From assembly GCA_947479755.1 (NCBI GenBank), contig CANKAM010000002.1, positions 1-64,000 on the forward strand: a DNA stretch of 64,000 bases, given 5' to 3'. The notes under the pieces were generated by a model that was not told where the DNA came from, did no database searches, and was given only the letters and a program-made list of their open reading frames with translations. The position numbers and the translations under genes were made by a program. The stretch is from Bacteroidota bacterium (lineage in GTDB: Bacteria > Bacteroidota > Bacteroidia > SXHM01). The stretch's first letter is position 1, and each line of letters opens with the position of its first letter. This document shows positions 1-64,000 of this stretch, one piece after another.

Positions 1-1
1 T

Positions 2-3000
2 GCGACAACTTCAGTTACAATTCTTGTAATTGACAATACGCCTCCTGTTGCTGTTTGTCAAAACATAACTGTTGCTTTAGATGCATTTGGAATTGCAACT
101 GTAACAGGGGCAGACATTGATAATGGTTCGAGTGATAATTGCGGAATTAGTTCAATGACTGTAAGTCCAAACTCGTTTGATTGTAATAATCTTGGTGATA
201 ATAATGTGGTGCTTACAGTAACTGATGCAAGCGGAAATGCTTCCACCTGCGCAGCTCTAGTAACGGTAGAATACAGCAGCCCACCGGCTCCTAATTGCGG
301 AAACTTAACAACGTATGTTTCAGCCTCAGGAACAGTTTCAATAAACGAAAATGATATTGTTACCAACTTAAATTCTTTGTGTGGAGTTTCCTCTGTTCAA
401 TTATCGCAAACGGATTTTGATTGTTCCAATCTGGGTGCAAATACTGTTGATGTGACTGTGTTTTATTCTTTAACCGATTCCTCTTCATGTTCTTCAACTG
501 TTACCGTTCTTGATACCATTAGCCCAGTTATTCAAAACTGTCCTGCTGATATACAAACAACACCAAATCTTGCCGGATGTCTGGCTGCTGTAACATGGGT
601 TGCTCCGCAGATTTCTGACAACTGCAGTTATACTGTTACAAGTTCACATTCATCAGGTGACAGTTTTTCTGTAGGCATAACAACAGTAACGTATGATGTA
701 ACAGACCCGTCAGGAAATACTGCACAATGTCAGTTTACGATTGAAGTGCTTTCTATTCCGGTTGCTATTGGTTTTACTCCATCATTATTTCAATGCGGAT
801 ATAATATCTCTTGTTCTGGTTCGGGAGATGGAAGTGTTGCTGCCGATATAACAGGTGGATGCCCTCCTTATCAATACTTATGGAACAACGGAGAAACAAC
901 AGCAACTATTAATAACCTGATTGCAGGAACATATCAACTCACTGTTACGGATGCAAACGGTGACCAAGCTTCGGGAAGTATTACACTTTCAGAACCAACT
1001 TCTGTTTCAACAACTTCTGTTCAGCTCTCAACTTACACGGGAGGTTTGAATATTAGTTGTAACGGTGCTTTGGACGGAAGTATTAATGTTGATTTTGCAG
1101 GTGGTGCAGATTGTGAAGTTTATATTTATTCATGGACAGGGCCGAACGGATTTGCTTCTGCGGATGAAGATATTTCAGGGCTTGGTGCAGGGAATTATTC
1201 TTTGACTTTGACTGATGCAAACGGTTGTGTTCACACAGAAAATGTTGTGCTAACAGAACCAACTGCAATTACAATAACTGCAACTTCAATTGCTGATGTT
1301 TCGTGTTTTGGATTTAGTGATGGGGAGGCAACAGTAAGTGTTTCGGGAGGTGCAGCGCCTTACGGATATTTGTGGAGTAACGGAGGTACAGATGCTCAGG
1401 TAGCAAATCTTTCTGCCGGAAATAATGTTGTAGTTGTAAGTGATGCTAACGGTTGCTCGGATAGTCTGGAAATACAAATTCAACAACCTGTTGAAATAGA
1501 TGCAACGATTCAAGTTGTTTCTGACTACAATGGTTTTGCGGTAAGCTGTTATAATTCAACGGATGGTTCGGCAACAGCAATTATTTCGGGGGGAAATTCG
1601 CCTTATTCGTTGTTATGGTCAACAAACGAAACAACACAAACAATAAGCAATCTTGCTGCGGGAAATTATTCAGTGGATATTACGGATAACAGCGGATGTA
1701 CTGCTACAGAGGCTATTCAGCTTGTTGCACCACAAGTATTAAGTTCATTCTTCCAAGTTGTAAATCCTTTATGCAATGGTACTGCAAATGGTTCGGCAGA
1801 AATAATTGTTTCGGGAGGAGTTGCAGCGTATTCTTATTTGTGGTCAACAAGTGAGACAACGCAACAGATTTCAAATCTTGCATCTGGAAATTATTCGGTT
1901 ACGATTACGGATGCAAACGGATGCACTGCAACAGATGATACAACACTAACAGAACCGGGGTTACTTGATGCAAGTGTGGTTGTGATTAATGATGTTTCGT
2001 GTTTTGGTTTAGCGGATGGCTCTGTTGATGTTACAGTAACAGGCGGAACTCCGCAATACCTTTACACCTGGTCGAACGGCAGCACTGAGCAGGATTTACA
2101 AAACTTAGTTGCAGGAGCGTATGAGCTTACTGTGCGGGATGCAAACGCGTGTTCGGATACACTAATTATTAACGTTTATGAACCTGATGAAATAAGTATA
2201 ACGGTTGCAAATCCAACAACGGTTTGTCCGGGAGCAGAAACAATTGTTAGTGCAGTTGTGAGCGGAGGGAACGGAAGCTATAGTTATGATTGGTCGAACG
2301 GGGGAAGCGGTGCAAGCATTTCTGTTTTTCCGCAGCAGGCTGGCTCTTTAGATGTGACAGTTACAGATGGTGAAGGTTGTTCAGTTTCATTCACAAATAT
2401 TCCGGTAACGGTTTATCCAACGCCTTCTGCTGCTTTTACTTTAAGTGAAAATTCTTCGTGCACTCTTCCTGTTGTGGTTTCAACTATTAATAATAGCACA
2501 GGAGCTGCACAGTACAACTGGAATGACGGGAATGGGAATAATTATAACACTGTGAACCCTGTGATTACATTTAATAACACCGGGGCGTTTACAGTTGGTT
2601 TGATTGCAACCAACTCACTTGGTTGCACCGATACGGCAACGCAATTATTTACGGTGTATGAAAAACCTGTGGCTGCATTTTCGATTTCTTCATCGCAGGG
2701 TTGTCCTGCGCTGTCTATTGCTTTTACAGATAATTCAAGCGGTGCTTTACAATATTTTTGGAGTTTTGGTGATAGCTTGACTTCTACATTAAGCAATCCT
2801 TCGCACACTTATTTTGAAACGGGTGGGTATGATGTTACGCTTATTGTTACAGGTGCAGGTGGCTGTTCTGATACTGTTTCGGTAAATAATGCGGTAACCG
2901 TTTTTCCTGTTCCGGTTGCAGGTTTTATATGGGATTATGAAGATCCTTATGACCCGGATGGGAAAATTATTTTCACGAATACTTCATCAGGCGCAGAAAA

Positions 3001-3472
3001 TTATGACTGGACTTTTGGCGATGGAAATACTTCTACGGAAACTAATCCGGTAAATAATTATCAGAATCCTGCCAACTATTTAGTAACGCTGATTGCAGAG
3101 AATGAATTTGGCTGCAGCGACACGGCTTCGGAGTATATAGAGCCGGAAATGGAAAACGGATTATTTGTTCCTAATGCGCTGATAAACGGGGAAGGTGGAG
3201 AGGTTGGATTGTTTTTGCCGAAAGGAAGAGGGCTGGCTAATTATGAGTGTTCGATCTATGATGCGTGGGGAAATTTATTGTGGCAAAGCAACAAATTAGA
3301 AGAAGGCCGCCCGGTTGAGGGCTGGGATGGAAGGCATCAGGGACAGGTAGTTCCGCAAGGAGCATATGTTTGGTTTATTACAGCGACTTTTTTAGACGGG
3401 AAGATATGGCAGGGATCTGCTATTGGTGATGCGGATAAAAGGAATATTGGGTCGGTTACGGTATTGAGGTAG
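2..3472 (+). CDS. Large T9SS type B adhesin, 5' end outside window
   Basis: The reading frame is open from base 2, so the gene starts before the window; the visible part is about 1157 residues. In order it shows one complete HYR/Ig-like four-cysteine unit and a divergent one (to about 500), a classical HYR domain (about 520-750), six SprB repeats with the Y-x-Y-x-W-S-N-G pattern (760-2180), an Ig-like domain, three PKD domains with W-x-F-G-D/N-G signatures (2420-3140), and a gliding-motility-associated C-terminal domain (W-G-N-L-L-W, E-G-W-D-G-R). That ending is the type B sorting signal for the type IX secretion system, so the product should be exported across the outer membrane and attached to the surface. 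Domain order and tail match the giant gene at 4776, which looks like a tandem paralogue. Ligand is unknown. Confidence 0.93.
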   Translation, partial: ATTSVTILVIDNTPPVAVCQNITVALDAFGIATVTGADIDNGSSDNCGISSMTVSPNSFDCNNLGDNNVVLTVTDASGNASTCAALVTVEYSSPPAPNCGNLTTYVSASGTVSINENDIVTNLNSLCGVSSVQLSQTDFDCSNLGANTVDVTVFYSLTDSSSCSSTVTVLDTISPVIQNCPADIQTTPNLAGCLAAVTWVAPQISDNCSYTVTSSHSSGDSFSVGITTVTYDVTDPSGNTAQCQFTIEVLSIPVAIGFTPSLFQCGYNISCSGSGDGSVAADITGGCPPYQYLWNNGETTATINNLIAGTYQLTVTDANGDQASGSITLSEPTSVSTTSVQLSTYTGGLNISCNGALDGSINVDFAGGADCEVYIYSWTGPNGFASADEDISGLGAGNYSLTLTDANGCVHTENVVLTEPTAITITATSIADVSCFGFSDGEATVSVSGGAAPYGYLWSNGGTDAQVANLSAGNNVVVVSDANGCSDSLEIQIQQPVEIDATIQVVSDYNGFAVSCYNSTDGSATAIISGGNSPYSLLWSTNETTQTISNLAAGNYSVDITDNSGCTATEAIQLVAPQVLSSFFQVVNPLCNGTANGSAEIIVSGGVAAYSYLWSTSETTQQISNLASGNYSVTITDANGCTATDDTTLTEPGLLDASVVVINDVSCFGLADGSVDVTVTGGTPQYLYTWSNGSTEQDLQNLVAGAYELTVRDANACSDTLIINVYEPDEISITVANPTTVCPGAETIVSAVVSGGNGSYSYDWSNGGSGASISVFPQQAGSLDVTVTDGEGCSVSFTNIPVTVYPTPSAAFTLSENSSCTLPVVVSTINNSTGAAQYNWNDGNGNNYNTVNPVITFNNTGAFTVGLIATNSLGCTDTATQLFTVYEKPVAAFSISSSQGCPALSIAFTDNSSGALQYFWSFGDSLTSTLSNPSHTYFETGGYDVTLIVTGAGGCSDTVSVNNAVTVFPVPVAGFIWDYEDPYDPDGKIIFTNTSSGAENYDWTFGDGNTSTETNPVNNYQNPANYLVTLIAENEFGCSDTASEYIEPEMENGLFVPNALINGEGGEVGLFLPKGRGLANYECSIYDAWGNLLWQSNKLEEGRPVEGWDGRHQGQVVPQGAYVWFITATFLDGKIWQGSAIGDADKRNIGSVTVLR

Positions 3473-3485
3473 ACTACAACAGGTC

Positions 3486-3548
3486 GCTCCTGACGGAGCT
3501 TTTGAACATTTCTTATTTTTTTCTACAAACAGGTCGTCCCTCCGGGAC
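3486..3548. terminator. Two related hairpins between convergent genes
   Basis: Two copies of a short element beginning ACAGGTCG each form a hairpin: GCTCC-TGAC-GGAGC at 3486-3499 and GTCCC-TCC-GGGAC at 3536-3548. The first is followed by TTTT on the plus strand. The second abuts the stop codon of the leftward HTH gene. Position between convergent genes suggests a bidirectional terminator, but the repeated ACAGGTCG lead makes a dispersed palindromic repeat equally likely. Confidence 0.5.
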
Positions 3549-3920
3549 TTAGGATTTTCTTTTTCTGATTTCTTCTTCTATTTCTTTGAGCTTGTCTAAG
3601 GGCAGGTTGCGGACGAGCTCGTTGAAGTTTACGGGTACTTGTGTTTTGATGAGGGTGGTGAGGGGATTGTGGTTATTATCACCGAGGGGTTGTGTGGGCT
3701 TGTAGTCGAAGAGGTCGTTGGGGGTGCAGTTGAAGATGATGCAGAGTTTTTCGATGTAGGCGAGGTTGATTTCTTTTACCTGATTGCTGATGAGTTGTGT
3801 GGCAGTGTTGTGGGTGAATCCGTGGCTGCGCAGGAAGGTTAAGGGACGGTCGATGTTTTTTAATGCGCAGAGGTGACCGATGTTGATGAAGAGGTTGGAG
3901 GTGTAGGAGCGGTTGGCCAT
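3549..3920 (-). CDS. Small XRE/Cro-C1-type HTH DNA-binding protein
   Basis: A 123-residue protein. Residues about 8-73 fit a Cro/C1-type five-helix HTH: recognition region F-T-H-N-T-A-T-Q-L-I (35-44), then N-L-A-Y-I-E-K-L-C (52-60) and the closing C-T-P-N-D-L-F typical of this family. The last 20 residues are charged (E-I-E-E-E-I-R-K-R-K) and probably helical. No catalytic or toxin domain is visible. The gene reads away from a 14-unit phased repeat array that starts 60 bp upstream of its ATG, so binding to the array and autoregulation are natural hypotheses (inference). Its plus strand is very G-rich (23 G against 6 C in 3841-3900), unlike neighbouring genes. Confidence 0.85.
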   Translation of the reverse strand: MANRSYTSNLFINIGHLCALKNIDRPLTFLRSHGFTHNTATQLISNQVKEINLAYIEKLCIIFNCTPNDLFDYKPTQPLGDNNHNPLTTLIKTQVPVNFNELVRNLPLDKLKEIEEEIRKRKS

Positions 3921-3980
3921 GTTTTGGAAGTTGGAGGCTATAAGTTAGAAGCCAGAGTTTGTGTTTGTTTTATTGTTGGT

Positions 3981-4263
3981 GTTAATTGCGGTGGGATTGA
4001 TATTAATTGTGAGGTTAAATAAATTAATAGTGAAGCTATTAGTATTAATTGTGTAATTTTTAATGTTAATTAATATTTATATACTATTAATTGCAACAAA
4101 TTTAGTATTAATTTCATGTATTTTAATATTAATTATGATATTATAATTGTTAATTGTATTAACAGTACTGTTAATATTTTATTTTATATTATTAATTGCG
4201 ATTATATAAATATTAATTGCGGTTGAAGAACTATTAATTGCGGAACTGTTTATGTTAATTGCG
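3981..4263. repeat. 14-unit direct-repeat array with exact 21-bp period
   Basis: A 10-bp motif, consensus RTTAATTGYG, starts at 3981, 4002, 4023, 4044, 4065, 4086, 4107, 4128, 4149, 4170, 4191, 4212, 4233 and 4254: fourteen starts, each exactly 21 bp apart. RTTAAT is present in all 14; the TTGCG part is intact in the outer units and eroded in units 5-10. The 11-bp spacers differ from one another, but 12 of the 13 bounded by units end in T. Only three out-of-phase TTAAT pentamers occur in the span. Twenty-one base pairs equal two turns of B-DNA, so all motifs lie on one face of the helix, as expected for cooperative protein binding. No coding frame runs through it. Confidence 0.9.
4157..4176. 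promoter_or_regulatory. 20-bp perfect palindrome inside the array
   Basis: TATTAACAGT followed by its exact reverse complement ACTGTTAATA, with no spacer. It overlaps the spacer of array unit 9 and the start of unit 10, the part of the array where the 3' half of the motif is most degenerate. It could be a dimer operator for the adjacent HTH protein; no binding evidence is available from sequence. Confidence 0.6.
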
Positions 4264-4301
4264 AGGGTTGAAATTGGGGGTTTTGTGTGTGGAATTGGAG
4301 A

Positions 4302-4458
4302 AATGGAACGCACCTTGCCTACCGGCAGGCATGGATGATAGGGATTTGACGGGGTTGAACGGATGTTTTTAATAAAAATCGGAATATTGTAAAGGGGGAA
4401 GAGGGGAATGGAACGCGGATGAATCGGATTAGGAGGATTAAAACGGATTTTTTTAAGC
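4302..4458. repeat. Two copies of a dispersed repeat, one with a palindromic insert
   Basis: Copy A (4302 to about 4375) and copy B (4407 to about 4458) share AATGGAACGC followed by GGATGA, GGATT-like blocks, ACGGAT and a T-run. In copy A the two opening blocks are separated by 21 extra bases (4312-4332) carrying the palindrome TGCCT-ACCGGC-AGGCA. Removing these bases aligns the copies. Both pieces resemble short repeats scattered between genes in Bacteroidota genomes. No gene is visible in 3921-4775. Confidence 0.55.
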
Positions 4459-4544
4459 GTAGAGGGAAAAGAGAATCCGGAAAAAGAGTGTAACGTTTTT
4501 ATGACTAAAGAATATTAAGATAGGACTTAAATGATGGGTGAGAA

Positions 4545-4558
4545 AACAACATGTTGTT
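4545..4558. promoter_or_regulatory. 14-bp palindrome upstream of giant adhesin
   Basis: AACAACATGTTGTT is perfectly self-complementary and lies about 75 bp upstream of the likely -7 box of the giant adhesin gene. It could be a regulator binding site; this rests only on symmetry and position. Confidence 0.3.
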
Positions 4559-4630
4559 ACTTATTTGTTTTTAACATCTTAGGGTTGATATATAAAACAA
4601 TTCGAATTTTTTATCTGTTAACAGGGTGTT

Positions 4631-4638
4631 CATCTTTG
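4631..4638 (+). promoter_or_regulatory. Probable -7 promoter box of giant adhesin
   Basis: CATCTTTG matches the Bacteroidota -7 consensus TAnnTTTG at all fixed positions but the first. It would give a leader of about 130 nt before the ATG at 4776. No convincing -33 TTTG was found. Confidence 0.4.
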
Positions 4639-4775
4639 CAAAAGACTGTGTAGACATACGATTCATGGCATTGGTATAATAGCTGTGTCGTTTGTCGAGG
4701 ATAGCAGAGTACAACAGAACTTTTTAAAACTCTTAGCGTAAGAATGCGCAGCAAGCAAAGCCTTTATGCCCTGAT

Positions 4776-7700
4776 ATGAGTTGTTTCTACCCGCGTGAGT
4801 TTTTAATTTCTTCTTCATTTCTTTTTAAAAAAATACTGCCTTTGAGCGCAGTATTTTCTTTATTGGTTACGTTTAGTGTATTGCTTACACCTGTGGCTAC
4901 TGTGGCTCAGGTGATGGTTCCTTTTGCTCCACGCACAGTTCCTTCGCATTACAAAATCAGGGGCGATTTTGCCATGTTAGGGAATACAAACCTGACGTTA
5001 GTGACTTACGCTGACAACGGTGGTAACGGAAGTCCGATGGAATATGTGGATGTGGATGCAAATGACAGTACATTTAACTCATCTTCGTCAACGCTTGTTT
5101 TTTCAGGAGAAAACAGTTCTGTTCCTGCCTGTTCTGATATTCTTTTTGCGGGATTGTATTGGACCGGCAGAACCGATGATGATGCTACCAGTCCGATTAC
5201 TTTTAATGTTACAAGAAGCATACCTACAGGAACTGCTCCTGTAAATCAAAATTACAATGTGGTACATAATAATACCATTACAAATACTAACTATATATTA
5301 ACAGTATCAAGAGGAGGAAGTGCAGGTAATTACCATACAATATTTACGTTTACCGGCAATGGAAATACCTATGTATTCAATTTAACAAATAATGCCGGTG
5401 TAAGCCGCCTTACTCTTTCGGTGAACGGGGGCGGAGCTGTAAATATTCCTGTAACCTATGTGGTGGCGGGAAATGTGGGCACAGCTACTCTTACCACTCC
5501 CTATGTAATAGTTGATGGTACGCTCAATATTACTATTAACCAGCTTGTGAGAGATTCGCGTCTTGACCGAACAACTACTCAAACTCAGGCAGCGGCCATT
5601 GCAAGAGTCAATGTATCGGGAACTGCACCAACGTATTCGAATTATACCAAGACCTTTGATAAACGCAAGGTAAAAATTAAAGGTCCGTTAGCTACAAACT
5701 ATACGGAGGTTACGGCAGCAGCAAGTGATATTTTTTATCCAACTGTTGCAAATACTATAGCAGCGGGGTATGGTATGTATTCTGCTTTTAAAGATATTAC
5801 TTCTTATGTGCAAACAAATGGTATAGGGTCTTATACTGTAGCAGACGTTGCTTTGGTTGAAGGAAGCGGAGGTTTATTTGGATTTTATGGTGGTTGGGGT
5901 ATGGTGGTAGTTTATGAGAACTACCTTATGGACTGGAGAGATATCACGGTTTTTGACGGACATAACTATGTTCCCTCGGGCACGGGAACTTTTGATGTGC
6001 CTGTATCCGGTTTTCAAACTACGCCTACCGGGGCTGTAAATTTAAGGGTGGGTGTTATGGCCGGAGAGGGTGACGTTGGGGTTACCGGTGATTATTTTCA
6101 AATACGTAATGCAGCAAATAGTGCATGGGTGTCATTAAGCCACACAGGAAATACTACTACCAACTATTTTAATTCTTCTATTGCTACGGGTGGTAATGCT
6201 CGTAATCCAAACCTGTTGAATAATACAGGTCTGGACATCAGTTCTTTTACTGTACCGAATGTGGGAAATACAGTAATGACGAACAACCAGACATCTACTA
6301 CTTTCCGATGTGGCTCTACATCGGATACCTACTGTTTTTTCAATATTTGTATATCATCTGATTCATATGTGCCAGAGGTTGAGGGTTTGATTTCAGTAAC
6401 GAATGTGAACGGATCGCCACCAACGCCAGGGCCTTTGACTGTATCACCGGGTGATACGATTCAATATACGGTTGATGTAAGAAATATAGGAACCGAGGCT
6501 GTAGCAGCTCATACCATTACTATTCCTATTCCTTATGGCGCTACCTTTATACCGGGCAGCCTTTCAAGCAACATTACTTTTACTCCGCTTCCAACTCCTA
6601 ACAATCTTTATTTTGACCCGAATGCAGGTTCAACCGGGTCAATTATTTGGGATTTTGGAACATTACCTTTACCTGCAGACCCTCAAACACTGCTGGCTTC
6701 GCTAACTTTTTCGCTTCAGGTTAGTGACAATTGCTTATTGCTAAATGAAGCATCGTGTGCAGATGCTCTTGCTGCGGTTGGTTCATTAACAGGTACAGGA
6801 ACAATCACGGGATTTGGTATCTCTAATACGGGTCTTATCAGTGGTTATGAAACCAGCGGAGCTTGTCAGGGACAACCAATAACTGATCCTTTAATTGCTT
6901 CGATTGTAGTACCTCCGGGGTATATTTCGGCTAACTGTACTCCTCAGGAACTGGATGTGGATTTTAATTTCTGCAATGGATTGACTTCTATTCCTCTTGA
7001 CTCGGTAAATGCTTTTTTACCCATTGGTACAAGATTTTTTAATGAATTTCCGGTAACGAATTCATCAACTGAATATACTTCAACTTTCCCTGCTGTTGCA
7101 GGTTCAGTTGTTACTTATTATGCTGTTCCTTCTATCTTGGGGGGGACGTGTGCTATTCCAATTACCATTACTATTTGCAGCAACTCGATCTTTGCGAATG
7201 ATGACTTTTTAGGATCGTTTAATTGTGTTAGCGGGGGAACAAATGTTCTTAACGTTCTTAGTAATGACCAATTAGGGCCAAACCCGGCAACAACTTCGAA
7301 TGTAACCTTGAGTGTAGTAACTCCGGACCCGACAGGACATGTTACAATAAATTCAGACGGAAGTGTAGATATAGTAGCGGGTACACCCGGAGGAACCTAT
7401 ACAGTTACTTACCAGATATGTGAAAACAGTTTACCATCTAATTGCGATCAGGCAGTTTTAACTATTCAGGATAATGTTGCTCCAACAGCAGTATGTCAAA
7501 ACATTACTGTAGGGCTGAATGCAGGTGGTACAGTAACAATTACCGCAGGACAGGTTGACAATGGAAGTTCTGACGCATGCGGTATTGCTTCGATGTCGGT
7601 TTCGCCTTCTTCTTTTACCTGTGCAAACATTGGTGCGAACACGGTAACTTTAACTGTAACTGACCTGAGCGGAAATGTTTCGACCTGTACAGCAACTGTT

Positions 7701-10700
7701 ACGGTAGTTGATAACACCGCTCCTACAGCTGTGTGTCAAAACATTTCAGTAAACCTTAGTGCAGGAGGAACAGCAACAATAACAGCTGCGCAAATCAATA
7801 ATGGCAGTTCGGATAACTGTGGGATTGCTTCTATCTCAATTCTGCCATCTTCTTTTACATGTGCAAATGTGGGAGCTAATTCGGTAACATTAACTGTTAC
7901 GGATGTTAACGGAAATGTATCAACCTGTATAGCTACAGTTACAGTAAATGATGTTACACCGCCAACCGCGGTTTGCCAAAACATTTCGTTAAATCTAAAT
8001 GCTGTAGGAACTGTAACAATAATTGCCTCACAAATTAATAACGGAAGTACAGATGTGTGCGGAATTGCTTCGTTAAGCATTTTTCCTACTTCGTTTAGCT
8101 GCGCAAATGTTGGAACTAACACCGTTACATTAACAGTTACTGATGTTAATGGCAATGTTTCGACCTGTACATCAACGGTAACTGTTGTTGATAATATAGC
8201 TCCGACAGCGGTATGTCAAAATGTAACGGTTCAATTGGGTGCCGGTGGTACGGCAAGTGTAACTGCTGCTCAGGTTAATAACGGCAGTTCGGATAATTGC
8301 GGTATTGCTTCGCTTTCGGTTTCTCCTTCTTCTTTTACCTGTGCTAATGTTGGCGCTAACACGGTTACCTTAACTGTTACTGATGTTAACGGTAATGTTT
8401 CGACTTGTACTGCTACGGTTACGGTGCAGGATAATATTGCGCCTACTGCGGTTTGCCAAAATATTACACTACAACTGAGTGCCGGTGGTGCTGCTTCTGT
8501 AACGGCTGCTCAGGTTAACAATGGAAGTTCGGATAATTGCGGGATTGCTTCGCTGGCGGTTTCGCCTTCTTCTTTTACCTGTGCTAACGTTGGGGCTAAC
8601 ACGGTTACCTTAACCGTTACAGATGTAAACGGAAGAGTTTCTACCTGTACTGCTACGGTTACGGTTCAGGATAATGTTGTTCCGGTAGCTGTTTGTCAAA
8701 ACATAACTGTTCAACTGAATGCTGGCGGAACTGCTTCTATTACAGCAGCACAAATCAATAACGGTAGTTCGGACGCCTGCGGTATTGCTTCGCTTTCTGT
8801 TTCACCTTCTTCTTTTACATGCGCTAATGTTGGCGCAAACACGGTTACCTTAACCGTTACAGATGTTAATGGGAACACATCAACGTGTACAGCAACTGTA
8901 ACTGTTCAGGATAATATTGTTCCGGTTGCAGTTTGTCAGAATATTACTGTACAGCTCAATTCATCGGGAACGGTTTCCATTACTGCAGCACAAATAAATA
9001 ATGGAAGTTCGGATGCCTGCGGAATTGCTTCACTTGCTGTTTCTCCTTCTTCTTTTACGTGTGCTAATGTGGGAGCTAATACTGTTACTTTAACTGTTAC
9101 AGATGCACACGGAAACATCTCTACCTGTAACGCAACTGTAACAGTTGTTGATGTAACACCACCAACAGCAATTTGTCAGAATATTTCTGTTAACTTATCT
9201 GCCGGAGGTACAGCCTCTATAACAGCTGCCCAGGTTAACAACGGAAGTTCAGATGCATGCGGAATTGCAACTATCTCTGTTTCTCCTTCTTCATTTACTT
9301 GTGCAAACGTTGGAGCTAATACTGTTACACTAACAGTAACGGATGTTAACGGAAACGTTTCTACTTGCACGGCAACAGTAACAGTTGTTGATATTACTCC
9401 TCCTACCGCTGTTTGCCAGAATATTACTGTAAACCTAAGTGCAGGTGGAACTGCAACAATAACAGCCGCCCAAATTAATAATGGAAGCTCAGATGCATGT
9501 GGTATTGCATCTATTTCTGTTTCTCCTTCTTCTTTTACCTGTGCTAATGTCGGAGCTAATACTGTTACGCTTACAGTTACGGACGTTAACGGAAATGTTT
9601 CTACCTGTACCGCTACTGTTACAGTCAGGGATGTAACTAATCCAATTGCTGTTTGTCAAAATATCAGTGTAAATCTTAGTGCCGGTGGAACTGCAACAAT
9701 AACTGCTGCCCAAATTAATAATGGAAGTTCTGATGCTTGTGGTATTGCTTCTCTTGCTGTTTCGCCTTCTTCATTTACCTGTGCTAATGTTGGTGCAAAT
9801 ACGGTTACACTTACAGTTACTGACGTTAATGGAAATATTTCTACCTGCACTGCAAGTGTTACTATTAATGATATTACTAATCCAACTGCTGTTTGTCAGA
9901 ATATTACTGTAAACCTAAGTGCCGGTGGAACTGCTAGCATAACAGCTGCGCAAGTAAATAATGGAAGTTCTGATGCATGTGGTATTGCTTCACTTGCTGT
10001 TTCTCCTTCTTCTTTTACCTGTGCTAATGTCGGAGCTAATACTGTAACGCTTACAGTGACTGATGTAAACGGAAATGTTTCAACTTGTACAGCAACGGTT
10101 ACTATTAACGATGTTACTCCTCCAACAGCTATTTGTCAGAATATTACTGTTAATCTTAACTCTTCAGGAAATGCTACTATAACGGCTGCACAAATTAACA
10201 ACGGAAGTTCAGATGCTTGCGGTATCGCTTCGCTTGCAGTTTCTCCCTCTTCATTTACCTGTGCAAATGTTGGAGCGAATACGGTTACTCTCACTGTAAC
10301 TGATATTCATGGAAATATATCTACTTGTACTGCAACAGCAACTGTTGTTGATCAGGTAGCGCCTACTGCGCTTTGCAGGAATGTTACTGTAGTATTAAAC
10401 GCTGCAGGTACTGCATCAATTTCAGCCTCTCAGGTAAATAACGGATCATCTGACAACTGCGGAATTGCTACTGTTACTGTTTCGCCTTCTGCATTTACAT
10501 GTGCAAATGTTGGGGCAAATAATGTTGTTCTTACTGTAACTGATATACACGGAAACGTCAGCACCTGTTCTGCAATTGTAACTGTTCAGGATAATACTGC
10601 ACCAGTTGCTGTTTGTCAGAATATTACTGTTGCGCTAAGTGCAATAGGAACAGTGTCAATTAGCGGAGCGCAGGTTAACAATGGTAGTACTGATGCATGC

Positions 10701-13700
10701 GGAATTGCTTCTCTTTCTGTTTCTCCTTCTACATTCACTTGTACTAATGTAGGAGCCAACACAGTAACATTAACTGTAACAGATGTTAACGGAAACTCAT
10801 CAACTTGTACCGCAACTGTAACTGTTACAGATAATATTGCTCCAACAGCAGTTTGTCAAAACATTACGGTGAATTTGAACTCAGCCGGAACAGTTTCTAT
10901 AACTGCTGCTCAGGTTGATAACGGAAGTGGTGATGTTTGCGGAACTGTAACATTAAGTGTTACTCCATCTACGTTTACCTGCGCTAATGTTGGTGCAAAT
11001 ACAGTTACTTTAACTGTTACTGATGCCAACGGAAATTCTTCAAGTTGTACGGCTACAGTAACAGTTGTTGATGTAACACCACCAACAGCAATTTGTCAGA
11101 ATATTTCTGTTAACTTATCTGCCGGAGGTACTGCCTCTATAACAGCTGCCCAAATAAATAACGGAAGTTCAGATGCCTGCGGAATTGCTTCGCTTTCGGT
11201 TTCTCCTTCTTCGTTTACCTGTGTCAATGTTGGAGCCAATACGGTTACGCTAACCGTTACAGATGTAAACGGAAATTCATCTACCTGTACTGCAACAGTA
11301 ACAGTTGTGGATAATATAGCTCCTACTGCAGTATGTCAGAATGTAACTATTCAGTTAAATGCGCTTGGAAATGCATCTGCTACAGCGGCTCAAGTCAATA
11401 ACGGAAGTTCGGATAATTGCGGAATAGCTTCACTTTCGGTTTCGCCAAGCAGTTTCACATGTGCAAACGTTGGTGCTAATACTGTTACACTAACAGTAAC
11501 GGATGTAAACGGAAATGTTTCTACCTGCACTGCCACTGTTACTGTTCAGGATAATATTGCACCTTCAGCAATTTGCAGGAATATAACTGTGCAGCTAAAC
11601 TCATCAGGAAACGCTTCTATAACTGCAGCACAAGTTAACAATGGCAGTTCTGATAACTGTTCGATTGCTTCACTAACAGTTTCACCAAGTTCTTTTACCT
11701 GTGCTAATGTTGGAGCAAATACAGTTACACTTACTGTAACAGATATTCACGGAAACGTTTCTACCTGCACAGCAACAGTAACTGTTCAGGATAATGTTGC
11801 TCCAATTGCAATCTGTCAAAATATTACTGTTGCTCTTAATGCGGCAGGAACTGCATCTATTACTGCAGCACAAATTAATAACGGAAGTTCTGATGCATGC
11901 GGTATTGCTTCGCTTTCTGTTACACCTTCAACTTTTAACTGCTCAAATGTTGGTGCAAATACAGTTACATTAACTGTAACTGACGTAAATGGAAATTCTT
12001 CTACCTGCACAGCAACAGTTACAATACAGGATAATGTTGCTCCAATTGCAATCTGTCAAAATATTACTGTTGCTCTTAATGCGGCAGGAACTGTTACTAT
12101 TACAGGGGCCCAGGTAAATAACGGTTCTTCGGATGCCTGTGGAATTTCTTCTCTTTCTGTTACTCCTTCAACATTTACTTGTGCCAATGTTGGCCCTAAC
12201 TCGGTTACTTTAACTGTTACAGATGTAAACGGAAATTCATCAACCTGCACAGCGACTGTTACTATTCAGGATAATTTTACTCCAATTGCTGTTTGTCAAA
12301 ACATTGTTGTAAATCTGAGTTCTGCTGGAACAGTATCAATAACTGCTGCTCAAGTAAATAACGGCTCAACTGACAATTGTGCAATCGCATCAATGTCTGT
12401 TTCTCCTTCTTCTTTCACTTGTGCGAATATCGGAGCAAACACTGTTACACTTACAGTTACCGATGTAAGCGGAAATTCTTCAACCTGCACTGCAACTGTT
12501 ACTATTGTAGATATTACACCTCCAACTGCACTGTGTCAGAATATCACAGCTCAGTTAAATGCTGCAGGAAATGTGACAATTACTGCTGCACAAATAAATA
12601 ATGGAAGTTCAGATGCCTGCGGAATTGCTAGTATTTCTGTTTCACCTTCCTCATTCACCTGTGCCGGTGTCGGACCTAATCCTGTAACACTAACTGTTAC
12701 GGATGTGAACGGAAATATTTCTACCTGCTCTGCTACTGTTACTGTAGTAGATAACATTGCTCCGGTTGCAACTTGTCAGAACATTAGTATTGACCTTGAC
12801 GCAACAGGAAATATTTCAATCAATGCTACACAGGTTGATAACGGTTCTTCAGATGCGTGCGGAATTGCTTCAATTTCTGTTTCACCCAATTCATTTACCT
12901 GTGCTAATGTTGGACCCAATACCGTTACACTTACTGTTACTGACGAAAACGGAAATGTGTCTACCTGCACATCCACTGTAACTGTTGTAGATAATACTGA
13001 TCCGATTGCGGTTTGTCAGAACATTAGTATTAACCTTAATTCATCCGGAACCGCCTCTATCACAGCCGCGCAAATTAATAACGGTTCAAGTGATGCATGC
13101 GGAATTGCTTCAATAGCTGTTTCTCCATCTTCTTTCACTTGTGCTAATGTTGGTGTAAACAATGTAACATTAACAGTAACAGATGTGCATGGAAATTCAT
13201 CAACCTGCAGTGCTACTGTAACAGTAGCAGATGTTACTCCTCCAACTGCAGTTTGTCAGAATATTACAGTTCAGTTAAACTCATCAGGAAATGCATCCAT
13301 CACAGCAGCACAAATTAATAACGGAAGTTCGGATGCATGCGGAATTGCTTCAATAGCTGTTTCACCAAGTTCTTTTACCTGTGCTAATGTTGGAGCAAAT
13401 ACAGTTACACTTACTGTAACAGATATTCACGGAAACGTTTCTACCTGCACAGCAACAGTAACTGTTCAGGATAATGTTGCTCCAGTAGCAAACTGTCAGA
13501 ATATTACTGTGAACTTAAGTTCTGCAGGGACAGCTTCCATTACTGCTGCCCAAATAAATAACAACAGCACTGATGCTTGCGGAATTTTTTCACTCGCTGT
13601 TTCACCAAGTTCATTTACATGTGCGAATATTGGAGCAAACACAGTAACACTTACTGTTACTGATGTGAATGGAAATGTTTCAACATGCACCGCCACCGTT

Positions 13701-16700
13701 ACAATAGTTGATAATACAAATCCTGTTGCTGTTTGTCAGAATATCACCGTGAATTTAAGTTCTGCAGGAAGTACAACTATCACTGCATCACAAATCAATA
13801 ATGGAAGTTCTGATGCTTGCGGCATAGCTTCCATGACAGTTACTCCATCTTCATTCACTTGCGCAAATGTGGGAGCTAATTCAGTAACACTGACTGTAAC
13901 GGACAATAACGGAAATTCTACTTCATGTAATGCAATAGTAACAGTAGTTGATATTACTGCACCTATTGCAATTTGTCAGAATGTTACTGTTCAGTTAGAT
14001 GCAGGAGGAAATGCTTCGGTAACAGCCGCTCAGGTTAACAACGGAAGTTCGGATGCCTGTGGAATTGCTTCGCTTTCGGTTTCACCTTCTTCTTTTACTT
14101 GCGCCAACGTTGGAGCTAATACAGTTACATTAACTGTTACGGATGTAAATGGAAATTCTTCAACTTGTACCGCAACAGTTACTGTTCAGGATAATGTTGA
14201 CCCAGTAGCTATTTGCCAAAACATAACTGTTGCTCTGGATGCAAACGGAGATGTTGTAGTTACTGCGGCACAGATAAATAATGGCTCAACTGATAATTGC
14301 GGAATTGCGTCAATCACTCTTGATGGAGCTCAATCACAACTTGCTTTTGATTGCTCAAATGTTGGGGCTAATACGGTTACACTTACGGTTACTGATGTGA
14401 ACGGTAATTCTTCAACCTGCACTGCTACAGTTTCGGTTGAAGATAATATTGCTCCGAATGCAATTTGCCAGAATATTACTGCACAATTGGATGCAAACGG
14501 AGATGTAATCGTAACCGCTGTGCAAATCAACAACGGCTCAAACGACAACTGCGGTATTGCTTCAATCACACTTGACGGAAATCAATCACAACTTGCTTTT
14601 GATTGCTCAAATGTTGGTGCAAATACTGTAACGCTTACCGTAACTGATGTAAATGGAAATACATCAACCTGTCTTGCAACTATTACAGTTGTTGATAATG
14701 TTGATCCGATTGCCATTTGCCAAAATATAACAGCACAGCTTGATGCAAATGGTCAATTACTAATCAGCGCTGCACAGATAAATAATGGTTCAAATGACAA
14801 TTGCGGAATTGCTTCAATCACACTTGACGGGAATCAATCACAACTTGCTTTTGATTGTTCTGATGTTGGTGTAAATACTGTAACGCTTACAATAACTGAT
14901 GTAAACGGAAATTCTTCTTCATGCACTGCAACTGTTACTGTTCAGGATAATGTAGATCCTACTGCAATTTGTCAGAGTATTACTGTTCAATTAGACCAAG
15001 CTGGAAATGCTGTTGTAACTGCTGCACAGATAAACAATGGCTCAAGTGATAATTGCGGAATTGCTTCCATCGCTATTAACGGACAAACGCAAATTACTTT
15101 TAACTGCTTAAATGTTGGTACAAATACGGTTACATTAACCGTAACTGATGTTAACGGGAATATTTCAACTTGTTCTGCAACTGTTACAGTTCTTGACAAT
15201 GCAAGCACACCTCCAACTGCAATCTGCCAAAATATAACTGTTCAGCTTGATGCAAGCGGAAATGCATCTATCCTTGCTTCCGATGTTGATAACGGATCAT
15301 TTGACAATTGCGGAATTGCTTCTATGTCAGTTTCTCCAAACACTTTCAACTGCACAAATGTTGGAGCAAATACGGTTACATTATCAGTGACAGACTTGAA
15401 TGGAAACGTTGCAACCTGTTCAGCAATAGTTACTGTTGAAGATACTATTGCTCCTATGGCAATTTGTCAGAATCTAACTGTACAGTTAGATGCAACCGGA
15501 AATCTGGTTGTAACAGCTGCACAAATTAATAACGGATCAAATGATGCCTGCGGAATTGCGACAGTAACTATTAATGGTCAGTCACAACTTTCTTACAACT
15601 GTGGAAATGTTGGAGCTAATACTGTAACACTTACTGTTACCGATGTGAATGGAAATATTTCTACTTGCTCTGCAACAATAACTGTTCAGGATAATGTTGC
15701 TCCGAATGCGATCTGCCAAAACATCACTGCACAATTGGATGCAAACGGAAACATAATTGTAAGTGCAGCACAAATCAACAACGGTTCAAACGACAACTGC
15801 GGAATAGCCTCAATAACTATTAACGGTCAGTCACAACTTTCTTACAACTGCGGAAATGTTGGTGTGAATAATGTAACGCTAACAGTTACTGATGTAAACG
15901 GTAACGTTTCAACTTGCACTGCCACAATTACTGTAGTTGATAATATCAATCCTACTGCAATTTGTCAGAACATTACTGCACAACTTAATTCAAGCGGACA
16001 AATTGTTGTAACAGCTGCGCAAATAAATAACGGCTCATCTGATAATTGCGGAATTGCTTCTATAGCAATAAACGGTCAATCACAACTTACATACAACTGT
16101 GCAAATGTTGGAGCAAACATTGTTACATTAACTGTTACAGATGTAAATGGAAATGTTTCTTCATGCACTGCCACAATTACTGTCGTTGATAATATTAACC
16201 CAACTTCAATTTGTCAGAACATTACCATTGCATTAGATGCTAATGGTAATGCAGTTGTAACTGCTGCACAAATTGACAATGGCTCTAATGACAACTGTGG
16301 AATTGCTTCTATAGCAATCTCCGGGCAGTCACAACTTTCATTTAATTGTTTAAATGTCGGAGCGAATACAGTTACACTTACTGTAACTGATATAAATGGA
16401 AATGTATCAAGTTGTATCGCAACAATTACTGTAGTTGATAATGCAGGAACACCTCCGACTGCGATTTGCCAAAACATCACCGTTCAGTTAGATGCAACAG
16501 GAAATGCTTCTATTACAGCAAACCAGATAAATAACGGTTCTTTTGATAATTGCGGTGTCGCATCATTATCAGTTTCTCCAAATACATTTGATTGCGGTGA
16601 TATTGGCCTAAATACCGTAACATTAACTGTAACTGACCTTAACGGAAATTCATCTCAGTGTACAGCAACAGTAACTATTGAAGACAATGTTGCTCCGGTT

Positions 16701-19700
16701 GCTAACTGTCAGAACATCACTGTTCAGTTAGACGCCACCGGTAACGCAACTATTGCCCCAGGTGATGTGGATAACGGAAGTTCTGATGCCTGCGGTATTG
16801 CAAGCATTACAGTTTCTCCAAATACATTTACGTGTGCCAATGTTGGTGCAAACACAGTAACATTAACTGTTACCGATGTAAACGGAAACATCACAACTTG
16901 CACAGCAACAGCAACTGTTGAAGACAACGTTGCTCCGATTGCAAACTGTCAGAACATCACTGTTCAACTAGACGCTTCAGGAAATGCAATATTGACTGCT
17001 GCACAGATCAACAACAACTCAACTGACAACTGCGGAATTGCTTCAATAAATGTTTCAACTACTTCGTTCACTTGTTCAAACATAGGAGCTAATAATGTAA
17101 CACTTACAGTAACTGATGTGAACGGGAATTCAGCTTCATGTTCAGCTACCGTTACTATTCAGGATCATGTTGCTCCGATTGCTCTTTGTCAGAATATCAC
17201 AGTTCAACTTAACGCTGCGGGTATTGCTTCTATCACAGCAGCACAAATTAACAATGGTTCTTCAGATGCATGCGGAATTGCTTCGCTTTCAGTTTCTCCT
17301 TCATCATTCACGTGTTCAAATGTTGGAACCAACACTGTTACTTTAACTGTAACCGATAATCATGGAAATATTTCTACCTGCACAGCAATCGTTACTGTTC
17401 AGGATAACACGGATCCAATTGCTATTTGTCAGAACATAACTGTAAACTTAGATGCAAATGGAAATGCTGTTATCACTGCTGCTCAGGTAAACAACAATTC
17501 TTCTGATGCATGCGGAATTGCTTCAATGACAGTTTCGCCTTCAACATTTGATTGCTCTAACATCGGTGCAAATACTGTTACCTTAACTGTTACTGACAAC
17601 AACGGAAATGCATCTTCTTGCACAGCTACCGTAACAATTGAAGATAACACAAATCCGACTGTAATCTGTCAGAACATCACTGTTCAGCTGGATGCAAACG
17701 GAAACGTTGTGATTGTTGCTACTGATATTGACAACGGCTCAAGCGACAACTGCTCAACTTCCGGTTCAGGATTAACATTCAGTGCAAGCCAAACTTCATT
17801 TGATTGCTCTAACATTGGTGCAAACACAATCACCTTAACTGTTACCGATGCTTATGGAAATTCATCATCATGCGATGCAACGGTAACTGTTGTTGATACT
17901 GTTAATCCTATTGCAATCTGTCAGAACATAACTGTTCAATTAGATGCAAGTGGCAACGCTACCATTCTTGCAATTGATATTGATGGAGGTTCAACAGATA
18001 ATTGCTCTGACATCAACACCGGATTAACTTTCAGTGCAAGCCAAACTGCATTTGATTGCACAGATGAAGGCGCGAATACAGTAATACTAACTGTTACCGA
18101 TGCCTACGGAAATGTTTCTACCTGCACTGCGATTGTAACCATTGAAAACAATGTTGCTCCTGCTGCTGTTTGTCAGGATATCACGGTTCAGTTAGATGCA
18201 ACAGGAAATGTAATCATCACTGCTGCACAGGTTGATGGCGGAACAAATGCTGCCTGCGGAATTGCTTCACTTACCGTTTCGCCTTCTTCATTTGATTGTT
18301 CAGATGTTGGAGCAAATACAGTAACACTGACTGCAACCGACAACTCAGGAAATGTATCAACTTGCACAGCTGTTGTAACTGTTCAGGATACTATTAATCC
18401 AACTATCGTTTGTCAGAATATTACCGTTGCATTGGATGCTAATGGAAATGTAGTAATCACAGGTGTTGATTTGGATAATGGCACAACCGACAACTGCTCT
18501 ACTTCAGGTTCAGGATTAACTTACACTGCAAGTCAAACCAACTTTGATTGCAGCAACATTGGTGCAAATACAATAACATTAACTGTAACGGATGCCAACG
18601 GAAATTCATCTTCTTGCGATGCGATTGTAACGGTTACGGATACTGTAAATCCAACTGTAATCTGTCAGAGCATCACCGTTCAGTTAGATGCAAATGGAAA
18701 CGCTGTTATAACTGCGGTGCAGGTTGACAACGGTTCATTTGATAACTGCTCAACTCCTAACAACGGCTTAACTTATAGCATTAGCAACACTGATTTCGAT
18801 TGCTCAAACGTTGGCGCTAACACTGTTACTTTAACTGTAACAGATGCATTCGGAAATTCTTCTTCTTGCACAGCTACAGTTACAATTACAGATGATATTG
18901 ATCCGATTGCAATCTGTCAGGACATCACCGTTCAGTTGGATGCAAACGGACAAGTAACAATCAATACTTCACAGGTAAATAATGGTTCTTCTGACAACTG
19001 CGGAATTGCCACAATGACTGTTAATCCTTCATCATTTACTTGTGCAGGTATCGGAACAAATCCTGTAACATTGACTGTAACTGATGTTAATGGAAATGTT
19101 TCAACCTGCATATCAACTGTAACAGTGCAGGATAATGTTGATCCAATTGCAATCTGCCGCGATATTACAATTGACTTAGATGGCACAGGAAATATCTCAA
19201 TCGTTCCTTCACAGGTTGATAATGGTTCAGGTGATGCCTGCGGAATTGCTTCAATGACAGTTTCACCAAACACATTTGATTGCTTAAATGTTGGAGCAAA
19301 TACTGTGACACTTGTTATTACCGACCTTAACGGAAATGTGGACAGTTGCACTTCAGTTGTAACCGTTGTAGATGCAACTGCACCGAATGCAATCTGTCAT
19401 AACATCACAGTTGCTCTTGACTCAAATGGTGTTATTTCAATCACCGCTGCACAAATTGACAACGGCTCAACTGATGCATGCGGAATTGATACAATGACTG
19501 TTTCTACTTCTTCATTCGATTGTTCTAATATCGGTGAAAATTTGATAACACTTACCGTTACGGACGTGAACGGAAATTCAGACAACTGTTTCTCTACAGT
19601 AACTGTGGTTGATAACATTGCACCTGAATTCACCTTGTGTCCTGCTGACATTGTAATTCAGCCCGATAGCTCAAACTGCAATCCGTTTGCTACATGGAAT

Positions 19701-22700
19701 ACACCAATTGCTACTGACAATTGTGCAGTTACATCATTGACAAGCAACTTCCAGTCAGGAAACAATTTTCCTGTAGGAGTTACAACGGTTATTTTCACCG
19801 CAATTGATGCTTCCGGAAATACAACAACGTGTACGTTCACTGTAACGGTTCTTGCAAATCCTCTGTTAGCAACAGCAGTTGCTGATACAGTAAACTGCGG
19901 TTTCAATATTGCTTGTCCGGGCGGAACTAACGGAACTGCAACCGTATTACCTGCGGGAGGTTGTATGCCTTACAGCTACTTATGGAACAACGGACAAACA
20001 TCACAAACTGCTACAGGACTTTCTGCAACAACTTATTCAGTAACAGTTACTGATGGACTCGGAAATACTGCAACAACTTCTGTTACTTTAACAGAACCTT
20101 CACCACTGGTGATTGATAGCTTAACAAGTCCTGTAAACGCTGGCGGATGGAATATCAATTGTGCAAATACCAACAACGGTATCATCACAATTAATGTGTT
20201 AGGTGGTGCTGATTGTGCTCCTTACAGCTACTCATGGACCGGACCAAATGGTTATACTTCAACTGATGAAGACCTGAATATAGTTTATGCAGGAACATAC
20301 TATGTAACCATAACGGATATAAACAACTGTTCAATTACTGACAGCATTACCCTAACCGAACCGGAATTACTTGTAATAGACCTTATTGACCAGCAAGATG
20401 TAAGCTGCAATGGATTGGCAGATGGTTTTGCAACTGTTCTTGCAGGAGGCGGTGCTGGCGGATATCAATACTTATGGAGTAATGGCAAAACCTCAGCATC
20501 AGCTGATAGTTTAGATGCAGGTATTTATTTTGTAAGCGTTACGGATAACAACGGTTGTATTGCTAATACAAACGTTGTTATTGGCGAACCGACTCTGTTA
20601 ATTGCCGCTGCTACCATTACCTCAGATTATAACGGACAAGATGTTACATGTGCCGGAGCAAATGATGGAAGTGCGCAGGTATTGGCAAATGGAGGAACTC
20701 CCGGCTACACCTATTTGTGGACGAACGGCTCAACGGATTATTTTGCTAACGACTTAACTGCCGGAACTTATTTTGTAACGGTAACAGATACCAATGGGTG
20801 TGATACAACTGTTTCGGTAACATTAGTTGATCCTCCCGTACTTTCTGCTGGTGTTGTTTCTGTTACAAATGTTACCTGCAACAGTGCAGCAGATGGAAGT
20901 GCTACGGTACAGGCTTCCGGTGGAACTCCCGGCTACTTCTACTACTGGTCAAATACCCAGACCGGTGCAACTGCAACAGGTCTTGCAGCAGGAACTCATA
21001 ACGTTACAGTTTCAGACACTAACGGCTGTAACATCGTTCTTACCATTACTATAACCGAACCGGATGTTTTAAATCCTGTTTTACTTGATATACTTGATGT
21101 TACCTGCAATGGCGGAAGTAACGGTGCCGGTTTCATTAATGTAACAGGTGGTACTGAGCCTTACACGTATCTGTGGTCAAATGGTGCTACTACAGAAGAC
21201 TTGAATGGAGTAGGTGCAGGTGATTACACTGTTCAGATAACGGATGCAAATGGTTGCGACACTTCATTTACGTTGGTTATTTCACAACCAACCCCAATGG
21301 TTGCCTTCATCGAAAATCAGGTGAATGTTTACTGCGCAGGCAACAACACAGGTGAAGCCTCTGTAAATATTTCAGGGGGTGTTCCGGGCTATACTTACCT
21401 CTGGGATAATGGACAAACAACGCAAACTGTTGCAGATCTTTCTGCCGGACCGCACTCTATTACTATCCGTGATGCCAACAACTGTATCACCATTGTAAAC
21501 TTTGTAATCACGGAGAGTATTGTTCTCTCAGCCGGTGATGTGGATGTAAATAATGTAACCTGCAATGGAGGTAACAATGGAAGCATCAGCTTTAACATGG
21601 AAGGTGGTTCTGCTCCTTATTCATACGTGTGGAGTAATGGACAAACAACTGTTCCGGCAATAAATCTGCAGGCAGGTGATCATTCGGTAACTATTACCGA
21701 CTCTGCCGGTTGTGTACTTCAGCTTTCGTTTACAGTAAGCCAGCCCGATGCACTTACTCTTAACATCATTAACATTGTTCAGCCGGTTTGCAGTGGCTCA
21801 TCTACAGGGCATGCTACCGTTCAGGTTACAGGCGGAACACCAAATTACCAGTATGCATGGGATAACGGACAAACCACTGCAACTGCAACCGGCTTTACTG
21901 CAGGTGTTCACACCGTAGTGGTAACCGATGCTAACGGATGTGTGGACAGCACCACTGTTACAATTACCGAACCTGCCAGTCTTTCAGTTTCTATCATCGG
22001 AAGTTCAAATCCAACATGTTTTGGTGGCGCAAACGGCACGGCTACAGCTCTTGTAGGTGGTGGAGTTGCTCCTTACGATTACAGCTGGTCGCCAAGCGGA
22101 GGAACCAACTCAACCGCAACAGGTCTTTCTGCAGGAACACACATTGTAATTGTTACCGATGCTAACGGATGCTCTGCTTCACAAACATATACACTTACAC
22201 AACCTGCTCAGGTAGTTGTTACTATTGACGGAGGCGGCAGCACCATCTGCGCAGGTGAAAGCGTTACTCTTACCGCATCCGCTACAGGCGGCACCGGAAG
22301 CTATAACTTCGCATGGAACAATGGATTAGGCAATGGCGCAACACATACTGTATCGCCAACGGTTACCACAACGTATGTGGTTATTGCCGCCAACGCGCAG
22401 GGTTGTTCAGCAACGGATAGTGTTACTGTATCCATCTATCCTTCGCCTGCAGCATCCTTTACTCCTTCAGGCAGTTCATCCTGCACCTTCCCGGTAACGG
22501 TTAATTTCACCAATACTTCCACCAACTCGGTTACCTATTATTGGGAATTCGGAAACGGGGATTCAGCTTTCACCACCAATGGTCAGGCTACCTATGACAC
22601 CATCGGAAGCTATACCGTAATGCTGATTGCAACTTCCACAAACGGTTGCACAGATACTGCCCTTTATGTTTACAATGTTTATCCTGCACCTACTGCATTG

Positions 22701-23495
22701 TTCTCGTTGAGCGGAAATTCAGGTTGCGCTCCTTACACAGTATCATTCACCAACAACTCAGTTGACGGTGTTACTTATTACTGGAGCTTTGGTGATGGTG
22801 ATACTTCAATGTTAAGCAACCCTTCACACACCTATGAAATTCCGGGAACATACAATGTAACATTGGTAGTAAGCGGTGGCGGCTTGTGTAACGATACGCT
22901 TCAATTACTCTCGGCTGTAACTGTGTTCCAGACACCTGTCGCAGATTTCACTTCTGACTACTTCAACATTACTGACCCTGACGGACAAATCCAGTTCACC
23001 AACCTTTCAACAGGCGCAACAAGTTATGATTGGGATTTCGGTGACGGAAATACTTCAACGCTTACAGACCCGATAAACAATTATCTTGAGAACGGTGAGT
23101 TTGATGTAACACTAATCGCTTACAGTGGTGCAGGATGTTCCGACACCATTATTCAAACAGTGGAAGTAGAACTCATGAAAGGATTGTATATGCCAAATGC
23201 AATGATTGCAGGTGGTGATGGCGACTTCGGTCTCTTCCTGCCAAAAGGTGCGGGCATAGCAACGTATCAGTGTATGGTATTTGACAAGTGGGGCAACCTG
23301 TTATGGCAATCAACTGAATTAGTTAACGGCCAACCTTCCGAAGGATGGGATGGCAGATACAACGGTGTTGTTGTTCCGCTAGGTGCTTACATCTGGAAAG
23401 CCGATGCAACCTTCTTGGACGGAACCACATGGGAAGGTATGGAATACGAAAACGACCGCTTCAGTAATACCGGAAACGTTACCGTTCTGGAATAA
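4776..23495 (+). CDS. Giant T9SS type B repeat adhesin (6239 residues)
   Basis: A signal peptide (residues 1 to about 44, ending T-V-A-Q) is followed by a unique region (45-530), a DUF11-like domain (about 530-660), a cadherin/Big-like domain (about 807-900), 50 Ig/HYR-like units of 80-86 residues with four conserved cysteines each (904-4950), a classical HYR domain (about 4950-5030), ten SprB repeats (5030-5810), an Ig-like domain, three PKD domains (5890-6133) and a gliding-motility-associated C-terminal domain (6133-6239), the type B sorting signal. The product is expected to be a very long surface fibre exported by the type IX system; SprB-family adhesins of gliding Bacteroidota are the nearest described analogues. 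The ligand is unknown. The frame is intact through 12 kb of repeats. Upstream, a near-consensus -7 box lies at 4631; a terminator follows at 23541. Confidence 0.96.
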   Translation: MSCFYPREFLISSSFLFKKILPLSAVFSLLVTFSVLLTPVATVAQVMVPFAPRTVPSHYKIRGDFAMLGNTNLTLVTYADNGGNGSPMEYVDVDANDSTFNSSSSTLVFSGENSSVPACSDILFAGLYWTGRTDDDATSPITFNVTRSIPTGTAPVNQNYNVVHNNTITNTNYILTVSRGGSAGNYHTIFTFTGNGNTYVFNLTNNAGVSRLTLSVNGGGAVNIPVTYVVAGNVGTATLTTPYVIVDGTLNITINQLVRDSRLDRTTTQTQAAAIARVNVSGTAPTYSNYTKTFDKRKVKIKGPLATNYTEVTAAASDIFYPTVANTIAAGYGMYSAFKDITSYVQTNGIGSYTVADVALVEGSGGLFGFYGGWGMVVVYENYLMDWRDITVFDGHNYVPSGTGTFDVPVSGFQTTPTGAVNLRVGVMAGEGDVGVTGDYFQIRNAANSAWVSLSHTGNTTTNYFNSSIATGGNARNPNLLNNTGLDISSFTVPNVGNTVMTNNQTSTTFRCGSTSDTYCFFNICISSDSYVPEVEGLISVTNVNGSPPTPGPLTVSPGDTIQYTVDVRNIGTEAVAAHTITIPIPYGATFIPGSLSSNITFTPLPTPNNLYFDPNAGSTGSIIWDFGTLPLPADPQTLLASLTFSLQVSDNCLLLNEASCADALAAVGSLTGTGTITGFGISNTGLISGYETSGACQGQPITDPLIASIVVPPGYISANCTPQELDVDFNFCNGLTSIPLDSVNAFLPIGTRFFNEFPVTNSSTEYTSTFPAVAGSVVTYYAVPSILGGTCAIPITITICSNSIFANDDFLGSFNCVSGGTNVLNVLSNDQLGPNPATTSNVTLSVVTPDPTGHVTINSDGSVDIVAGTPGGTYTVTYQICENSLPSNCDQAVLTIQDNVAPTAVCQNITVGLNAGGTVTITAGQVDNGSSDACGIASMSVSPSSFTCANIGANTVTLTVTDLSGNVSTCTATVTVVDNTAPTAVCQNISVNLSAGGTATITAAQINNGSSDNCGIASISILPSSFTCANVGANSVTLTVTDVNGNVSTCIATVTVNDVTPPTAVCQNISLNLNAVGTVTIIASQINNGSTDVCGIASLSIFPTSFSCANVGTNTVTLTVTDVNGNVSTCTSTVTVVDNIAPTAVCQNVTVQLGAGGTASVTAAQVNNGSSDNCGIASLSVSPSSFTCANVGANTVTLTVTDVNGNVSTCTATVTVQDNIAPTAVCQNITLQLSAGGAASVTAAQVNNGSSDNCGIASLAVSPSSFTCANVGANTVTLTVTDVNGRVSTCTATVTVQDNVVPVAVCQNITVQLNAGGTASITAAQINNGSSDACGIASLSVSPSSFTCANVGANTVTLTVTDVNGNTSTCTATVTVQDNIVPVAVCQNITVQLNSSGTVSITAAQINNGSSDACGIASLAVSPSSFTCANVGANTVTLTVTDAHGNISTCNATVTVVDVTPPTAICQNISVNLSAGGTASITAAQVNNGSSDACGIATISVSPSSFTCANVGANTVTLTVTDVNGNVSTCTATVTVVDITPPTAVCQNITVNLSAGGTATITAAQINNGSSDACGIASISVSPSSFTCANVGANTVTLTVTDVNGNVSTCTATVTVRDVTNPIAVCQNISVNLSAGGTATITAAQINNGSSDACGIASLAVSPSSFTCANVGANTVTLTVTDVNGNISTCTASVTINDITNPTAVCQNITVNLSAGGTASITAAQVNNGSSDACGIASLAVSPSSFTCANVGANTVTLTVTDVNGNVSTCTATVTINDVTPPTAICQNITVNLNSSGNATITAAQINNGSSDACGIASLAVSPSSFTCANVGANTVTLTVTDIHGNISTCTATATVVDQVAPTALCRNVTVVLNAAGTASISASQVNNGSSDNCGIATVTVSPSAFTCANVGANNVVLTVTDIHGNVSTCSAIVTVQDNTAPVAVCQNITVALSAIGTVSISGAQVNNGSTDACGIASLSVSPSTFTCTNVGANTVTLTVTDVNGNSSTCTATVTVTDNIAPTAVCQNITVNLNSAGTVSITAAQVDNGSGDVCGTVTLSVTPSTFTCANVGANTVTLTVTDANGNSSSCTATVTVVDVTPPTAICQNISVNLSAGGTASITAAQINNGSSDACGIASLSVSPSSFTCVNVGANTVTLTVTDVNGNSSTCTATVTVVDNIAPTAVCQNVTIQLNALGNASATAAQVNNGSSDNCGIASLSVSPSSFTCANVGANTVTLTVTDVNGNVSTCTATVTVQDNIAPSAICRNITVQLNSSGNASITAAQVNNGSSDNCSIASLTVSPSSFTCANVGANTVTLTVTDIHGNVSTCTATVTVQDNVAPIAICQNITVALNAAGTASITAAQINNGSSDACGIASLSVTPSTFNCSNVGANTVTLTVTDVNGNSSTCTATVTIQDNVAPIAICQNITVALNAAGTVTITGAQVNNGSSDACGISSLSVTPSTFTCANVGPNSVTLTVTDVNGNSSTCTATVTIQDNFTPIAVCQNIVVNLSSAGTVSITAAQVNNGSTDNCAIASMSVSPSSFTCANIGANTVTLTVTDVSGNSSTCTATVTIVDITPPTALCQNITAQLNAAGNVTITAAQINNGSSDACGIASISVSPSSFTCAGVGPNPVTLTVTDVNGNISTCSATVTVVDNIAPVATCQNISIDLDATGNISINATQVDNGSSDACGIASISVSPNSFTCANVGPNTVTLTVTDENGNVSTCTSTVTVVDNTDPIAVCQNISINLNSSGTASITAAQINNGSSDACGIASIAVSPSSFTCANVGVNNVTLTVTDVHGNSSTCSATVTVADVTPPTAVCQNITVQLNSSGNASITAAQINNGSSDACGIASIAVSPSSFTCANVGANTVTLTVTDIHGNVSTCTATVTVQDNVAPVANCQNITVNLSSAGTASITAAQINNNSTDACGIFSLAVSPSSFTCANIGANTVTLTVTDVNGNVSTCTATVTIVDNTNPVAVCQNITVNLSSAGSTTITASQINNGSSDACGIASMTVTPSSFTCANVGANSVTLTVTDNNGNSTSCNAIVTVVDITAPIAICQNVTVQLDAGGNASVTAAQVNNGSSDACGIASLSVSPSSFTCANVGANTVTLTVTDVNGNSSTCTATVTVQDNVDPVAICQNITVALDANGDVVVTAAQINNGSTDNCGIASITLDGAQSQLAFDCSNVGANTVTLTVTDVNGNSSTCTATVSVEDNIAPNAICQNITAQLDANGDVIVTAVQINNGSNDNCGIASITLDGNQSQLAFDCSNVGANTVTLTVTDVNGNTSTCLATITVVDNVDPIAICQNITAQLDANGQLLISAAQINNGSNDNCGIASITLDGNQSQLAFDCSDVGVNTVTLTITDVNGNSSSCTATVTVQDNVDPTAICQSITVQLDQAGNAVVTAAQINNGSSDNCGIASIAINGQTQITFNCLNVGTNTVTLTVTDVNGNISTCSATVTVLDNASTPPTAICQNITVQLDASGNASILASDVDNGSFDNCGIASMSVSPNTFNCTNVGANTVTLSVTDLNGNVATCSAIVTVEDTIAPMAICQNLTVQLDATGNLVVTAAQINNGSNDACGIATVTINGQSQLSYNCGNVGANTVTLTVTDVNGNISTCSATITVQDNVAPNAICQNITAQLDANGNIIVSAAQINNGSNDNCGIASITINGQSQLSYNCGNVGVNNVTLTVTDVNGNVSTCTATITVVDNINPTAICQNITAQLNSSGQIVVTAAQINNGSSDNCGIASIAINGQSQLTYNCANVGANIVTLTVTDVNGNVSSCTATITVVDNINPTSICQNITIALDANGNAVVTAAQIDNGSNDNCGIASIAISGQSQLSFNCLNVGANTVTLTVTDINGNVSSCIATITVVDNAGTPPTAICQNITVQLDATGNASITANQINNGSFDNCGVASLSVSPNTFDCGDIGLNTVTLTVTDLNGNSSQCTATVTIEDNVAPVANCQNITVQLDATGNATIAPGDVDNGSSDACGIASITVSPNTFTCANVGANTVTLTVTDVNGNITTCTATATVEDNVAPIANCQNITVQLDASGNAILTAAQINNNSTDNCGIASINVSTTSFTCSNIGANNVTLTVTDVNGNSASCSATVTIQDHVAPIALCQNITVQLNAAGIASITAAQINNGSSDACGIASLSVSPSSFTCSNVGTNTVTLTVTDNHGNISTCTAIVTVQDNTDPIAICQNITVNLDANGNAVITAAQVNNNSSDACGIASMTVSPSTFDCSNIGANTVTLTVTDNNGNASSCTATVTIEDNTNPTVICQNITVQLDANGNVVIVATDIDNGSSDNCSTSGSGLTFSASQTSFDCSNIGANTITLTVTDAYGNSSSCDATVTVVDTVNPIAICQNITVQLDASGNATILAIDIDGGSTDNCSDINTGLTFSASQTAFDCTDEGANTVILTVTDAYGNVSTCTAIVTIENNVAPAAVCQDITVQLDATGNVIITAAQVDGGTNAACGIASLTVSPSSFDCSDVGANTVTLTATDNSGNVSTCTAVVTVQDTINPTIVCQNITVALDANGNVVITGVDLDNGTTDNCSTSGSGLTYTASQTNFDCSNIGANTITLTVTDANGNSSSCDAIVTVTDTVNPTVICQSITVQLDANGNAVITAVQVDNGSFDNCSTPNNGLTYSISNTDFDCSNVGANTVTLTVTDAFGNSSSCTATVTITDDIDPIAICQDITVQLDANGQVTINTSQVNNGSSDNCGIATMTVNPSSFTCAGIGTNPVTLTVTDVNGNVSTCISTVTVQDNVDPIAICRDITIDLDGTGNISIVPSQVDNGSGDACGIASMTVSPNTFDCLNVGANTVTLVITDLNGNVDSCTSVVTVVDATAPNAICHNITVALDSNGVISITAAQIDNGSTDACGIDTMTVSTSSFDCSNIGENLITLTVTDVNGNSDNCFSTVTVVDNIAPEFTLCPADIVIQPDSSNCNPFATWNTPIATDNCAVTSLTSNFQSGNNFPVGVTTVIFTAIDASGNTTTCTFTVTVLANPLLATAVADTVNCGFNIACPGGTNGTATVLPAGGCMPYSYLWNNGQTSQTATGLSATTYSVTVTDGLGNTATTSVTLTEPSPLVIDSLTSPVNAGGWNINCANTNNGIITINVLGGADCAPYSYSWTGPNGYTSTDEDLNIVYAGTYYVTITDINNCSITDSITLTEPELLVIDLIDQQDVSCNGLADGFATVLAGGGAGGYQYLWSNGKTSASADSLDAGIYFVSVTDNNGCIANTNVVIGEPTLLIAAATITSDYNGQDVTCAGANDGSAQVLANGGTPGYTYLWTNGSTDYFANDLTAGTYFVTVTDTNGCDTTVSVTLVDPPVLSAGVVSVTNVTCNSAADGSATVQASGGTPGYFYYWSNTQTGATATGLAAGTHNVTVSDTNGCNIVLTITITEPDVLNPVLLDILDVTCNGGSNGAGFINVTGGTEPYTYLWSNGATTEDLNGVGAGDYTVQITDANGCDTSFTLVISQPTPMVAFIENQVNVYCAGNNTGEASVNISGGVPGYTYLWDNGQTTQTVADLSAGPHSITIRDANNCITIVNFVITESIVLSAGDVDVNNVTCNGGNNGSISFNMEGGSAPYSYVWSNGQTTVPAINLQAGDHSVTITDSAGCVLQLSFTVSQPDALTLNIINIVQPVCSGSSTGHATVQVTGGTPNYQYAWDNGQTTATATGFTAGVHTVVVTDANGCVDSTTVTITEPASLSVSIIGSSNPTCFGGANGTATALVGGGVAPYDYSWSPSGGTNSTATGLSAGTHIVIVTDANGCSASQTYTLTQPAQVVVTIDGGGSTICAGESVTLTASATGGTGSYNFAWNNGLGNGATHTVSPTVTTTYVVIAANAQGCSATDSVTVSIYPSPAASFTPSGSSSCTFPVTVNFTNTSTNSVTYYWEFGNGDSAFTTNGQATYDTIGSYTVMLIATSTNGCTDTALYVYNVYPAPTALFSLSGNSGCAPYTVSFTNNSVDGVTYYWSFGDGDTSMLSNPSHTYEIPGTYNVTLVVSGGGLCNDTLQLLSAVTVFQTPVADFTSDYFNITDPDGQIQFTNLSTGATSYDWDFGDGNTSTLTDPINNYLENGEFDVTLIAYSGAGCSDTIIQTVEVELMKGLYMPNAMIAGGDGDFGLFLPKGAGIATYQCMVFDKWGNLLWQSTELVNGQPSEGWDGRYNGVVVPLGAYIWKADATFLDGTTWEGMEYENDRFSNTGNVTVLE
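7485..19625 (+). repeat. 50-unit intragenic repeat array, mostly 240 bp
   Basis: Each unit encodes A-x-C-Q-N-I-T-V, then a D-x-C-G-I-A block, F-T-C-A-N-V-G-A-N and S-T-C-T-A-T-V. From the cysteine codon at 7494 to that at 14214 every unit is exactly 240 bp (28 units with no indel). Later units are 83-86 residues because of small insertions before the third cysteine (D-G-N-Q-S-Q-L or S-G-S-G-L-T-F types), mixed with 80-residue ones. Some distant units share long identical DNA blocks. Confidence 0.95.
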
Positions 23496-23540
23496 AATTT
23501 TCAATCCCGCGTCTGTTTTTTGCGAGAAGACAGGCACAAA

Positions 23541-23568
23541 AAAAGTCCATCGGAAACGGTGGGCTTTT
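23541..23568 (+). terminator. Intrinsic terminator after giant adhesin
   Basis: AAAAGTCCATCG (23541-23552) pairs with CGGTGGGCTTTT (23557-23568) around a GAAA tetraloop, with two G-U pairs, and the T-run continues after it. It lies 45 bp past the adhesin stop and just before the promoter of the next gene. Confidence 0.85.
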
Positions 23569-23574
23569 TTATTT

Positions 23575-23582
23575 TACTTTTG
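23575..23582 (+). promoter_or_regulatory. -7 box TACTTTTG of the M28 peptidase
   Basis: Perfect match to TAnnTTTG, 27 bp upstream of the ATG at 23610. It lies downstream of an in-frame ATG at 23520, which argues against that longer start. Confidence 0.65.
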
Positions 23583-23609
23583 AAACAAAACCATTCGCAA
23601 AATTATTTC

Positions 23610-24773
23610 ATGCACAAAACCCCGCTCGAATTAGTCTCTACCATCATCGAAAAATTCGGTCCGCGAAAAGCCGGAAGTAATGCTGAAAAAAATGCACAGG
23701 AATATTTTTCAGAGCAACTCAAACCAATTTGCAACACCGTAGAAACCGAAGAGTTTACCGATGCCCTTACTGCAAAATTTTCTTCACTTAAAATTTTCTG
23801 CATCCTGTTTTATAGTTCATTGGCCTTGCCGCTTTGGTCTGTAAACATTGCCATTGCAGTAAGTGCACTAAATACTGTTGTTTTCTTTTTTCATTTTCTG
23901 ATGTATAAAGATTGGCTTGATATTTTATATCCTAAACTTACTTCACGCAATGTTATCGGCACAATAGAACCCACGGGCGAAGTGAAACAAATCGTTATTA
24001 TTTCTGGGCACATGGATAGTACACCCGAATTTATCTGGTGGTATTATTTCCGCGATTGGGGAATTCGAATGATGCTTGTAAGCGGGCTTGCTTTTGTAAC
24101 ACTTCCAGTTTTCTATTTATCATCAATGGTTTTTGATTTTAGTCCTTTTCTCAGCTATGGTTGGTATTGTTTTGCATTTTGCAGCATTTTCTCATTAAGC
24201 TTCTTTTTCATTCACGGAAAACGAATTGTAGATGGCGCACAGGATAATCTTTCGGGGGTTGCAGTAGCCTTCTTTGCTGCACATAATCTTTTGAAAAACG
24301 GTAAATCAACGCTGCAAAACACACGTTTAAAAATCATTTCTTTTGGTTCCGAAGAAACCGGTCTCAAAGGCTCAAAAGCCTATGAGCAAAAGCATCATGA
24401 TGAGCTAACCAAGGCAACACATATTATTAACCTTGACGGAATGCTCGACATAAACGAAATGCACATCATTGATTTTGAATTATCTCTTTTTGCACGTCAT
24501 GATAAGTACCTGATTGAAACGCTCGGTAAAGCTTTTCAATCAAACGGACTGGAGAATAAATCAGGAATGATACCTATAGGCGCTACTGATGCATCCAGTT
24601 TTACTCGCAACGGAATTCCGGCTGTTTCAGTAGTCGGTTTGCCAATGCATAAACTTCATCCTACCTACCACACCAGACGCGATACTATTGAATGTCTCAG
24701 CAATGATACAATGAGCAAAATGGCAAAAATTATTGCGGATGCAGTGGTGCTAATTGATTCGAAAAAAAATTAA
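23610..24773 (+). CDS. Membrane-associated M28-family metallopeptidase
   Basis: Predicted zinc aminopeptidase-type enzyme of 387 residues. The family's metal ligands are recognisable in order: H and D in S-G-H-M-D-S (about 132), D in A-Q-D-N-L-S-G (about 211), the E-E pair in F-G-S-E-E-T-G (about 248), D in N-L-D-G-M, and H in H-P-T-Y-H-T. Two hydrophobic stretches (about 68-105, and a long pair at about 155-205 inserted between the first and second ligand blocks) suggest membrane anchoring, unusual for soluble M28 enzymes. No Sec signal peptide is seen. An upstream in-frame ATG at 23520 was rejected because terminator and promoter lie after it. The stop overlaps the convergent mfd stop by four bases. 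Substrate is unknown. Confidence 0.88.
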   Translation: MHKTPLELVSTIIEKFGPRKAGSNAEKNAQEYFSEQLKPICNTVETEEFTDALTAKFSSLKIFCILFYSSLALPLWSVNIAIAVSALNTVVFFFHFLMYKDWLDILYPKLTSRNVIGTIEPTGEVKQIVIISGHMDSTPEFIWWYYFRDWGIRMMLVSGLAFVTLPVFYLSSMVFDFSPFLSYGWYCFAFCSIFSLSFFFIHGKRIVDGAQDNLSGVAVAFFAAHNLLKNGKSTLQNTRLKIISFGSEETGLKGSKAYEQKHHDELTKATHIINLDGMLDINEMHIIDFELSLFARHDKYLIETLGKAFQSNGLENKSGMIPIGATDASSFTRNGIPAVSVVGLPMHKLHPTYHTRRDTIECLSNDTMSKMAKIIADAVVLIDSKKN

Positions 24774-27700
24774 CCAAGAATTTGTTTTAACCAACGAATT
24801 GCTTCTTCCACTCTGCTCACATTCTCAAAACTCAGCATCAGCTTATCCCCTTTCTGGGTCATGCGGCAATCCTTGCCATGCGTTTGCACATAATTAAGCA
24901 CCTTTCCAAAAGCATCACTTTGAAAATACGCTGAGTTAGGCGAAGAAATAAAATAGCCCGTCAGCTTTTTATTCTTTAAAATCAATCGCTCAAAACCAAT
25001 TTCTTTTGCAATCCAGCGCAAGCGAATGGTGTTTAATAATTCAGCTCCCTGTTTTGGCAGCGGACCAAAACGGTCAATAATATTTTTCTCGAATAGTTGT
25101 AATCCGGTTTCGTTTTCAATCTCATCCAACTCACGATAAAGTCCGAGACGCTCTGTGATATTATTCACATAATTATCCGGCAACAAAATTTCCATGTCGG
25201 TATCAATCACACAATCTCTGACATAGGACAGCTGCTGAATATGCGCTGCTGCATTGGGTTTTCGTTCTTTATGTTCAGTCGTGGCTTCTTCATCCAATTC
25301 TAATTTCAATTCTTGAATTGCCTCATCCAGAATTTTGTGATACATCTCAAAACCAATATCAGAAATAAATCCACTTTGTTCTGCTCCCAGTAAATTTCCG
25401 GCACCGCGAATATCCAAATCGCGCATTGCAATATTAAAACCACTTCCCAATTCCGAAAATTCTTCAATCGCACGCAAACGTTTTTTTGCTTCGGTGCTCA
25501 GCATCTCACTTGGCGGTGCCAATAAATAACAGAATGCCTTTTTATTGGAACGTCCTACCCTGCCCCGCAACTGATGCAAATCACTCAACCCGAAATTTTG
25601 TGCATTATTAATGATGATAGTGTTGGCATTAGAAATATCCAATCCCGATTCAATAATGGAAGTCGCCACCAGCACATCAGTTGCTCCTTCAATAAAATTC
25701 ATCATCACTTCTTCGAGTTGATGTCCTTCTAATTGTCCATGCCCGATACCAACCCGCACATCAGGACAAAGTCGCGAAACCATTCCCGCCACCTCACGAA
25801 TATTTTCAATTCTGTTATTTACAAAAAACACCTGCCCTCCCCGGTCAATCTCATAGCGTATCGCATCACGGATGGTTTCCTCATTAAACGTATGCACTTC
25901 CGTAATCACAGGAAAACGGTTCGGTGGTGCTGTATTAATAATTGACAAATCCCGTGCACCCATCAGTGAAAACTGCAGCGTGCGCGGAATTGGCGTTGCA
26001 GTAAGCGTAAGCGTATCCACATTCACACGAAAGGCTTTCAACTTCTCTTTCACACCTACACCAAACTTTTGTTCTTCATCTACAATCAGCAAACCAAGGT
26101 CTTTAAACTTTACATCTTTACTCACAATGCGGTGCGTTCCGATTATGATATCAATTTCACCATTCGCCAATCTCTTCAATGTTTCCTTTTGTTGTCCCGC
26201 AGTTTTAAAACGGTTTATGTAATCCACCTTGCACGGAAAGTTTTTCAATCGCTCAGAAAAAGTTTTGTAATGCTGCAACGCAAGAATAGTAGTAGGAACC
26301 AACACTGCTACCTGCTTGCTGTCGCACACCGCCTTGAATGCAGCACGTATTGCAATCTCCGTTTTTCCGAAACCAACATCACCACAAATCAGTCTGTCCA
26401 TCGGAAAATTCTGCTCCATGTCTTTCTTTACATCGGCAGTGGATTTGACCTGGTCAGGTGTGTCTTCATAAATAAAACTCGCCTCTAATTCAGTCTGCAA
26501 ATAATTATCTGGAGAAAATTCAAAACCTTTCTTAGCTCTTCGCTGCGCATACAGCTTTATCAAATCTTTGGCAATGTCTTTAACTTTTGATTTTGTTTTC
26601 AGCTTCATCGCCTGCCATGCGCCAGAGCCGAGTTTATTTATCTTCGGTTCATTACCTTCTTTCCCCGAATATTTTGCAATGCGGTGCAGCGAATGAATGC
26701 TGACATACAATATATCGTTGTCGCGGTAAACCAGTCGCACCGCCTCCTGCATCTTTCCATTCACATCAATTTTCTCCAGTCCTGCAAACCTGCCAATGCC
26801 ATGGTCAATATGCGTAACATAATCACCCGGACTTAAGCCGTGTAATTCTTTCAGCGTAATTGCCTCACGCGATTTTACAAAACCACTACGCAAACGGAAA
26901 CGATGGTAACGCTCAAAAATCTGATGGTCGGTGTAAAAACAAATTTTTAAATCGTGGTCGGTAAACCCTTCTGAAACCGAAACTACTAATGGGGTAAATA
27001 CAGGTTTTGACTCACCTGCTTTCACAGGCATATCTTCAAAAATGGAATACAGGCGTTCTGCTTGTTTTGGATTTTCGGCCGCTAAAAGATTTTGATAACC
27101 TGCAGCAGTATTCTTCCGCAAGTGATCGCCCAGCATTTCAAAGTTCTTGTTAAACGCGGGTTGTGGCGAAGTATTGAACTCAATTGTTTTTACGCTGTCA
27201 AAATATTCCGCCTGTCCAAATTCTATTACACTATGTTGATGAAACTTGTCTAAAAAATAATTTCCGCTGATGTACTTTTCTTCAGGCGGCAAATAATTCA
27301 ATTCCGTTTTCAAATTCTCAAAAGCAGTTTTTGCCACCTCCATTTCTGAATCAAAAACAGAAACAGCACTTCTCACATCTGTAATCCACACCACACTTTC
27401 AGATGGAATAAATTCAAGAAAAGAAACACGACTTTCGTGCAACAAACTTTCCTGAACGTTAGGAAGTATTGTTGCCCTCACGAGATTAGCGACCGACAGC
27501 TGAGAAGATGGATCAAAACTGCGGATACTTTCAATTGTGTTTCCAAAAAACTCAACACGCAAAGGATATTCGCCCGAAAACGAAAACACATCCACAATAC
27601 CACCACGCACTGCAAATTGTCCTGGCAATATCACATAATCCACCTGTTCAAAATGATATTCGTATAGCACATCAGTGATAAAATCAATTCCGTGCGTGTC

Positions 27701-28147
27701 GCCTGTTTTCAGCAGCAGCGTATTCTTTTCTAAAACTTTTCTAGTGATAACTTTTTCAGAAAGTGCTTCAGGATACGTTACAACTGCACGTGCAAAATTC
27801 TGATTGAGTTTGTTCAACGTTTCCGCCCGTTCCACCACATTGCTGTTATCGGTTTTTTCTTCTTCACTATATGGTCTGCGATATGACATCGGGAAAAACA
27901 AAACCTGTTCTTTTCCGAGCATCACTTCAATATCGTTCAGAAAATAAGCGGCTTCTTCTTTTCCGGGAAGAATAAAAACATGCGTTTTCGGAAGTTGCGA
28001 AACAACAGTTGCCGCAGCAAATGCTGAAGATGAGCCTGCAAGATTTTTGATGTGAATGCGCGTAGTATCCCCTGCCGAAAGCGAATTAACCAGTTCAGCG
28101 ATGCGCGGGTGTTGCGAAAAACTATTCTTTACAGCCTCTAAGTCCAT
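24770..28147 (-). CDS. mfd: Transcription-repair coupling factor Mfd
   Basis: Mfd removes RNA polymerase stalled at DNA damage and recruits UvrA. At 1125 residues it has the expected full length. Visible parts are the UvrB-like N-terminal region, the CarD-like RNA-polymerase interaction domain (G-D-Y-V-T-H-I-D-H-G-I-G, about 449), a superfamily 2 helicase with Walker A G-D-V-G-F-G-K-T-E (about 590) and D-E-E-Q box (about 690), the G-R-V-G-R-S motif VI, and the C-terminal TRCF domain. A near-consensus -7 box (TATTTTCG on the minus strand, 28161-28168) lies only about 14 bp before the ATG, implying a very short leader. Convergent with the M28 gene, with overlapping stop codons. Confidence 0.98.
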   Translation of the reverse strand: MDLEAVKNSFSQHPRIAELVNSLSAGDTTRIHIKNLAGSSSAFAAATVVSQLPKTHVFILPGKEEAAYFLNDIEVMLGKEQVLFFPMSYRRPYSEEEKTDNSNVVERAETLNKLNQNFARAVVTYPEALSEKVITRKVLEKNTLLLKTGDTHGIDFITDVLYEYHFEQVDYVILPGQFAVRGGIVDVFSFSGEYPLRVEFFGNTIESIRSFDPSSQLSVANLVRATILPNVQESLLHESRVSFLEFIPSESVVWITDVRSAVSVFDSEMEVAKTAFENLKTELNYLPPEEKYISGNYFLDKFHQHSVIEFGQAEYFDSVKTIEFNTSPQPAFNKNFEMLGDHLRKNTAAGYQNLLAAENPKQAERLYSIFEDMPVKAGESKPVFTPLVVSVSEGFTDHDLKICFYTDHQIFERYHRFRLRSGFVKSREAITLKELHGLSPGDYVTHIDHGIGRFAGLEKIDVNGKMQEAVRLVYRDNDILYVSIHSLHRIAKYSGKEGNEPKINKLGSGAWQAMKLKTKSKVKDIAKDLIKLYAQRRAKKGFEFSPDNYLQTELEASFIYEDTPDQVKSTADVKKDMEQNFPMDRLICGDVGFGKTEIAIRAAFKAVCDSKQVAVLVPTTILALQHYKTFSERLKNFPCKVDYINRFKTAGQQKETLKRLANGEIDIIIGTHRIVSKDVKFKDLGLLIVDEEQKFGVGVKEKLKAFRVNVDTLTLTATPIPRTLQFSLMGARDLSIINTAPPNRFPVITEVHTFNEETIRDAIRYEIDRGGQVFFVNNRIENIREVAGMVSRLCPDVRVGIGHGQLEGHQLEEVMMNFIEGATDVLVATSIIESGLDISNANTIIINNAQNFGLSDLHQLRGRVGRSNKKAFCYLLAPPSEMLSTEAKKRLRAIEEFSELGSGFNIAMRDLDIRGAGNLLGAEQSGFISDIGFEMYHKILDEAIQELKLELDEEATTEHKERKPNAAAHIQQLSYVRDCVIDTDMEILLPDNYVNNITERLGLYRELDEIENETGLQLFEKNIIDRFGPLPKQGAELLNTIRLRWIAKEIGFERLILKNKKLTGYFISSPNSAYFQSDAFGKVLNYVQTHGKDCRMTQKGDKLMLSFENVSRVEEAIRWLKQILG

Positions 28148-28183
28148 CTCAAAAGAGGCACGAAAATAGGGAATTTGCCGATG

Positions 28184-29059
28184 CTATTCTCCGATGATTA
28201 CCGAAAACTCACAACTGAATTTTTCTCCGGGCTGCAGAATTTTGCAATGCTCTTTTTCAGTGAAGTCAATTTCTTTCCCTGCATTTTCGGCACAGCCTAT
28301 CCAGGGCTCGATGCACACATAAGGGGCTCCGGACTTTGCCCAGATACCAAGGTAAGGAAAACCTGCAAACTCAACAGTTAGTTTCTTGTTGTGGTTCTTA
28401 CTGCAAATAGAGATTTTGCGTGAAACATGATTTTTAAAAATCAGCGCATCACGGTTGAACAATTCTTTGGTGAGCGGAATTCTTTTTTCATCGTTCAACA
28501 CACGTTCTGTAACTCCATTGAATAAACCATTTTCATCAATCAGGTGGCGAGAAATTGTTTCTTCTTTTTCAAACTCCAGAAAATAATCTTCCAGCTTTTC
28601 ATCAGCAAAGAACGGAACTGCAAAGGCCGGATGTCCGCCAACTGTGAAAGGCATTGACCTTTCATCTTCGTTAATCACAGTGTATATATTGCGGAGTTTA
28701 CTTTCCTCCAGCACATAACTGATTTGAAAACAAAAACGAAAAGGATATTGCCTCAATGTTTCTTCGTTACTGCGAAGTGTAAAAACAACTTCTGTCTCCG
28801 ATTTTTTATCTGCCGTAAAATCAAGATGTCTTGCCAAACCATGTTTTGGCATTTTGTATTTCGTTCCTGAAAAAGAAATCTGTTCGTTTACCGACTCGCC
28901 TATTTTAGGAAATAATACAGGCGCATGCCAGTTCCAGAAAGTGGGGTCGGCTTGCCAAAGATGTTCGGAAGTATCGCGTAAATCAATGATACTGCTTAGT
29001 TCAGCTCCTTTAGGTTTAGCTTTAACTTGAAGAAAATTGTTTGATAAAATAGTTTCCAT
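28184..29059 (-). CDS. Aldose 1-epimerase family protein
   Basis: A 291-residue protein of the galactose-mutarotase-like fold, which interconverts sugar anomers or related hexose derivatives. Recognisable features are G-A-E-L-S-S-I near the N-terminus, F-T-V-G-G-H-P-A-F (the active-site histidine region), and a late E-P-W-I-G block typical of the LacX/YeaD-type branch. The precise sugar is not deducible. The frame extends to an ATG at 29251, but a perfect TACTTTTG box lies at 29072-29079, and the extension would overlap the divergent acyl-CoA dehydrogenase, so the ATG at 29059 is chosen. Confidence 0.87.
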   Translation of the reverse strand: METILSNNFLQVKAKPKGAELSSIIDLRDTSEHLWQADPTFWNWHAPVLFPKIGESVNEQISFSGTKYKMPKHGLARHLDFTADKKSETEVVFTLRSNEETLRQYPFRFCFQISYVLEESKLRNIYTVINEDERSMPFTVGGHPAFAVPFFADEKLEDYFLEFEKEETISRHLIDENGLFNGVTERVLNDEKRIPLTKELFNRDALIFKNHVSRKISICSKNHNKKLTVEFAGFPYLGIWAKSGAPYVCIEPWIGCAENAGKEIDFTEKEHCKILQPGEKFSCEFSVIIGE

Positions 29060-29071
29060 TCTGTGTTTGCC

Positions 29072-29079
29072 CAAAAGTA
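29072..29079 (-). promoter_or_regulatory. -7 box of the aldose epimerase gene
   Basis: TACTTTTG on the minus strand is a perfect TAnnTTTG match 12 bp upstream of the ATG at 29059, implying a nearly leaderless transcript. The divergent gene at 29116 has a TATTTTCG-like box just beyond it, so about 55 bp serve both directions. Confidence 0.6.
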
Positions 29080-29115
29080 GCATTTTGTATTTTCGCCTTC
29101 CCTTAAAAAAACTAT

Positions 29116-30915
29116 ATGGCAAAAGAATATGTAAACATGCGCAACCTGCGCTTTGTGCTTCACGAAGTTTTAGAAGCAGAAAACCTTTCGAAAAATCCTT
29201 ACTACGCAGATTACAACAAAGAGGTGATTGATATGACAATTGACACTGCAAAGAAATTAGGTGATGAATTATTTTTTCCGATTTACTCCGAAATGGATAA
29301 GAAAAAACCTCACCTTGAGAACGGTGTGGTTACAGTACATGATGGTGTTCGCAAAATGATGGATGCCATGGGTGAAGGTGGCTGGATTTCTGCCTCTGCT
29401 TCACTGGAAGAGGGCGGACAGCAAATGCCGGGAACATTGTATGCGGCATCCAATTTCATTTTTCATGCTGCCAACACTTCAGCAGCTTCGTATTTCGGAT
29501 TGACCATGGGCTCTTCAGATTTGATCCGCAGCTTCGGAAATAAGGAGTTAAATGAAACCTATGTGCCTCTCATGGACTCGGGAAAATGGCAAGGAACTAT
29601 GGCTTTGACCGAGCCTGACGCAGGAAGCTCATTAGGTGATATTACTACTTCTGCTGAACCATCTGATGATGGTTCTTACAAAATAAAAGGACAAAAGATT
29701 TTTATCTCGGCCGGTGATTATCACAGCACTGAAAATGTTGTTCACCTGATGCTTGCAAAAATAAAAGGCGGTCCGGTTGGGGTAAAAGGGATTTCACTTT
29801 TTGTGGTTCCTAAACACAGACCTGAGAACGGAAAATTAGTAAACAACGATGTTATTTCTGCCGGAGTTTTCGGAAAAATGGGAATGAAAGGTTGTCCGAT
29901 TTTACACCTCAGCATGGGCGAAGCAGACAACTGCAAAGGCTGGCTGGTGGGAGAACCGCACAAAGGATTGAACTATATGTTTAAAATGATGAATGGTGCG
30001 CGTATCAGCGTTGGTATGATGTCTACTGCTTTGTGCTCTGCGGCTTATCATGCATCATTAGAATATTGTAACGAGCGTCCGCAAGGTCGCCCTGTTTCTA
30101 ACAAAGATCCACTTGTTCCGCAATCATTGATTATTGAGTATGCAGATGTGAAACGCATGTTGCTTTTCCAAAAAGCTGTTACAGAAGGATGTTTATCATT
30201 TGTAACACAGTGCGCTTATTATTCAGACATGGAAAAAATAACGGAAGGCGCTGAAAAAGAAAAATACAATTTACTTTTGAATTTGCTCACACCAATTGCA
30301 AAAGCATATCCATCTGAAATGAGCGTGCTCAGCACCAGTGCAGCTGTTCAAACACTTGGCGGTGCAGGTTACTGCGATGATTTTCCGCTGGAACAATATT
30401 TCAGAGACACACGCATTAATCCTATTTATGAAGGAACAACCGGAATACAGGCAATGGATTTATTGGGAAGGAAAATTCCGATGAAAATGGGGCAAGGCTT
30501 GATGCATTTTGCTTCAGAAATAAATCAAACGATTGCCGAAGCTGCAGGAGTTGAAAACCTGAAAACACATGCTGAAAACCTTGCAAAGTCAATGCAGAAA
30601 TTCACGGAAGTAACGATGAAACTAATGGGCTTGGCACAATCGCAAGCACCTGAAATTTTCTTAGCAGATGCAACATTGTTTCTTGAAAACGCAGGAATTG
30701 TATCTATTGCATGGCAATGGCTTAAAATGGGAATTGTTGCACAAAAAGCACTGGCCTCAGGCGCTTCTGGTGAAGAACTTAATTTCTACCAAGGCAAGCT
30801 TGCTGCGATGAATTATTTCTTCCTGTATGAACTTCCCAAATCAGCAAGTTTGTGTGAGCGCCTTATGAGCGACAACCGTCTGACACTTGATGTGAAGAAA
30901 GAGTATATCAATTAG
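29116..30915 (+). CDS. Acyl-CoA dehydrogenase, long (about 600-residue) type
   Basis: FAD-dependent alpha,beta-dehydrogenation of an acyl-CoA thioester. The 599-residue length is that of the long subfamily that carries an extra C-terminal helical domain (the family including FadE-like and DmdC enzymes). Seen: T-E-P-D-A-G-S-S in the FAD/substrate-binding beta domain (about 175), the flavin-contacting K-I-F-I-S-A-G segment, the L-G-G-A-G-Y block, and Y-E-G-T-T-G-I-Q (about 437), where the family places its catalytic glutamate. Monocistronic, 41 bp before a tRNA gene. The acyl chain preference cannot be read from sequence; beta-oxidation is the likely pathway. Confidence 0.93.
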   Translation: MAKEYVNMRNLRFVLHEVLEAENLSKNPYYADYNKEVIDMTIDTAKKLGDELFFPIYSEMDKKKPHLENGVVTVHDGVRKMMDAMGEGGWISASASLEEGGQQMPGTLYAASNFIFHAANTSAASYFGLTMGSSDLIRSFGNKELNETYVPLMDSGKWQGTMALTEPDAGSSLGDITTSAEPSDDGSYKIKGQKIFISAGDYHSTENVVHLMLAKIKGGPVGVKGISLFVVPKHRPENGKLVNNDVISAGVFGKMGMKGCPILHLSMGEADNCKGWLVGEPHKGLNYMFKMMNGARISVGMMSTALCSAAYHASLEYCNERPQGRPVSNKDPLVPQSLIIEYADVKRMLLFQKAVTEGCLSFVTQCAYYSDMEKITEGAEKEKYNLLLNLLTPIAKAYPSEMSVLSTSAAVQTLGGAGYCDDFPLEQYFRDTRINPIYEGTTGIQAMDLLGRKIPMKMGQGLMHFASEINQTIAEAAGVENLKTHAENLAKSMQKFTEVTMKLMGLAQSQAPEIFLADATLFLENAGIVSIAWQWLKMGIVAQKALASGASGEELNFYQGKLAAMNYFFLYELPKSASLCERLMSDNRLTLDVKKEYIN

Positions 30916-30956
30916 GCAAACGCGAGAAAAGTATTACTTTCGCAACCCCTTTAACA

Positions 30957-31041
30957 GGAGAGATGTCAGAGTGGCCGATCGAGCACGCTTGGAAAGCGTG
31001 TTTACCGCAAGGTAACGAGGGTTCGAATCCCTCTCTCTCCG
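30957..31041 (+). tRNA. tRNA-Ser (anticodon GGA)
   Basis: The acceptor GGAGAGA (30957-30963) pairs with TCTCTCC (31034-31040), with discriminator G at 31041. The anticodon loop TTGGAAA sits on the CACGC/GCGTG stem, with anticodon GGA at 30991-30993. The long variable arm (TTACC-GCAA-GGTAA) identifies a class II serine tRNA. The T-arm is GAGGG-TTCGAAT-CCCTC. CCA is not encoded. A TTACTTTCG promoter box lies about 20 bp upstream. Confidence 0.97.
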
Positions 31042-31051
31042 CATAACAGAT

Positions 31052-32083
31052 TTAAACTGTTAATTCACCGCGCAACGATTGTTGCAGAAGTTTCTTGATT
31101 GAAGCAACCGGATAATTTTCACCCAACAAAAACATGAGTTTGGCAACTGCTGTTTCGGTGGTCATATCTGCACCGCTGATGATCCCGATGCTCTTTAACT
31201 CAGCGCTGGTTTCGTACCTGCCTTGTTGAACCGCACCCGCACGACACTGCGTTACATTTAAAAGTATGATTCCTTTTTTTGCTGCTTTTTCCAACGGTTT
31301 TAAAAATGCTTTGTCTGTTGGCGCATTGCCAGTGCCATAAGTTTCAAGCACAACAGCTTTCAATCCTTTGGTGTTGAAAATGCTTTCCAACAGAGCAGGA
31401 TTTGTTCCCGGAAATAATTTCACAATGGCAATATTGGTATCGAGTGATTGATGGACAACTAATTTTTTTGCAGATGATTTTGCAATAACTCCATTATTGT
31501 ATTTGATGTGAACACCTGCTGTTGCCAACTCAGGATAGTTGGAAGAATTGAATGCGTCAAAATTTTCAGCATTGTGTTTATAGGTTCGGTTGCCGCGATA
31601 TAGATGATTCTCAAAATAAACGCAAACCTCCGGAACTTTTGCTTTGGCGTTTTGTTTTGCTGCTGCGATTTCAATTGAGACAATAATATTTTCCTGCGCA
31701 TCGGAACGCAATACATTCACGGGTAATTGTGAGCCAGTGAGGATTACCGGCTTCCCTAAATTTTCCAATAAAAAACTAAGTGCAGATGCTGTGTAAGCCA
31801 TGGTATCACTGCCGTGCAACACCACAAAACCATCGTAGTTGTTGTAATTCTTTCCAATGATATCTGCCAGCTGAATCCATATTTCAGGTTTCATGTTAGA
31901 AGAATCTATTGGCGGATTAAAACTATAACCATCAATACGAAAACCAAAACGCGAAAGCTCAGGAATATAGTTGATGATGCTATCTAAACTAAAAGGTTTG
32001 AGTACACCTGTTTTTTCGTCCTGCACCATACCTACAGTGCCGCCTGTGTAGATTAAGAGAACTTTGGCTTTTTCTTTTTTCAT
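31052..32083 (-). CDS. ansA: Type I L-asparaginase
   Basis: Hydrolyses L-asparagine to aspartate and ammonia. The 343-residue protein has both threonine-containing active-site motifs of the family: Y-T-G-G-T-V-G (residues 12-18) and L-H-G-S-D-T-M-A-Y (about 88-96). No signal peptide is present, consistent with the cytoplasmic AnsA type. Its ATG directly abuts the stop codon of the upstream TatD-family gene (zero spacing), so the two are probably translationally coupled; it is last in the SRPBCC-tatD-ansA run. Its end lies 10 bp from the convergent tRNA. Confidence 0.95.
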   Translation of the reverse strand: MKKEKAKVLLIYTGGTVGMVQDEKTGVLKPFSLDSIINYIPELSRFGFRIDGYSFNPPIDSSNMKPEIWIQLADIIGKNYNNYDGFVVLHGSDTMAYTASALSFLLENLGKPVILTGSQLPVNVLRSDAQENIIVSIEIAAAKQNAKAKVPEVCVYFENHLYRGNRTYKHNAENFDAFNSSNYPELATAGVHIKYNNGVIAKSSAKKLVVHQSLDTNIAIVKLFPGTNPALLESIFNTKGLKAVVLETYGTGNAPTDKAFLKPLEKAAKKGIILLNVTQCRAGAVQQGRYETSAELKSIGIISGADMTTETAVAKLMFLLGENYPVASIKKLLQQSLRGELTV

Positions 32084-32851
32084 TTAAATTCCAAAAACTT
32101 CAATCGCATTTGCATTGGTAATTTCTGCAACCTCTTCAATGCTTATGTTTTTTATTTCTGCCAGTTTTTGCGCCACTAAAGTAATATATCCGCTTTCATT
32201 TCTTTTGCCTCGGTGAGGAACAGGAGTTAAATAAGGCGAGTCCGTTTCCAAAACCAAATGTTTTAAATCAATGTCGGCAATGGCTTGAGCAAGTCCTGAA
32301 TTTTTGTAGGTGAGCACCCCTCCTATTCCTAATTTAAATCCCAATGAAATTGCTTTCTCTGCCTGTTCTTTGCTTCCAGAAAAACAATGAAAAATTCCGT
32401 GCGGATTTTCTTTTTTATTTTTCTGCAACACTTCCACAATCTCATTAAATGAATTGCGAGAGTGAATAACAATGGGCAACGAAAATTCATTCGCCCATTT
32501 TATTTGAGTTTCAAAAGCAAGTAGTTGTTGTGTCAAAAATGTTTTGTCCCAATAGAGGTCAATGCCTATTTCGCCAATTGCGCAGAACTTATGTTTCCCC
32601 AACCAGTCTTTCACCACAGCTAATTCTTCTTCATAATTTTCTTTTACTGATGTAGGATGCAAACCCATCATCGCGAAACAATTTTCAGGAAAATCATTGC
32701 AGACTGAAAGCATTCCTGAAATGGAAGAACTATCAATGTTAGGAAGAAATAACTTTTTTACTCCAGCAGCAATAGCACGTTCAACAACCTGTTTGCGGTC
32801 GGTTTCAAACTCAGAAGAATAAAGGTGCGTGTGTGTATCGGTGAGGAACAA
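32084..32851 (-). CDS. TatD-family metal-dependent hydrolase
   Basis: A 255-residue TIM-barrel amidohydrolase-fold protein. Metal-binding motifs are T-D-T-H-T-H at residues 4-9, the G-E-I-G-I-D block (about 95), S-R-N-S, F-H-C-F-S-G, and E-T-D-S-P-Y-L-T-P near 205. Family members are 3'-5' deoxyribonucleases or related nucleases. No ATG precedes the conserved N-terminus; the start is TTG, 11 bp after the upstream SRPBCC gene. The stop touches the ansA start codon. Confidence 0.93.
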   Translation of the reverse strand: MFLTDTHTHLYSSEFETDRKQVVERAIAAGVKKLFLPNIDSSSISGMLSVCNDFPENCFAMMGLHPTSVKENYEEELAVVKDWLGKHKFCAIGEIGIDLYWDKTFLTQQLLAFETQIKWANEFSLPIVIHSRNSFNEIVEVLQKNKKENPHGIFHCFSGSKEQAEKAISLGFKLGIGGVLTYKNSGLAQAIADIDLKHLVLETDSPYLTPVPHRGKRNESGYITLVAQKLAEIKNISIEEVAEITNANAIEVFGI

Positions 32852-32862
32852 AGAAGAAAATC

Positions 32863-33387
32863 TTACTGCGTCTTTTCAACAAGCTCTTTCAGCTTATTAT
32901 ACATTCCTATTTGTTGTTTTTCCATCACGCCTCTCATAAGGGCGATCATGCTTTTTGCCGCCATGCCTTTACCTTCGCCATCGGAGGTTTGTGAAATTGT
33001 TGTTTGTCCATTCACTTCGTCAAAATGGATCTGGATTAGAAACTTTGCAAACTCGTCTTCGAACTCAAAAGCAAACAACTTATCCTGTTCAAAAGCAGTT
33101 ATTGTTTCGGTAATCACTAATTCTCGCCCATTCTCGTTAAACACCATTTTCCATTTTGACCCTATCTGGTTTTTTTCACCGCTTATGTTTTCAATACTTA
33201 TAAAATTGTCCATCCATTTGCCCATGTTTTCGGGGTTATTAAAAACTTCAAATGTTTTTGATGCAGGAGCATTAACAGTAACGCTGCAAGCTGTGTGGCA
33301 GGTAGGTTTTACCAATCCGATAACAATGAACCCGATAATAAGCGTTGCAATGATGCCGAGCAGAATGAAGATGATTTTTTTGAACAT
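32863..33387 (-). CDS. SRPBCC (START-like) family protein with N-terminal membrane segment
   Basis: A 174-residue protein. Residues 4-25 form one transmembrane segment, followed by V-T-V-N-A-P-A-S-K-T-F-E-V-F-N-N-P-E, the standard opening of polyketide-cyclase/START-like ligand-binding domains, and W-x-M-V-F-N-E-N-G-R. This fold holds hydrophobic ligands, but the ligand here is unknown. First gene of a likely three-gene unit with the TatD-family gene and ansA; no functional link between them is evident. Confidence 0.82.
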   Translation of the reverse strand: MFKKIIFILLGIIATLIIGFIVIGLVKPTCHTACSVTVNAPASKTFEVFNNPENMGKWMDNFISIENISGEKNQIGSKWKMVFNENGRELVITETITAFEQDKLFAFEFEDEFAKFLIQIHFDEVNGQTTISQTSDGEGKGMAAKSMIALMRGVMEKQQIGMYNKLKELVEKTQ

Positions 33388-33412
33388 GGGTTAAGTTTTA
33401 GTTTTGGTAAAA

Positions 33413-34366
33413 TTAAAAAATTGCTTTCGCAATGGCGCGAGTTTGTTCTGAACGACCCATGGTGTAGAAGTGCAGACACAATGCACCGAAGTTAATCAAC
33501 TCTCTACTTTGCTGAATTGCCCACTCCACTCCTACCTCTTTTACCGCATCATTGTCTTTGCAAGCTTCAACTGCCTTGCGTAAGTCTTCAGGAATATCAA
33601 CATAAAAAATACGGGGTAAAACTTCTAATTGTTTTTTTGTTGCAATAGGTTTTAGTCCGGGAATAATAGGAACATTTATTCCTGCTTTGCGGCAACGCAC
33701 AGCAAAGTTGAAGAACTTCTGATTATCGTAAAACATTTGAGTAACAATGTATTCGGCACCTGCATCTACTTTGCGTTTCAGGTTATCCAAATCGGTGTCT
33801 AAATCATTACACGCAAAATGTTTTTCGGGATAGCCGGCAACTCCAATGCAGTAATCTGTTTTGTCAACGTTCTGTAATTCGTTGTCAAGGTACTTGCCTT
33901 TGTTCATGTCCACAATCTGCTCCACCAGTTCGTTTGCGTAAGTGTGTCCGTCAGGGTGAGGAAGAAATTTTCCATCGGCTTTTATCATGTCGCCCTGCAA
34001 CGCAAGTACATTGTTAATTCCAAGAAAATGTAAATCAAGCAGCGCATTTTCGGTTTCTTCCAGACTGAAACCTCCACAGATCATGTGGGGAACGGTATCA
34101 ATTTTATAGCGTGCCTGTATTGCAGCGCTTATACCAACTGTGCCAGGGCGTTTGCGGATTTTTACCCTGCGCAATTCACCTTTTCGGTTTTTGCGCTGAA
34201 TGTATTCTTCGCGGTGATAGGTAACATCAATAAACGAAGGATTAAATTCAACCAGCGGATCAATGCCATCAAAAATGGATTGAATGCTTGCGCCTTTTAA
34301 GGGCGGCAAAATCTCAATAGAGAAAAGTGTTGACTTTGCCCTGCGGAAATGTTCGGTGACTTTCAT
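33413..34366 (-). CDS. metF: Methylenetetrahydrofolate reductase
   Basis: Reduces 5,10-methylenetetrahydrofolate to 5-methyltetrahydrofolate for methionine synthesis, using FAD. The 317-residue length is usual for bacterial MetF. Diagnostic parts are S-I-E-I-L-P-P (active-site glutamate region, about 17-23), V-T-Y-H-R-E-E, A-L-Q-G-D (about 140), V-A-G-Y-P-E-K-H and T-Q-M-F-Y-D-N, all TIM-barrel FAD/folate contacts. It lies 33 bp downstream of the type B adhesin gene on the same strand; no clear terminator separates them. Confidence 0.96.
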   Translation of the reverse strand: MKVTEHFRRAKSTLFSIEILPPLKGASIQSIFDGIDPLVEFNPSFIDVTYHREEYIQRKNRKGELRRVKIRKRPGTVGISAAIQARYKIDTVPHMICGGFSLEETENALLDLHFLGINNVLALQGDMIKADGKFLPHPDGHTYANELVEQIVDMNKGKYLDNELQNVDKTDYCIGVAGYPEKHFACNDLDTDLDNLKRKVDAGAEYIVTQMFYDNQKFFNFAVRCRKAGINVPIIPGLKPIATKKQLEVLPRIFYVDIPEDLRKAVEACKDNDAVKEVGVEWAIQQSRELINFGALCLHFYTMGRSEQTRAIAKAIF

Positions 34367-34399
34367 TAATAGCTCTTAGCCAAATAGCCAAGTAGTATT

Positions 34400-36787
34400 T
34401 TATCTAAAGAGCGTTATCGTTCCCTTTCGAACTGTTCCGTCAGAAACGTAAAGGACATAAAAATATGTTCCAGCGCTATGTTTCTCACCATCCCAATCAT
34501 TCTGATAATTATCGCTTTGATAAACTTTAATTCCCCAACGATTATATATGTATAGTTTACTATTGGGATATAATTGTGGGAGATACGGGATAGTGAACGT
34601 GTCATAAATATTATCTCCGTTTGGTGTAAAAAAGTTTGGAACAAATATTTCTGAAACTACAATAATTGAATCTGAAATTGTATCAACACAACCTTCAGAA
34701 TTTGTTACAACCAGATAAACTGAGAATGTTCCAGTTGTATCATAGGTATGTGAAGGATCTTCTAAAATTGAAGTTACTCCATCTCCAAAATCCCAAAACC
34801 ATGAGACGATTGTATCTCCATTTGCAAGAGAACTATCATTAAAAAGAACTTCAATATCAACAAAACCTATTTCTGGTGAATTTGTGTAGCCTGCCGTTGG
34901 TGAAGAAATACCACCAACCGTTACAGTATCAATATGCTCACATCCGTTGATGTCTGTAATAGTAACAGTGTAAGTTCCTGCAGCAAGGCTGTCGGCCAAG
35001 TCTTCTGTTCCGCCAGAGGGTAACCAAGAATAGGTGTAGGGAGAAGTATTTCCCGCAACGCTGGTAACTATAGCTGTACCGTTTGCATCTTCGCAGGTTT
35101 CTGGGCTTGATGTGTTTGCAGTTACATAGGGCGCTGGCTCAGTAATGGTAACGGTATCAACATGGGAAAAGCAGCCGATGGTATCGTTGGTATAAATCAC
35201 ATAGGTTCCGGGAGTTAATCCGTTAACGTGGTCAATACCATTGCTGAAGAGTCCGCTGTGAAGTGTATCACCGGTACTATTTGTCCACACGAAGTTAAGG
35301 GGTGTAGGAACATTGGACTGAATGTAAACAGTGCCATCACCGGCACCGTTGCAGACTACATTGCTTACAGTTGTGTCTAATAACAAATGTCCTAATTCTA
35401 CAATCTGGAAATCAATTGTGCGGTTGCAACCGTATTCATTGTAACAGGTAACGGAATAACTACCTTCGAGTAAGGGGGATAAAACTGAGTCGGGGTTTGC
35501 ATCACCGGTTGACCAGTTATAACTTGTATAAGCAAAGGCTGAGTCGAGTGTTATGCTAACACTTCCAGGAGCACAATAGGTTTGCGGGCCCAACACAGCA
35601 GGGTCTACAATTGCGCTGACAAAGATGTTTACAGTAAACACATTAGATTGCGGTGGTGTTCCGTTATCAGTAGCTGTTAAAGTAAATGTATTGTAACCAG
35701 CATTGGCTTCGGTAGCATAGAAGACAGCTGATACGGAAGAGATATTTCCATTTGTAGCATTTACCAGTTCAAAGCCTGAGATACCTGAGGTGTCGATTAC
35801 AGTTGTTGTAATTTGTCCCTGCTCAGGAGAAAGGAAAGATACTTCAAAGGGGAAGGTATCGCCTACGCAGATCTGGATGGTATCGCAGATAGCTAAAGCA
35901 TTATCGGCAATAGGAGAAAGGTTTGCATTGTTTACGCAGCCATTGAAAATGAAGCTTTGATTATCGAGCCAGCTAACTCCATCCACATTATTGAAGGGGC
36001 CATCGTAATCAGCACCGGGATGGTCAAAGCGACCGAATTGCGCAAAGGCAACTCCATCGCCATAGTTAGCACCCACTGTTGCGGGTGTTCCGCCAAAGCC
36101 ATTTACACCGCTTGAAGCTGAACCGGTAGTCCATTGCATATCGCCATAGCAGAAGGCAATGTTGTTTCCACCGGGAATGATGGGGTCGTTACCATCGGTG
36201 ATGATGAGCTGGAAGTCGTTTATTTTATCGGTTTGTGAGCTGAAATAGCCTACGTTGTGCCAACGGATAATTGCATAGGTTGGAGTTACTTTGTACCATA
36301 CTTCACCCGTTCCGCGGGTATCCACATCGGCCCAGAAAGGGGCAACCATTACATAGGTAGCATCAGGGAAGGGGTTGGATGAGAATGTTCCGTATGAGGC
36401 TCCAAAGGAAATGTTACCATTGTTGTTGATGTACATATCGGTTTGGCTGGTTCCGTAGAAGCAGAAGGGGAACTGGAGTGGGATGAGCCCTGTTGAACCG
36501 TCATCATTAGGAGCCATTGCGAGGGTGTAGCTGCCATCAAGGGGTTGGATGCAACCGCAGTTTACGTTGGGGCCTCCGCCCGTTACAGCGCGGGGTGCAA
36601 AGTCTTCGGCATTCAATATTTTCTCCGGAACGTATTTGGCAAACTGTTCCATGGGTATCATGGGGATTTTGCCTTCTACCTTTAGTTGCTGGTATTCTTT
36701 ACTATCAATGGTAATGAGGTTTTGGGCGTTTGAACCGGTGATGGCTGCAAGGAAGATTACAAGCAGGGAGGTGATGACTTTATTCAT
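34400..36787 (-). CDS. T9SS type B surface protein with PKD domain (795 residues)
   Basis: A signal peptide (1-21, ending G-S-N-A-Q) precedes a domain of about 270 residues with W-A-D-V-D-T-R-G (nidogen-like character), an Ig/cadherin-like segment (about 290-400), SprB-like repeats with S-Y-x-W-L-P-S-G-G (about 460-640), one PKD domain (W-F-W-D-F-G-D-G, about 668), and a standard gliding-motility-associated C-terminal domain (F-V-P-N-F-F-T-P-N-G-D-N, N-R-W-G-I-K-V-Y, W-D-G-E). Expected to be exported by T9SS and held at the surface. A perfect TACATTTG -7 box lies at 36819-36826. Function beyond adhesion is unknown. Confidence 0.92.
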   Translation of the reverse strand: MNKVITSLLVIFLAAITGSNAQNLITIDSKEYQQLKVEGKIPMIPMEQFAKYVPEKILNAEDFAPRAVTGGGPNVNCGCIQPLDGSYTLAMAPNDDGSTGLIPLQFPFCFYGTSQTDMYINNNGNISFGASYGTFSSNPFPDATYVMVAPFWADVDTRGTGEVWYKVTPTYAIIRWHNVGYFSSQTDKINDFQLIITDGNDPIIPGGNNIAFCYGDMQWTTGSASSGVNGFGGTPATVGANYGDGVAFAQFGRFDHPGADYDGPFNNVDGVSWLDNQSFIFNGCVNNANLSPIADNALAICDTIQICVGDTFPFEVSFLSPEQGQITTTVIDTSGISGFELVNATNGNISSVSAVFYATEANAGYNTFTLTATDNGTPPQSNVFTVNIFVSAIVDPAVLGPQTYCAPGSVSITLDSAFAYTSYNWSTGDANPDSVLSPLLEGSYSVTCYNEYGCNRTIDFQIVELGHLLLDTTVSNVVCNGAGDGTVYIQSNVPTPLNFVWTNSTGDTLHSGLFSNGIDHVNGLTPGTYVIYTNDTIGCFSHVDTVTITEPAPYVTANTSSPETCEDANGTAIVTSVAGNTSPYTYSWLPSGGTEDLADSLAAGTYTVTITDINGCEHIDTVTVGGISSPTAGYTNSPEIGFVDIEVLFNDSSLANGDTIVSWFWDFGDGVTSILEDPSHTYDTTGTFSVYLVVTNSEGCVDTISDSIIVVSEIFVPNFFTPNGDNIYDTFTIPYLPQLYPNSKLYIYNRWGIKVYQSDNYQNDWDGEKHSAGTYFYVLYVSDGTVRKGTITLFR

Positions 36788-36818
36788 AGTATTAATGCTG
36801 ATTTTTTAAAAAGGAGGG

Positions 36819-36826
36819 CAAATGTA
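36819..36826 (-). promoter_or_regulatory. -7 box TACATTTG of the 795-residue adhesin
   Basis: Perfect TAnnTTTG match on the minus strand, 31 bp upstream of the ATG at 36787. Confidence 0.6.
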
Positions 36827-36867
36827 AGGAATTTCGGGTTGCGCAAGAGGGGAGATTTTAACACTCA

Positions 36868-37023
36868 GTGGAGGGAGAAAAAAATGAGCCAAAATATATT
36901 AAAGAGATTGCTTTAGTTGAAACCTTTACCGAAATAAAGGCAGCATTGTCGTTCATCGGTAAATCCGACACGCATTTTCACAAAAGCGATACACCTATAC
37001 AATTCCCTTCTTCAGCTATCCGC
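36868..37023 (+). other. Unrecognised open stretch, possible gene remnant
   Basis: A plus-strand frame is open from a GTG at 36868 to a stop at 37024-37026 and would encode about 52 charged residues (E-P-K-Y-I-K-E-I-A-L-V-E...). It resembles nothing I recognise, has no promoter box, and sits in the same frame just before a clear pseudogene. Remnant or chance frame. Confidence 0.2.
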
Positions 37024-37080
37024 TGACAAACTTATTTATAGTATCTATCGTGCATCAACTGTTACGCTTGTAGGTTATGC

Positions 37081-37660
37081 AAACTACAGTATGGGCCTTA
37101 TACCTATTCATGGAGCAACTGTGCTACAACACAAAATATTACGAATAGTGATATATTAACAACCAACTACACATTAACAATTACCGATACACGCAGCTGC
37201 ACTCAATAAGATCTGGTGGAGGTTCGTGTACGTGATATACACTGCGGAAGTAACAACGTGTATATGTACAAAAACAACAGCACCAGTTGTGTAAACACTT
37301 CACAGTTGCCAACCAAAATAAATCAGGGTTGGGTACTTGGTGCATGCGGTTCAAACAAAACAGATGAAACAGAAACGCTTTCAGAACTAACCGAAGAAAT
37401 TATGTCAACTATATTCCCAAATCCTGCGTCATCACAGGCAGCTGTTAACTACAGTTGTATTGATGATGTAACGGTAACAATACGTGTATGCGATGTTTCA
37501 GGTCCTTTAATTCAAAACATTGCCAACAATAAAGCAATTGTTGCGGGTGACCTTAACACCTAAACTATTTCAGTTTCAGACTAACTTTACGTTTTTATTT
37601 CATAGGTATTACGCTTCAAACGGTGAGCATATTATGCTCAAGCTGATGGTGGCGAGGTAA
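37081..37660 (+). pseudogene. Decayed T9SS type A surface-protein gene, 3' end
   Basis: Frame 1 reads G-P-Y-T-Y-S-W-S-N (an SprB-like repeat), is broken by TAA at 37207, continues with V-R-D-I-H-C-G-S-N-N and I-F-P-N-P-A-S-S-Q (type A sorting domain), then stops at 37561 and 37582. After a shift to frame 2 it ends Y-A-S-N-G-E-H-I-M-L-K-L-M-V-A-R, stop 37658-37660, the usual ending of such domains. The order of blocks is intact, so several stops and a frameshift have accumulated in a once-functional gene. The upstream part is missing or unrecognisable. Confidence 0.8.
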
Positions 37661-37694
37661 GTTTCCCCTCACCGCTTTTTCCCCGGAAGGATTT

Positions 37695-37718
37695 GTCACC
37701 CTGACGGTAGTCGAAAGG
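37695..37718 (-). repeat. Dispersed 24-bp element, copy 1 (inverted)
   Basis: GTCACCCTGACGG-TAGTCGAAAGG is the reverse-orientation form of elements at 41503-41526 and 42250-42273, all between genes. Such TTCGAC...GGGTGAC sequences look like small non-coding dispersed repeats. Confidence 0.5.
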
Positions 37719-37733
37719 TAACTAATAGAAACA

Positions 37734-37764
37734 AAAAGCCCCTCGCATTAGGCGAAGGGCTTTT
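37734..37764. terminator. Bidirectional terminator at the end of rpsU-xer-hpf
   Basis: AAAAGCCCCTCGC (37734-37746) and GCGAAGGGCTTTT (37752-37764) form a 13-position stem with one mismatch and a 5-nt loop, with A- and T-runs on the two sides. It is 19 bp past the hpf stop on the minus strand. Confidence 0.85.
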
Positions 37765-37782
37765 CTGAAGATTGAAGACTTC

Positions 37783-38082
37783 TTATAATCCTTTAGCTTT
37801 TTCTTTGTGTTTTTTTAGTTGTCGTGTAAGGGCCTCCACTGCAGTGTCGGTAGCTTCTTCAAAGGTTTTACATTGTTTTTTAACAAACAAATCATTGCCC
37901 GGAATGTGAAGCTTTATTTCGGCAACTTTATTTTCGGTATTGCTGTTCTTGTCGAGTTTCAGAAACACTTCGCTTCCGATTATTTCATTGTAAAAATGAC
38001 CTAATTTGTCCACTTTTTCTTCTACAAACTGAAGTAATTTAACATCAGCGTCAAAATGGATACTTTGAATTTTCACTTTCAT
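37783..38082 (-). CDS. hpf: Ribosome hibernation-promoting factor, short form
   Basis: A 99-residue protein of the HPF/RaiA family that binds the small ribosomal subunit when growth slows. The beta-alpha fold is recognisable in M-K-V-K-I-Q-S-I-H-F-D-A, V-E-E-K-V-D-K-L-G, V-F-L-K-L-D, V-A-E-I-K-L-H-I-P-G and the basic C-terminal helix R-Q-L-K-K-H-K-E-K-A-K. It lacks the C-terminal dimerisation domain of long HPF. It follows the Xer gene by 14 bp and the rpsU gene on the same strand, so two of three products act on the small subunit. Confidence 0.92.
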   Translation of the reverse strand: MKVKIQSIHFDADVKLLQFVEEKVDKLGHFYNEIIGSEVFLKLDKNSNTENKVAEIKLHIPGNDLFVKKQCKTFEEATDTAVEALTRQLKKHKEKAKGL

Positions 38083-38096
38083 GTTGTCCTCCTTTT

Positions 38097-38984
38097 TTAT
38101 GCCCTTGGATGGGCTTGTTTATAAATTGATTTTAACTTCTCTATTGTATTGTGCGTGTAAATTTGTGTGGCTGAAAGATTGGAGTGGCCAAGGATTTCTT
38201 TTATTGCATTTAGGTCGGCTCCGTTGTTCAGCATGTGTGTTGCAAAAGTGTGTCTCATAATGTGCGGACTTCTTTTTTCAATCGTTGTGACAAGGCTAAG
38301 GTACTTGTTTGCCAAACTGTAAACAAATTTTTCGCCCATTTTTTTGCCTTTATCGTTCACAAAGAGAAGAATATTCTCCATATCCTTTCCTGTTTGCTTC
38401 TGTTTTTCAGCAAGGTAGCTTTTAATAGAAGCAGCCAGTTTATCAGTGAACGGTATAATCCGCTCTTTATTGCGCTTACCCAAAACTTTAAGTTCGCGGT
38501 TATAGAAATTAACATCAGAAGTTTTCAGATTAATCAGTTCTGCCCGCCTCATTCCTGTGGAGTAAAGCATTTCAAGCACTAATTTATCTCGTGTTCCCCT
38601 GAAACCGGGCTCAAATTCAAGATTATCGAATAGTTGTTCCATGTCAGCCTCACTCGCAAAATGGGGAATTTGCTTTTTAACCTTTAAAGCCGAAATCTTT
38701 TGGGTTGGATTATAGTCTATTAAACCTTCGCGCTTTAGAAATTTGAAGTAGGAGCGAAGTGCAGTTATTTTCCTGTTCACTGTCCGCGGATTGAGTTCTT
38801 TTTCCATCAGCGAAACAATCCAGGAGCGCACATCATGGTGCTCAGGTTTATGCTCGTCAGGCAGTTGCAGTTCATCTTTCATGAAAAGATAAAACTGCGT
38901 TAAATCGTTGGTGTAGGAAACGAGGGAGTGGGGGGAATAGCGTTTCTCCTTTCTCAAATAGTCAATGAAAGTCCTAATCGCCAT
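38097..38984 (-). CDS. Tyrosine recombinase, XerC/XerD type
   Basis: A 295-residue site-specific recombinase, the usual Xer length. It has the N-terminal SAM-like DNA-binding domain (Y-S-P-H-S-L-V-S-Y) and the catalytic residues: R in Y-S-T-G-M-R-R-A-E (about 146), K in the beta-hairpin after it, H-x-x-R in H-I-M-R-H-T-F-A-T-H (about 241-250), H in L-G-H-S-N-L-S, and nucleophile Y in T-Q-I-Y-T-H (about 276). The chromosome-dimer resolution role is inferred from the family and from its housekeeping setting between rpsU and hpf, not from any mobile-element context. A near-consensus -7 box (TACCTTCG, minus strand, 39012-39019) precedes it. Confidence 0.93.
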   Translation of the reverse strand: MAIRTFIDYLRKEKRYSPHSLVSYTNDLTQFYLFMKDELQLPDEHKPEHHDVRSWIVSLMEKELNPRTVNRKITALRSYFKFLKREGLIDYNPTQKISALKVKKQIPHFASEADMEQLFDNLEFEPGFRGTRDKLVLEMLYSTGMRRAELINLKTSDVNFYNRELKVLGKRNKERIIPFTDKLAASIKSYLAEKQKQTGKDMENILLFVNDKGKKMGEKFVYSLANKYLSLVTTIEKRSPHIMRHTFATHMLNNGADLNAIKEILGHSNLSATQIYTHNTIEKLKSIYKQAHPRA

Positions 38985-38991
38985 AAATAAA

Positions 38992-39055
38992 AAAGGAATT
39001 TGACTTTAGTACGAAGGTAAACGGTTTTAGTTTACGTTGTAAGTCAAATTCCTTT
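38992..39055. repeat. Composite inverted repeat between rpsU and the Xer gene
   Basis: AAAGGAATTTGACTT (38992-39006) is perfectly complementary to 39041-39055. Inside the 34-nt loop, GTAAAC (39017-39022) pairs with GTTTAC (39030-39035). The Xer gene's likely -7 box falls inside, so the structure could attenuate read-through from rpsU or overlap regulation of the recombinase. Confidence 0.6.
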
Positions 39056-39102
39056 AGGGAATCTTTATGCTTCTCCCTTTTAAGGGAAGTTAAAAGGGGC
39101 TA

Positions 39103-39300
39103 TTATGCCTCTTCTTCAGCTCTTCTAAGTCCTTGAACGTAGACAGCTTTCTTTATTTCAGTTCTTCTTTTAACCGAAGGTTTTGTGAATTGTTGTCTCT
39201 CACGAAGTTCTTTAACAACAGCAGTTTTTTCAAACTTACGTTTAAACTTCTTAAGAGCTCTTTCAATGTTTTCGCCTTCTTTGATAGGAATTACAAGCAT
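39103..39300 (-). CDS. rpsU: 30S ribosomal protein S21
   Basis: A 65-residue basic protein with the S21 pattern: I-P-I-K-E-G-E-N-I-E-R-A-L-K-K-F-K-R-K near the start, then R-E-R-Q-Q-F-T-K-P-S and a basic C-terminal helix. It binds the small subunit and assists initiation. A perfect TATCTTTG box lies about 30 bp upstream. First gene of the run rpsU, Xer, hpf. Confidence 0.97.
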   Translation of the reverse strand: MLVIPIKEGENIERALKKFKRKFEKTAVVKELRERQQFTKPSVKRRTEIKKAVYVQGLRRAEEEA

Positions 39301-39329
39301 GTTTTTATCTTTTTTTTTGAAACGGGCTG

Positions 39330-39337
39330 CAAAGATA
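39330..39337 (-). promoter_or_regulatory. -7 box TATCTTTG of rpsU
   Basis: Perfect TAnnTTTG match on the minus strand, 29 bp upstream of the rpsU ATG. Confidence 0.65.
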
Positions 39338-39393
39338 GAAAAAGGTTTTTAATCACAAAATCGGTTTCAATATTAATTTAGCCGCTTCTTCAA

Positions 39394-41499
39394 ATGGCAG
39401 GCACTTTTCTTGAAACTCCTATAGAATACCTTAAAGGCGTTGGACCTGAGCGCGGCAAACTGCTGCGAAACGAATTGAATATCAACTGTTTTGGTGATTT
39501 GCTTTCGTATTTTCCGTTCCGCTATGTTGATCGCACCAAGTTTCACAAAACTACCGAGTTGGATGCCGATATGCCTTATGTGCAACTGCGAGGAAGAATT
39601 ATTTCAATGGAAGTGGTTGGTAAAAACCGTGCACAACGGATGGTTGCCAATTTTAAAGATGCTTCGGGAATTATTGAGTTGGTTTGGTTTCAGGGAATAA
39701 AATGGCTCAAAAACTCAATTAAGCCAGGAACAGAATATGTTGTTTTCGGGAAGCCAACAGTTTTTAACGGAAAGTTCAATATTGCCCATCCTGAAGTGGA
39801 TGAAGTGAACGAAGAAAACCTGAAGCTGCAAAGTTCCTTACAGGCAATGTATAATAGTAGTGACAAGCTGAAAACAAGAAGCCTAGATAGTCGCGGAATT
39901 TCAAAGCTGGTGCGTGCTGTTTTGCAAGGCAGTGGAGGCAAAATTCCTGAAAATCTTCCTGCAGATATTACCAATAGCCAACAAATTATTTCAAGGGAAA
40001 TAGCTTTTTATCAAATACATCTTCCTGCAAATCCTGAGCTATTGAAAAAAGCGGAAATGAGGTTGAAGTTTGATGAACTATTTTACATCTCACTTACTTT
40101 GCTGCGGCAAAAATCTGTGAACCAGAAAATCTATCACGGTTATAAGTTCGGTAGCATTGGTGAGTATTTCAATACATTTTACAAAAGCAATCTTCCGTTT
40201 GAGCTGACTAATGCACAGAAAAGGGTTTTGAAAGAAATACGCACAGACGTTGGTTCAGGAAAACACATGAACCGTTTGCTCCAAGGTGATGTAGGAAGCG
40301 GAAAAACCATTGTTGCACTGATGACTATGCTCATGGCTCTGGACAACGGTTTTCAGGCCTGTCTGATGGCGCCAACAGAAATTCTAGCAGCACAACATTT
40401 TGAAAGTATTTCGGTTCTTTTAGAAGGAATGAATATTAATGTTGGCTTATTGACAGGCTCTACAAAAGTTGCAGCTCGGAGGAAAATACATGAACAATTG
40501 CTTTCGGGCGAGATGCATATTTTGTTGGGAACGCATGCTTTGATTGAACCCAAAGTTCAGTTCAAAAACCTGGGGATGGTGGTGGTTGATGAGCAACATC
40601 GTTTTGGAGTAGAGCAACGCGCAAAACTCTGGAGAAAAAATGTTAATCCGCCTCATGTGCTGATTATGACTGCAACGCCAATTCCACGCACACTTGCTAT
40701 GACTTTGTATGGTGACCTTGATGTATCCATTATTGATGAATTACCGCCTGGTCGTCAACCAATAAAAACCATTCATCTTTTCGATTCCAATCGTTTGAGA
40801 ATTCATGGATTCATGAAAGAGCAAATAAAATTGGGCAGACAGATTTATGTGGTCTATCCGCTGATTGAAGAATCCGAAACAATGGATTACAAAGATTTGA
40901 TAGAAGGGTATGAAAGTATGCTTCGCGCTTTTCCGCGTCCTCAATATCAGGTGAGCGTTGTTCACGGAAGAATGACTGCAAAAGACAAGGATTTTGAAAT
41001 GCAGCGTTTCCAGAAAAACCAAACCAATATTATGGTAGCAACAACGGTAATTGAGGTGGGTGTTAATATTCCCAATGCTTCAGTGATGGTGATTGAAAGC
41101 GCTGAGCGTTTCGGGCTTTCGCAGTTGCACCAGTTGCGTGGAAGGGTGGGCCGCGGTGCAGACCAGAGTTATTGTATGCTGGTTACTTCATTCAAACTTT
41201 CGGTTGATGCAAAGTTGCGTTTGGAAACCATGTGCAAAACCAACGATGGTTTTGAAATTGCCGATGTGGATTTGAGACTGCGGGGTCCGGGTGATTTAGC
41301 AGGAACGCAGCAAAGCGGCTTGCCCGATTTTAAAATTTCAAACCTTGCAACCGATGGTGCAATTCTTACCGAAGCAAGAAATGCGGCACTAAAAATTCTG
41401 GAAGAAGATCCCCAATTTTCGCAACCTAAAAATCAGGTGATTGCTGCGTTTTTGAATTTTATCAATCGCAATAAACAGGATTGGGCAAGGATTTCATAA
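39394..41499 (+). CDS. recG: ATP-dependent DNA helicase RecG
   Basis: Branch-migration helicase that regresses stalled forks and processes Holliday junctions. The 701 residues comprise an N-terminal wedge/OB region (Y-L-K-G-V-G-P-E-R-G-K-L-L, about 10-22), a superfamily 2 core with Walker A G-D-V-G-S-G-K-T (about 296-303) and D-E-Q-H box (about 398), T-A-T-P-I-P-R-T, and Q-L-R-G-R-V-G-R-G (motif VI), then the RecG-specific R-G-P-G-D-L-A-G-T-Q-Q-S-G. Divergent from rpsU. Confidence 0.98.
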   Translation: MAGTFLETPIEYLKGVGPERGKLLRNELNINCFGDLLSYFPFRYVDRTKFHKTTELDADMPYVQLRGRIISMEVVGKNRAQRMVANFKDASGIIELVWFQGIKWLKNSIKPGTEYVVFGKPTVFNGKFNIAHPEVDEVNEENLKLQSSLQAMYNSSDKLKTRSLDSRGISKLVRAVLQGSGGKIPENLPADITNSQQIISREIAFYQIHLPANPELLKKAEMRLKFDELFYISLTLLRQKSVNQKIYHGYKFGSIGEYFNTFYKSNLPFELTNAQKRVLKEIRTDVGSGKHMNRLLQGDVGSGKTIVALMTMLMALDNGFQACLMAPTEILAAQHFESISVLLEGMNINVGLLTGSTKVAARRKIHEQLLSGEMHILLGTHALIEPKVQFKNLGMVVVDEQHRFGVEQRAKLWRKNVNPPHVLIMTATPIPRTLAMTLYGDLDVSIIDELPPGRQPIKTIHLFDSNRLRIHGFMKEQIKLGRQIYVVYPLIEESETMDYKDLIEGYESMLRAFPRPQYQVSVVHGRMTAKDKDFEMQRFQKNQTNIMVATTVIEVGVNIPNASVMVIESAERFGLSQLHQLRGRVGRGADQSYCMLVTSFKLSVDAKLRLETMCKTNDGFEIADVDLRLRGPGDLAGTQQSGLPDFKISNLATDGAILTEARNAALKILEEDPQFSQPKNQVIAAFLNFINRNKQDWARIS

Positions 41500-41502
41500 C
41501 CG

Positions 41503-41526
41503 CCTCTCGACTACGCTCGAGGTGAC
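41503..41526 (+). repeat. Dispersed 24-bp element, copy 2
   Basis: CCTCTCGACTACG-CTCGAGGTGAC directly after the recG stop; CCTC and GAGG ends can pair, so it may also weaken read-through from recG. Confidence 0.5.
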
Positions 41527-41600
41527 AAAAATATTTTTGGCTTTGCACAATATCTGAAAATTGTGTGCGTTAGTATCTATATAAACTAACACATAAAGCC

Positions 41601-42245
41601 ATGCAAAAACTAATTATCATCATTGCCATGGCGCTGGTAAGTTACCAGGCGCAGGCACAGCAAAGCGCAGCCGACAAACATCTTGCCGGAGGCGGAGATT
41701 TTGATTTGGGGGTGCGAACTTCCGTAAGTTTTTTTAACGATGCAGGATTCGTAGGTCAGGGAGTAGGAGGGCAATTTCGGTTGCGTTTCCTCGAGCGGTT
41801 AAACACCGAGTGGTATGCCGATATTCTTACAACCAACATAGGAAATGTTGGAACCCGTAAGGATATGCACGTAGGATGGAGCGTAATGTTTTACATGTTC
41901 AATACCGAACGGGTAAAAGGCAAATTCACTCCTTATATTATAGCAGGACATTGTTTTGATGGTTCGCATTTGTTTGAAAATCGCAATCATGCTAACTCAG
42001 GAAAAATAAACAGTTCGGCAGTGCAAATGGGGTTAGGAACTTCTTACAACATCACTGATAATTTTGACCTTACACTTACCTGTCAATATATGAATCACCT
42101 AGGCGGACATATGCATGGTGAACTTTACAAAGACGAATCAGGGTTCGACAGATTATTAATTGAAAAATCTTCTAAAACTGATTTTGACGGGCATCTGCTG
42201 GTGAATTTAAGTTTGAATGTGAAGTTGTTTGATTTTTGGAAGTAA
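41601..42245 (+). CDS. Outer-membrane beta-barrel-like protein
   Basis: A 214-residue protein with signal peptide 1-19 (Q-A-Q-A-Q end). The rest alternates polar and aromatic/aliphatic residues in strands such as T-E-W-Y-A-D-I-L-T-T-N and W-S-V-M-F-Y-M-F-N, and ends in an aromatic/basic strand (V-K-L-F-D-F-W-K), as small Bacteroidota outer-membrane barrels do. Function unknown. The following gene is also a small barrel protein in the same direction, about 65 bp away. Confidence 0.7.
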   Translation: MQKLIIIIAMALVSYQAQAQQSAADKHLAGGGDFDLGVRTSVSFFNDAGFVGQGVGGQFRLRFLERLNTEWYADILTTNIGNVGTRKDMHVGWSVMFYMFNTERVKGKFTPYIIAGHCFDGSHLFENRNHANSGKINSSAVQMGLGTSYNITDNFDLTLTCQYMNHLGGHMHGELYKDESGFDRLLIEKSSKTDFDGHLLVNLSLNVKLFDFWK

Positions 42246-42249
42246 AAAG

Positions 42250-42273
42250 CCCTTCGACTTCGCTCAGGGTGAC
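42250..42273 (+). repeat. Dispersed 24-bp element, copy 3
   Basis: CCCTTCGACTTCG-CTCAGGGTGAC; CCCT at the start pairs with AGGG. Same family as 37695-37718 and 41503-41526. Confidence 0.5.
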
Positions 42274-42309
42274 ACTATAAAAATTATAAACTCTAAAAAA
42301 TTAGAAATC

Positions 42310-42930
42310 ATGAAACGAATAATCATCTTAGTTCTTGCAATTGCAGCGACAATGTTCGCCTTCGCACAGAACGATAACCCGAAAGTAAAATATCACCACA
42401 TGTTGCGTGACGGGTTAAGCTTTGCCCCGGGATTTATGGTAAACGGTATGACCAATGCCTACATCAGCGGAGTGCTGGAATACTATATTGCCGACCATGT
42501 ATCCATTTCATCTACTGCTTACTATTTCCTGAATTCGCGGAAAGAAGCGTTGCCTGCAATGGCTGAGTTGAAAATGAATCACCAACTATACACCGGTGTT
42601 CAATACCACTTACTAAAAGACAAAGCGTTTGATCCTTACATTGGTCTGGAGCCGGGATTTGCACTTACACAAGTGCGTGCTAACTATCCATTGGATATTG
42701 AGAATCCTTTACTTGTGGAAACAAGAGAATCAAATATCTCCATGAACCCGATGATTGCCTTGGATGCTGGTTTTAATATTTATGCGGTGAAGTTTTTTCA
42801 CTTGTTTGTAAACCTGCGTTATGCAACCGGCAGGCATTTGGGCGGACCAACAGCTTATAACCTAAGTGAGTTTACTACCAGTTTCGGGTTAGGCTTGAAT
42901 GTGAACTTTTGGAATAAAAAGAAGAAATAG
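42310..42930 (+). CDS. Outer-membrane beta-barrel-like protein
   Basis: A 206-residue protein. The start at 42310 is chosen because it opens a clean signal peptide (M-K-R-I-I-I-L-V-L-A to A-F-A-Q, 1-20), whereas the longer frame begins inside the dispersed repeat at 42250. Amphipathic strands (L-Y-T-G-V-Q-Y-H-L, F-V-N-L-R-Y-A-T-G) and the terminal G-L-G-L-N-V-N-F-W suggest a porin-like barrel of 8-10 strands. No specific function. A likely terminator follows. Confidence 0.72.
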   Translation: MKRIIILVLAIAATMFAFAQNDNPKVKYHHMLRDGLSFAPGFMVNGMTNAYISGVLEYYIADHVSISSTAYYFLNSRKEALPAMAELKMNHQLYTGVQYHLLKDKAFDPYIGLEPGFALTQVRANYPLDIENPLLVETRESNISMNPMIALDAGFNIYAVKFFHLFVNLRYATGRHLGGPTAYNLSEFTTSFGLGLNVNFWNKKKK

Positions 42931-42950
42931 AGCAGGGGTGCTCAAGGTGG

Positions 42951-42992
42951 CGGAAGGCGTGGGGATTTAGTTCTCTGCGCCTTCTGTTTTTT
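42951..42992 (+). terminator. Terminator after the second barrel gene
   Basis: CGGAAGGCG (42951-42959) pairs with CGCCTTCTG (42978-42986) with one G-U pair, an 18-nt loop and a T-run after it. Confidence 0.6.
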
Positions 42993-43010
42993 AGGGTTTG
43001 CCTAAATTCT

Positions 43011-43018
43011 TAGCTTTG
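43011..43018 (+). promoter_or_regulatory. -7 box TAGCTTTG of ileS
   Basis: Perfect TAnnTTTG match 28 bp upstream of the GTG at 43046. It falls inside a longer open frame starting with TTG at 42998, so translation must start later. Confidence 0.65.
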
Positions 43019-43045
43019 CGCCTCGTTTTAAAAAAGCAAAAAACA

Positions 43046-46000
43046 GTGTCAAAAAAATATCCTGAATATAAGCAGCTTGAGCTTTCCAATATAGGAAAGG
43101 AAATGCTGGAGGTTTGGAAGAAAGAAGATACCTTTAAACAGAGTGTGGAAAGCCGCAACGGCAAACCGGATTTTGTTTTCTATGAGGGGCCGCCTTCGGC
43201 CAATGGTTTGCCGGGAATTCACCATGTGATGGCAAGGGCTATCAAAGATATTTTTTGCCGCTACAAAACACTGAAAGGTTTTCGTGTAAAGCGTAAAGCT
43301 GGTTGGGATACGCATGGTTTGCCGATTGAACTTTCGGTGGAGAAGACATTGGGTATTACTAAAGAAGATATTGGCAAAAAGATTTCGGTTGAGGGTTACA
43401 ACAAAGCCTGTCGCAAGGAGGTGATGAAATATACGCACGTGTGGAATGACCTTACGGAGAAGATGGGTTATTGGGTGGATATGGAGCATCCGTATATCAC
43501 GTATGAGAATGATTATATCGAGAGCGTTTGGTATTTGCTGAGTAAGTTTTATGAGAAGGATTTGCTGTATAAAGGCTACACCATTCAGCCGTATTCACCG
43601 GCAGCAGGAACGGGTTTGAGCACGCATGAACTGAACCAGCCTGGGGCTTATAAGGATGTGAAGGACAGGACTGCGGTGGCGATGTTTAAGACAGTTGAAA
43701 GTTCAAAGTTCAAAGTTCAAGGTTCTGAAGTTTTCTTCTTAGCATGGACAACTACACCCTGGACTTTGCCAAGCAATACTGCGTTGGCGGTTGGGAAGAA
43801 TATTGACTACGTTTTAATAAGAACCTTTAATCCATTTTCATTTGAAGGTATTAATGTTGTTTTAGCAAAAGATTTATTAGGCAAGTATTTTCAAAATGCA
43901 ATTTATCCAACAAGTAACCCGCTAGTTGACATAGTAAAGTCTTGGCTTGAAGTTGGAGAGAAATCACCACTTATAACTCACTTGTTTGACCCTAAGTCAG
44001 CAGTTGCAGAAGAATTTAAGGAATTGATAAAGAAGAATTCTATTCCATATAAAATCATCTCTGAATTTAAAGGAACTGATTTAGAAGGCATCCGCTACGA
44101 ACAACTTTTGCCATTTGCACAACCCATAGATGGCGATTCTTTCAAAGTTGTGTTGGGTGATTTTGTAACTACATCAGATGGAACGGGAATAGTTCACATC
44201 GCTCCAAGCTTTGGTGCAGATGACTTTAGAGTTGCAAAACAAAACGGTATTGGTTCAATGACTTTAGTTGACAAGCGAGGGAAGTTTTTACCGGAAGTAA
44301 AGGATGATGTTTTTCTATATGGTGAGGAGTATGTGAAAGAAGCTTATCTGAGAGATGATGAAAAGAAAACGGAGTTTCAGAAGCAGAAAAAGATCCTTGA
44401 AGCTGCCGGAAAGATAAAAGAACTGAAAGCCTATCTGAGCGTGGATGAACGCATCGTTCTGAAATTGCAGGAAGAAGGAAAGCTTTTCAAAAAAGAAACA
44501 TACGAGCACAGCTATCCGCACTGCTGGCGCACCGAAAAACCGATTTTATATTATCCCTTGGATTCGTGGTTTATTAAAACCACCGCGATGAAAGATAAAC
44601 TCATTGCATTTAATAAAACCATCAACTGGAAACCGGAAGCTACCGGTAGCGGGCGGTTTGGTAACTGGTTAGAGAATCTGGTGGATTGGAATTTATCGCG
44701 TTCGCGCTTTTGGGGAATTCCGATTCCGATCTGGAGAACGGAAGATGGAACGGAAGAAAAGGTTGTCAATTCAGTGGAGCAACTTAAAACTGAAATTGAA
44801 AAATCGGTGAAAGCAGGTTTTGAAACACTGACCGATGTTCACGATTTACACAAACCGTATATTGATAAAGTAGTGTTGGTTTCTGATTCAGGAAAACCGA
44901 TGTTCCGTGAACCTGATTTGATTGATGTGTGGTTTGACAGTGGCTCTATGCCTTATGCACAGTTGCATTATCCGTTTGAGAACAAGGGGTTGATTGACGA
45001 GAAGAAATATTTCCCTGCAGATTTTATTGCTGAAGGAGTTGACCAAACACGCGGCTGGTTTTTCACGCTTCACGCGATTGCGGTGATGTTATTTGATTCG
45101 GTTGCTTACAAAACAGTTGTCTCCAACGGTTTGGTTCTGGATAAGAACGGCAACAAAATGAGCAAGAGCAAAGGAAATGCTGTTGACCCGTTTGAAACGA
45201 TTGATAAATACAGTGCCGATGCAACGCGTTGGTATATGATTACTAATGCACAGCCCTGGGACAATCTGAAATTTGATACCGAAGGAATTGCAGAGGTGCA
45301 GCGCAAATTTTTCGGAACGCTGCATAATATTTATGCGTTTTTCGCGCTGTATGCCAACATTGATAAGTTCACGTATGCAGAAGAAGAAATTCCGGTGGAT
45401 GAGCGCCCTGAATTGGACAGATGGATTCTTTCTCTGCTGAACTCGTTGGTAAAAGATGTGGATGAAGCTTTGGCAGATTATGAGCCAACCAAAGCAGGAC
45501 GAGCCATTCAGGATTTTGTGACGGAGCATTTAAGTAACTGGTATGTGCGCCTGAGTCGCAGAAGATTTTGGAAAGGCGATTACACAAAAGACAAAGTTTC
45601 GGGCTACCAGACTATTTACAAATGTCTGGAAACAATTGCCAAACTGAGTTCGCCTGTTGCACCGTTTTATGCAGACAAACTTTTCCGTGATTTGAATTTT
45701 GCGACAGGAAAAGATAATTCGGTTTCAGTTCATCTTTCTGATTTTCCGGTGGCGGATGAAAAAATAATCAACAAGCAACTGGAAGCTCGGATGGAATTGG
45801 CGCAAAGTATTTCTTCGCTAGTTCTTTCATTGCGTAAAGGCAGTAAAATAAGGGTTCGCCAACCATTGAGCAGAATTATGGTTCCGGTTTTGAACGAAGA
45901 ATTTCAAAGTAATGTTGACGCGGTGAAAGATTTAATTCTGAGTGAGGTGAATGTGAAAGAGATTGAATTTTTGAATGATTCATCAGGAATATTGGTGAAG

Positions 46001-46528
46001 AAAATCAAGCCCAACTTCAAATCGCTTGGTCCGAAATTCGGGAAACACATGAAATCGATTGCCGCCTTGGTAAACCAATTCGGGCAGGAGCAGATTGCAG
46101 AAATAGAACAAACTGGTAATTACAATTTGGAGATTGAAGGGGAAAAGATCCAGCTTTCCTTGGAAGATGTGGAGATCAGTTCGCAGGATATTCCTGGCTG
46201 GCTGGTGGCAAGTGAAGGCAAACTTACAGTTGCGCTAGACATTACTATTTCTGAAAAATTGCGTGAAGAGGGAATTGCCCGTGAGTTTGTGAGCCGCATC
46301 CAGAACATCCGCAAGGACAAGGATTTCAAGGTAACCGACCGTATCCTATTGAAAGTGAAATCACACGAAGGGATCAATTCTGCCATCCAAAGCAATTTAA
46401 ATTATATTTGCACCGAAATTTTGGCGGACACCCTTGAAATTGTGGATGAAATCAGCGCTACAGAAGGGGTTTCGGTAGATGTAGAGGAAAATCTTATCAC
46501 CTTAGTTTCAGTTAGTAACTTGAATTAA
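43046..46528 (+). CDS. ileS: Isoleucyl-tRNA synthetase
   Basis: Charges tRNA-Ile. The 1160-residue class I enzyme has the HIGH-equivalent G-L-P-G-I-H-H (about 57-63), the editing domain with T-W/T-T-P-W-T-L-P-S-N-T and G-T-G-I-V-H-I-A-P, the K-M-S-K-S loop (about 704), and the C-terminal anticodon-binding and DUF5915-like regions. Start: GTG at 43046 gives the expected S-K-K-Y-P-E-Y-K N-terminus and follows a perfect promoter box. A run of four 7-bp repeats (43694-43721) sits in frame in the editing domain just before the T-T-P-W motif. ileS is followed by the DksA-like gene at 12 bp and lspA, probably one operon. Confidence 0.97.
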   Translation: MSKKYPEYKQLELSNIGKEMLEVWKKEDTFKQSVESRNGKPDFVFYEGPPSANGLPGIHHVMARAIKDIFCRYKTLKGFRVKRKAGWDTHGLPIELSVEKTLGITKEDIGKKISVEGYNKACRKEVMKYTHVWNDLTEKMGYWVDMEHPYITYENDYIESVWYLLSKFYEKDLLYKGYTIQPYSPAAGTGLSTHELNQPGAYKDVKDRTAVAMFKTVESSKFKVQGSEVFFLAWTTTPWTLPSNTALAVGKNIDYVLIRTFNPFSFEGINVVLAKDLLGKYFQNAIYPTSNPLVDIVKSWLEVGEKSPLITHLFDPKSAVAEEFKELIKKNSIPYKIISEFKGTDLEGIRYEQLLPFAQPIDGDSFKVVLGDFVTTSDGTGIVHIAPSFGADDFRVAKQNGIGSMTLVDKRGKFLPEVKDDVFLYGEEYVKEAYLRDDEKKTEFQKQKKILEAAGKIKELKAYLSVDERIVLKLQEEGKLFKKETYEHSYPHCWRTEKPILYYPLDSWFIKTTAMKDKLIAFNKTINWKPEATGSGRFGNWLENLVDWNLSRSRFWGIPIPIWRTEDGTEEKVVNSVEQLKTEIEKSVKAGFETLTDVHDLHKPYIDKVVLVSDSGKPMFREPDLIDVWFDSGSMPYAQLHYPFENKGLIDEKKYFPADFIAEGVDQTRGWFFTLHAIAVMLFDSVAYKTVVSNGLVLDKNGNKMSKSKGNAVDPFETIDKYSADATRWYMITNAQPWDNLKFDTEGIAEVQRKFFGTLHNIYAFFALYANIDKFTYAEEEIPVDERPELDRWILSLLNSLVKDVDEALADYEPTKAGRAIQDFVTEHLSNWYVRLSRRRFWKGDYTKDKVSGYQTIYKCLETIAKLSSPVAPFYADKLFRDLNFATGKDNSVSVHLSDFPVADEKIINKQLEARMELAQSISSLVLSLRKGSKIRVRQPLSRIMVPVLNEEFQSNVDAVKDLILSEVNVKEIEFLNDSSGILVKKIKPNFKSLGPKFGKHMKSIAALVNQFGQEQIAEIEQTGNYNLEIEGEKIQLSLEDVEISSQDIPGWLVASEGKLTVALDITISEKLREEGIAREFVSRIQNIRKDKDFKVTDRILLKVKSHEGINSAIQSNLNYICTEILADTLEIVDEISATEGVSVDVEENLITLVSVSNLN
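43694..43721 (+). repeat. Four heptamers GTTSAAR inside ileS
   Basis: GTTGAAA, GTTCAAA, GTTCAAA, GTTCAAG in tandem, coding for V-E-S-S-K-F-K-V-Q. Twenty-eight bases is not a multiple of three, yet the frame is intact across it. Confidence 0.75.
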
Positions 46529-46540
46529 AAAAGAGGAATT

Positions 46541-47572
46541 ATGGCAAAAAAACCTACTAAACCAGTAAAGAAAGCAGCAAAACCTGCCGCTAAAAAAGCA
46601 CCTGCTAAAAAGGTAGTTGCTAAAAAACCGGCAGCTAAAAAACCAGCGCCTAAAAAAGTAGCAGCAAAGAAACCAGTTAAAAAGGTAGCGGCTAAAAAAC
46701 CTGCTCCAAAGAAACCGGCAGCAAAAAAGCCCGCAGCTAAAAAAGTGGTTGCTAAAAAACCGGCAGCTAAGAAGTCTGCACCAAAAAAGGTGGTTGCAAA
46801 AAAACCTGCTAAAAAAGTGGTTGCTAAGAAATCGGCTGCAAAGAAGCCCGCAGCTAAAAAAGTAGTTGTTAAAAAGCCTGCAAAAAAAGTTGCGCCTAAA
46901 AAGGTAGCAGCAAAAAAACCGGCTCCTAAACCTGCTAAAAAAGTAGCAGTAAAAAAACCGGCTCCTAAAAAGCCTGCACCAAAACAGGTTGCAAAGGTGG
47001 TTGCTAAACCTGTAGTTGCAAAAGCAAAACCTGCTGCGCCTGCACCCAAAGCTGCCCCTGTAAAAGCGGAGCCTAAAAAATTATCAAAACCCGACAGACG
47101 CTCGTATGAAGGTTCTATTGATCCGGACCCGATTCACGCACCAATTATTATACCCCAAGCACAGATTAAAGTCCCAAAGGGTGCCATGCAAGACAACGAA
47201 AACAGAGTTAGATATTCAGACAAAGAATTAGCAGAATTTAAAGAAATTATTCTAAAAAAATTAGACGAGGCACGCAAAGATTACGAACTGCTGAAGGCCA
47301 CTATTTCTCATAAAGATGACCACGGAACAGATGATACTTCACCCACCTTCAAATTGCTCGAAGATGGTTCTGATGTTTTATCAAAAGAAGAAAGTAATGC
47401 ACTGGCTGTTCGTCAACAGAAATTTATTCAGAGCCTTGAAAACGCGCTTATCCGTATTCAAAATAAGGCATACGGAATTTGCCGCGTTACCGGAAAACTG
47501 ATTGGAAAAGACCGTTTGCGTGTTGTTCCCCATGCTACATTAAGCATTGAGGCCAAAAACATGCAAGGCTAA
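46541..47572 (+). CDS. DksA/TraR-like protein with histone H1-like lysine tail
   Basis: A 343-residue protein. Residues 1 to about 185 are almost only Lys, Ala, Pro and Val in A-K-K-P-A-A-K-K repeats, resembling eukaryotic-type histone H1 tails and expected to bind DNA or RNA electrostatically. Residues about 220-343 match the DksA/TraR zinc-finger family in Bacteroidota: a coiled-coil (E-L-A-E-F-K-E-I-I-L-K-K-L-D), then Y-G-I-C-R-V-T-G-K-L-I and R-L-R-V-V-P-H-A-T-L-S-I-E-A. Only one cysteine of the usual zinc site remains, so metal binding is doubtful. DksA proteins act on RNA polymerase; here the role is inferred. It lies 12 bp after ileS and 9 bp before lspA. Confidence 0.88.
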   Translation: MAKKPTKPVKKAAKPAAKKAPAKKVVAKKPAAKKPAPKKVAAKKPVKKVAAKKPAPKKPAAKKPAAKKVVAKKPAAKKSAPKKVVAKKPAKKVVAKKSAAKKPAAKKVVVKKPAKKVAPKKVAAKKPAPKPAKKVAVKKPAPKKPAPKQVAKVVAKPVVAKAKPAAPAPKAAPVKAEPKKLSKPDRRSYEGSIDPDPIHAPIIIPQAQIKVPKGAMQDNENRVRYSDKELAEFKEIILKKLDEARKDYELLKATISHKDDHGTDDTSPTFKLLEDGSDVLSKEESNALAVRQQKFIQSLENALIRIQNKAYGICRVTGKLIGKDRLRVVPHATLSIEAKNMQG

Positions 47573-47581
47573 AACCTGATT

Positions 47582-48226
47582 TTGAAAAAAGCGTTCATCG
47601 TTATTTTCTCGGTTCTTTTTCTTGACCAATTTTTAAAGATTTGGGTTAAAACCCACATGTTTTTAGGTCAGGAATATGACTTCCTTGGCGGACTTTTTAT
47701 TCTACATTTTACGGAAAACAACGGAATGGCTTTTGGAATGGAACTTGCCGGTGAATACGGCAAACTTTTTCTAAGCGTTTTTCGCATTGCTGCTGTAGCC
47801 GGAATTGGCTGGTATCTGTATTCGCTTATTAAAGCTAATGCGCCATCGCTCGCAATCATTAGTATTGCATTGGTGTTTTCAGGTGCAATCGGTAACATTA
47901 TTGACAGTGCTTTTTACGGTATGATCTTCAGTGAAAGTTATGGCGAAGTGGCAAAGGTTTTTCCTCCAGAAGGCGGCTATGCAAGCTTTCTGCACGGAAG
48001 GGTAGTGGACATGTTGTATTTCCCGATTATTGAAGGACATTTTCCGTCCTGGTTTCCCATTTGGGCAAACGAGTATTTTTTGTTTTTTCGTCCGGTATTT
48101 AATATCTCCGATTCTGCAATTACTTGTGGCGTTGCTCTTATCCTTCTTTTTCAGAGAAAGTTTTTTATGAGTGCAAATGCAGAGAACACTGCTGCGAAAA
48201 CAGAAGAAACTCAGGCGCAGAATTAA
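47582..48226 (+). CDS. lspA: Lipoprotein signal peptidase LspA
   Basis: Cleaves signal peptides of diacylated prolipoproteins at the inner membrane. The 214-residue protein has four hydrophobic segments and the conserved blocks D-Q-F-L-K-I-W-V (15-22), E-N-N-G-M-A-F-G, G-A-I-G-N-I-I-D (first catalytic Asp, about 100-107), G-R-V-V-D-M-L-Y-F and F-N-I-S-D-S-A-I (second Asp). A longer loop before G-R-V-V-D, as seen here, is common in Bacteroidota. The start appears to be TTG, in the same frame as the upstream gene and 9 bp after its TAA, suggesting coupling. The stop overlaps the convergent gene by four bases. Confidence 0.95.
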   Translation: MKKAFIVIFSVLFLDQFLKIWVKTHMFLGQEYDFLGGLFILHFTENNGMAFGMELAGEYGKLFLSVFRIAAVAGIGWYLYSLIKANAPSLAIISIALVFSGAIGNIIDSAFYGMIFSESYGEVAKVFPPEGGYASFLHGRVVDMLYFPIIEGHFPSWFPIWANEYFLFFRPVFNISDSAITCGVALILLFQRKFFMSANAENTAAKTEETQAQN

Positions 48227-49830
48227 GGCGTTGTTTTTTCTACCCTATAACCGATAGAAAAAATATTTTTGGGCGAAAAACTTGCACAGGGGCAACCGTC
48301 CTCATGGTAACCACCATCTGAGCGCACAACAAAATCCATGTATTTTCCTGAAAATTCTTTCAGGTTATGTAAACGAAAAGCATTGCCCAAAGGATCATCA
48401 AGGCAGCCGCCAATACCAACAGGAGTAAAGTCAATCATCATGTTGTTTATTAATTTTTTGGTAGCACGGTTGCAGGGAGAGTAATTGTCAACAATGTGCC
48501 CGAAAAGTTTGTCGATACCATCTGCCTCCCATCCATGAGCAGACACCCTGAATTTCTTGTCATGCGGAATGTAAAGTGTAAAAGCATTGCTGAATTTCCA
48601 TTTGTGTTTTCTTGTTTTACCCAATCCGTTATTCAGAATATCCTTGCTTTTTGAAAAATCATTCAAAAAAATAAAATTGCCTCCGATGTCAACAAACATG
48701 CGTATCTCAGCTTTACCCAATGCCTCATGAAAACGGTCAAAGAGTAATTCATCAAGTGTAACATTTACCTCATCAATTTTATAATCAGGCGGAACGCCTG
48801 TTCCCTCATCCCAATAGAGGTAAAGTGTTTTAGCAAAGATAGATTCATCATTTACAGCAGCAGATTTCCACGGAATTTTTATTGTGAGAGTACCTTCTTT
48901 TGAGTTTGCAGTATATTCAACAGCAGCGTTGAAATTATTTATTTTTCTTTCTTTAACAACATATTTCAAAACTGCATCAGGCGAAGGTTTTGGAAGCGTA
49001 TTTTTCACTGTAAAAACATAATCTTTCGAACTCATTTTTACCTTTCGTACAAAAGCTTTCTGATTAGGGCGGTTGTTATCAAAAGCCCCTCCGTCACCAC
49101 TTGCAAAAATGTCGATGCGCGTTGCAAACTTGTTAATAACTTTTTCAGGCAATGCTCTTCGTGTTGCAATTAATCGCATTGGATGAATTTCTGTTGCTGC
49201 AGGCGGGTGACCGCGATCCCAAACACGCAAACCATCTACATGCACCCAGTCGCCCCAGGTAGGCCAGTTCCATATAGTGTCTCTGCGTTCATGGCCCGCG
49301 CTGAAAAAGCCACAACTTTTTCCTTGCCTGTTTAACTCAGCGGATGGATTTCCTTTATTACTTTGTCCAAGGCCGCATTCCCATTCAATATGGAGATCAT
49401 TGTTTCTTATTGTATCTCGTTTTCCGTCAGGCTCTATTTTTACATCGTACGAAAGAATAGTACGGTATTTCTTATCTGGAATAAGATTGAAACACATATC
49501 GTGAGTGTAATGATACATTGGTAAGTCACTTTCGCTAACTCCTGTTCGGCTTATTTCAGGTTCAATAGTTCCTTCCACAACTGTAACTGAATCATATCCA
49601 ACAACTGGTCTCCATGTCGGGAAAAGTAGACCAATATCATGAATTTGAGTTACAAATGGAACCGGGTGAATAGTATCGTAACAAGGTTCGCAACCATCTT
49701 CTGCTTCTTGTGAACTGAGGTGCATTTCAAACTCTTCTTCCCCCCCTTCATCAATATTCAGAAACTGAAACTGTTGTGCAAAAGCAAACTGGTAAATGAG
49801 AAAAAATAGTGAAAGAAAAGTAATCCTCAT
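48223..49830 (-). CDS. Unrecognised secreted protein (535 residues)
   Basis: A signal peptide (1-18, ending A-F-A-Q) is clear; I do not recognise the remainder. Visible features are paired cysteines (D-G-C-E-P-C near 47, D-G-C-P-C-A near 512), a tryptophan-rich block (W-N-W-P-T-W-G-D-W, about 193-201), and many mixed polar/aromatic segments suggesting a beta-rich fold. There is no transmembrane segment, lipobox or recognisable T9SS sorting domain. It lies 15 bp after asd on the same strand, possibly only transcriptional read-through. Periplasmic or outer-surface location is expected. Confidence 0.75.
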   Translation of the reverse strand: MRITFLSLFFLIYQFAFAQQFQFLNIDEGGEEEFEMHLSSQEAEDGCEPCYDTIHPVPFVTQIHDIGLLFPTWRPVVGYDSVTVVEGTIEPEISRTGVSESDLPMYHYTHDMCFNLIPDKKYRTILSYDVKIEPDGKRDTIRNNDLHIEWECGLGQSNKGNPSAELNRQGKSCGFFSAGHERRDTIWNWPTWGDWVHVDGLRVWDRGHPPAATEIHPMRLIATRRALPEKVINKFATRIDIFASGDGGAFDNNRPNQKAFVRKVKMSSKDYVFTVKNTLPKPSPDAVLKYVVKERKINNFNAAVEYTANSKEGTLTIKIPWKSAAVNDESIFAKTLYLYWDEGTGVPPDYKIDEVNVTLDELLFDRFHEALGKAEIRMFVDIGGNFIFLNDFSKSKDILNNGLGKTRKHKWKFSNAFTLYIPHDKKFRVSAHGWEADGIDKLFGHIVDNYSPCNRATKKLINNMMIDFTPVGIGGCLDDPLGNAFRLHNLKEFSGKYMDFVVRSDGGYHEDGCPCASFSPKNIFSIGYRVEKTTP

Positions 49831-49845
49831 TTCTGCTTGTGAGTT

Positions 49846-50835
49846 TTAGAAAAGATTTTCTTTCTGAAGATATTCCGCAATTTGTACAGCATTGGTAGCA
49901 GCGCCTTTGCGCAGGTTATCAGAAACAATCCACATATTTAATGTATTAGCCTGACTCTCATCTCTGCGCAAACGACCAACAAAAACTTCGTCTCTGTTAT
50001 GCGAATCAATCGGCATTGGATATTGCAGATTTTTCACATCATCTTTTACTATTATACCAAATGAATTGCTTAGAATCTCTCGTACTTCATTTAAGTCGAA
50101 ATCATTTTCAAATTCAACATTTACTGCTTCAGAATGCCCGCCAATTACAGGAACACGAACAGTTGTTGCTGTAACCCGAATAGAATCATCACCCATTATT
50201 TTCCTGGTTTCGTTCACCATTTTCATTTCTTCTTTGGTGTAACCGTTGTCAAGAAAAACATCAATCTGTGGAATAATATTTAAGTCAATAGGGTAAGCAT
50301 AAGCCATCGGCCCCTGAATACCATCACGCTCGTTGTAAAGCTGGTCAACTGCTTTTTTTCCTGTGCCAGTTACACTTTGGTAAGTGGAAACTACCACACG
50401 TTTTATTTTATATTTTTTGTGAAGCGGATTTAGTGCAACCACCATCTGAATGGTAGAGCAATTTGGGTTGGCAATAATTTTATCTGCGCTGGTCAACACG
50501 TCTGCATTCACTTCTGGTACTACTAATTTTTTTGTAGGGTCCATGCGCCATGCAGATGAGTTGTCAATAACTGTTGAGCCTACTTCAGCAAACTTTGGTG
50601 CCCACTCCAATGAAGTGCTTCCGCCAGCTGAAAAAATAGCTATGTCAGGCTTTAAGGCAACAGCTTCAGCCATTCCGATCACTTTATAATTAGTTCCCTT
50701 GAAAGCAACTTCTTTTCCTATCGACTTTTCTGAAGCCACTGGAAAAAACTCTGTGACAGGGAAGCTTCTTTCCTCCAGCACTTTCATCATCTGTGTACCT
50801 ACAAGTCCTGTGGAACCTACAACTGCAATTCTCAT
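49846..50835 (-). CDS. asd: Aspartate-semialdehyde dehydrogenase
   Basis: Reduces aspartyl phosphate to the semialdehyde with NADPH, a shared step to lysine, threonine, methionine and diaminopimelate. The 329 residues include the nucleotide-binding G-S-T-G-L-V-G (7-13), S-A-G-G-S-T-S, the catalytic cysteine in N-P-N-C-S-T (about 129), and G-G-H-S-E-A with the acid-base histidine (about 240). A perfect TATTTTTG -7 box lies at 50883-50890. It is followed by the unrecognised secreted protein gene at 15 bp. Confidence 0.97.
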   Translation of the reverse strand: MRIAVVGSTGLVGTQMMKVLEERSFPVTEFFPVASEKSIGKEVAFKGTNYKVIGMAEAVALKPDIAIFSAGGSTSLEWAPKFAEVGSTVIDNSSAWRMDPTKKLVVPEVNADVLTSADKIIANPNCSTIQMVVALNPLHKKYKIKRVVVSTYQSVTGTGKKAVDQLYNERDGIQGPMAYAYPIDLNIIPQIDVFLDNGYTKEEMKMVNETRKIMGDDSIRVTATTVRVPVIGGHSEAVNVEFENDFDLNEVREILSNSFGIIVKDDVKNLQYPMPIDSHNRDEVFVGRLRRDESQANTLNMWIVSDNLRKGAATNAVQIAEYLQKENLF

Positions 50836-50882
50836 AATTAACTTATTGTTATTTGATTGGTTGAATGCTTTTTTAAACTTGC

Positions 50883-50890
50883 CAAAAATA
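50883..50890 (-). promoter_or_regulatory. -7 box TATTTTTG of asd
   Basis: Perfect TAnnTTTG match on the minus strand, 47 bp upstream of the asd ATG. Confidence 0.55.
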
Positions 50891-51097
50891 ATACAATTAG
50901 AAACTGATTATTTCACATGTTTATATTATTTAATCAACAATTCTTAATAACAGTTTAATAGTCAGTCAGACTGTTTTACCCTATAAATTTTCATTTTTTC
51001 ATGACGAGTTAAAATATTTTATATCTTGCCGCTCCTTTTTCAAAAAAAAAGTGATAGAAATCATATAGAAAAGGTAAAAAAATATTTACAAAAAGCA

Positions 51098-54000
51098 ATG
51101 AAAAAAATCTACTATTCCTTAGCCGTATTAATTATTTCTCTACTAACACTTAATAGCTTTGAAACTCAAGCACAGTGCGCTAAATCAATTTACCAGGCTG
51201 CTAATCTTGGCGCACCACCTTGCGGAGGTGCTTACGCACAAACAAGCGTAGGAAGTGATGAGTATGTATCAATGTCGGTAGTTGCAGGTGCGCAGTATTG
51301 TATCAGTACTTGCGGATCGACCTGGAATACTCAATTAACAGGTTATAATGGAGGTAGTGCAGTTTTCTTTAATGATAATAATGGCTTTGATTGTAACCCT
51401 TCTCAGCAGGCAAGTATTCAGTGGATAGCAACTTTTACCGGAACCTTGGACGTAATGGTAAACAAAAGCAATTGTCTTGGATATCAAGGCGGAGGCACTG
51501 CAAACTCTGCTATATTACAATATAAGCAATGCACTCCAACTATTACGTCTTCTTCTGCCGATATATGTTCAGGACAATGCGTTACCTTATCAGCTGATCA
51601 GGCAGGAGGAACATGGAGTGTTTCACCAAATAATGGAAGTTTTAATAGCCCCCCTCAATTTTGTCCAACTGCACTTGGTGTTTATACGATTACCTATACT
51701 CTAGCGGCATGTACAGTCACTCAAATAATCAATGTAATAACACCTTCCATAGATCCTACATCAGCGATTTCAAATCCCTCTTCAGTCTGTCCCGGAGGCA
51801 CTGCAGCAATTTCAGTTATTGGAGGGTCCTTGGGAACAAATGCGCAATGGGTTTGGTATTCTGGAGGATGTGGAGTTGGAGCTCCAATAGGAACTGGAGC
51901 TACGCTTAGTGGTAGTCCAACTAATACTTCAACATATTATGTTCGAGCTGAAGGTGGTTGTTTATCGTCTGCTTGCGCAAGTGTAACCGTTCCACTTAAT
52001 ACATTATCTACTGACCCAGTTTCTATTACTGCAACAAATACATCCATTTGTCAGGGTACAGCTACTACGTTAACAGTAAATGGTGGTTCTTTAGGAAGTG
52101 CTTCCAACTGGTTTTGGTATAATGGTGCCTGTGGAGGAGTCCTTGTAGGTTCAGGTTCTTCTATAACAGTAAACCCGCTCTCTTCAACAACATATTATGT
52201 TAGAGCAGAAGGTCCATGTAATACTACAAACTGTGCAAGCATTCCTGTTAACGTATTTTCAGCACCACAGGTTGGCTTTAATTATATAACAACACCTTCT
52301 GCATGTGGTGCTTCTGATGGAAGTATCTCAGTTTTCGGTGGTGGTGGTACACCTCCTTATAACTGGACATTGAACGGAGCCCCATCTTCAACAATAATGA
52401 ACAATTTAAGTGCAGGACCTTATATTATTCAGGCAATAGATCAAAATGGCTGTAGTGATGTAGTTTCTGTATCCATGAATGATCCAGGTGCTACACCTGC
52501 AACAGTTGTTTCTTCTGATCAGGACAATATTATTTGTCAAGGCGATTATGTTACATTCACTGCAAGTGGATCATACCTATATACTTATTATGTAAATGGA
52601 GTTCCTGTATCTACATCAAATCCTTGGACAACCAATACATTAAATAACGGGGACATAGTTCATGTGCAGGCGCTTGATTTCAACTTTTGCTCCTTTACAA
52701 CACTGGGTATTACTATGATAGTAAATCCCAATCCTGCTATTACTATGTCTTCTAACAACCCGTCACAATGTGGTTTGAATGATGGAGACGCTTCGGGATT
52801 GGTATCAGGAGGATTGCCTCCTTATACTTATTCATGGTCTCATGATGTTACTGAAACATCTTCGGCTGCTTATAATCTGGTTGCCGGAGCTTATTTTCTT
52901 ACTGTAAGCGATCAGAATGGTTGTTCTGATTTGGCTGTTGCCGGGCTTAGTGACCCGGGAGCCGCTCCTGTGACACTTACCAGCAGTGACCAGGACAGTA
53001 TGATTTGCTCAGGGGAGAATGTTGATTTTACGGCTACAGGTTCTGTTGATTATACATTCTATCAAAGCGGTCCGATTGTTCAGGGTCCGGGAACAAATAA
53101 TATCTACTCAACAACAGGATTAATTGATGGGGATATTGTAATTGCTACAGGAACTGACATTAACGGTTGTACTGCAACAAGTAATTATTTTACAACAGCA
53201 GTTATTCCAAGTCCAAACGTAGTATTGGTTAGTAGTGATATTGATAACACTATTTGCACAGGGCAATCGATAACCTATACCGCAACAGGCGCATTGTTTT
53301 ATCAGTTTTTCATAAACGGAGGTTCTCAGGGACCTCCGGGTTCTAATGATGTTTATCAATCAAACACATGGACTCATGGAGATGTAATTTATGTAGAAGG
53401 AACAGATGCAAACCATTGCATAGTTGCCAGCGCGCAAATTACTGTTACAGTTAATCCTCCTCCAACAGTTTCTATTACAACTCAGCAAGACCCTACAAGT
53501 TGCGGTGCTCAGGATGGTTTGGTTATCGTAACCGCTGCAGGTGGAACATCCCCTTACAATTATGTATGGAATCAGGATTTAACTCATACAACCTATGCGG
53601 ATGCTCCTAATATTTCAGGGGTTTATGCAGGACCATATCATGTTGAAGTAACTGATGCATCAGGTTGTTCTGCCGATGTAACAGCTTCATTAAGCGATGT
53701 AGGTTCATCTCCGGTAACATTAACAAGCAGCGATAATGATGGTGTAATTTGTGAAGGTGAAACAGTAACTTTTACAGGAACCGGTGCAACAACTTATGTC
53801 TTCTATATTGATGGTGTAGTAGTAAGTACTAATAATCCTTTCACAACAAGTTCGCTGCAAGACGGAGAGGGTGTGGCTGTTGTAGGTCTTGATACCGCAT
53901 TGTGCTCTGCTACCAGTTCAGCAATTGAGTATATTGTTAACCCAACTCCGTTTCTTCAACTAGGCATAGTAACACCTCCTTCTGCATGCGGATTGAGTGA

Positions 54001-55627
54001 TGGAAGCATTACCAGCAATACTTATGGCGGAACTTTACCGTACAACTGGACTTGGAACGGAGGGCTACCAAATGCTGAAGACATTACAGGTATCCCTGCA
54101 GGTGTTTATACAGTTATTGTTACAGATTTCAATGGTTGCACAGATCAGGTGAGTGCATCCATCAGTGATATTGGAGCTCCGTTAGCTACGATTTTTGCCA
54201 GTGATCCGGATCTTCTTATCTGTGAAAATGATACCATTGATTTCCTTGGCGTTGGCTCAGGTGGTGTATCACCCTATACATTTAATTTCTTTATAAATGG
54301 TCCACCTGCAATACCAGGATCTCCTGATGCCTATTCTACATCAGCACTTGCACATAATGATGTTGTAGCCGTAACTGTAACAGACGCAAACGGTTGTACG
54401 GGAACATCACAGCCCCTTACATTTGCTGTAACACAAACTATAGTTCCTTCATTTGCCAGTGCATTTGCTAATGTTTGCGAAAACGTTGATCAGCTTTTGT
54501 TACCGGGCTTAGGTGGTGAAAGTCCTAGCGGAGGTGAATTTACTGCCTATTATAATGGAATAGAAATTACCAGTGATTTATTCTTCCCTTACGGTATTGG
54601 TGACGGAACTCACCCGATTACCTATACCGTTGATAACGGAAACGGATGTTTTACATCAGTAACTCAGGACATTAATGTAATTCCAAGTCCTGTAATTGAT
54701 TTAGGAGCAGATTTTGCAATATGCGACTCTGCAATTATTGTTGCTCCGGGTGGTTATGTGAACTACGATTGGTTTCCTTCTGACTTGGTTATATTGGATG
54801 ACTCAACAGTGTTAATTTATAACTCAGCAAACGTTTCGGTTGATGTAACAGATGTTAATGGTTGTATAGGAACCGGAGAAGTGCTTGCTGTTATCAATCA
54901 TCCTCCGATTCTTGAAATTGTTACTTCTCCTGCCGGAGCGCCTACTGAGATTTGCATGGGTGATACCGTTACACTTTGTGTAGTTGGCAACTGGGCTACT
55001 ATTTTGTGGTCTACTGGTTCTGCGAATGTTTCTTGTATTGATGTTTACCAAAACGGAAACATTGGTGTATCAGCAGAAGACCCTAACGGTTGTGCTGACG
55101 AAATTCTGCAAGGTCAAGGAATGGTTATAACTGTTCACGATCCAATGCCTATTGTTACTGTTATTCAGGATGAATTCCAAAGCTCAGGAGGTTTTATTTC
55201 TTACCAGTGGTTTTTGAATGGTGACTCTATATTGATTAATGGGAATTTCCAAACCTACCATGCAACGGAGAGCGGAAATTATTATGTGCAGGTTACAGAT
55301 CAGTGGGGTTGTGTTGGTCAATCATCAGTAATTGAACATACTTGTGTTTGTGTTGGTATTGAAGAAAATGATCTGAACTACAACTTAGATATTTTCCCTA
55401 ACCCAACCAACGGAGTATTCACCATGAATGTAGGATTTGAACTTCCTGTTGATATGCGTTTAGAGTTGACCAACATACTTGGACAACCTGTAATTAATGT
55501 TGAAGATGTGAAAAACACTCAAAATCTTCGCAGAGATTATAACCTGAACCATTTGGCACAAGGTGTTTACATCTTTACTATCAGAACAAGTGAACAGACT
55601 ATTGTTCGCAGGGTAGTGAAGAACTAA
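51098..55627 (+). CDS. T9SS type A repeat adhesin (1509 residues)
   Basis: The ATG at 51098 opens a signal peptide (M-K-K-I-Y-Y-S-L to T-Q-A-Q, about 1-24); the longer frame starting at 51026 overlaps a TATATCTTG promoter-like box and was rejected. After a cysteine-rich N-terminal domain (C-A-K-S-I-Y-Q-A, about 25-145) come Ig-like units with Y-Y-V-R-A-E-G, then an alternation of Ig-like units (S-S-D-x-D-x-x-I-C-x-G) and SprB-type units (P-Y-x-Y-x-W), with Ig-like modules to about 1390. The last 85 residues are a Por-secretion-type sorting domain (D-I-F-P-N-P-T-N-G, then V-Y-I-F-T-I and V-R-R-V-V-K-N), the type A T9SS signal. Expected surface adhesin or gliding-related protein; ligand unknown. 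A strong terminator follows. Confidence 0.94.
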   Translation: MKKIYYSLAVLIISLLTLNSFETQAQCAKSIYQAANLGAPPCGGAYAQTSVGSDEYVSMSVVAGAQYCISTCGSTWNTQLTGYNGGSAVFFNDNNGFDCNPSQQASIQWIATFTGTLDVMVNKSNCLGYQGGGTANSAILQYKQCTPTITSSSADICSGQCVTLSADQAGGTWSVSPNNGSFNSPPQFCPTALGVYTITYTLAACTVTQIINVITPSIDPTSAISNPSSVCPGGTAAISVIGGSLGTNAQWVWYSGGCGVGAPIGTGATLSGSPTNTSTYYVRAEGGCLSSACASVTVPLNTLSTDPVSITATNTSICQGTATTLTVNGGSLGSASNWFWYNGACGGVLVGSGSSITVNPLSSTTYYVRAEGPCNTTNCASIPVNVFSAPQVGFNYITTPSACGASDGSISVFGGGGTPPYNWTLNGAPSSTIMNNLSAGPYIIQAIDQNGCSDVVSVSMNDPGATPATVVSSDQDNIICQGDYVTFTASGSYLYTYYVNGVPVSTSNPWTTNTLNNGDIVHVQALDFNFCSFTTLGITMIVNPNPAITMSSNNPSQCGLNDGDASGLVSGGLPPYTYSWSHDVTETSSAAYNLVAGAYFLTVSDQNGCSDLAVAGLSDPGAAPVTLTSSDQDSMICSGENVDFTATGSVDYTFYQSGPIVQGPGTNNIYSTTGLIDGDIVIATGTDINGCTATSNYFTTAVIPSPNVVLVSSDIDNTICTGQSITYTATGALFYQFFINGGSQGPPGSNDVYQSNTWTHGDVIYVEGTDANHCIVASAQITVTVNPPPTVSITTQQDPTSCGAQDGLVIVTAAGGTSPYNYVWNQDLTHTTYADAPNISGVYAGPYHVEVTDASGCSADVTASLSDVGSSPVTLTSSDNDGVICEGETVTFTGTGATTYVFYIDGVVVSTNNPFTTSSLQDGEGVAVVGLDTALCSATSSAIEYIVNPTPFLQLGIVTPPSACGLSDGSITSNTYGGTLPYNWTWNGGLPNAEDITGIPAGVYTVIVTDFNGCTDQVSASISDIGAPLATIFASDPDLLICENDTIDFLGVGSGGVSPYTFNFFINGPPAIPGSPDAYSTSALAHNDVVAVTVTDANGCTGTSQPLTFAVTQTIVPSFASAFANVCENVDQLLLPGLGGESPSGGEFTAYYNGIEITSDLFFPYGIGDGTHPITYTVDNGNGCFTSVTQDINVIPSPVIDLGADFAICDSAIIVAPGGYVNYDWFPSDLVILDDSTVLIYNSANVSVDVTDVNGCIGTGEVLAVINHPPILEIVTSPAGAPTEICMGDTVTLCVVGNWATILWSTGSANVSCIDVYQNGNIGVSAEDPNGCADEILQGQGMVITVHDPMPIVTVIQDEFQSSGGFISYQWFLNGDSILINGNFQTYHATESGNYYVQVTDQWGCVGQSSVIEHTCVCVGIEENDLNYNLDIFPNPTNGVFTMNVGFELPVDMRLELTNILGQPVINVEDVKNTQNLRRDYNLNHLAQGVYIFTIRTSEQTIVRRVVKN

Positions 55628-55651
55628 GGTTATTAAATCGAATCAAACAAG

Positions 55652-55685
55652 AGAGGCTTGTTTTGCAAAGGCAAAACAAGCCTCT
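55652..55685 (+). terminator. Strong intrinsic terminator
   Basis: AGAGGCTTGTTTTGC (55652-55666) is perfectly complementary to 55671-55685 around an AAAG loop, then TTTG. It ends 7 bp before the ATG of the next gene, so that gene's leader must begin in or near it. Confidence 0.85.
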
Positions 55686-55692
55686 TTGATTT

Positions 55693-57444
55693 ATGAGAGT
55701 GGTGAATAATTTTTTTTCAGGTCTTATTGTTTCTTTGCTGGTTCTGATAACCGGCTGTGCAAACATAGTTACGCCTTCGGGTGGTGATAAAGACACAACA
55801 CCTCCTAAAATTCTGGGGCTTGTTCCGGAAAACCAGAGTTTGAATTTTAGCTCGAAGTCCTTTGTTATATCGTTTGATGAATTTGTTCAGTTGAACGATA
55901 TAAGTTCTCAGTTGATTGTTTCACCTCCATTGAAATCGTTGCCGGAATTTGTAGTCAAAGGCAAAAATGTGGTTGTAAAGTTCAACGAAGCGTTGTTGCC
56001 TAATACAACCTATACCATGAATTTCGGAAGTGCCATTCGCGACATCAACGAAAATAATCCGTTGGAAGGGTTTGCCTATGTTTTTTCTACCGGCAGTTTT
56101 ATTGACTCCCTGTCACTGCGCGGAACGGTGAGAAATGCCTTAACGCTTGAAAATGAAAAAGAGGTTTTGGTTTTATTGTATGAAGAGAACATTGATTCAA
56201 TTCCTTTCCTGAAATTGCCTTATTACTATGCAAAAACAGACGGTTCAGGAAATTTCGCCTTGGATAATCTAAAGTCAGGGAAATTTAAAGTTGTGGCGTT
56301 GAAAGACGAGAACTCAAGTTTTCTTTACGATGATTTTGACAAAGAAAAGATTGGTTTCGTTGATACTTTGGTTTCACCGTATTTTATTGAAAAAGCAAAA
56401 GAGACAAAAGAAGACAGCCTGAAATCAGATTCTATTCCTGTTGCTAAATCAGATTCGTTTCCTAAAGAAAAAGGAATGAAGAAGTCAGTTGAAAAATCAT
56501 TGCCACTCTTTATTTTCAAAGAAGAAAAGAACAAACAGTATTTCAAGAAAGCATACAGTGAGTACTATGGCAAGTTGGTTTTTATTTTCAATAAAAAGCC
56601 CGGCAAGTTGGTGTTAAACACAATCAACACATCCTTCAAAAAAGAATGGAATATTCAGGAAGAAAGCGTAACAGGCGATACGATTGTTGTTTGGCTCAGC
56701 GATGTGGAAATGGATAGCCTTAAACTTGAAATATCCGACAATGGAACTGTACTTGACACCGTTGAAATTGCTTTGAAAAAACGCAGTGATAAAATTGAAA
56801 TACAAGGAGGCTCGGCAAAAGGTGCAAAAAAGACAACACCTTTCAAACTATTGGCAGAACAGAGTAAAGCAGCCTCAAGCCACAATGCTGCCAAGGATTT
56901 TTACATCACCTTCAATCATCCTGTAAAAGATTATCTGGTTGAAAATATTGTGTTGAAAGAAGACAGTGTTCCTGTTCAGTTTGTTCTTGATTCAAAAGAT
57001 CCGGCATTAAGAAAATACCTAATCCGTTACAAATGGAAAGAAGAGAAGAAGTATGAACTCTTTATTCCTCCCGCAACGGTTACTGATATTTTTGACCTCA
57101 AAAACGACAGTATAAAAATCACTTTCACCACACAGGCAAAAAGCTATTTCGGCAATGTTCAGTTTACACTGATAGCAAAGACCGAGAAGTATATTCTGCA
57201 ATTGACGGATGATAAAAACAACATCGTTTTTGAAAAGCCGGCAACAGGCAATGACAAATTTTCTGTGGAAGGCTTAGATCCTAAAAGCTATGGCCTGCGC
57301 TTAGTGATTGATGAAAACAACAACGGCAAATGGGACACCGGAAATTATTTACAGAAACGCCAGGCCGAAAAAATTATCCTCTATCCTCAAAAAGTAAATG
57401 TCCGCAGCAACTGGGATGTGGAAGTGGAATGGGAGGTAAAATAA
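55693..57444 (+). CDS. Lipoprotein with N-terminal Ig-like (Big_5) domain
   Basis: A lipobox L-I-T-G-C (residues 18-22) marks an LspA substrate; mature residue C22 would be acylated. Residues about 38-135 (D-T-T-P-P-K-I-L through F-V-F-S-T-G-like F-S-T-G) match the Big_5/SbsA Ig-like domain found in Bacteroidota lipoproteins. The middle (about 230-260) is charged and Lys/Ser-rich, and the C-terminal third is beta-rich, ending with D-E-N-N-N-G-K-W-D-T-G-N-Y, the usual ending of this protein group. Role unknown. The beta-barrel gene after it may be in the same transcription region but has its own promoter box. Confidence 0.85.
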   Translation: MRVVNNFFSGLIVSLLVLITGCANIVTPSGGDKDTTPPKILGLVPENQSLNFSSKSFVISFDEFVQLNDISSQLIVSPPLKSLPEFVVKGKNVVVKFNEALLPNTTYTMNFGSAIRDINENNPLEGFAYVFSTGSFIDSLSLRGTVRNALTLENEKEVLVLLYEENIDSIPFLKLPYYYAKTDGSGNFALDNLKSGKFKVVALKDENSSFLYDDFDKEKIGFVDTLVSPYFIEKAKETKEDSLKSDSIPVAKSDSFPKEKGMKKSVEKSLPLFIFKEEKNKQYFKKAYSEYYGKLVFIFNKKPGKLVLNTINTSFKKEWNIQEESVTGDTIVVWLSDVEMDSLKLEISDNGTVLDTVEIALKKRSDKIEIQGGSAKGAKKTTPFKLLAEQSKAASSHNAAKDFYITFNHPVKDYLVENIVLKEDSVPVQFVLDSKDPALRKYLIRYKWKEEKKYELFIPPATVTDIFDLKNDSIKITFTTQAKSYFGNVQFTLIAKTEKYILQLTDDKNNIVFEKPATGNDKFSVEGLDPKSYGLRLVIDENNNGKWDTGNYLQKRQAEKIILYPQKVNVRSNWDVEVEWEVK

Positions 57445-57456
57445 AGCCTCACCCTG

Positions 57457-57475
57457 CCCTCTCCAAAGGAGAGGG
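57457..57475 (+). terminator. Short hairpin CCCTCTCC/GGAGAGGG
   Basis: A perfect 8-bp stem with AAA loop, followed by AAAATA rather than a T-run. It may be a weak terminator or a dispersed palindromic repeat; it ends 8 bp before the next promoter box. Confidence 0.5.
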
Positions 57476-57482
57476 AAAATAC

Positions 57483-57490
57483 TATCTTTG
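57483..57490 (+). promoter_or_regulatory. -7 box TATCTTTG of the beta-barrel gene
   Basis: Perfect TAnnTTTG match 18 bp upstream of the ATG at 57509. Confidence 0.65.
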
Positions 57491-57508
57491 CTCGCTCAAA
57501 AAAAAGAC

Positions 57509-58195
57509 ATGAAGAAACTATTTGTATTAACCGCCTCCTTTATTTTTGCTCTAACAGCAGTTGCAACTCCGCCCGACAGCACAGTAACAAAGAAAAAACC
57601 GGCAGCCGCTAAAGACCGCATTTTAATTGGTGCAGGTTTCGCCAACTGGCTAAACGCACCCACAGGTGTGAATGTGAAATTTGCAGGCAGCCGCAGTTTT
57701 GATGCTGCAGTTATGTATGACATGCCGCTTGGAACCAGCCCTATCAGCCTTGCTCTTGGTTTGGGTTTCTCGGCTCAGAATATTTCTTCCAACGCACAGT
57801 TTAAAGACACTTTAGGGGTTACATCACTTGTTCCTTATGCCGATTCGGTTTACAGTGATATCAAACGCAACAAAGTATCTATGAGCTATCTTACCGTTCC
57901 TTTTGAATTGCGCTTCCGCTCAAAACCAGATAAAGCTTACCGCAGATGGAACATAGCAGCAGGCTTTAAATTTGGCCTCTTGGTGCAAAGCCACAGCAAA
58001 TACGAGGACAGCAAGGTTAAAACAAAATCATATCCCGTTGATAACCTTAACCTCCTTAACTATGGTCCAACCTTTCGTTTTGGTTACGGACAGATTTCGC
58101 TTTACGGCTATTATGCCCTTTCAAATGTTTTTGAAAATGGAAAAGGTCCTTGGGTTACCCCTTTCAACTTTGGATTGGTGTTGGCTCCTTTCTAA
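57509..58195 (+). CDS. Outer-membrane beta-barrel (PorT-like) protein
   Basis: A 228-residue protein. The ATG at 57509 opens the signal peptide (M-K-K-L-F-V-L-T to V-A-T), while an in-frame start at 57488 lies within the promoter box. The body matches the small OMP_b-brl_2 type: repeated amphipathic strands (I-L-I-G-A-G-F-A-N-W, L-T-V-P-F-E-L-R-F-R, I-S-L-Y-G-Y-Y-A-L) with loops rich in Ser/Asp/Lys, and a final F-N-F-G-L-V-L-A-P-F strand ending in Phe, the BAM recognition ending. No ligand or partner is visible. A very strong terminator follows. Confidence 0.82.
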   Translation: MKKLFVLTASFIFALTAVATPPDSTVTKKKPAAAKDRILIGAGFANWLNAPTGVNVKFAGSRSFDAAVMYDMPLGTSPISLALGLGFSAQNISSNAQFKDTLGVTSLVPYADSVYSDIKRNKVSMSYLTVPFELRFRSKPDKAYRRWNIAAGFKFGLLVQSHSKYEDSKVKTKSYPVDNLNLLNYGPTFRFGYGQISLYGYYALSNVFENGKGPWVTPFNFGLVLAPF

Positions 58196-58213
58196 TTAGC
58201 TTCAATATTCTGC

Positions 58214-58254
58214 AAACAAGAAGTCCCGCGCCTATGGCGCGGGACTTCTTGTTT
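58214..58254. terminator. Strong bidirectional terminator
   Basis: A perfect 19-bp stem (58214-58232 with 58236-58254) with TAT loop, core AAGTCCCGCGCC, and A- and T-runs on the outer ends. It separates the convergent barrel gene and the leftward surface operon. Confidence 0.9.
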
Positions 58255-58285
58255 ATTGGGCTCTACAGATTTTTGTTTGTCTCTA

Positions 58286-58498
58286 TTACTTTGACAAGAG
58301 CAATGGTTTAACGTTACCTTTCTTTAACTTGTAAACGCCAAAAACGGATACTGCAATAAGTAAGAGTATAATATCATTATCAATAGGAGCGCCAACACCC
58401 GGAGGCAATGGACCCGGTGGAGGTGGTGGAGGAGGCTGAGCACCTGCATAGACAACAAACACGAAACAAAAAGCAAGAAGCAGTAAGGTCTTTTTCAT
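58286..58498 (-). CDS. Small PID-CTERM-like exported peptide
   Basis: A 70-residue protein: signal peptide (1-20, ending Y-A-G-A-Q), a run of seven prolines then G-P-L-P-P-G, the tripeptide P-I-D (residues 38-40), a hydrophobic helix (I-I-L-L-L-I-A-V-S-V-F-G, 43-54) and a basic end Y-K-L-K-K-G. This matches the PID-CTERM pattern of short Bacteroidota proteins, in which a motif plus helix plus basic tail is thought to direct sorting or processing. It lies 7 bp after the type A T9SS gene on the same strand, so it is last in a three-gene surface operon. Role unknown. Confidence 0.75.
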   Translation of the reverse strand: MKKTLLLLAFCFVFVVYAGAQPPPPPPPGPLPPGVGAPIDNDIILLLIAVSVFGVYKLKKGNVKPLLLSK

Positions 58499-58505
58499 TG
58501 GTTTA

Positions 58506-60332
58506 TTATTGTTCCGCCAGTATTACCCGTTCGGTGTAGGTGTTTTTATCAAAAGAAGCTCTTACAATGTAGCTGCCTGCTGCTATGTTATTTAATTTTA
58601 TTTCGTGGCGGCCCATGTAACTTCCTTTTTCGGTGTAAATCTCCTGACCAAGCATGTTGTAAATACTTATCACTCCAGTTTGCGGCTGTTCAAAGTTTAC
58701 CATCATGTTTATTGAACTTCCATAGCCATAGATAGCAACACTGTTGTCTCCGTTAGCATTAATGCCTGTGGTTTGACCCGACAGATTAAAGTGCAGAAGA
58801 AAACGGTTTTCATTGTCATTAGGGTCGGCAGTAAAGGTATAGATTGGGTCAGTAAAAAGGTTTTGAATAACACCCTGCTGCAAATCTTCCAGGTAAATCT
58901 GAGAAGCCATGTCAAAGGTATTCAGGTCTTGTGCTGTGATGACATAGGTTCCTGCTGTGCCGGGGAATAAGCCCATGGGAATAGTATTCGGGTGTCCTGT
59001 AAACTGCAGTGCGTTGATGGAGATGCGCAAATCGTCAACATTGGTAAACAGTGTAGGCTGGTTGGTATTGCTTTTTATTTTGTTTGCATCCAGCATATTG
59101 TCCCATCCGTTGCTTGGGCCTTCATCTGAGAAATACAAGTTTGTTTTATCGGCATATCCGTTGCCTTCAATAACAAGGGTAAGTGTATTTACAACTATAT
59201 CCTGAAAGAACGGAGGGTCACCCAAACTGCGGTCGTTTTGGGTAAGTGTAAAGTTTCCGCTGGATGGGGTGCGTACAAAAAAGCCCTGCATGGAACCAAT
59301 CAGGTGGCTTGCTCCAACTCCAGGCATCATGGGTTGATAAGTGCCGCTGTAATAGCCCCCATCCTGCCAGAAATGAGCCTGAGCATCAAAGCCTGCAGGT
59401 ACGTTGTTCCATTGTATAGGCGAAGGGAAAGGGTTGGAAACCAGTTGCCATCCGTCACCGGTAGCATTGGTATGACTTAAGCCGGCATACGTTACATTGG
59501 TGAAGGCACTGGTGTTCGCAACACCCGACATCTCCAGCGTTGTTGGTGCACCAAATACAATACCGGCATAACCTCTTCCTTTGGTTAAGCTGCCTGCAGA
59601 ACGCACAAACCAGCCCGATTGCCAGCAGCCGGACACTGTCCATGGTCCGTTCTCGTGCCATTCAAAAAGATTACCGTAATTGGACGAGGGATCTAATGCC
59701 AGCGGATCGCAGGTTGGTTGGGGTGTTACCGCAACACCATCTGTTCCATATAGACTAAGCTCTGACAGCTCAGTTATAGAAGGATTGTTTACCGGTGAGC
59801 CGAGGTGGTGAAAGCCGTTAGATGGCGAGCCATCAATGTAGCGTTGCACGCGCAGGTTGCCGCTTAATGTTCCTGGTGGTTGTGTTACCGTAAAGTCATC
59901 TACCAATGCGGTGCCCGAGGCATCAGAGACGATTACCACATTGCCGTTGGCATTCATGGTTCCGCTGGTAATGCGCAGGATATCGGTTATGCTGCTGGTG
60001 CCTCCTGTTACGGTTGCTGTGCCGCCTGTCTTTGCTACATCCAATAGGGTAAATGTGCTTACTCCGTTAATGCTTTGTGTGCCTGCGCCATCTACTTTTA
60101 CAGTGCTGGCAATGGCTGCTGTACCGTTGTTGGTGAAATCACCTTTTAAATGAAGTGTACCACTGTTGGCTATTGTTCCGCTTGCCTGGTTTACTGCGGC
60201 ACCATCAAAATACAGGTTGGCTCCGCTCTGCACGGTTAGGGTGCTGCCATTGTAGATTTGGGAGAAGGCGAGTCCATAGTCCATGGTCCATAGACCACAG
60301 ATAAGGGTAGAGATGAGTAGATGTTTTTTCAT
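58506..60332 (-). CDS. T9SS type A surface protein (608 residues)
   Basis: The signal peptide (1-25) is unusual: L-W-T-M-D-Y-G-L is coded by a tandem heptamer DNA repeat at 60272-60299. The N-terminal third has short repeats (G-T-I-A-N-S-G-T-L-H-L-K-G-D-F) suggestive of a beta-helix; the middle has F-H-H-L-G-S-P-V and L-V-S-N-P-F-P-S-P-I blocks seen in Bacteroidota surface proteins. The last 80 residues are a type A sorting domain (V-A-I-Y-G-Y, I-Y-N-M-L-G-Q-E-I-Y, A-A-G-S-Y-I-V-R-A). Middle gene of a leftward run between the tail-fibre gene (38 bp upstream) and the small PID-CTERM-like gene. Confidence 0.9.
   Translation of the reverse strand: MKKHLLISTLICGLWTMDYGLAFSQIYNGSTLTVQSGANLYFDGAAVNQASGTIANSGTLHLKGDFTNNGTAAIASTVKVDGAGTQSINGVSTFTLLDVAKTGGTATVTGGTSSITDILRITSGTMNANGNVVIVSDASGTALVDDFTVTQPPGTLSGNLRVQRYIDGSPSNGFHHLGSPVNNPSITELSELSLYGTDGVAVTPQPTCDPLALDPSSNYGNLFEWHENGPWTVSGCWQSGWFVRSAGSLTKGRGYAGIVFGAPTTLEMSGVANTSAFTNVTYAGLSHTNATGDGWQLVSNPFPSPIQWNNVPAGFDAQAHFWQDGGYYSGTYQPMMPGVGASHLIGSMQGFFVRTPSSGNFTLTQNDRSLGDPPFFQDIVVNTLTLVIEGNGYADKTNLYFSDEGPSNGWDNMLDANKIKSNTNQPTLFTNVDDLRISINALQFTGHPNTIPMGLFPGTAGTYVITAQDLNTFDMASQIYLEDLQQGVIQNLFTDPIYTFTADPNDNENRFLLHFNLSGQTTGINANGDNSVAIYGYGSSINMMVNFEQPQTGVISIYNMLGQEIYTEKGSYMGRHEIKLNNIAAGSYIVRASFDKNTYTERVILAEQ
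60272..60299 (-). repeat. Heptamer repeat inside a signal-peptide coding region
   Basis: GTCCATA, GTCCATG, GTCCATA, GACCACA in tandem on the plus strand, in the signal-peptide codons of the leftward gene. Confidence 0.75.
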
Positions 60333-60370
60333 TTTATTGTTTCGTTAAGCTATTTGCCTCCTGCCTATTA

Positions 60371-63322
60371 TTATTTCTCCATCTTCATATTCAAATGCTC
60401 CATAATCATATCTATCTGCGCCTGCAGTTCTGTTATCGTTTTCTGTAGTGCCTGGTTGACATTTTGTTTCTCTTCCAGTTTTTGGGTTAACTCCTTTACC
60501 GCATTTACGAGCATATAGGTCATGGCCGAATTATCCACATTATAATATTGTGTTCCGTCTTTCTCAAAGGTACCTACCATATAAGGTACTACTTCTTTCA
60601 GGTCCTGTGCAATAATACCCACGTATTGGGGTTTGGTATCATAGCCTGATTTTTCGTTATAGCGGAACGTGACCGGTTTAATGGCAAGCAGTTTTGCAAG
60701 GCCATCGCTGTAAGGTTGTATATCCTGTTTCAGCCTGCGGTCGGAACTGGTTGACCAGCTTCCGCCACCCGGTTTACCGGCTGTGCCATTTACTTCGAAT
60801 TTGAAACCGGGTGATGTTGTTCCTATTCCTAAATTACCTGCCGAAGTCATGCGCATATACTCAACATTGTTGTTTCCGAATAATATACCTGTAGCTCCAG
60901 ATTGCAGTTCTAACTGAGAACTTGAGTATAATCCAGGTCTTCCCCATGCTGCTCCGAGGCGAACTTCGCCTACAAAGGTCTCGGGGTCAAATACCGAGAA
61001 ACTACCAGTAGAGTGATACCATGCATAGCGTCCTAATGTGGAAGTATTAACCTGTAAGGGACCTCCGGGTGCTGTTGTACCAATACCCACACTTCCACCG
61101 TTTGCTCCATCAATGGTCATTACCCGCTGTGTACCCACTGTGCCTACTGCATCGGTACTGTAGTCCCATAAATAAAAATCAATTGCATTAGTGGCATTGC
61201 TTCCGGAGTTGTGGCGGGTTTTAATAGCATGGCGGTATGTTTCTGTACCGCTGTAGCCAAATGTTAGTTGGTTACTGCTTGTTCCAACGTTTGAATTTCC
61301 GCTGCGTAATTGCAATGAAGTAGTACCTGCATTAGTGCCTGTAATATCTAAATATGCTCCGGGTGCTGTAGTTCCAATTCCAACATTGCCGTTCTGTTGA
61401 ATAAGCATCTTCACATTTCCATAGGTTGAAGTTATATTGTTAGTAATAAAACTGATACCATCAAAACCGTTAACCGTTAAACCGTCTGCAAAACTGCCAT
61501 TGTGGTCATAAGCGTTTAGTCCCTGGTGATAGAGACCTTCATAACCTTGTCTTAGAGTAACCCCTATCCCGTTTACTCCATTGGCATTTACTATTGCATT
61601 TCCGTCAATTCGTGAGTTGCCAATAACATGTAATATATTTGCAGGTGATGTGGTTGCAATACCAACATTACCGTTCTGTTGAATAAGCATCTTCACATTT
61701 CCATAGGTTGAAGTTGTATTGTTAGTAATAAAACTGATACCATCAAAACCGTTAACCGTTAAACCGTCTGCAAAACTGCCATTGTGGTCATAAGCATTAA
61801 TCCCCTGATGATAACGTCCCTGATATCCTGCCCGAAGCGTAATACCTATTCCCGAAACTCCGTTAGCATCAAAGATTCCACCTCCAACAACGTGTAGTTT
61901 GTAAACAGGAGAGTTAGTTCCTATTCCAACATTTGTCCCGTTGTCATAGCCTACACCATCAACTAAAGTTGTTCCGTTCCATTTTGGAATATAGTTAGTG
62001 GTGGTTGAACTCACCTGCGGGTCGGTTTCGGTAATGGTTAGTGAGGTTGGATTTGTCCATGTCATGGTTCCGCTTGCATCAGAAACAGGAACATAGCCTG
62101 CTGTTGCACCTGTGCGCATTTGTATTTTTCCGTTTACATCTAATGCCTGAGCAGGGGATAACGTTCCTATACCCACATTGCCTCCAGCAGTTAAAATGAA
62201 TTGAGGTGCACCATAATTATCATTACTAACAAGCTCTACGCTTCTTCCTAGACCTGCACCCAGAAGCAACCTACTGCCTGAAACGGCATAAATTGAGGCA
62301 GCGCTTGCTAAGCGGCCCGGGGCACCAGAACCATATGCCTGAAGGAGAAATCCTGATGCACTATTAGAAACTTCTAACCTGGTTGCTCCAAAGCCGGGGT
62401 CACCCGGATTTTGAACCTTAACTGGAGTCAGAAACCCAGCACCACTTTGAACTATATGTAATAAAAAGCCTGGAGCTGTTGTTCCAATACCCACATTAGT
62501 TCCGTCATTATAAATAACCGAATTTGCAACCCATGCGGTTCCGTTATGCCTGATTGTTTGTCCGGTTGTGCCCGTAGGCAATGCTCCGGTTATCAAGGTA
62601 TTCGGGTCAACCCACGATGCGTTACCCGTTGCATCGCTGCGCATTACATAATTAACCGTTGGGGTGGTGGTCATCTGAAAGGTGGTGGTCTTGGTCTTGC
62701 CAATTACATCTAACTTTTCTGCAGGGGTGTCGGTGCCTATGCCCACGTTTCCGAAGCGGAAAAAGCTGGGGCCTGCGGCACCAATTCTTGTTGCGTAGGT
62801 GCCTGAGCCATCGTATAAAGTGAGTTGCGCTCCGGTAGCTGCAAAGGAGGTAAGGTCCATGCGGGGTGAGCTGTTTATATAAATTCTTGAGAGAGTGCTG
62901 TTTTCGGTGGTGGAGGTAATTCTCAGCAATTCACCTGCGCCCTCGATGTGAAGTTTTCCAATAGGAGTGTTTGTACCAATGCCCAAGCGTGAGTTGGTAT
63001 TATCCCAATACAGGTTATCGCTGGATGACAGGGCGCTTGTACCGCTCCAGAAAGCAACACGTGTAGCTGTTCCGCTTCCGGTAAGTGTTCCTCCTCCAAA
63101 GTTTATCCATGCCGAGCCGTTGTATCCCTCAAAATTGGGTGAACTGTAACGTATGGTTCCTGCGTTGGTATTGCTGGTAGTTCCTATGCGTATGGCACCC
63201 AGTACATCCAGTTTTTCAACCGGTGTGGCTACATCAACGCCTACGTTTTGGGCGGTTATTAGTCCACAGTCAATTGTCAATAGTCCGTAGATGAGAGTAG
63301 TGAGGGTAAGTAGTTTTTTCAT
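60371..63322 (-). CDS. Tail-fibre-type surface protein with S74 chaperone domain (983 residues)
   Basis: A signal peptide (1-24, ending L-I-T-A-Q) precedes about 840 residues of N-V-G-I-G-T-x-x-P-x-x-x-L-x-V-x-G repeats, the pattern of trimeric fibre proteins in Bacteroidota. The C-terminus has S-S-D-R-R-L-K-Q-D-I (about 866), the start of the peptidase S74 intramolecular chaperone domain, where a conserved Ser-Asp dyad lets trimers fold and sometimes self-cleave, then Y-V-G-I-I-A-Q-D-L, and a terminal coiled coil (L-T-Q-K-L-E-E-K-Q, 935-983). No T9SS sorting domain is seen. First gene of the operon with 58506 and 58286. A cellular surface fibre, not a phage gene, since no phage genes adjoin. 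Confidence 0.88.
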   Translation of the reverse strand: MKKLLTLTTLIYGLLTIDCGLITAQNVGVDVATPVEKLDVLGAIRIGTTSNTNAGTIRYSSPNFEGYNGSAWINFGGGTLTGSGTATRVAFWSGTSALSSSDNLYWDNTNSRLGIGTNTPIGKLHIEGAGELLRITSTTENSTLSRIYINSSPRMDLTSFAATGAQLTLYDGSGTYATRIGAAGPSFFRFGNVGIGTDTPAEKLDVIGKTKTTTFQMTTTPTVNYVMRSDATGNASWVDPNTLITGALPTGTTGQTIRHNGTAWVANSVIYNDGTNVGIGTTAPGFLLHIVQSGAGFLTPVKVQNPGDPGFGATRLEVSNSASGFLLQAYGSGAPGRLASAASIYAVSGSRLLLGAGLGRSVELVSNDNYGAPQFILTAGGNVGIGTLSPAQALDVNGKIQMRTGATAGYVPVSDASGTMTWTNPTSLTITETDPQVSSTTTNYIPKWNGTTLVDGVGYDNGTNVGIGTNSPVYKLHVVGGGIFDANGVSGIGITLRAGYQGRYHQGINAYDHNGSFADGLTVNGFDGISFITNNTTSTYGNVKMLIQQNGNVGIATTSPANILHVIGNSRIDGNAIVNANGVNGIGVTLRQGYEGLYHQGLNAYDHNGSFADGLTVNGFDGISFITNNITSTYGNVKMLIQQNGNVGIGTTAPGAYLDITGTNAGTTSLQLRSGNSNVGTSSNQLTFGYSGTETYRHAIKTRHNSGSNATNAIDFYLWDYSTDAVGTVGTQRVMTIDGANGGSVGIGTTAPGGPLQVNTSTLGRYAWYHSTGSFSVFDPETFVGEVRLGAAWGRPGLYSSSQLELQSGATGILFGNNNVEYMRMTSAGNLGIGTTSPGFKFEVNGTAGKPGGGSWSTSSDRRLKQDIQPYSDGLAKLLAIKPVTFRYNEKSGYDTKPQYVGIIAQDLKEVVPYMVGTFEKDGTQYYNVDNSAMTYMLVNAVKELTQKLEEKQNVNQALQKTITELQAQIDMIMEHLNMKMEK
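61389..61795 (-). repeat. Near-identical 125-bp duplication within the tail-fibre gene
   Basis: 61389-61513 and 61671-61795 differ at one base, offset 282 bp (94 codons). They encode two copies of D-G-L-T-V-N-G-F-D-G-I-S-F, so the fibre has grown by in-frame duplication of a repeat. Confidence 0.85.
63262..63289 (-). repeat. Heptamer repeat in the tail-fibre signal peptide
   Basis: GTCCACA, GTCAATT, GTCAATA, GTCCGTA in tandem on the plus strand, coding I-Y-G-L-L-T-I-D-C-G-L of the signal peptide on the minus strand. Comparable to 60272-60299. Confidence 0.7.
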
Positions 63323-63430
63323 GGAAATGTATTTAACAATGTGTTTTAAATGAAAAGAAAAGAACGCAAAGCGTCCGATTGCAATGTGATTGTAATAGTA
63401 TCCTGGTTTGTATAAGCGTACTATTCAGTT

Positions 63431-63545
63431 CACCGGAGCGGTGCTTGCCAGTTCAGGTTATAAGCCCTGTTTGGCGGGCTTAGCAGTGTTTTAACCTGAA
63501 GGAACCCTGCTTTAAATACCGTTGAAGGCGAAGCAAAAAGCAGGG
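63431..63545. other. Structured non-coding region with three hairpins
   Basis: CACCG-GAG-CGGTG at 63431-63443; a second stem formed by TTCAGGTTA (63452-63460) with TAACCTGAA (63492-63500), continued by TAAGCCC (63461-63467) with GGGCTTA (63476-63482); and CCCTGCTTT (63505-63513) with AAAGCAGGG (63537-63545). No coding frame was found in 63323-63882. It could be a leader RNA of the leftward operon or a dispersed element. Confidence 0.5.
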
Positions 63546-63657
63546 CTGATTTTACAGGTGCAATGGTAAGCCTTTATTTCAATAATAATATACTGTTATG
63601 ATTATAATCATAAAAATTATATATTTGATAGCGAAGTTGTTTAAAGTTGGCACTAAG

Positions 63658-63792
63658 AGATTCCTCCCTGCGGTCGGAATGACAGGTATTGTTTTGTGCA
63701 TGGGATAAGGAGGCAGGGCGAGCGTAGCTCGCCCTGCCTCCTTATCCATTTTGTCCTGTTATCATTGTCATTCCGACCGCAGGGAGGAATCT
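63658..63792. repeat. Nested inverted-repeat element
   Basis: A 27-bp perfect inverted repeat (63658-63684 and 63766-63792) encloses a second, 21-bp perfect hairpin (63703-63723 and 63727-63747, loop GTA, core GCAGGGCGAGC). The outer arms contain TTCCTCCCTGCGGTCGG. The whole is 135 bp, has no coding potential, and lies before the gene at 63883. It looks like a non-autonomous palindromic element carrying or invaded by another. Confidence 0.8.
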
Positions 63793-63882
63793 TTTTATTA
63801 AAAAAACGTATGTTTTGATAATTCAATTTTAAGTAACATTACCCTAATCAACCGATTGTTTAACCTTAACCACTAAACTAGT

Positions 63883-64000
63883 ATGAAACCACTTTATCTT
63901 GAATTGCCATTGGAGGATATGGCAAAAAAAGCTGCGCTATGTATGATAGCCGATATGAGTTCAAAGATCGCTGTTGATGTTGTATTTCGCTCAAAGTCTT
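63883..64000 (+). CDS. Start of an unrecognised gene, truncated by window end
   Basis: An ATG at 63883 opens a frame that runs to the window end (39 codons): M-K-P-L-Y-L-E-L-P-L-E-D-M, then an alanine/methionine-rich helix-like stretch. No signal peptide or recognisable motif. The 90 bp before it follow the nested inverted-repeat element. Confidence 0.5.
   Translation, partial: MKPLYLELPLEDMAKKAALCMIADMSSKIAVDVVFRSKS

Follow-up and report, generated by a model that had tools for sequence, protein, structure and literature searches.

Arrays of sites at a 21-bp pitch before related and unrelated Bacteroidota genes point to an undescribed form of gene-control DNA

Arrays of short sites repeated at a pitch of 21 bp stand before dozens of related and unrelated Bacteroidota genes, and they point to an undescribed and widely used kind of gene-control DNA. 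One such array lies in the window, that is, the whole stretch of 64,000 nucleotides analysed here (positions 1 to 64,000 of the forward strand of contig CANKAM010000002.1, assembly GCA_947479755.1, from a Bacteroidota bacterium), beside a gene for an HTH protein. This locus is read, with moderate confidence, as a self-contained cassette of regulator and operator array in which the HTH protein controls its own gene. More generally, the best reading of each array is that of a multi-site operator to which the adjacent regulator would bind.

The array in the window and its neighbouring gene

The window array (3981..4274, plus strand) consists of 14 units of 21 bp, each an RTTAATTGYG motif with an 11-bp spacer, and was characterised by a unit table, shuffles, a Markov control, and comparison with homologous arrays. 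The unit table bears out the fourteen copies in exact 21-bp phase that the preliminary description had reported: units start at 3981, 4002, and so on to 4254, RTTAAT is present in 14/14, and the final motif and the final 21-bp unit end at 4263 and 4274, respectively. Unit positions 2-6 (T-T-A-A-T) are invariant in all 14 units and position 1 is A or G. T predominates at position 7 (12/14), G at positions 8 (10/14) and 10 (9/14), and C or T at position 9 (13/14). RTTAAT had also been called invariant and the spacers unrelated; the former holds for TTAAT with A or G before it, but beyond the motif T occupies position 21 in 13/14 units and A occupies position 19 in 11/14, so that the spacers share some sequence and are not wholly unrelated. 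RTTAAT occurs 15 times within 3931-4300, 14 of these in 21-bp phase. By comparison, the longest 21-bp run was 2 among 20,000 composition shuffles and 4 among 10,000 first-order Markov sequences in which any step from 10 to 40 bp was allowed. The phasing is thus far beyond chance, and the earlier suggestion of a cooperative binding array is likely right. Tandem Repeats Finder recovered only two short pieces of the array. Stops occur in all frames across it, in agreement with its description as non-coding DNA.

On one side, a 60-bp leader (3921..3980, minus strand) separates the array from the start codon of the HTH gene and presumably includes a ribosome-binding site and possibly a promoter, although no convincing Bacteroidota -7/-33 promoter was seen in it on inspection by eye. 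The distal array end is marked by a boundary block, TGGGGGTTTTGTGTGTGGAA (4275..4294, plus strand), which is common to the genus copies and to a gene-less array on contig C79.

The HTH gene (3549..3920, minus strand) is read away from the array and encodes a 123-aa protein that belongs to the Cro/C1-type family Pfam HTH_26 (E 2.7e-9, 37.6 bits against a cut-off of 22). In its AlphaFold model (mean pLDDT 86.7), two short strands flank the HTH core and the C-terminal part is helical, and the best Foldseek matches of this model are the XRE regulators SaPI2 Stl, VanUg, and CylR2. Among the weak matches is EspR, a nucleoid-associated XRE protein. PADLOC and NCBIfam gave no match for the protein, that is, no known defence family or NCBI-named family. 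The array's neighbours in the window include large adhesin-like ORFs. One of these, at 4776-23495, encodes a 6239-residue adhesin-like protein with about 28 tandem 240-bp repeats; it starts 500 bp past the array and could be a second target. Elsewhere in the window, at 46579-46930, lies a lysine/alanine/proline-rich repeat coding region with a resemblance to a histone-H1-like protein.

Homologous loci and the history of their units

Searches with three-unit patterns identified a second array in the window genome, on contig C31, with 14 units and TTAAT intact in nearly all of them, upstream of an HTH gene 90% identical to that of the window. More distant paralogues on contigs C15 and C19 have 21-bp arrays with other motifs at the equivalent position. 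Across 60 related genomes, about 22 homologues show autocorrelation at 21, 42, and 63 bp upstream of the start codon, weakly in a few, and an array stands at the equivalent place in the majority of relatives in Bacteroidota and Acidobacteriota, even at identities as low as 25-40%. Carriers include Flavobacterium, Chryseobacterium, Epilithonimonas, Imperialibacter, and Pyrinomonadaceae (Acidobacteriota). The pitch is constant at 21 bp and the motif differs at almost every locus. As in an autoregulatory operator, the sites lie directly upstream of the regulator's own gene and are kept in relatives, and the proposed tie between array and adjacent HTH gene is thereby upheld.

A scan of 84,980 species yielded a wide family sample of 80 loci, namely 53 long members of the family and 27 short HTH_26 controls. 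The periodicity threshold, set from 22,008 background windows at their 99.9% level, was exceeded by 35 of the 53 long members versus 0 of the 27 short HTH_26 genes of Firmicutes (Fisher 1e-9). In a second, independent draw, which took 297 genomes from the phylum, periodicity was seen in 8/8 long members, of which four were below the 99.9% level and two came from the window genome, and in 0/2 short ones. A motif score placed 44 of 62 arrays above all 82 controls. Gaps between units in family arrays are always 21 or 42, and the median distance from array to start codon is 55 bp. The family is patchy, occurring in 6-8 of the 297 genomes (6 when the long form only is counted, window genome included), and one subclade has weak or absent arrays (L079, L080, L083, L085, L094, L096, L097, and L107). 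Searches of plasmids, phages, and IMG/VR did not find the family at the sensitivity used and returned short generic HTH matches only; the plasmid homologue search gave one 28% match and nothing more. A further, uncharacterised helical family, whose members start MxxxQENKLSMYL (L164, L166, L175, L177, and L081), is encoded divergently from an HTH_26 gene with the array between the two; its co-occurrence with the HTH family over the 60 relatives (Fisher 2e-7) is mostly genus-driven.

Unit-by-unit comparison indicates how these arrays change. Between the window array and its G004:C115 counterpart, 14 units are colinear with no indel, and columns 2-6 differ at 1/70 positions versus 79/182 in columns 9-21 (Fisher p = 7e-13). 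An ungapped comparison of the C31 and G004:C115 arrays gives 3/70 core versus 69/182 spacer changes; these two probably represent one locus because both have a neighbouring transposase-like gene. Related loci thus keep the 21-bp phase, both by upstream autocorrelation and by ungapped 14-unit alignment. Neither outcome that the preliminary description had named as refuting, comparable runs in shuffled sequence or loss of phase at orthologous loci, was seen. A gap-length test on pairwise alignments was left out owing to aligner artefacts in distant pairs. At the window locus of genome G006, the adhesin has 93% DNA identity and the HTH gene 80%, and the array has another motif with no BLAST-detectable similarity to the window array, indicating that the cassette changes faster than its surroundings.

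In the younger arrays (L098 and L113 in the HTH family, and that on contig C51), units are near-identical, spacers included. The preliminary description had taken mismatching spacers as an argument against tandem duplication, a view that these arrays do not support; on sequence comparison, the arrays likely arose by duplication of units followed by spacer decay, with selection keeping core and phase. Two further loci record other histories. At L046 4787-5038 (G000:C79), a gene-less array stands where genome G003 has an array and an HTH gene, the HTH gene being gone. At L045 4419-4838 (G000:C51:9418-9837), about 16 units like GCCTCTTGCAGCGGTGTTGCT are followed, with phase kept, by three GTTAATTGYR units of the window motif; no HTH gene lies nearby.

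Arrays before other gene families

The same geometry is found before genes unrelated to the HTH proteins. Proteins of the uncharacterised FN family are about 240 aa long, and one end is a weak match to fibronectin-III. The window genome contains 10 matches to this family, whose copies (L187 to L216) lie on G000 contigs C103, C11, C4, C8, C57, and C29 and in relatives. Across relatives, 25 of the 30 FN copies tested are preceded by an array of 7-21 units, each with its own motif, that ends a median of 64 bp before the start codon. Upstream of the FN array there is usually a regulator gene with a Pfam LuxR-type GerE, AraC-type HTH_18, LytTR, or HTH_3 domain, and a few other regulator genes at FN arrays were assigned by eye only.

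A 400-kb sample of other genome stretches, not selected for arrays, contained about ten further arrays, some of which adjoin LytTR, HTH_3, or CsoR-like regulators. In the non-coding DNA of this sample, 21 and 42 bp stand out above every other period in the range 14 to 42, where the remaining peaks are mostly harmonics of 7. Extrapolation from the sample and the window gives an estimate of tens, perhaps 90, arrays in the genome. No array was found in 100 kb of a genome of the same class that lacks the long HTH family. Some arrays, on contigs C51 and C79 and at L234 and L245, have no adjacent regulator. For the HTH family, the position of arrays relative to genes, their pitch, their conservation, and their association with the family are established by the comparisons above.

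Some arrays have a period of 42 bp, in which two different sites alternate 21 bp apart (L227 237-723, L242 17616-18100, and L243 3165-3679). Palindromic sites in these include ATTCGCACATGTGCGAAT, and TGGCATATATGCCA with TGTTTTGTTTACAAAACA, and the alternating palindrome-like sites look like operator sites. At L237 8151-8648, next to a sigma-factor-like gene, 21-bp repeats lie in a coding region and specify seven-residue protein repeats. Candidates for further arrays at L091 near 5208 and L143 near 6300 were ruled out as simple short repeats.

Readings of the arrays and known systems

How a regulator and its array might work together can be outlined for the window locus. Each RTTAATTGYG site is inferred to be a binding site of the 123-aa XRE/HTH_26 protein. 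Exact two-turn spacing and a single orientation would align the bound molecules on one face of the DNA, where they would touch their neighbours, and such contacts would allow the array of about 300 bp to fill cooperatively. An array that stops 60 bp short of the start codon should exert switch-like control over the promoter of the cassette itself. Arrays of this kind would grow by tandem duplication of 21-bp units, with core and spacing kept by selection, spacers drifting, and protein and motif presumably diverging together between loci. Identical geometry beside LuxR, AraC, LytTR, HTH_3, and CsoR-like regulators counts in favour of the cassette. Counted against it are the arrays without an adjacent regulator, the subclade with weak or no arrays, and the form of the HTH_26 arrays, which are directional and non-palindromic, unlike typical XRE dimer operators; palindromic XRE operators were rejected as a class, as the palindromic signal was significant in 0 of 44 HTH_26 arrays. 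Motif similarity follows the recognition helix (partial Mantel 0.18) no more closely than it follows the rest of the protein (0.22), a comparison that does not separate cognate recognition from simple co-inheritance.

A different role would be that of a DNA-structuring or segregation platform, in which HTH protein and array form a centromere-type or nucleoid-organising complex and autoregulation is secondary. It may be compared with StbA on stbDRs and ParR on parC, and the weak match to nucleoid-associated EspR is in keeping with it, but it is unlikely given the chromosomal location, the absence of ParA or another motor beside the array, the tens of arrays per genome estimated from the sample with their differing motifs and regulator classes, and the patchy distribution in the phylum sample with none on plasmids or phages at the sensitivity used. 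StbA of plasmid R388 provides a close parallel: this single DNA-binding protein specifically binds functional direct repeats that are in helical phase and surround its own operon's promoter. The stbDR comprise two sets, each of five 9-bp repeats spaced 11 bp apart (one turn), with a role in plasmid stability and conjugation (PMC3098194). The window locus likewise has one DNA-binding protein and phased direct repeats upstream of its own gene; unlike stbDR, its array is chromosomal, has 14 units at two turns, is unrelated in sequence, and has many differing copies per genome.

Established classes of repeat were also considered. Partition loci (par/parS, parC, and stb) share phased repeats beside a DNA-binding gene, but the array is without a ParA, ParM, TubZ, or StbA-type protein. 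For replication iterons, a Rep gene is not among the neighbours, a plasmid match was limited to the single one at 28%, and arrays are many per genome. CRISPR and other repeat-spacer arrays have identical repeats, spacers of about 30 nt, and cas genes, whereas here spacers are 11 bp, the repeat is degenerate, and no cas-like neighbours were seen. The partition and iteron precedents offered in the preliminary description are not favoured, given the tens of arrays with differing motifs beside several regulator classes and several families of unknown genes.

The cassette reading must also be set against a process without binding function, in which the arrays are minisatellite by-products of duplication that favours 21 bp. 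The nearly identical units of L098, L113, and C51, some with a 42-bp higher order, and the coding 21-bp repeat at L237 8151-8648 would suit such a process. It is nevertheless improbable, since in old arrays core and phase persist with no indel despite a spacer divergence of about 40%, since arrays hold a fixed place at a median of 55-64 bp before the start codons of particular families, and since 21 and 42 bp outweigh the other periods from 14 to 42 in non-coding DNA. There is little likelihood, too, that the array is a docking site for another, trans-acting regulator with the HTH gene as one of its targets: FN and other unrelated genes with arrays of the same geometry, and the three window-motif copies on C51 away from any HTH gene, would be expected of such a factor, but a regulator gene of some class often adjoins the array, and motifs that differ per locus within one genome make a single common factor unlikely. 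Finally, a degenerate coding repeat or a transcribed RNA repeat (21 bp being 7 codons, with RTT-AAT-TGY read as I/V-N-C every seven residues in frame 1, and long spurious frames in several arrays) is very improbable in view of the stop codons that interrupt each reading frame across the array, the use of AAT and never the silent alternative AAC in 14 units, the lack of an Rfam match to the array, and RNA folding with only a weak advantage over shuffled sequence (z = -1.9).

For the arrays as operators, several known systems offer partial likenesses. SaPI2 Stl and CylR2 share the HTH fold of the window protein by Foldseek and Pfam; they are known to act at one or a few operators and are not known to use phased arrays this long. 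LytTR systems such as HdrR/HdrM use two 9-bp direct repeats with a 12-bp spacer, which amounts to 21 bp, for direct autoregulation upstream of their own promoter (PMC6193735). They share the pitch and differ in having only two repeats, a beta-rich LytTR domain, and a membrane partner (PMC6193735); the regulator in the window has an XRE-type HTH in place of a LytTR domain, and some other arrays of the genome adjoin LytTR genes. BldC of Streptomyces binds a variable number of AT-rich direct repeats in an asymmetric, head-to-tail, and cooperative fashion, but has a MerR-like fold and 9-bp repeats and, as a global regulator, scattered targets in place of a single array at its own gene (PMC5859096). 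TAACTGA heptamer repeats, which are intergenic in Beggiatoaceae, Cyanobacteria, and some Bacteroidetes and are proposed to act on RNA (PMC4679880), resemble the 21-bp arrays in that they form numerous direct-repeat arrays between genes, a short way ahead of start codons; they differ in being one fixed heptamer, with no locus-specific motif, no 21-bp phase with spacers, and no adjacent regulator. Two-turn arrays of this length, or their abundance across a genome, were not found described in a literature search that covered a minority of subscription papers and preprints.

It is possible, at somewhat less than an even chance, that Bacteroidota and some Acidobacteriota have a general, undescribed architecture of long, locus-specific operator arrays at a strict two-turn pitch of 21 bp. 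Duplication of units would have built and diversified these arrays, each would be paired with a regulator of its own, whatever the fold (XRE, LuxR, AraC, LytTR, or CsoR-like), and many would also adjoin an uncharacterised gene that diversifies fast, such that some genomes hold tens of private switches. If this is true, one DNA geometry would have been adopted by unrelated regulator folds, implying that helical pitch itself is selected, and the many spurious ORFs with seven-residue repeats in the arrays would be accounted for. The arrays would then form a natural set for examining how cooperativity scales with site number and phase, and would provide a handle on several multi-copy unknown gene families.
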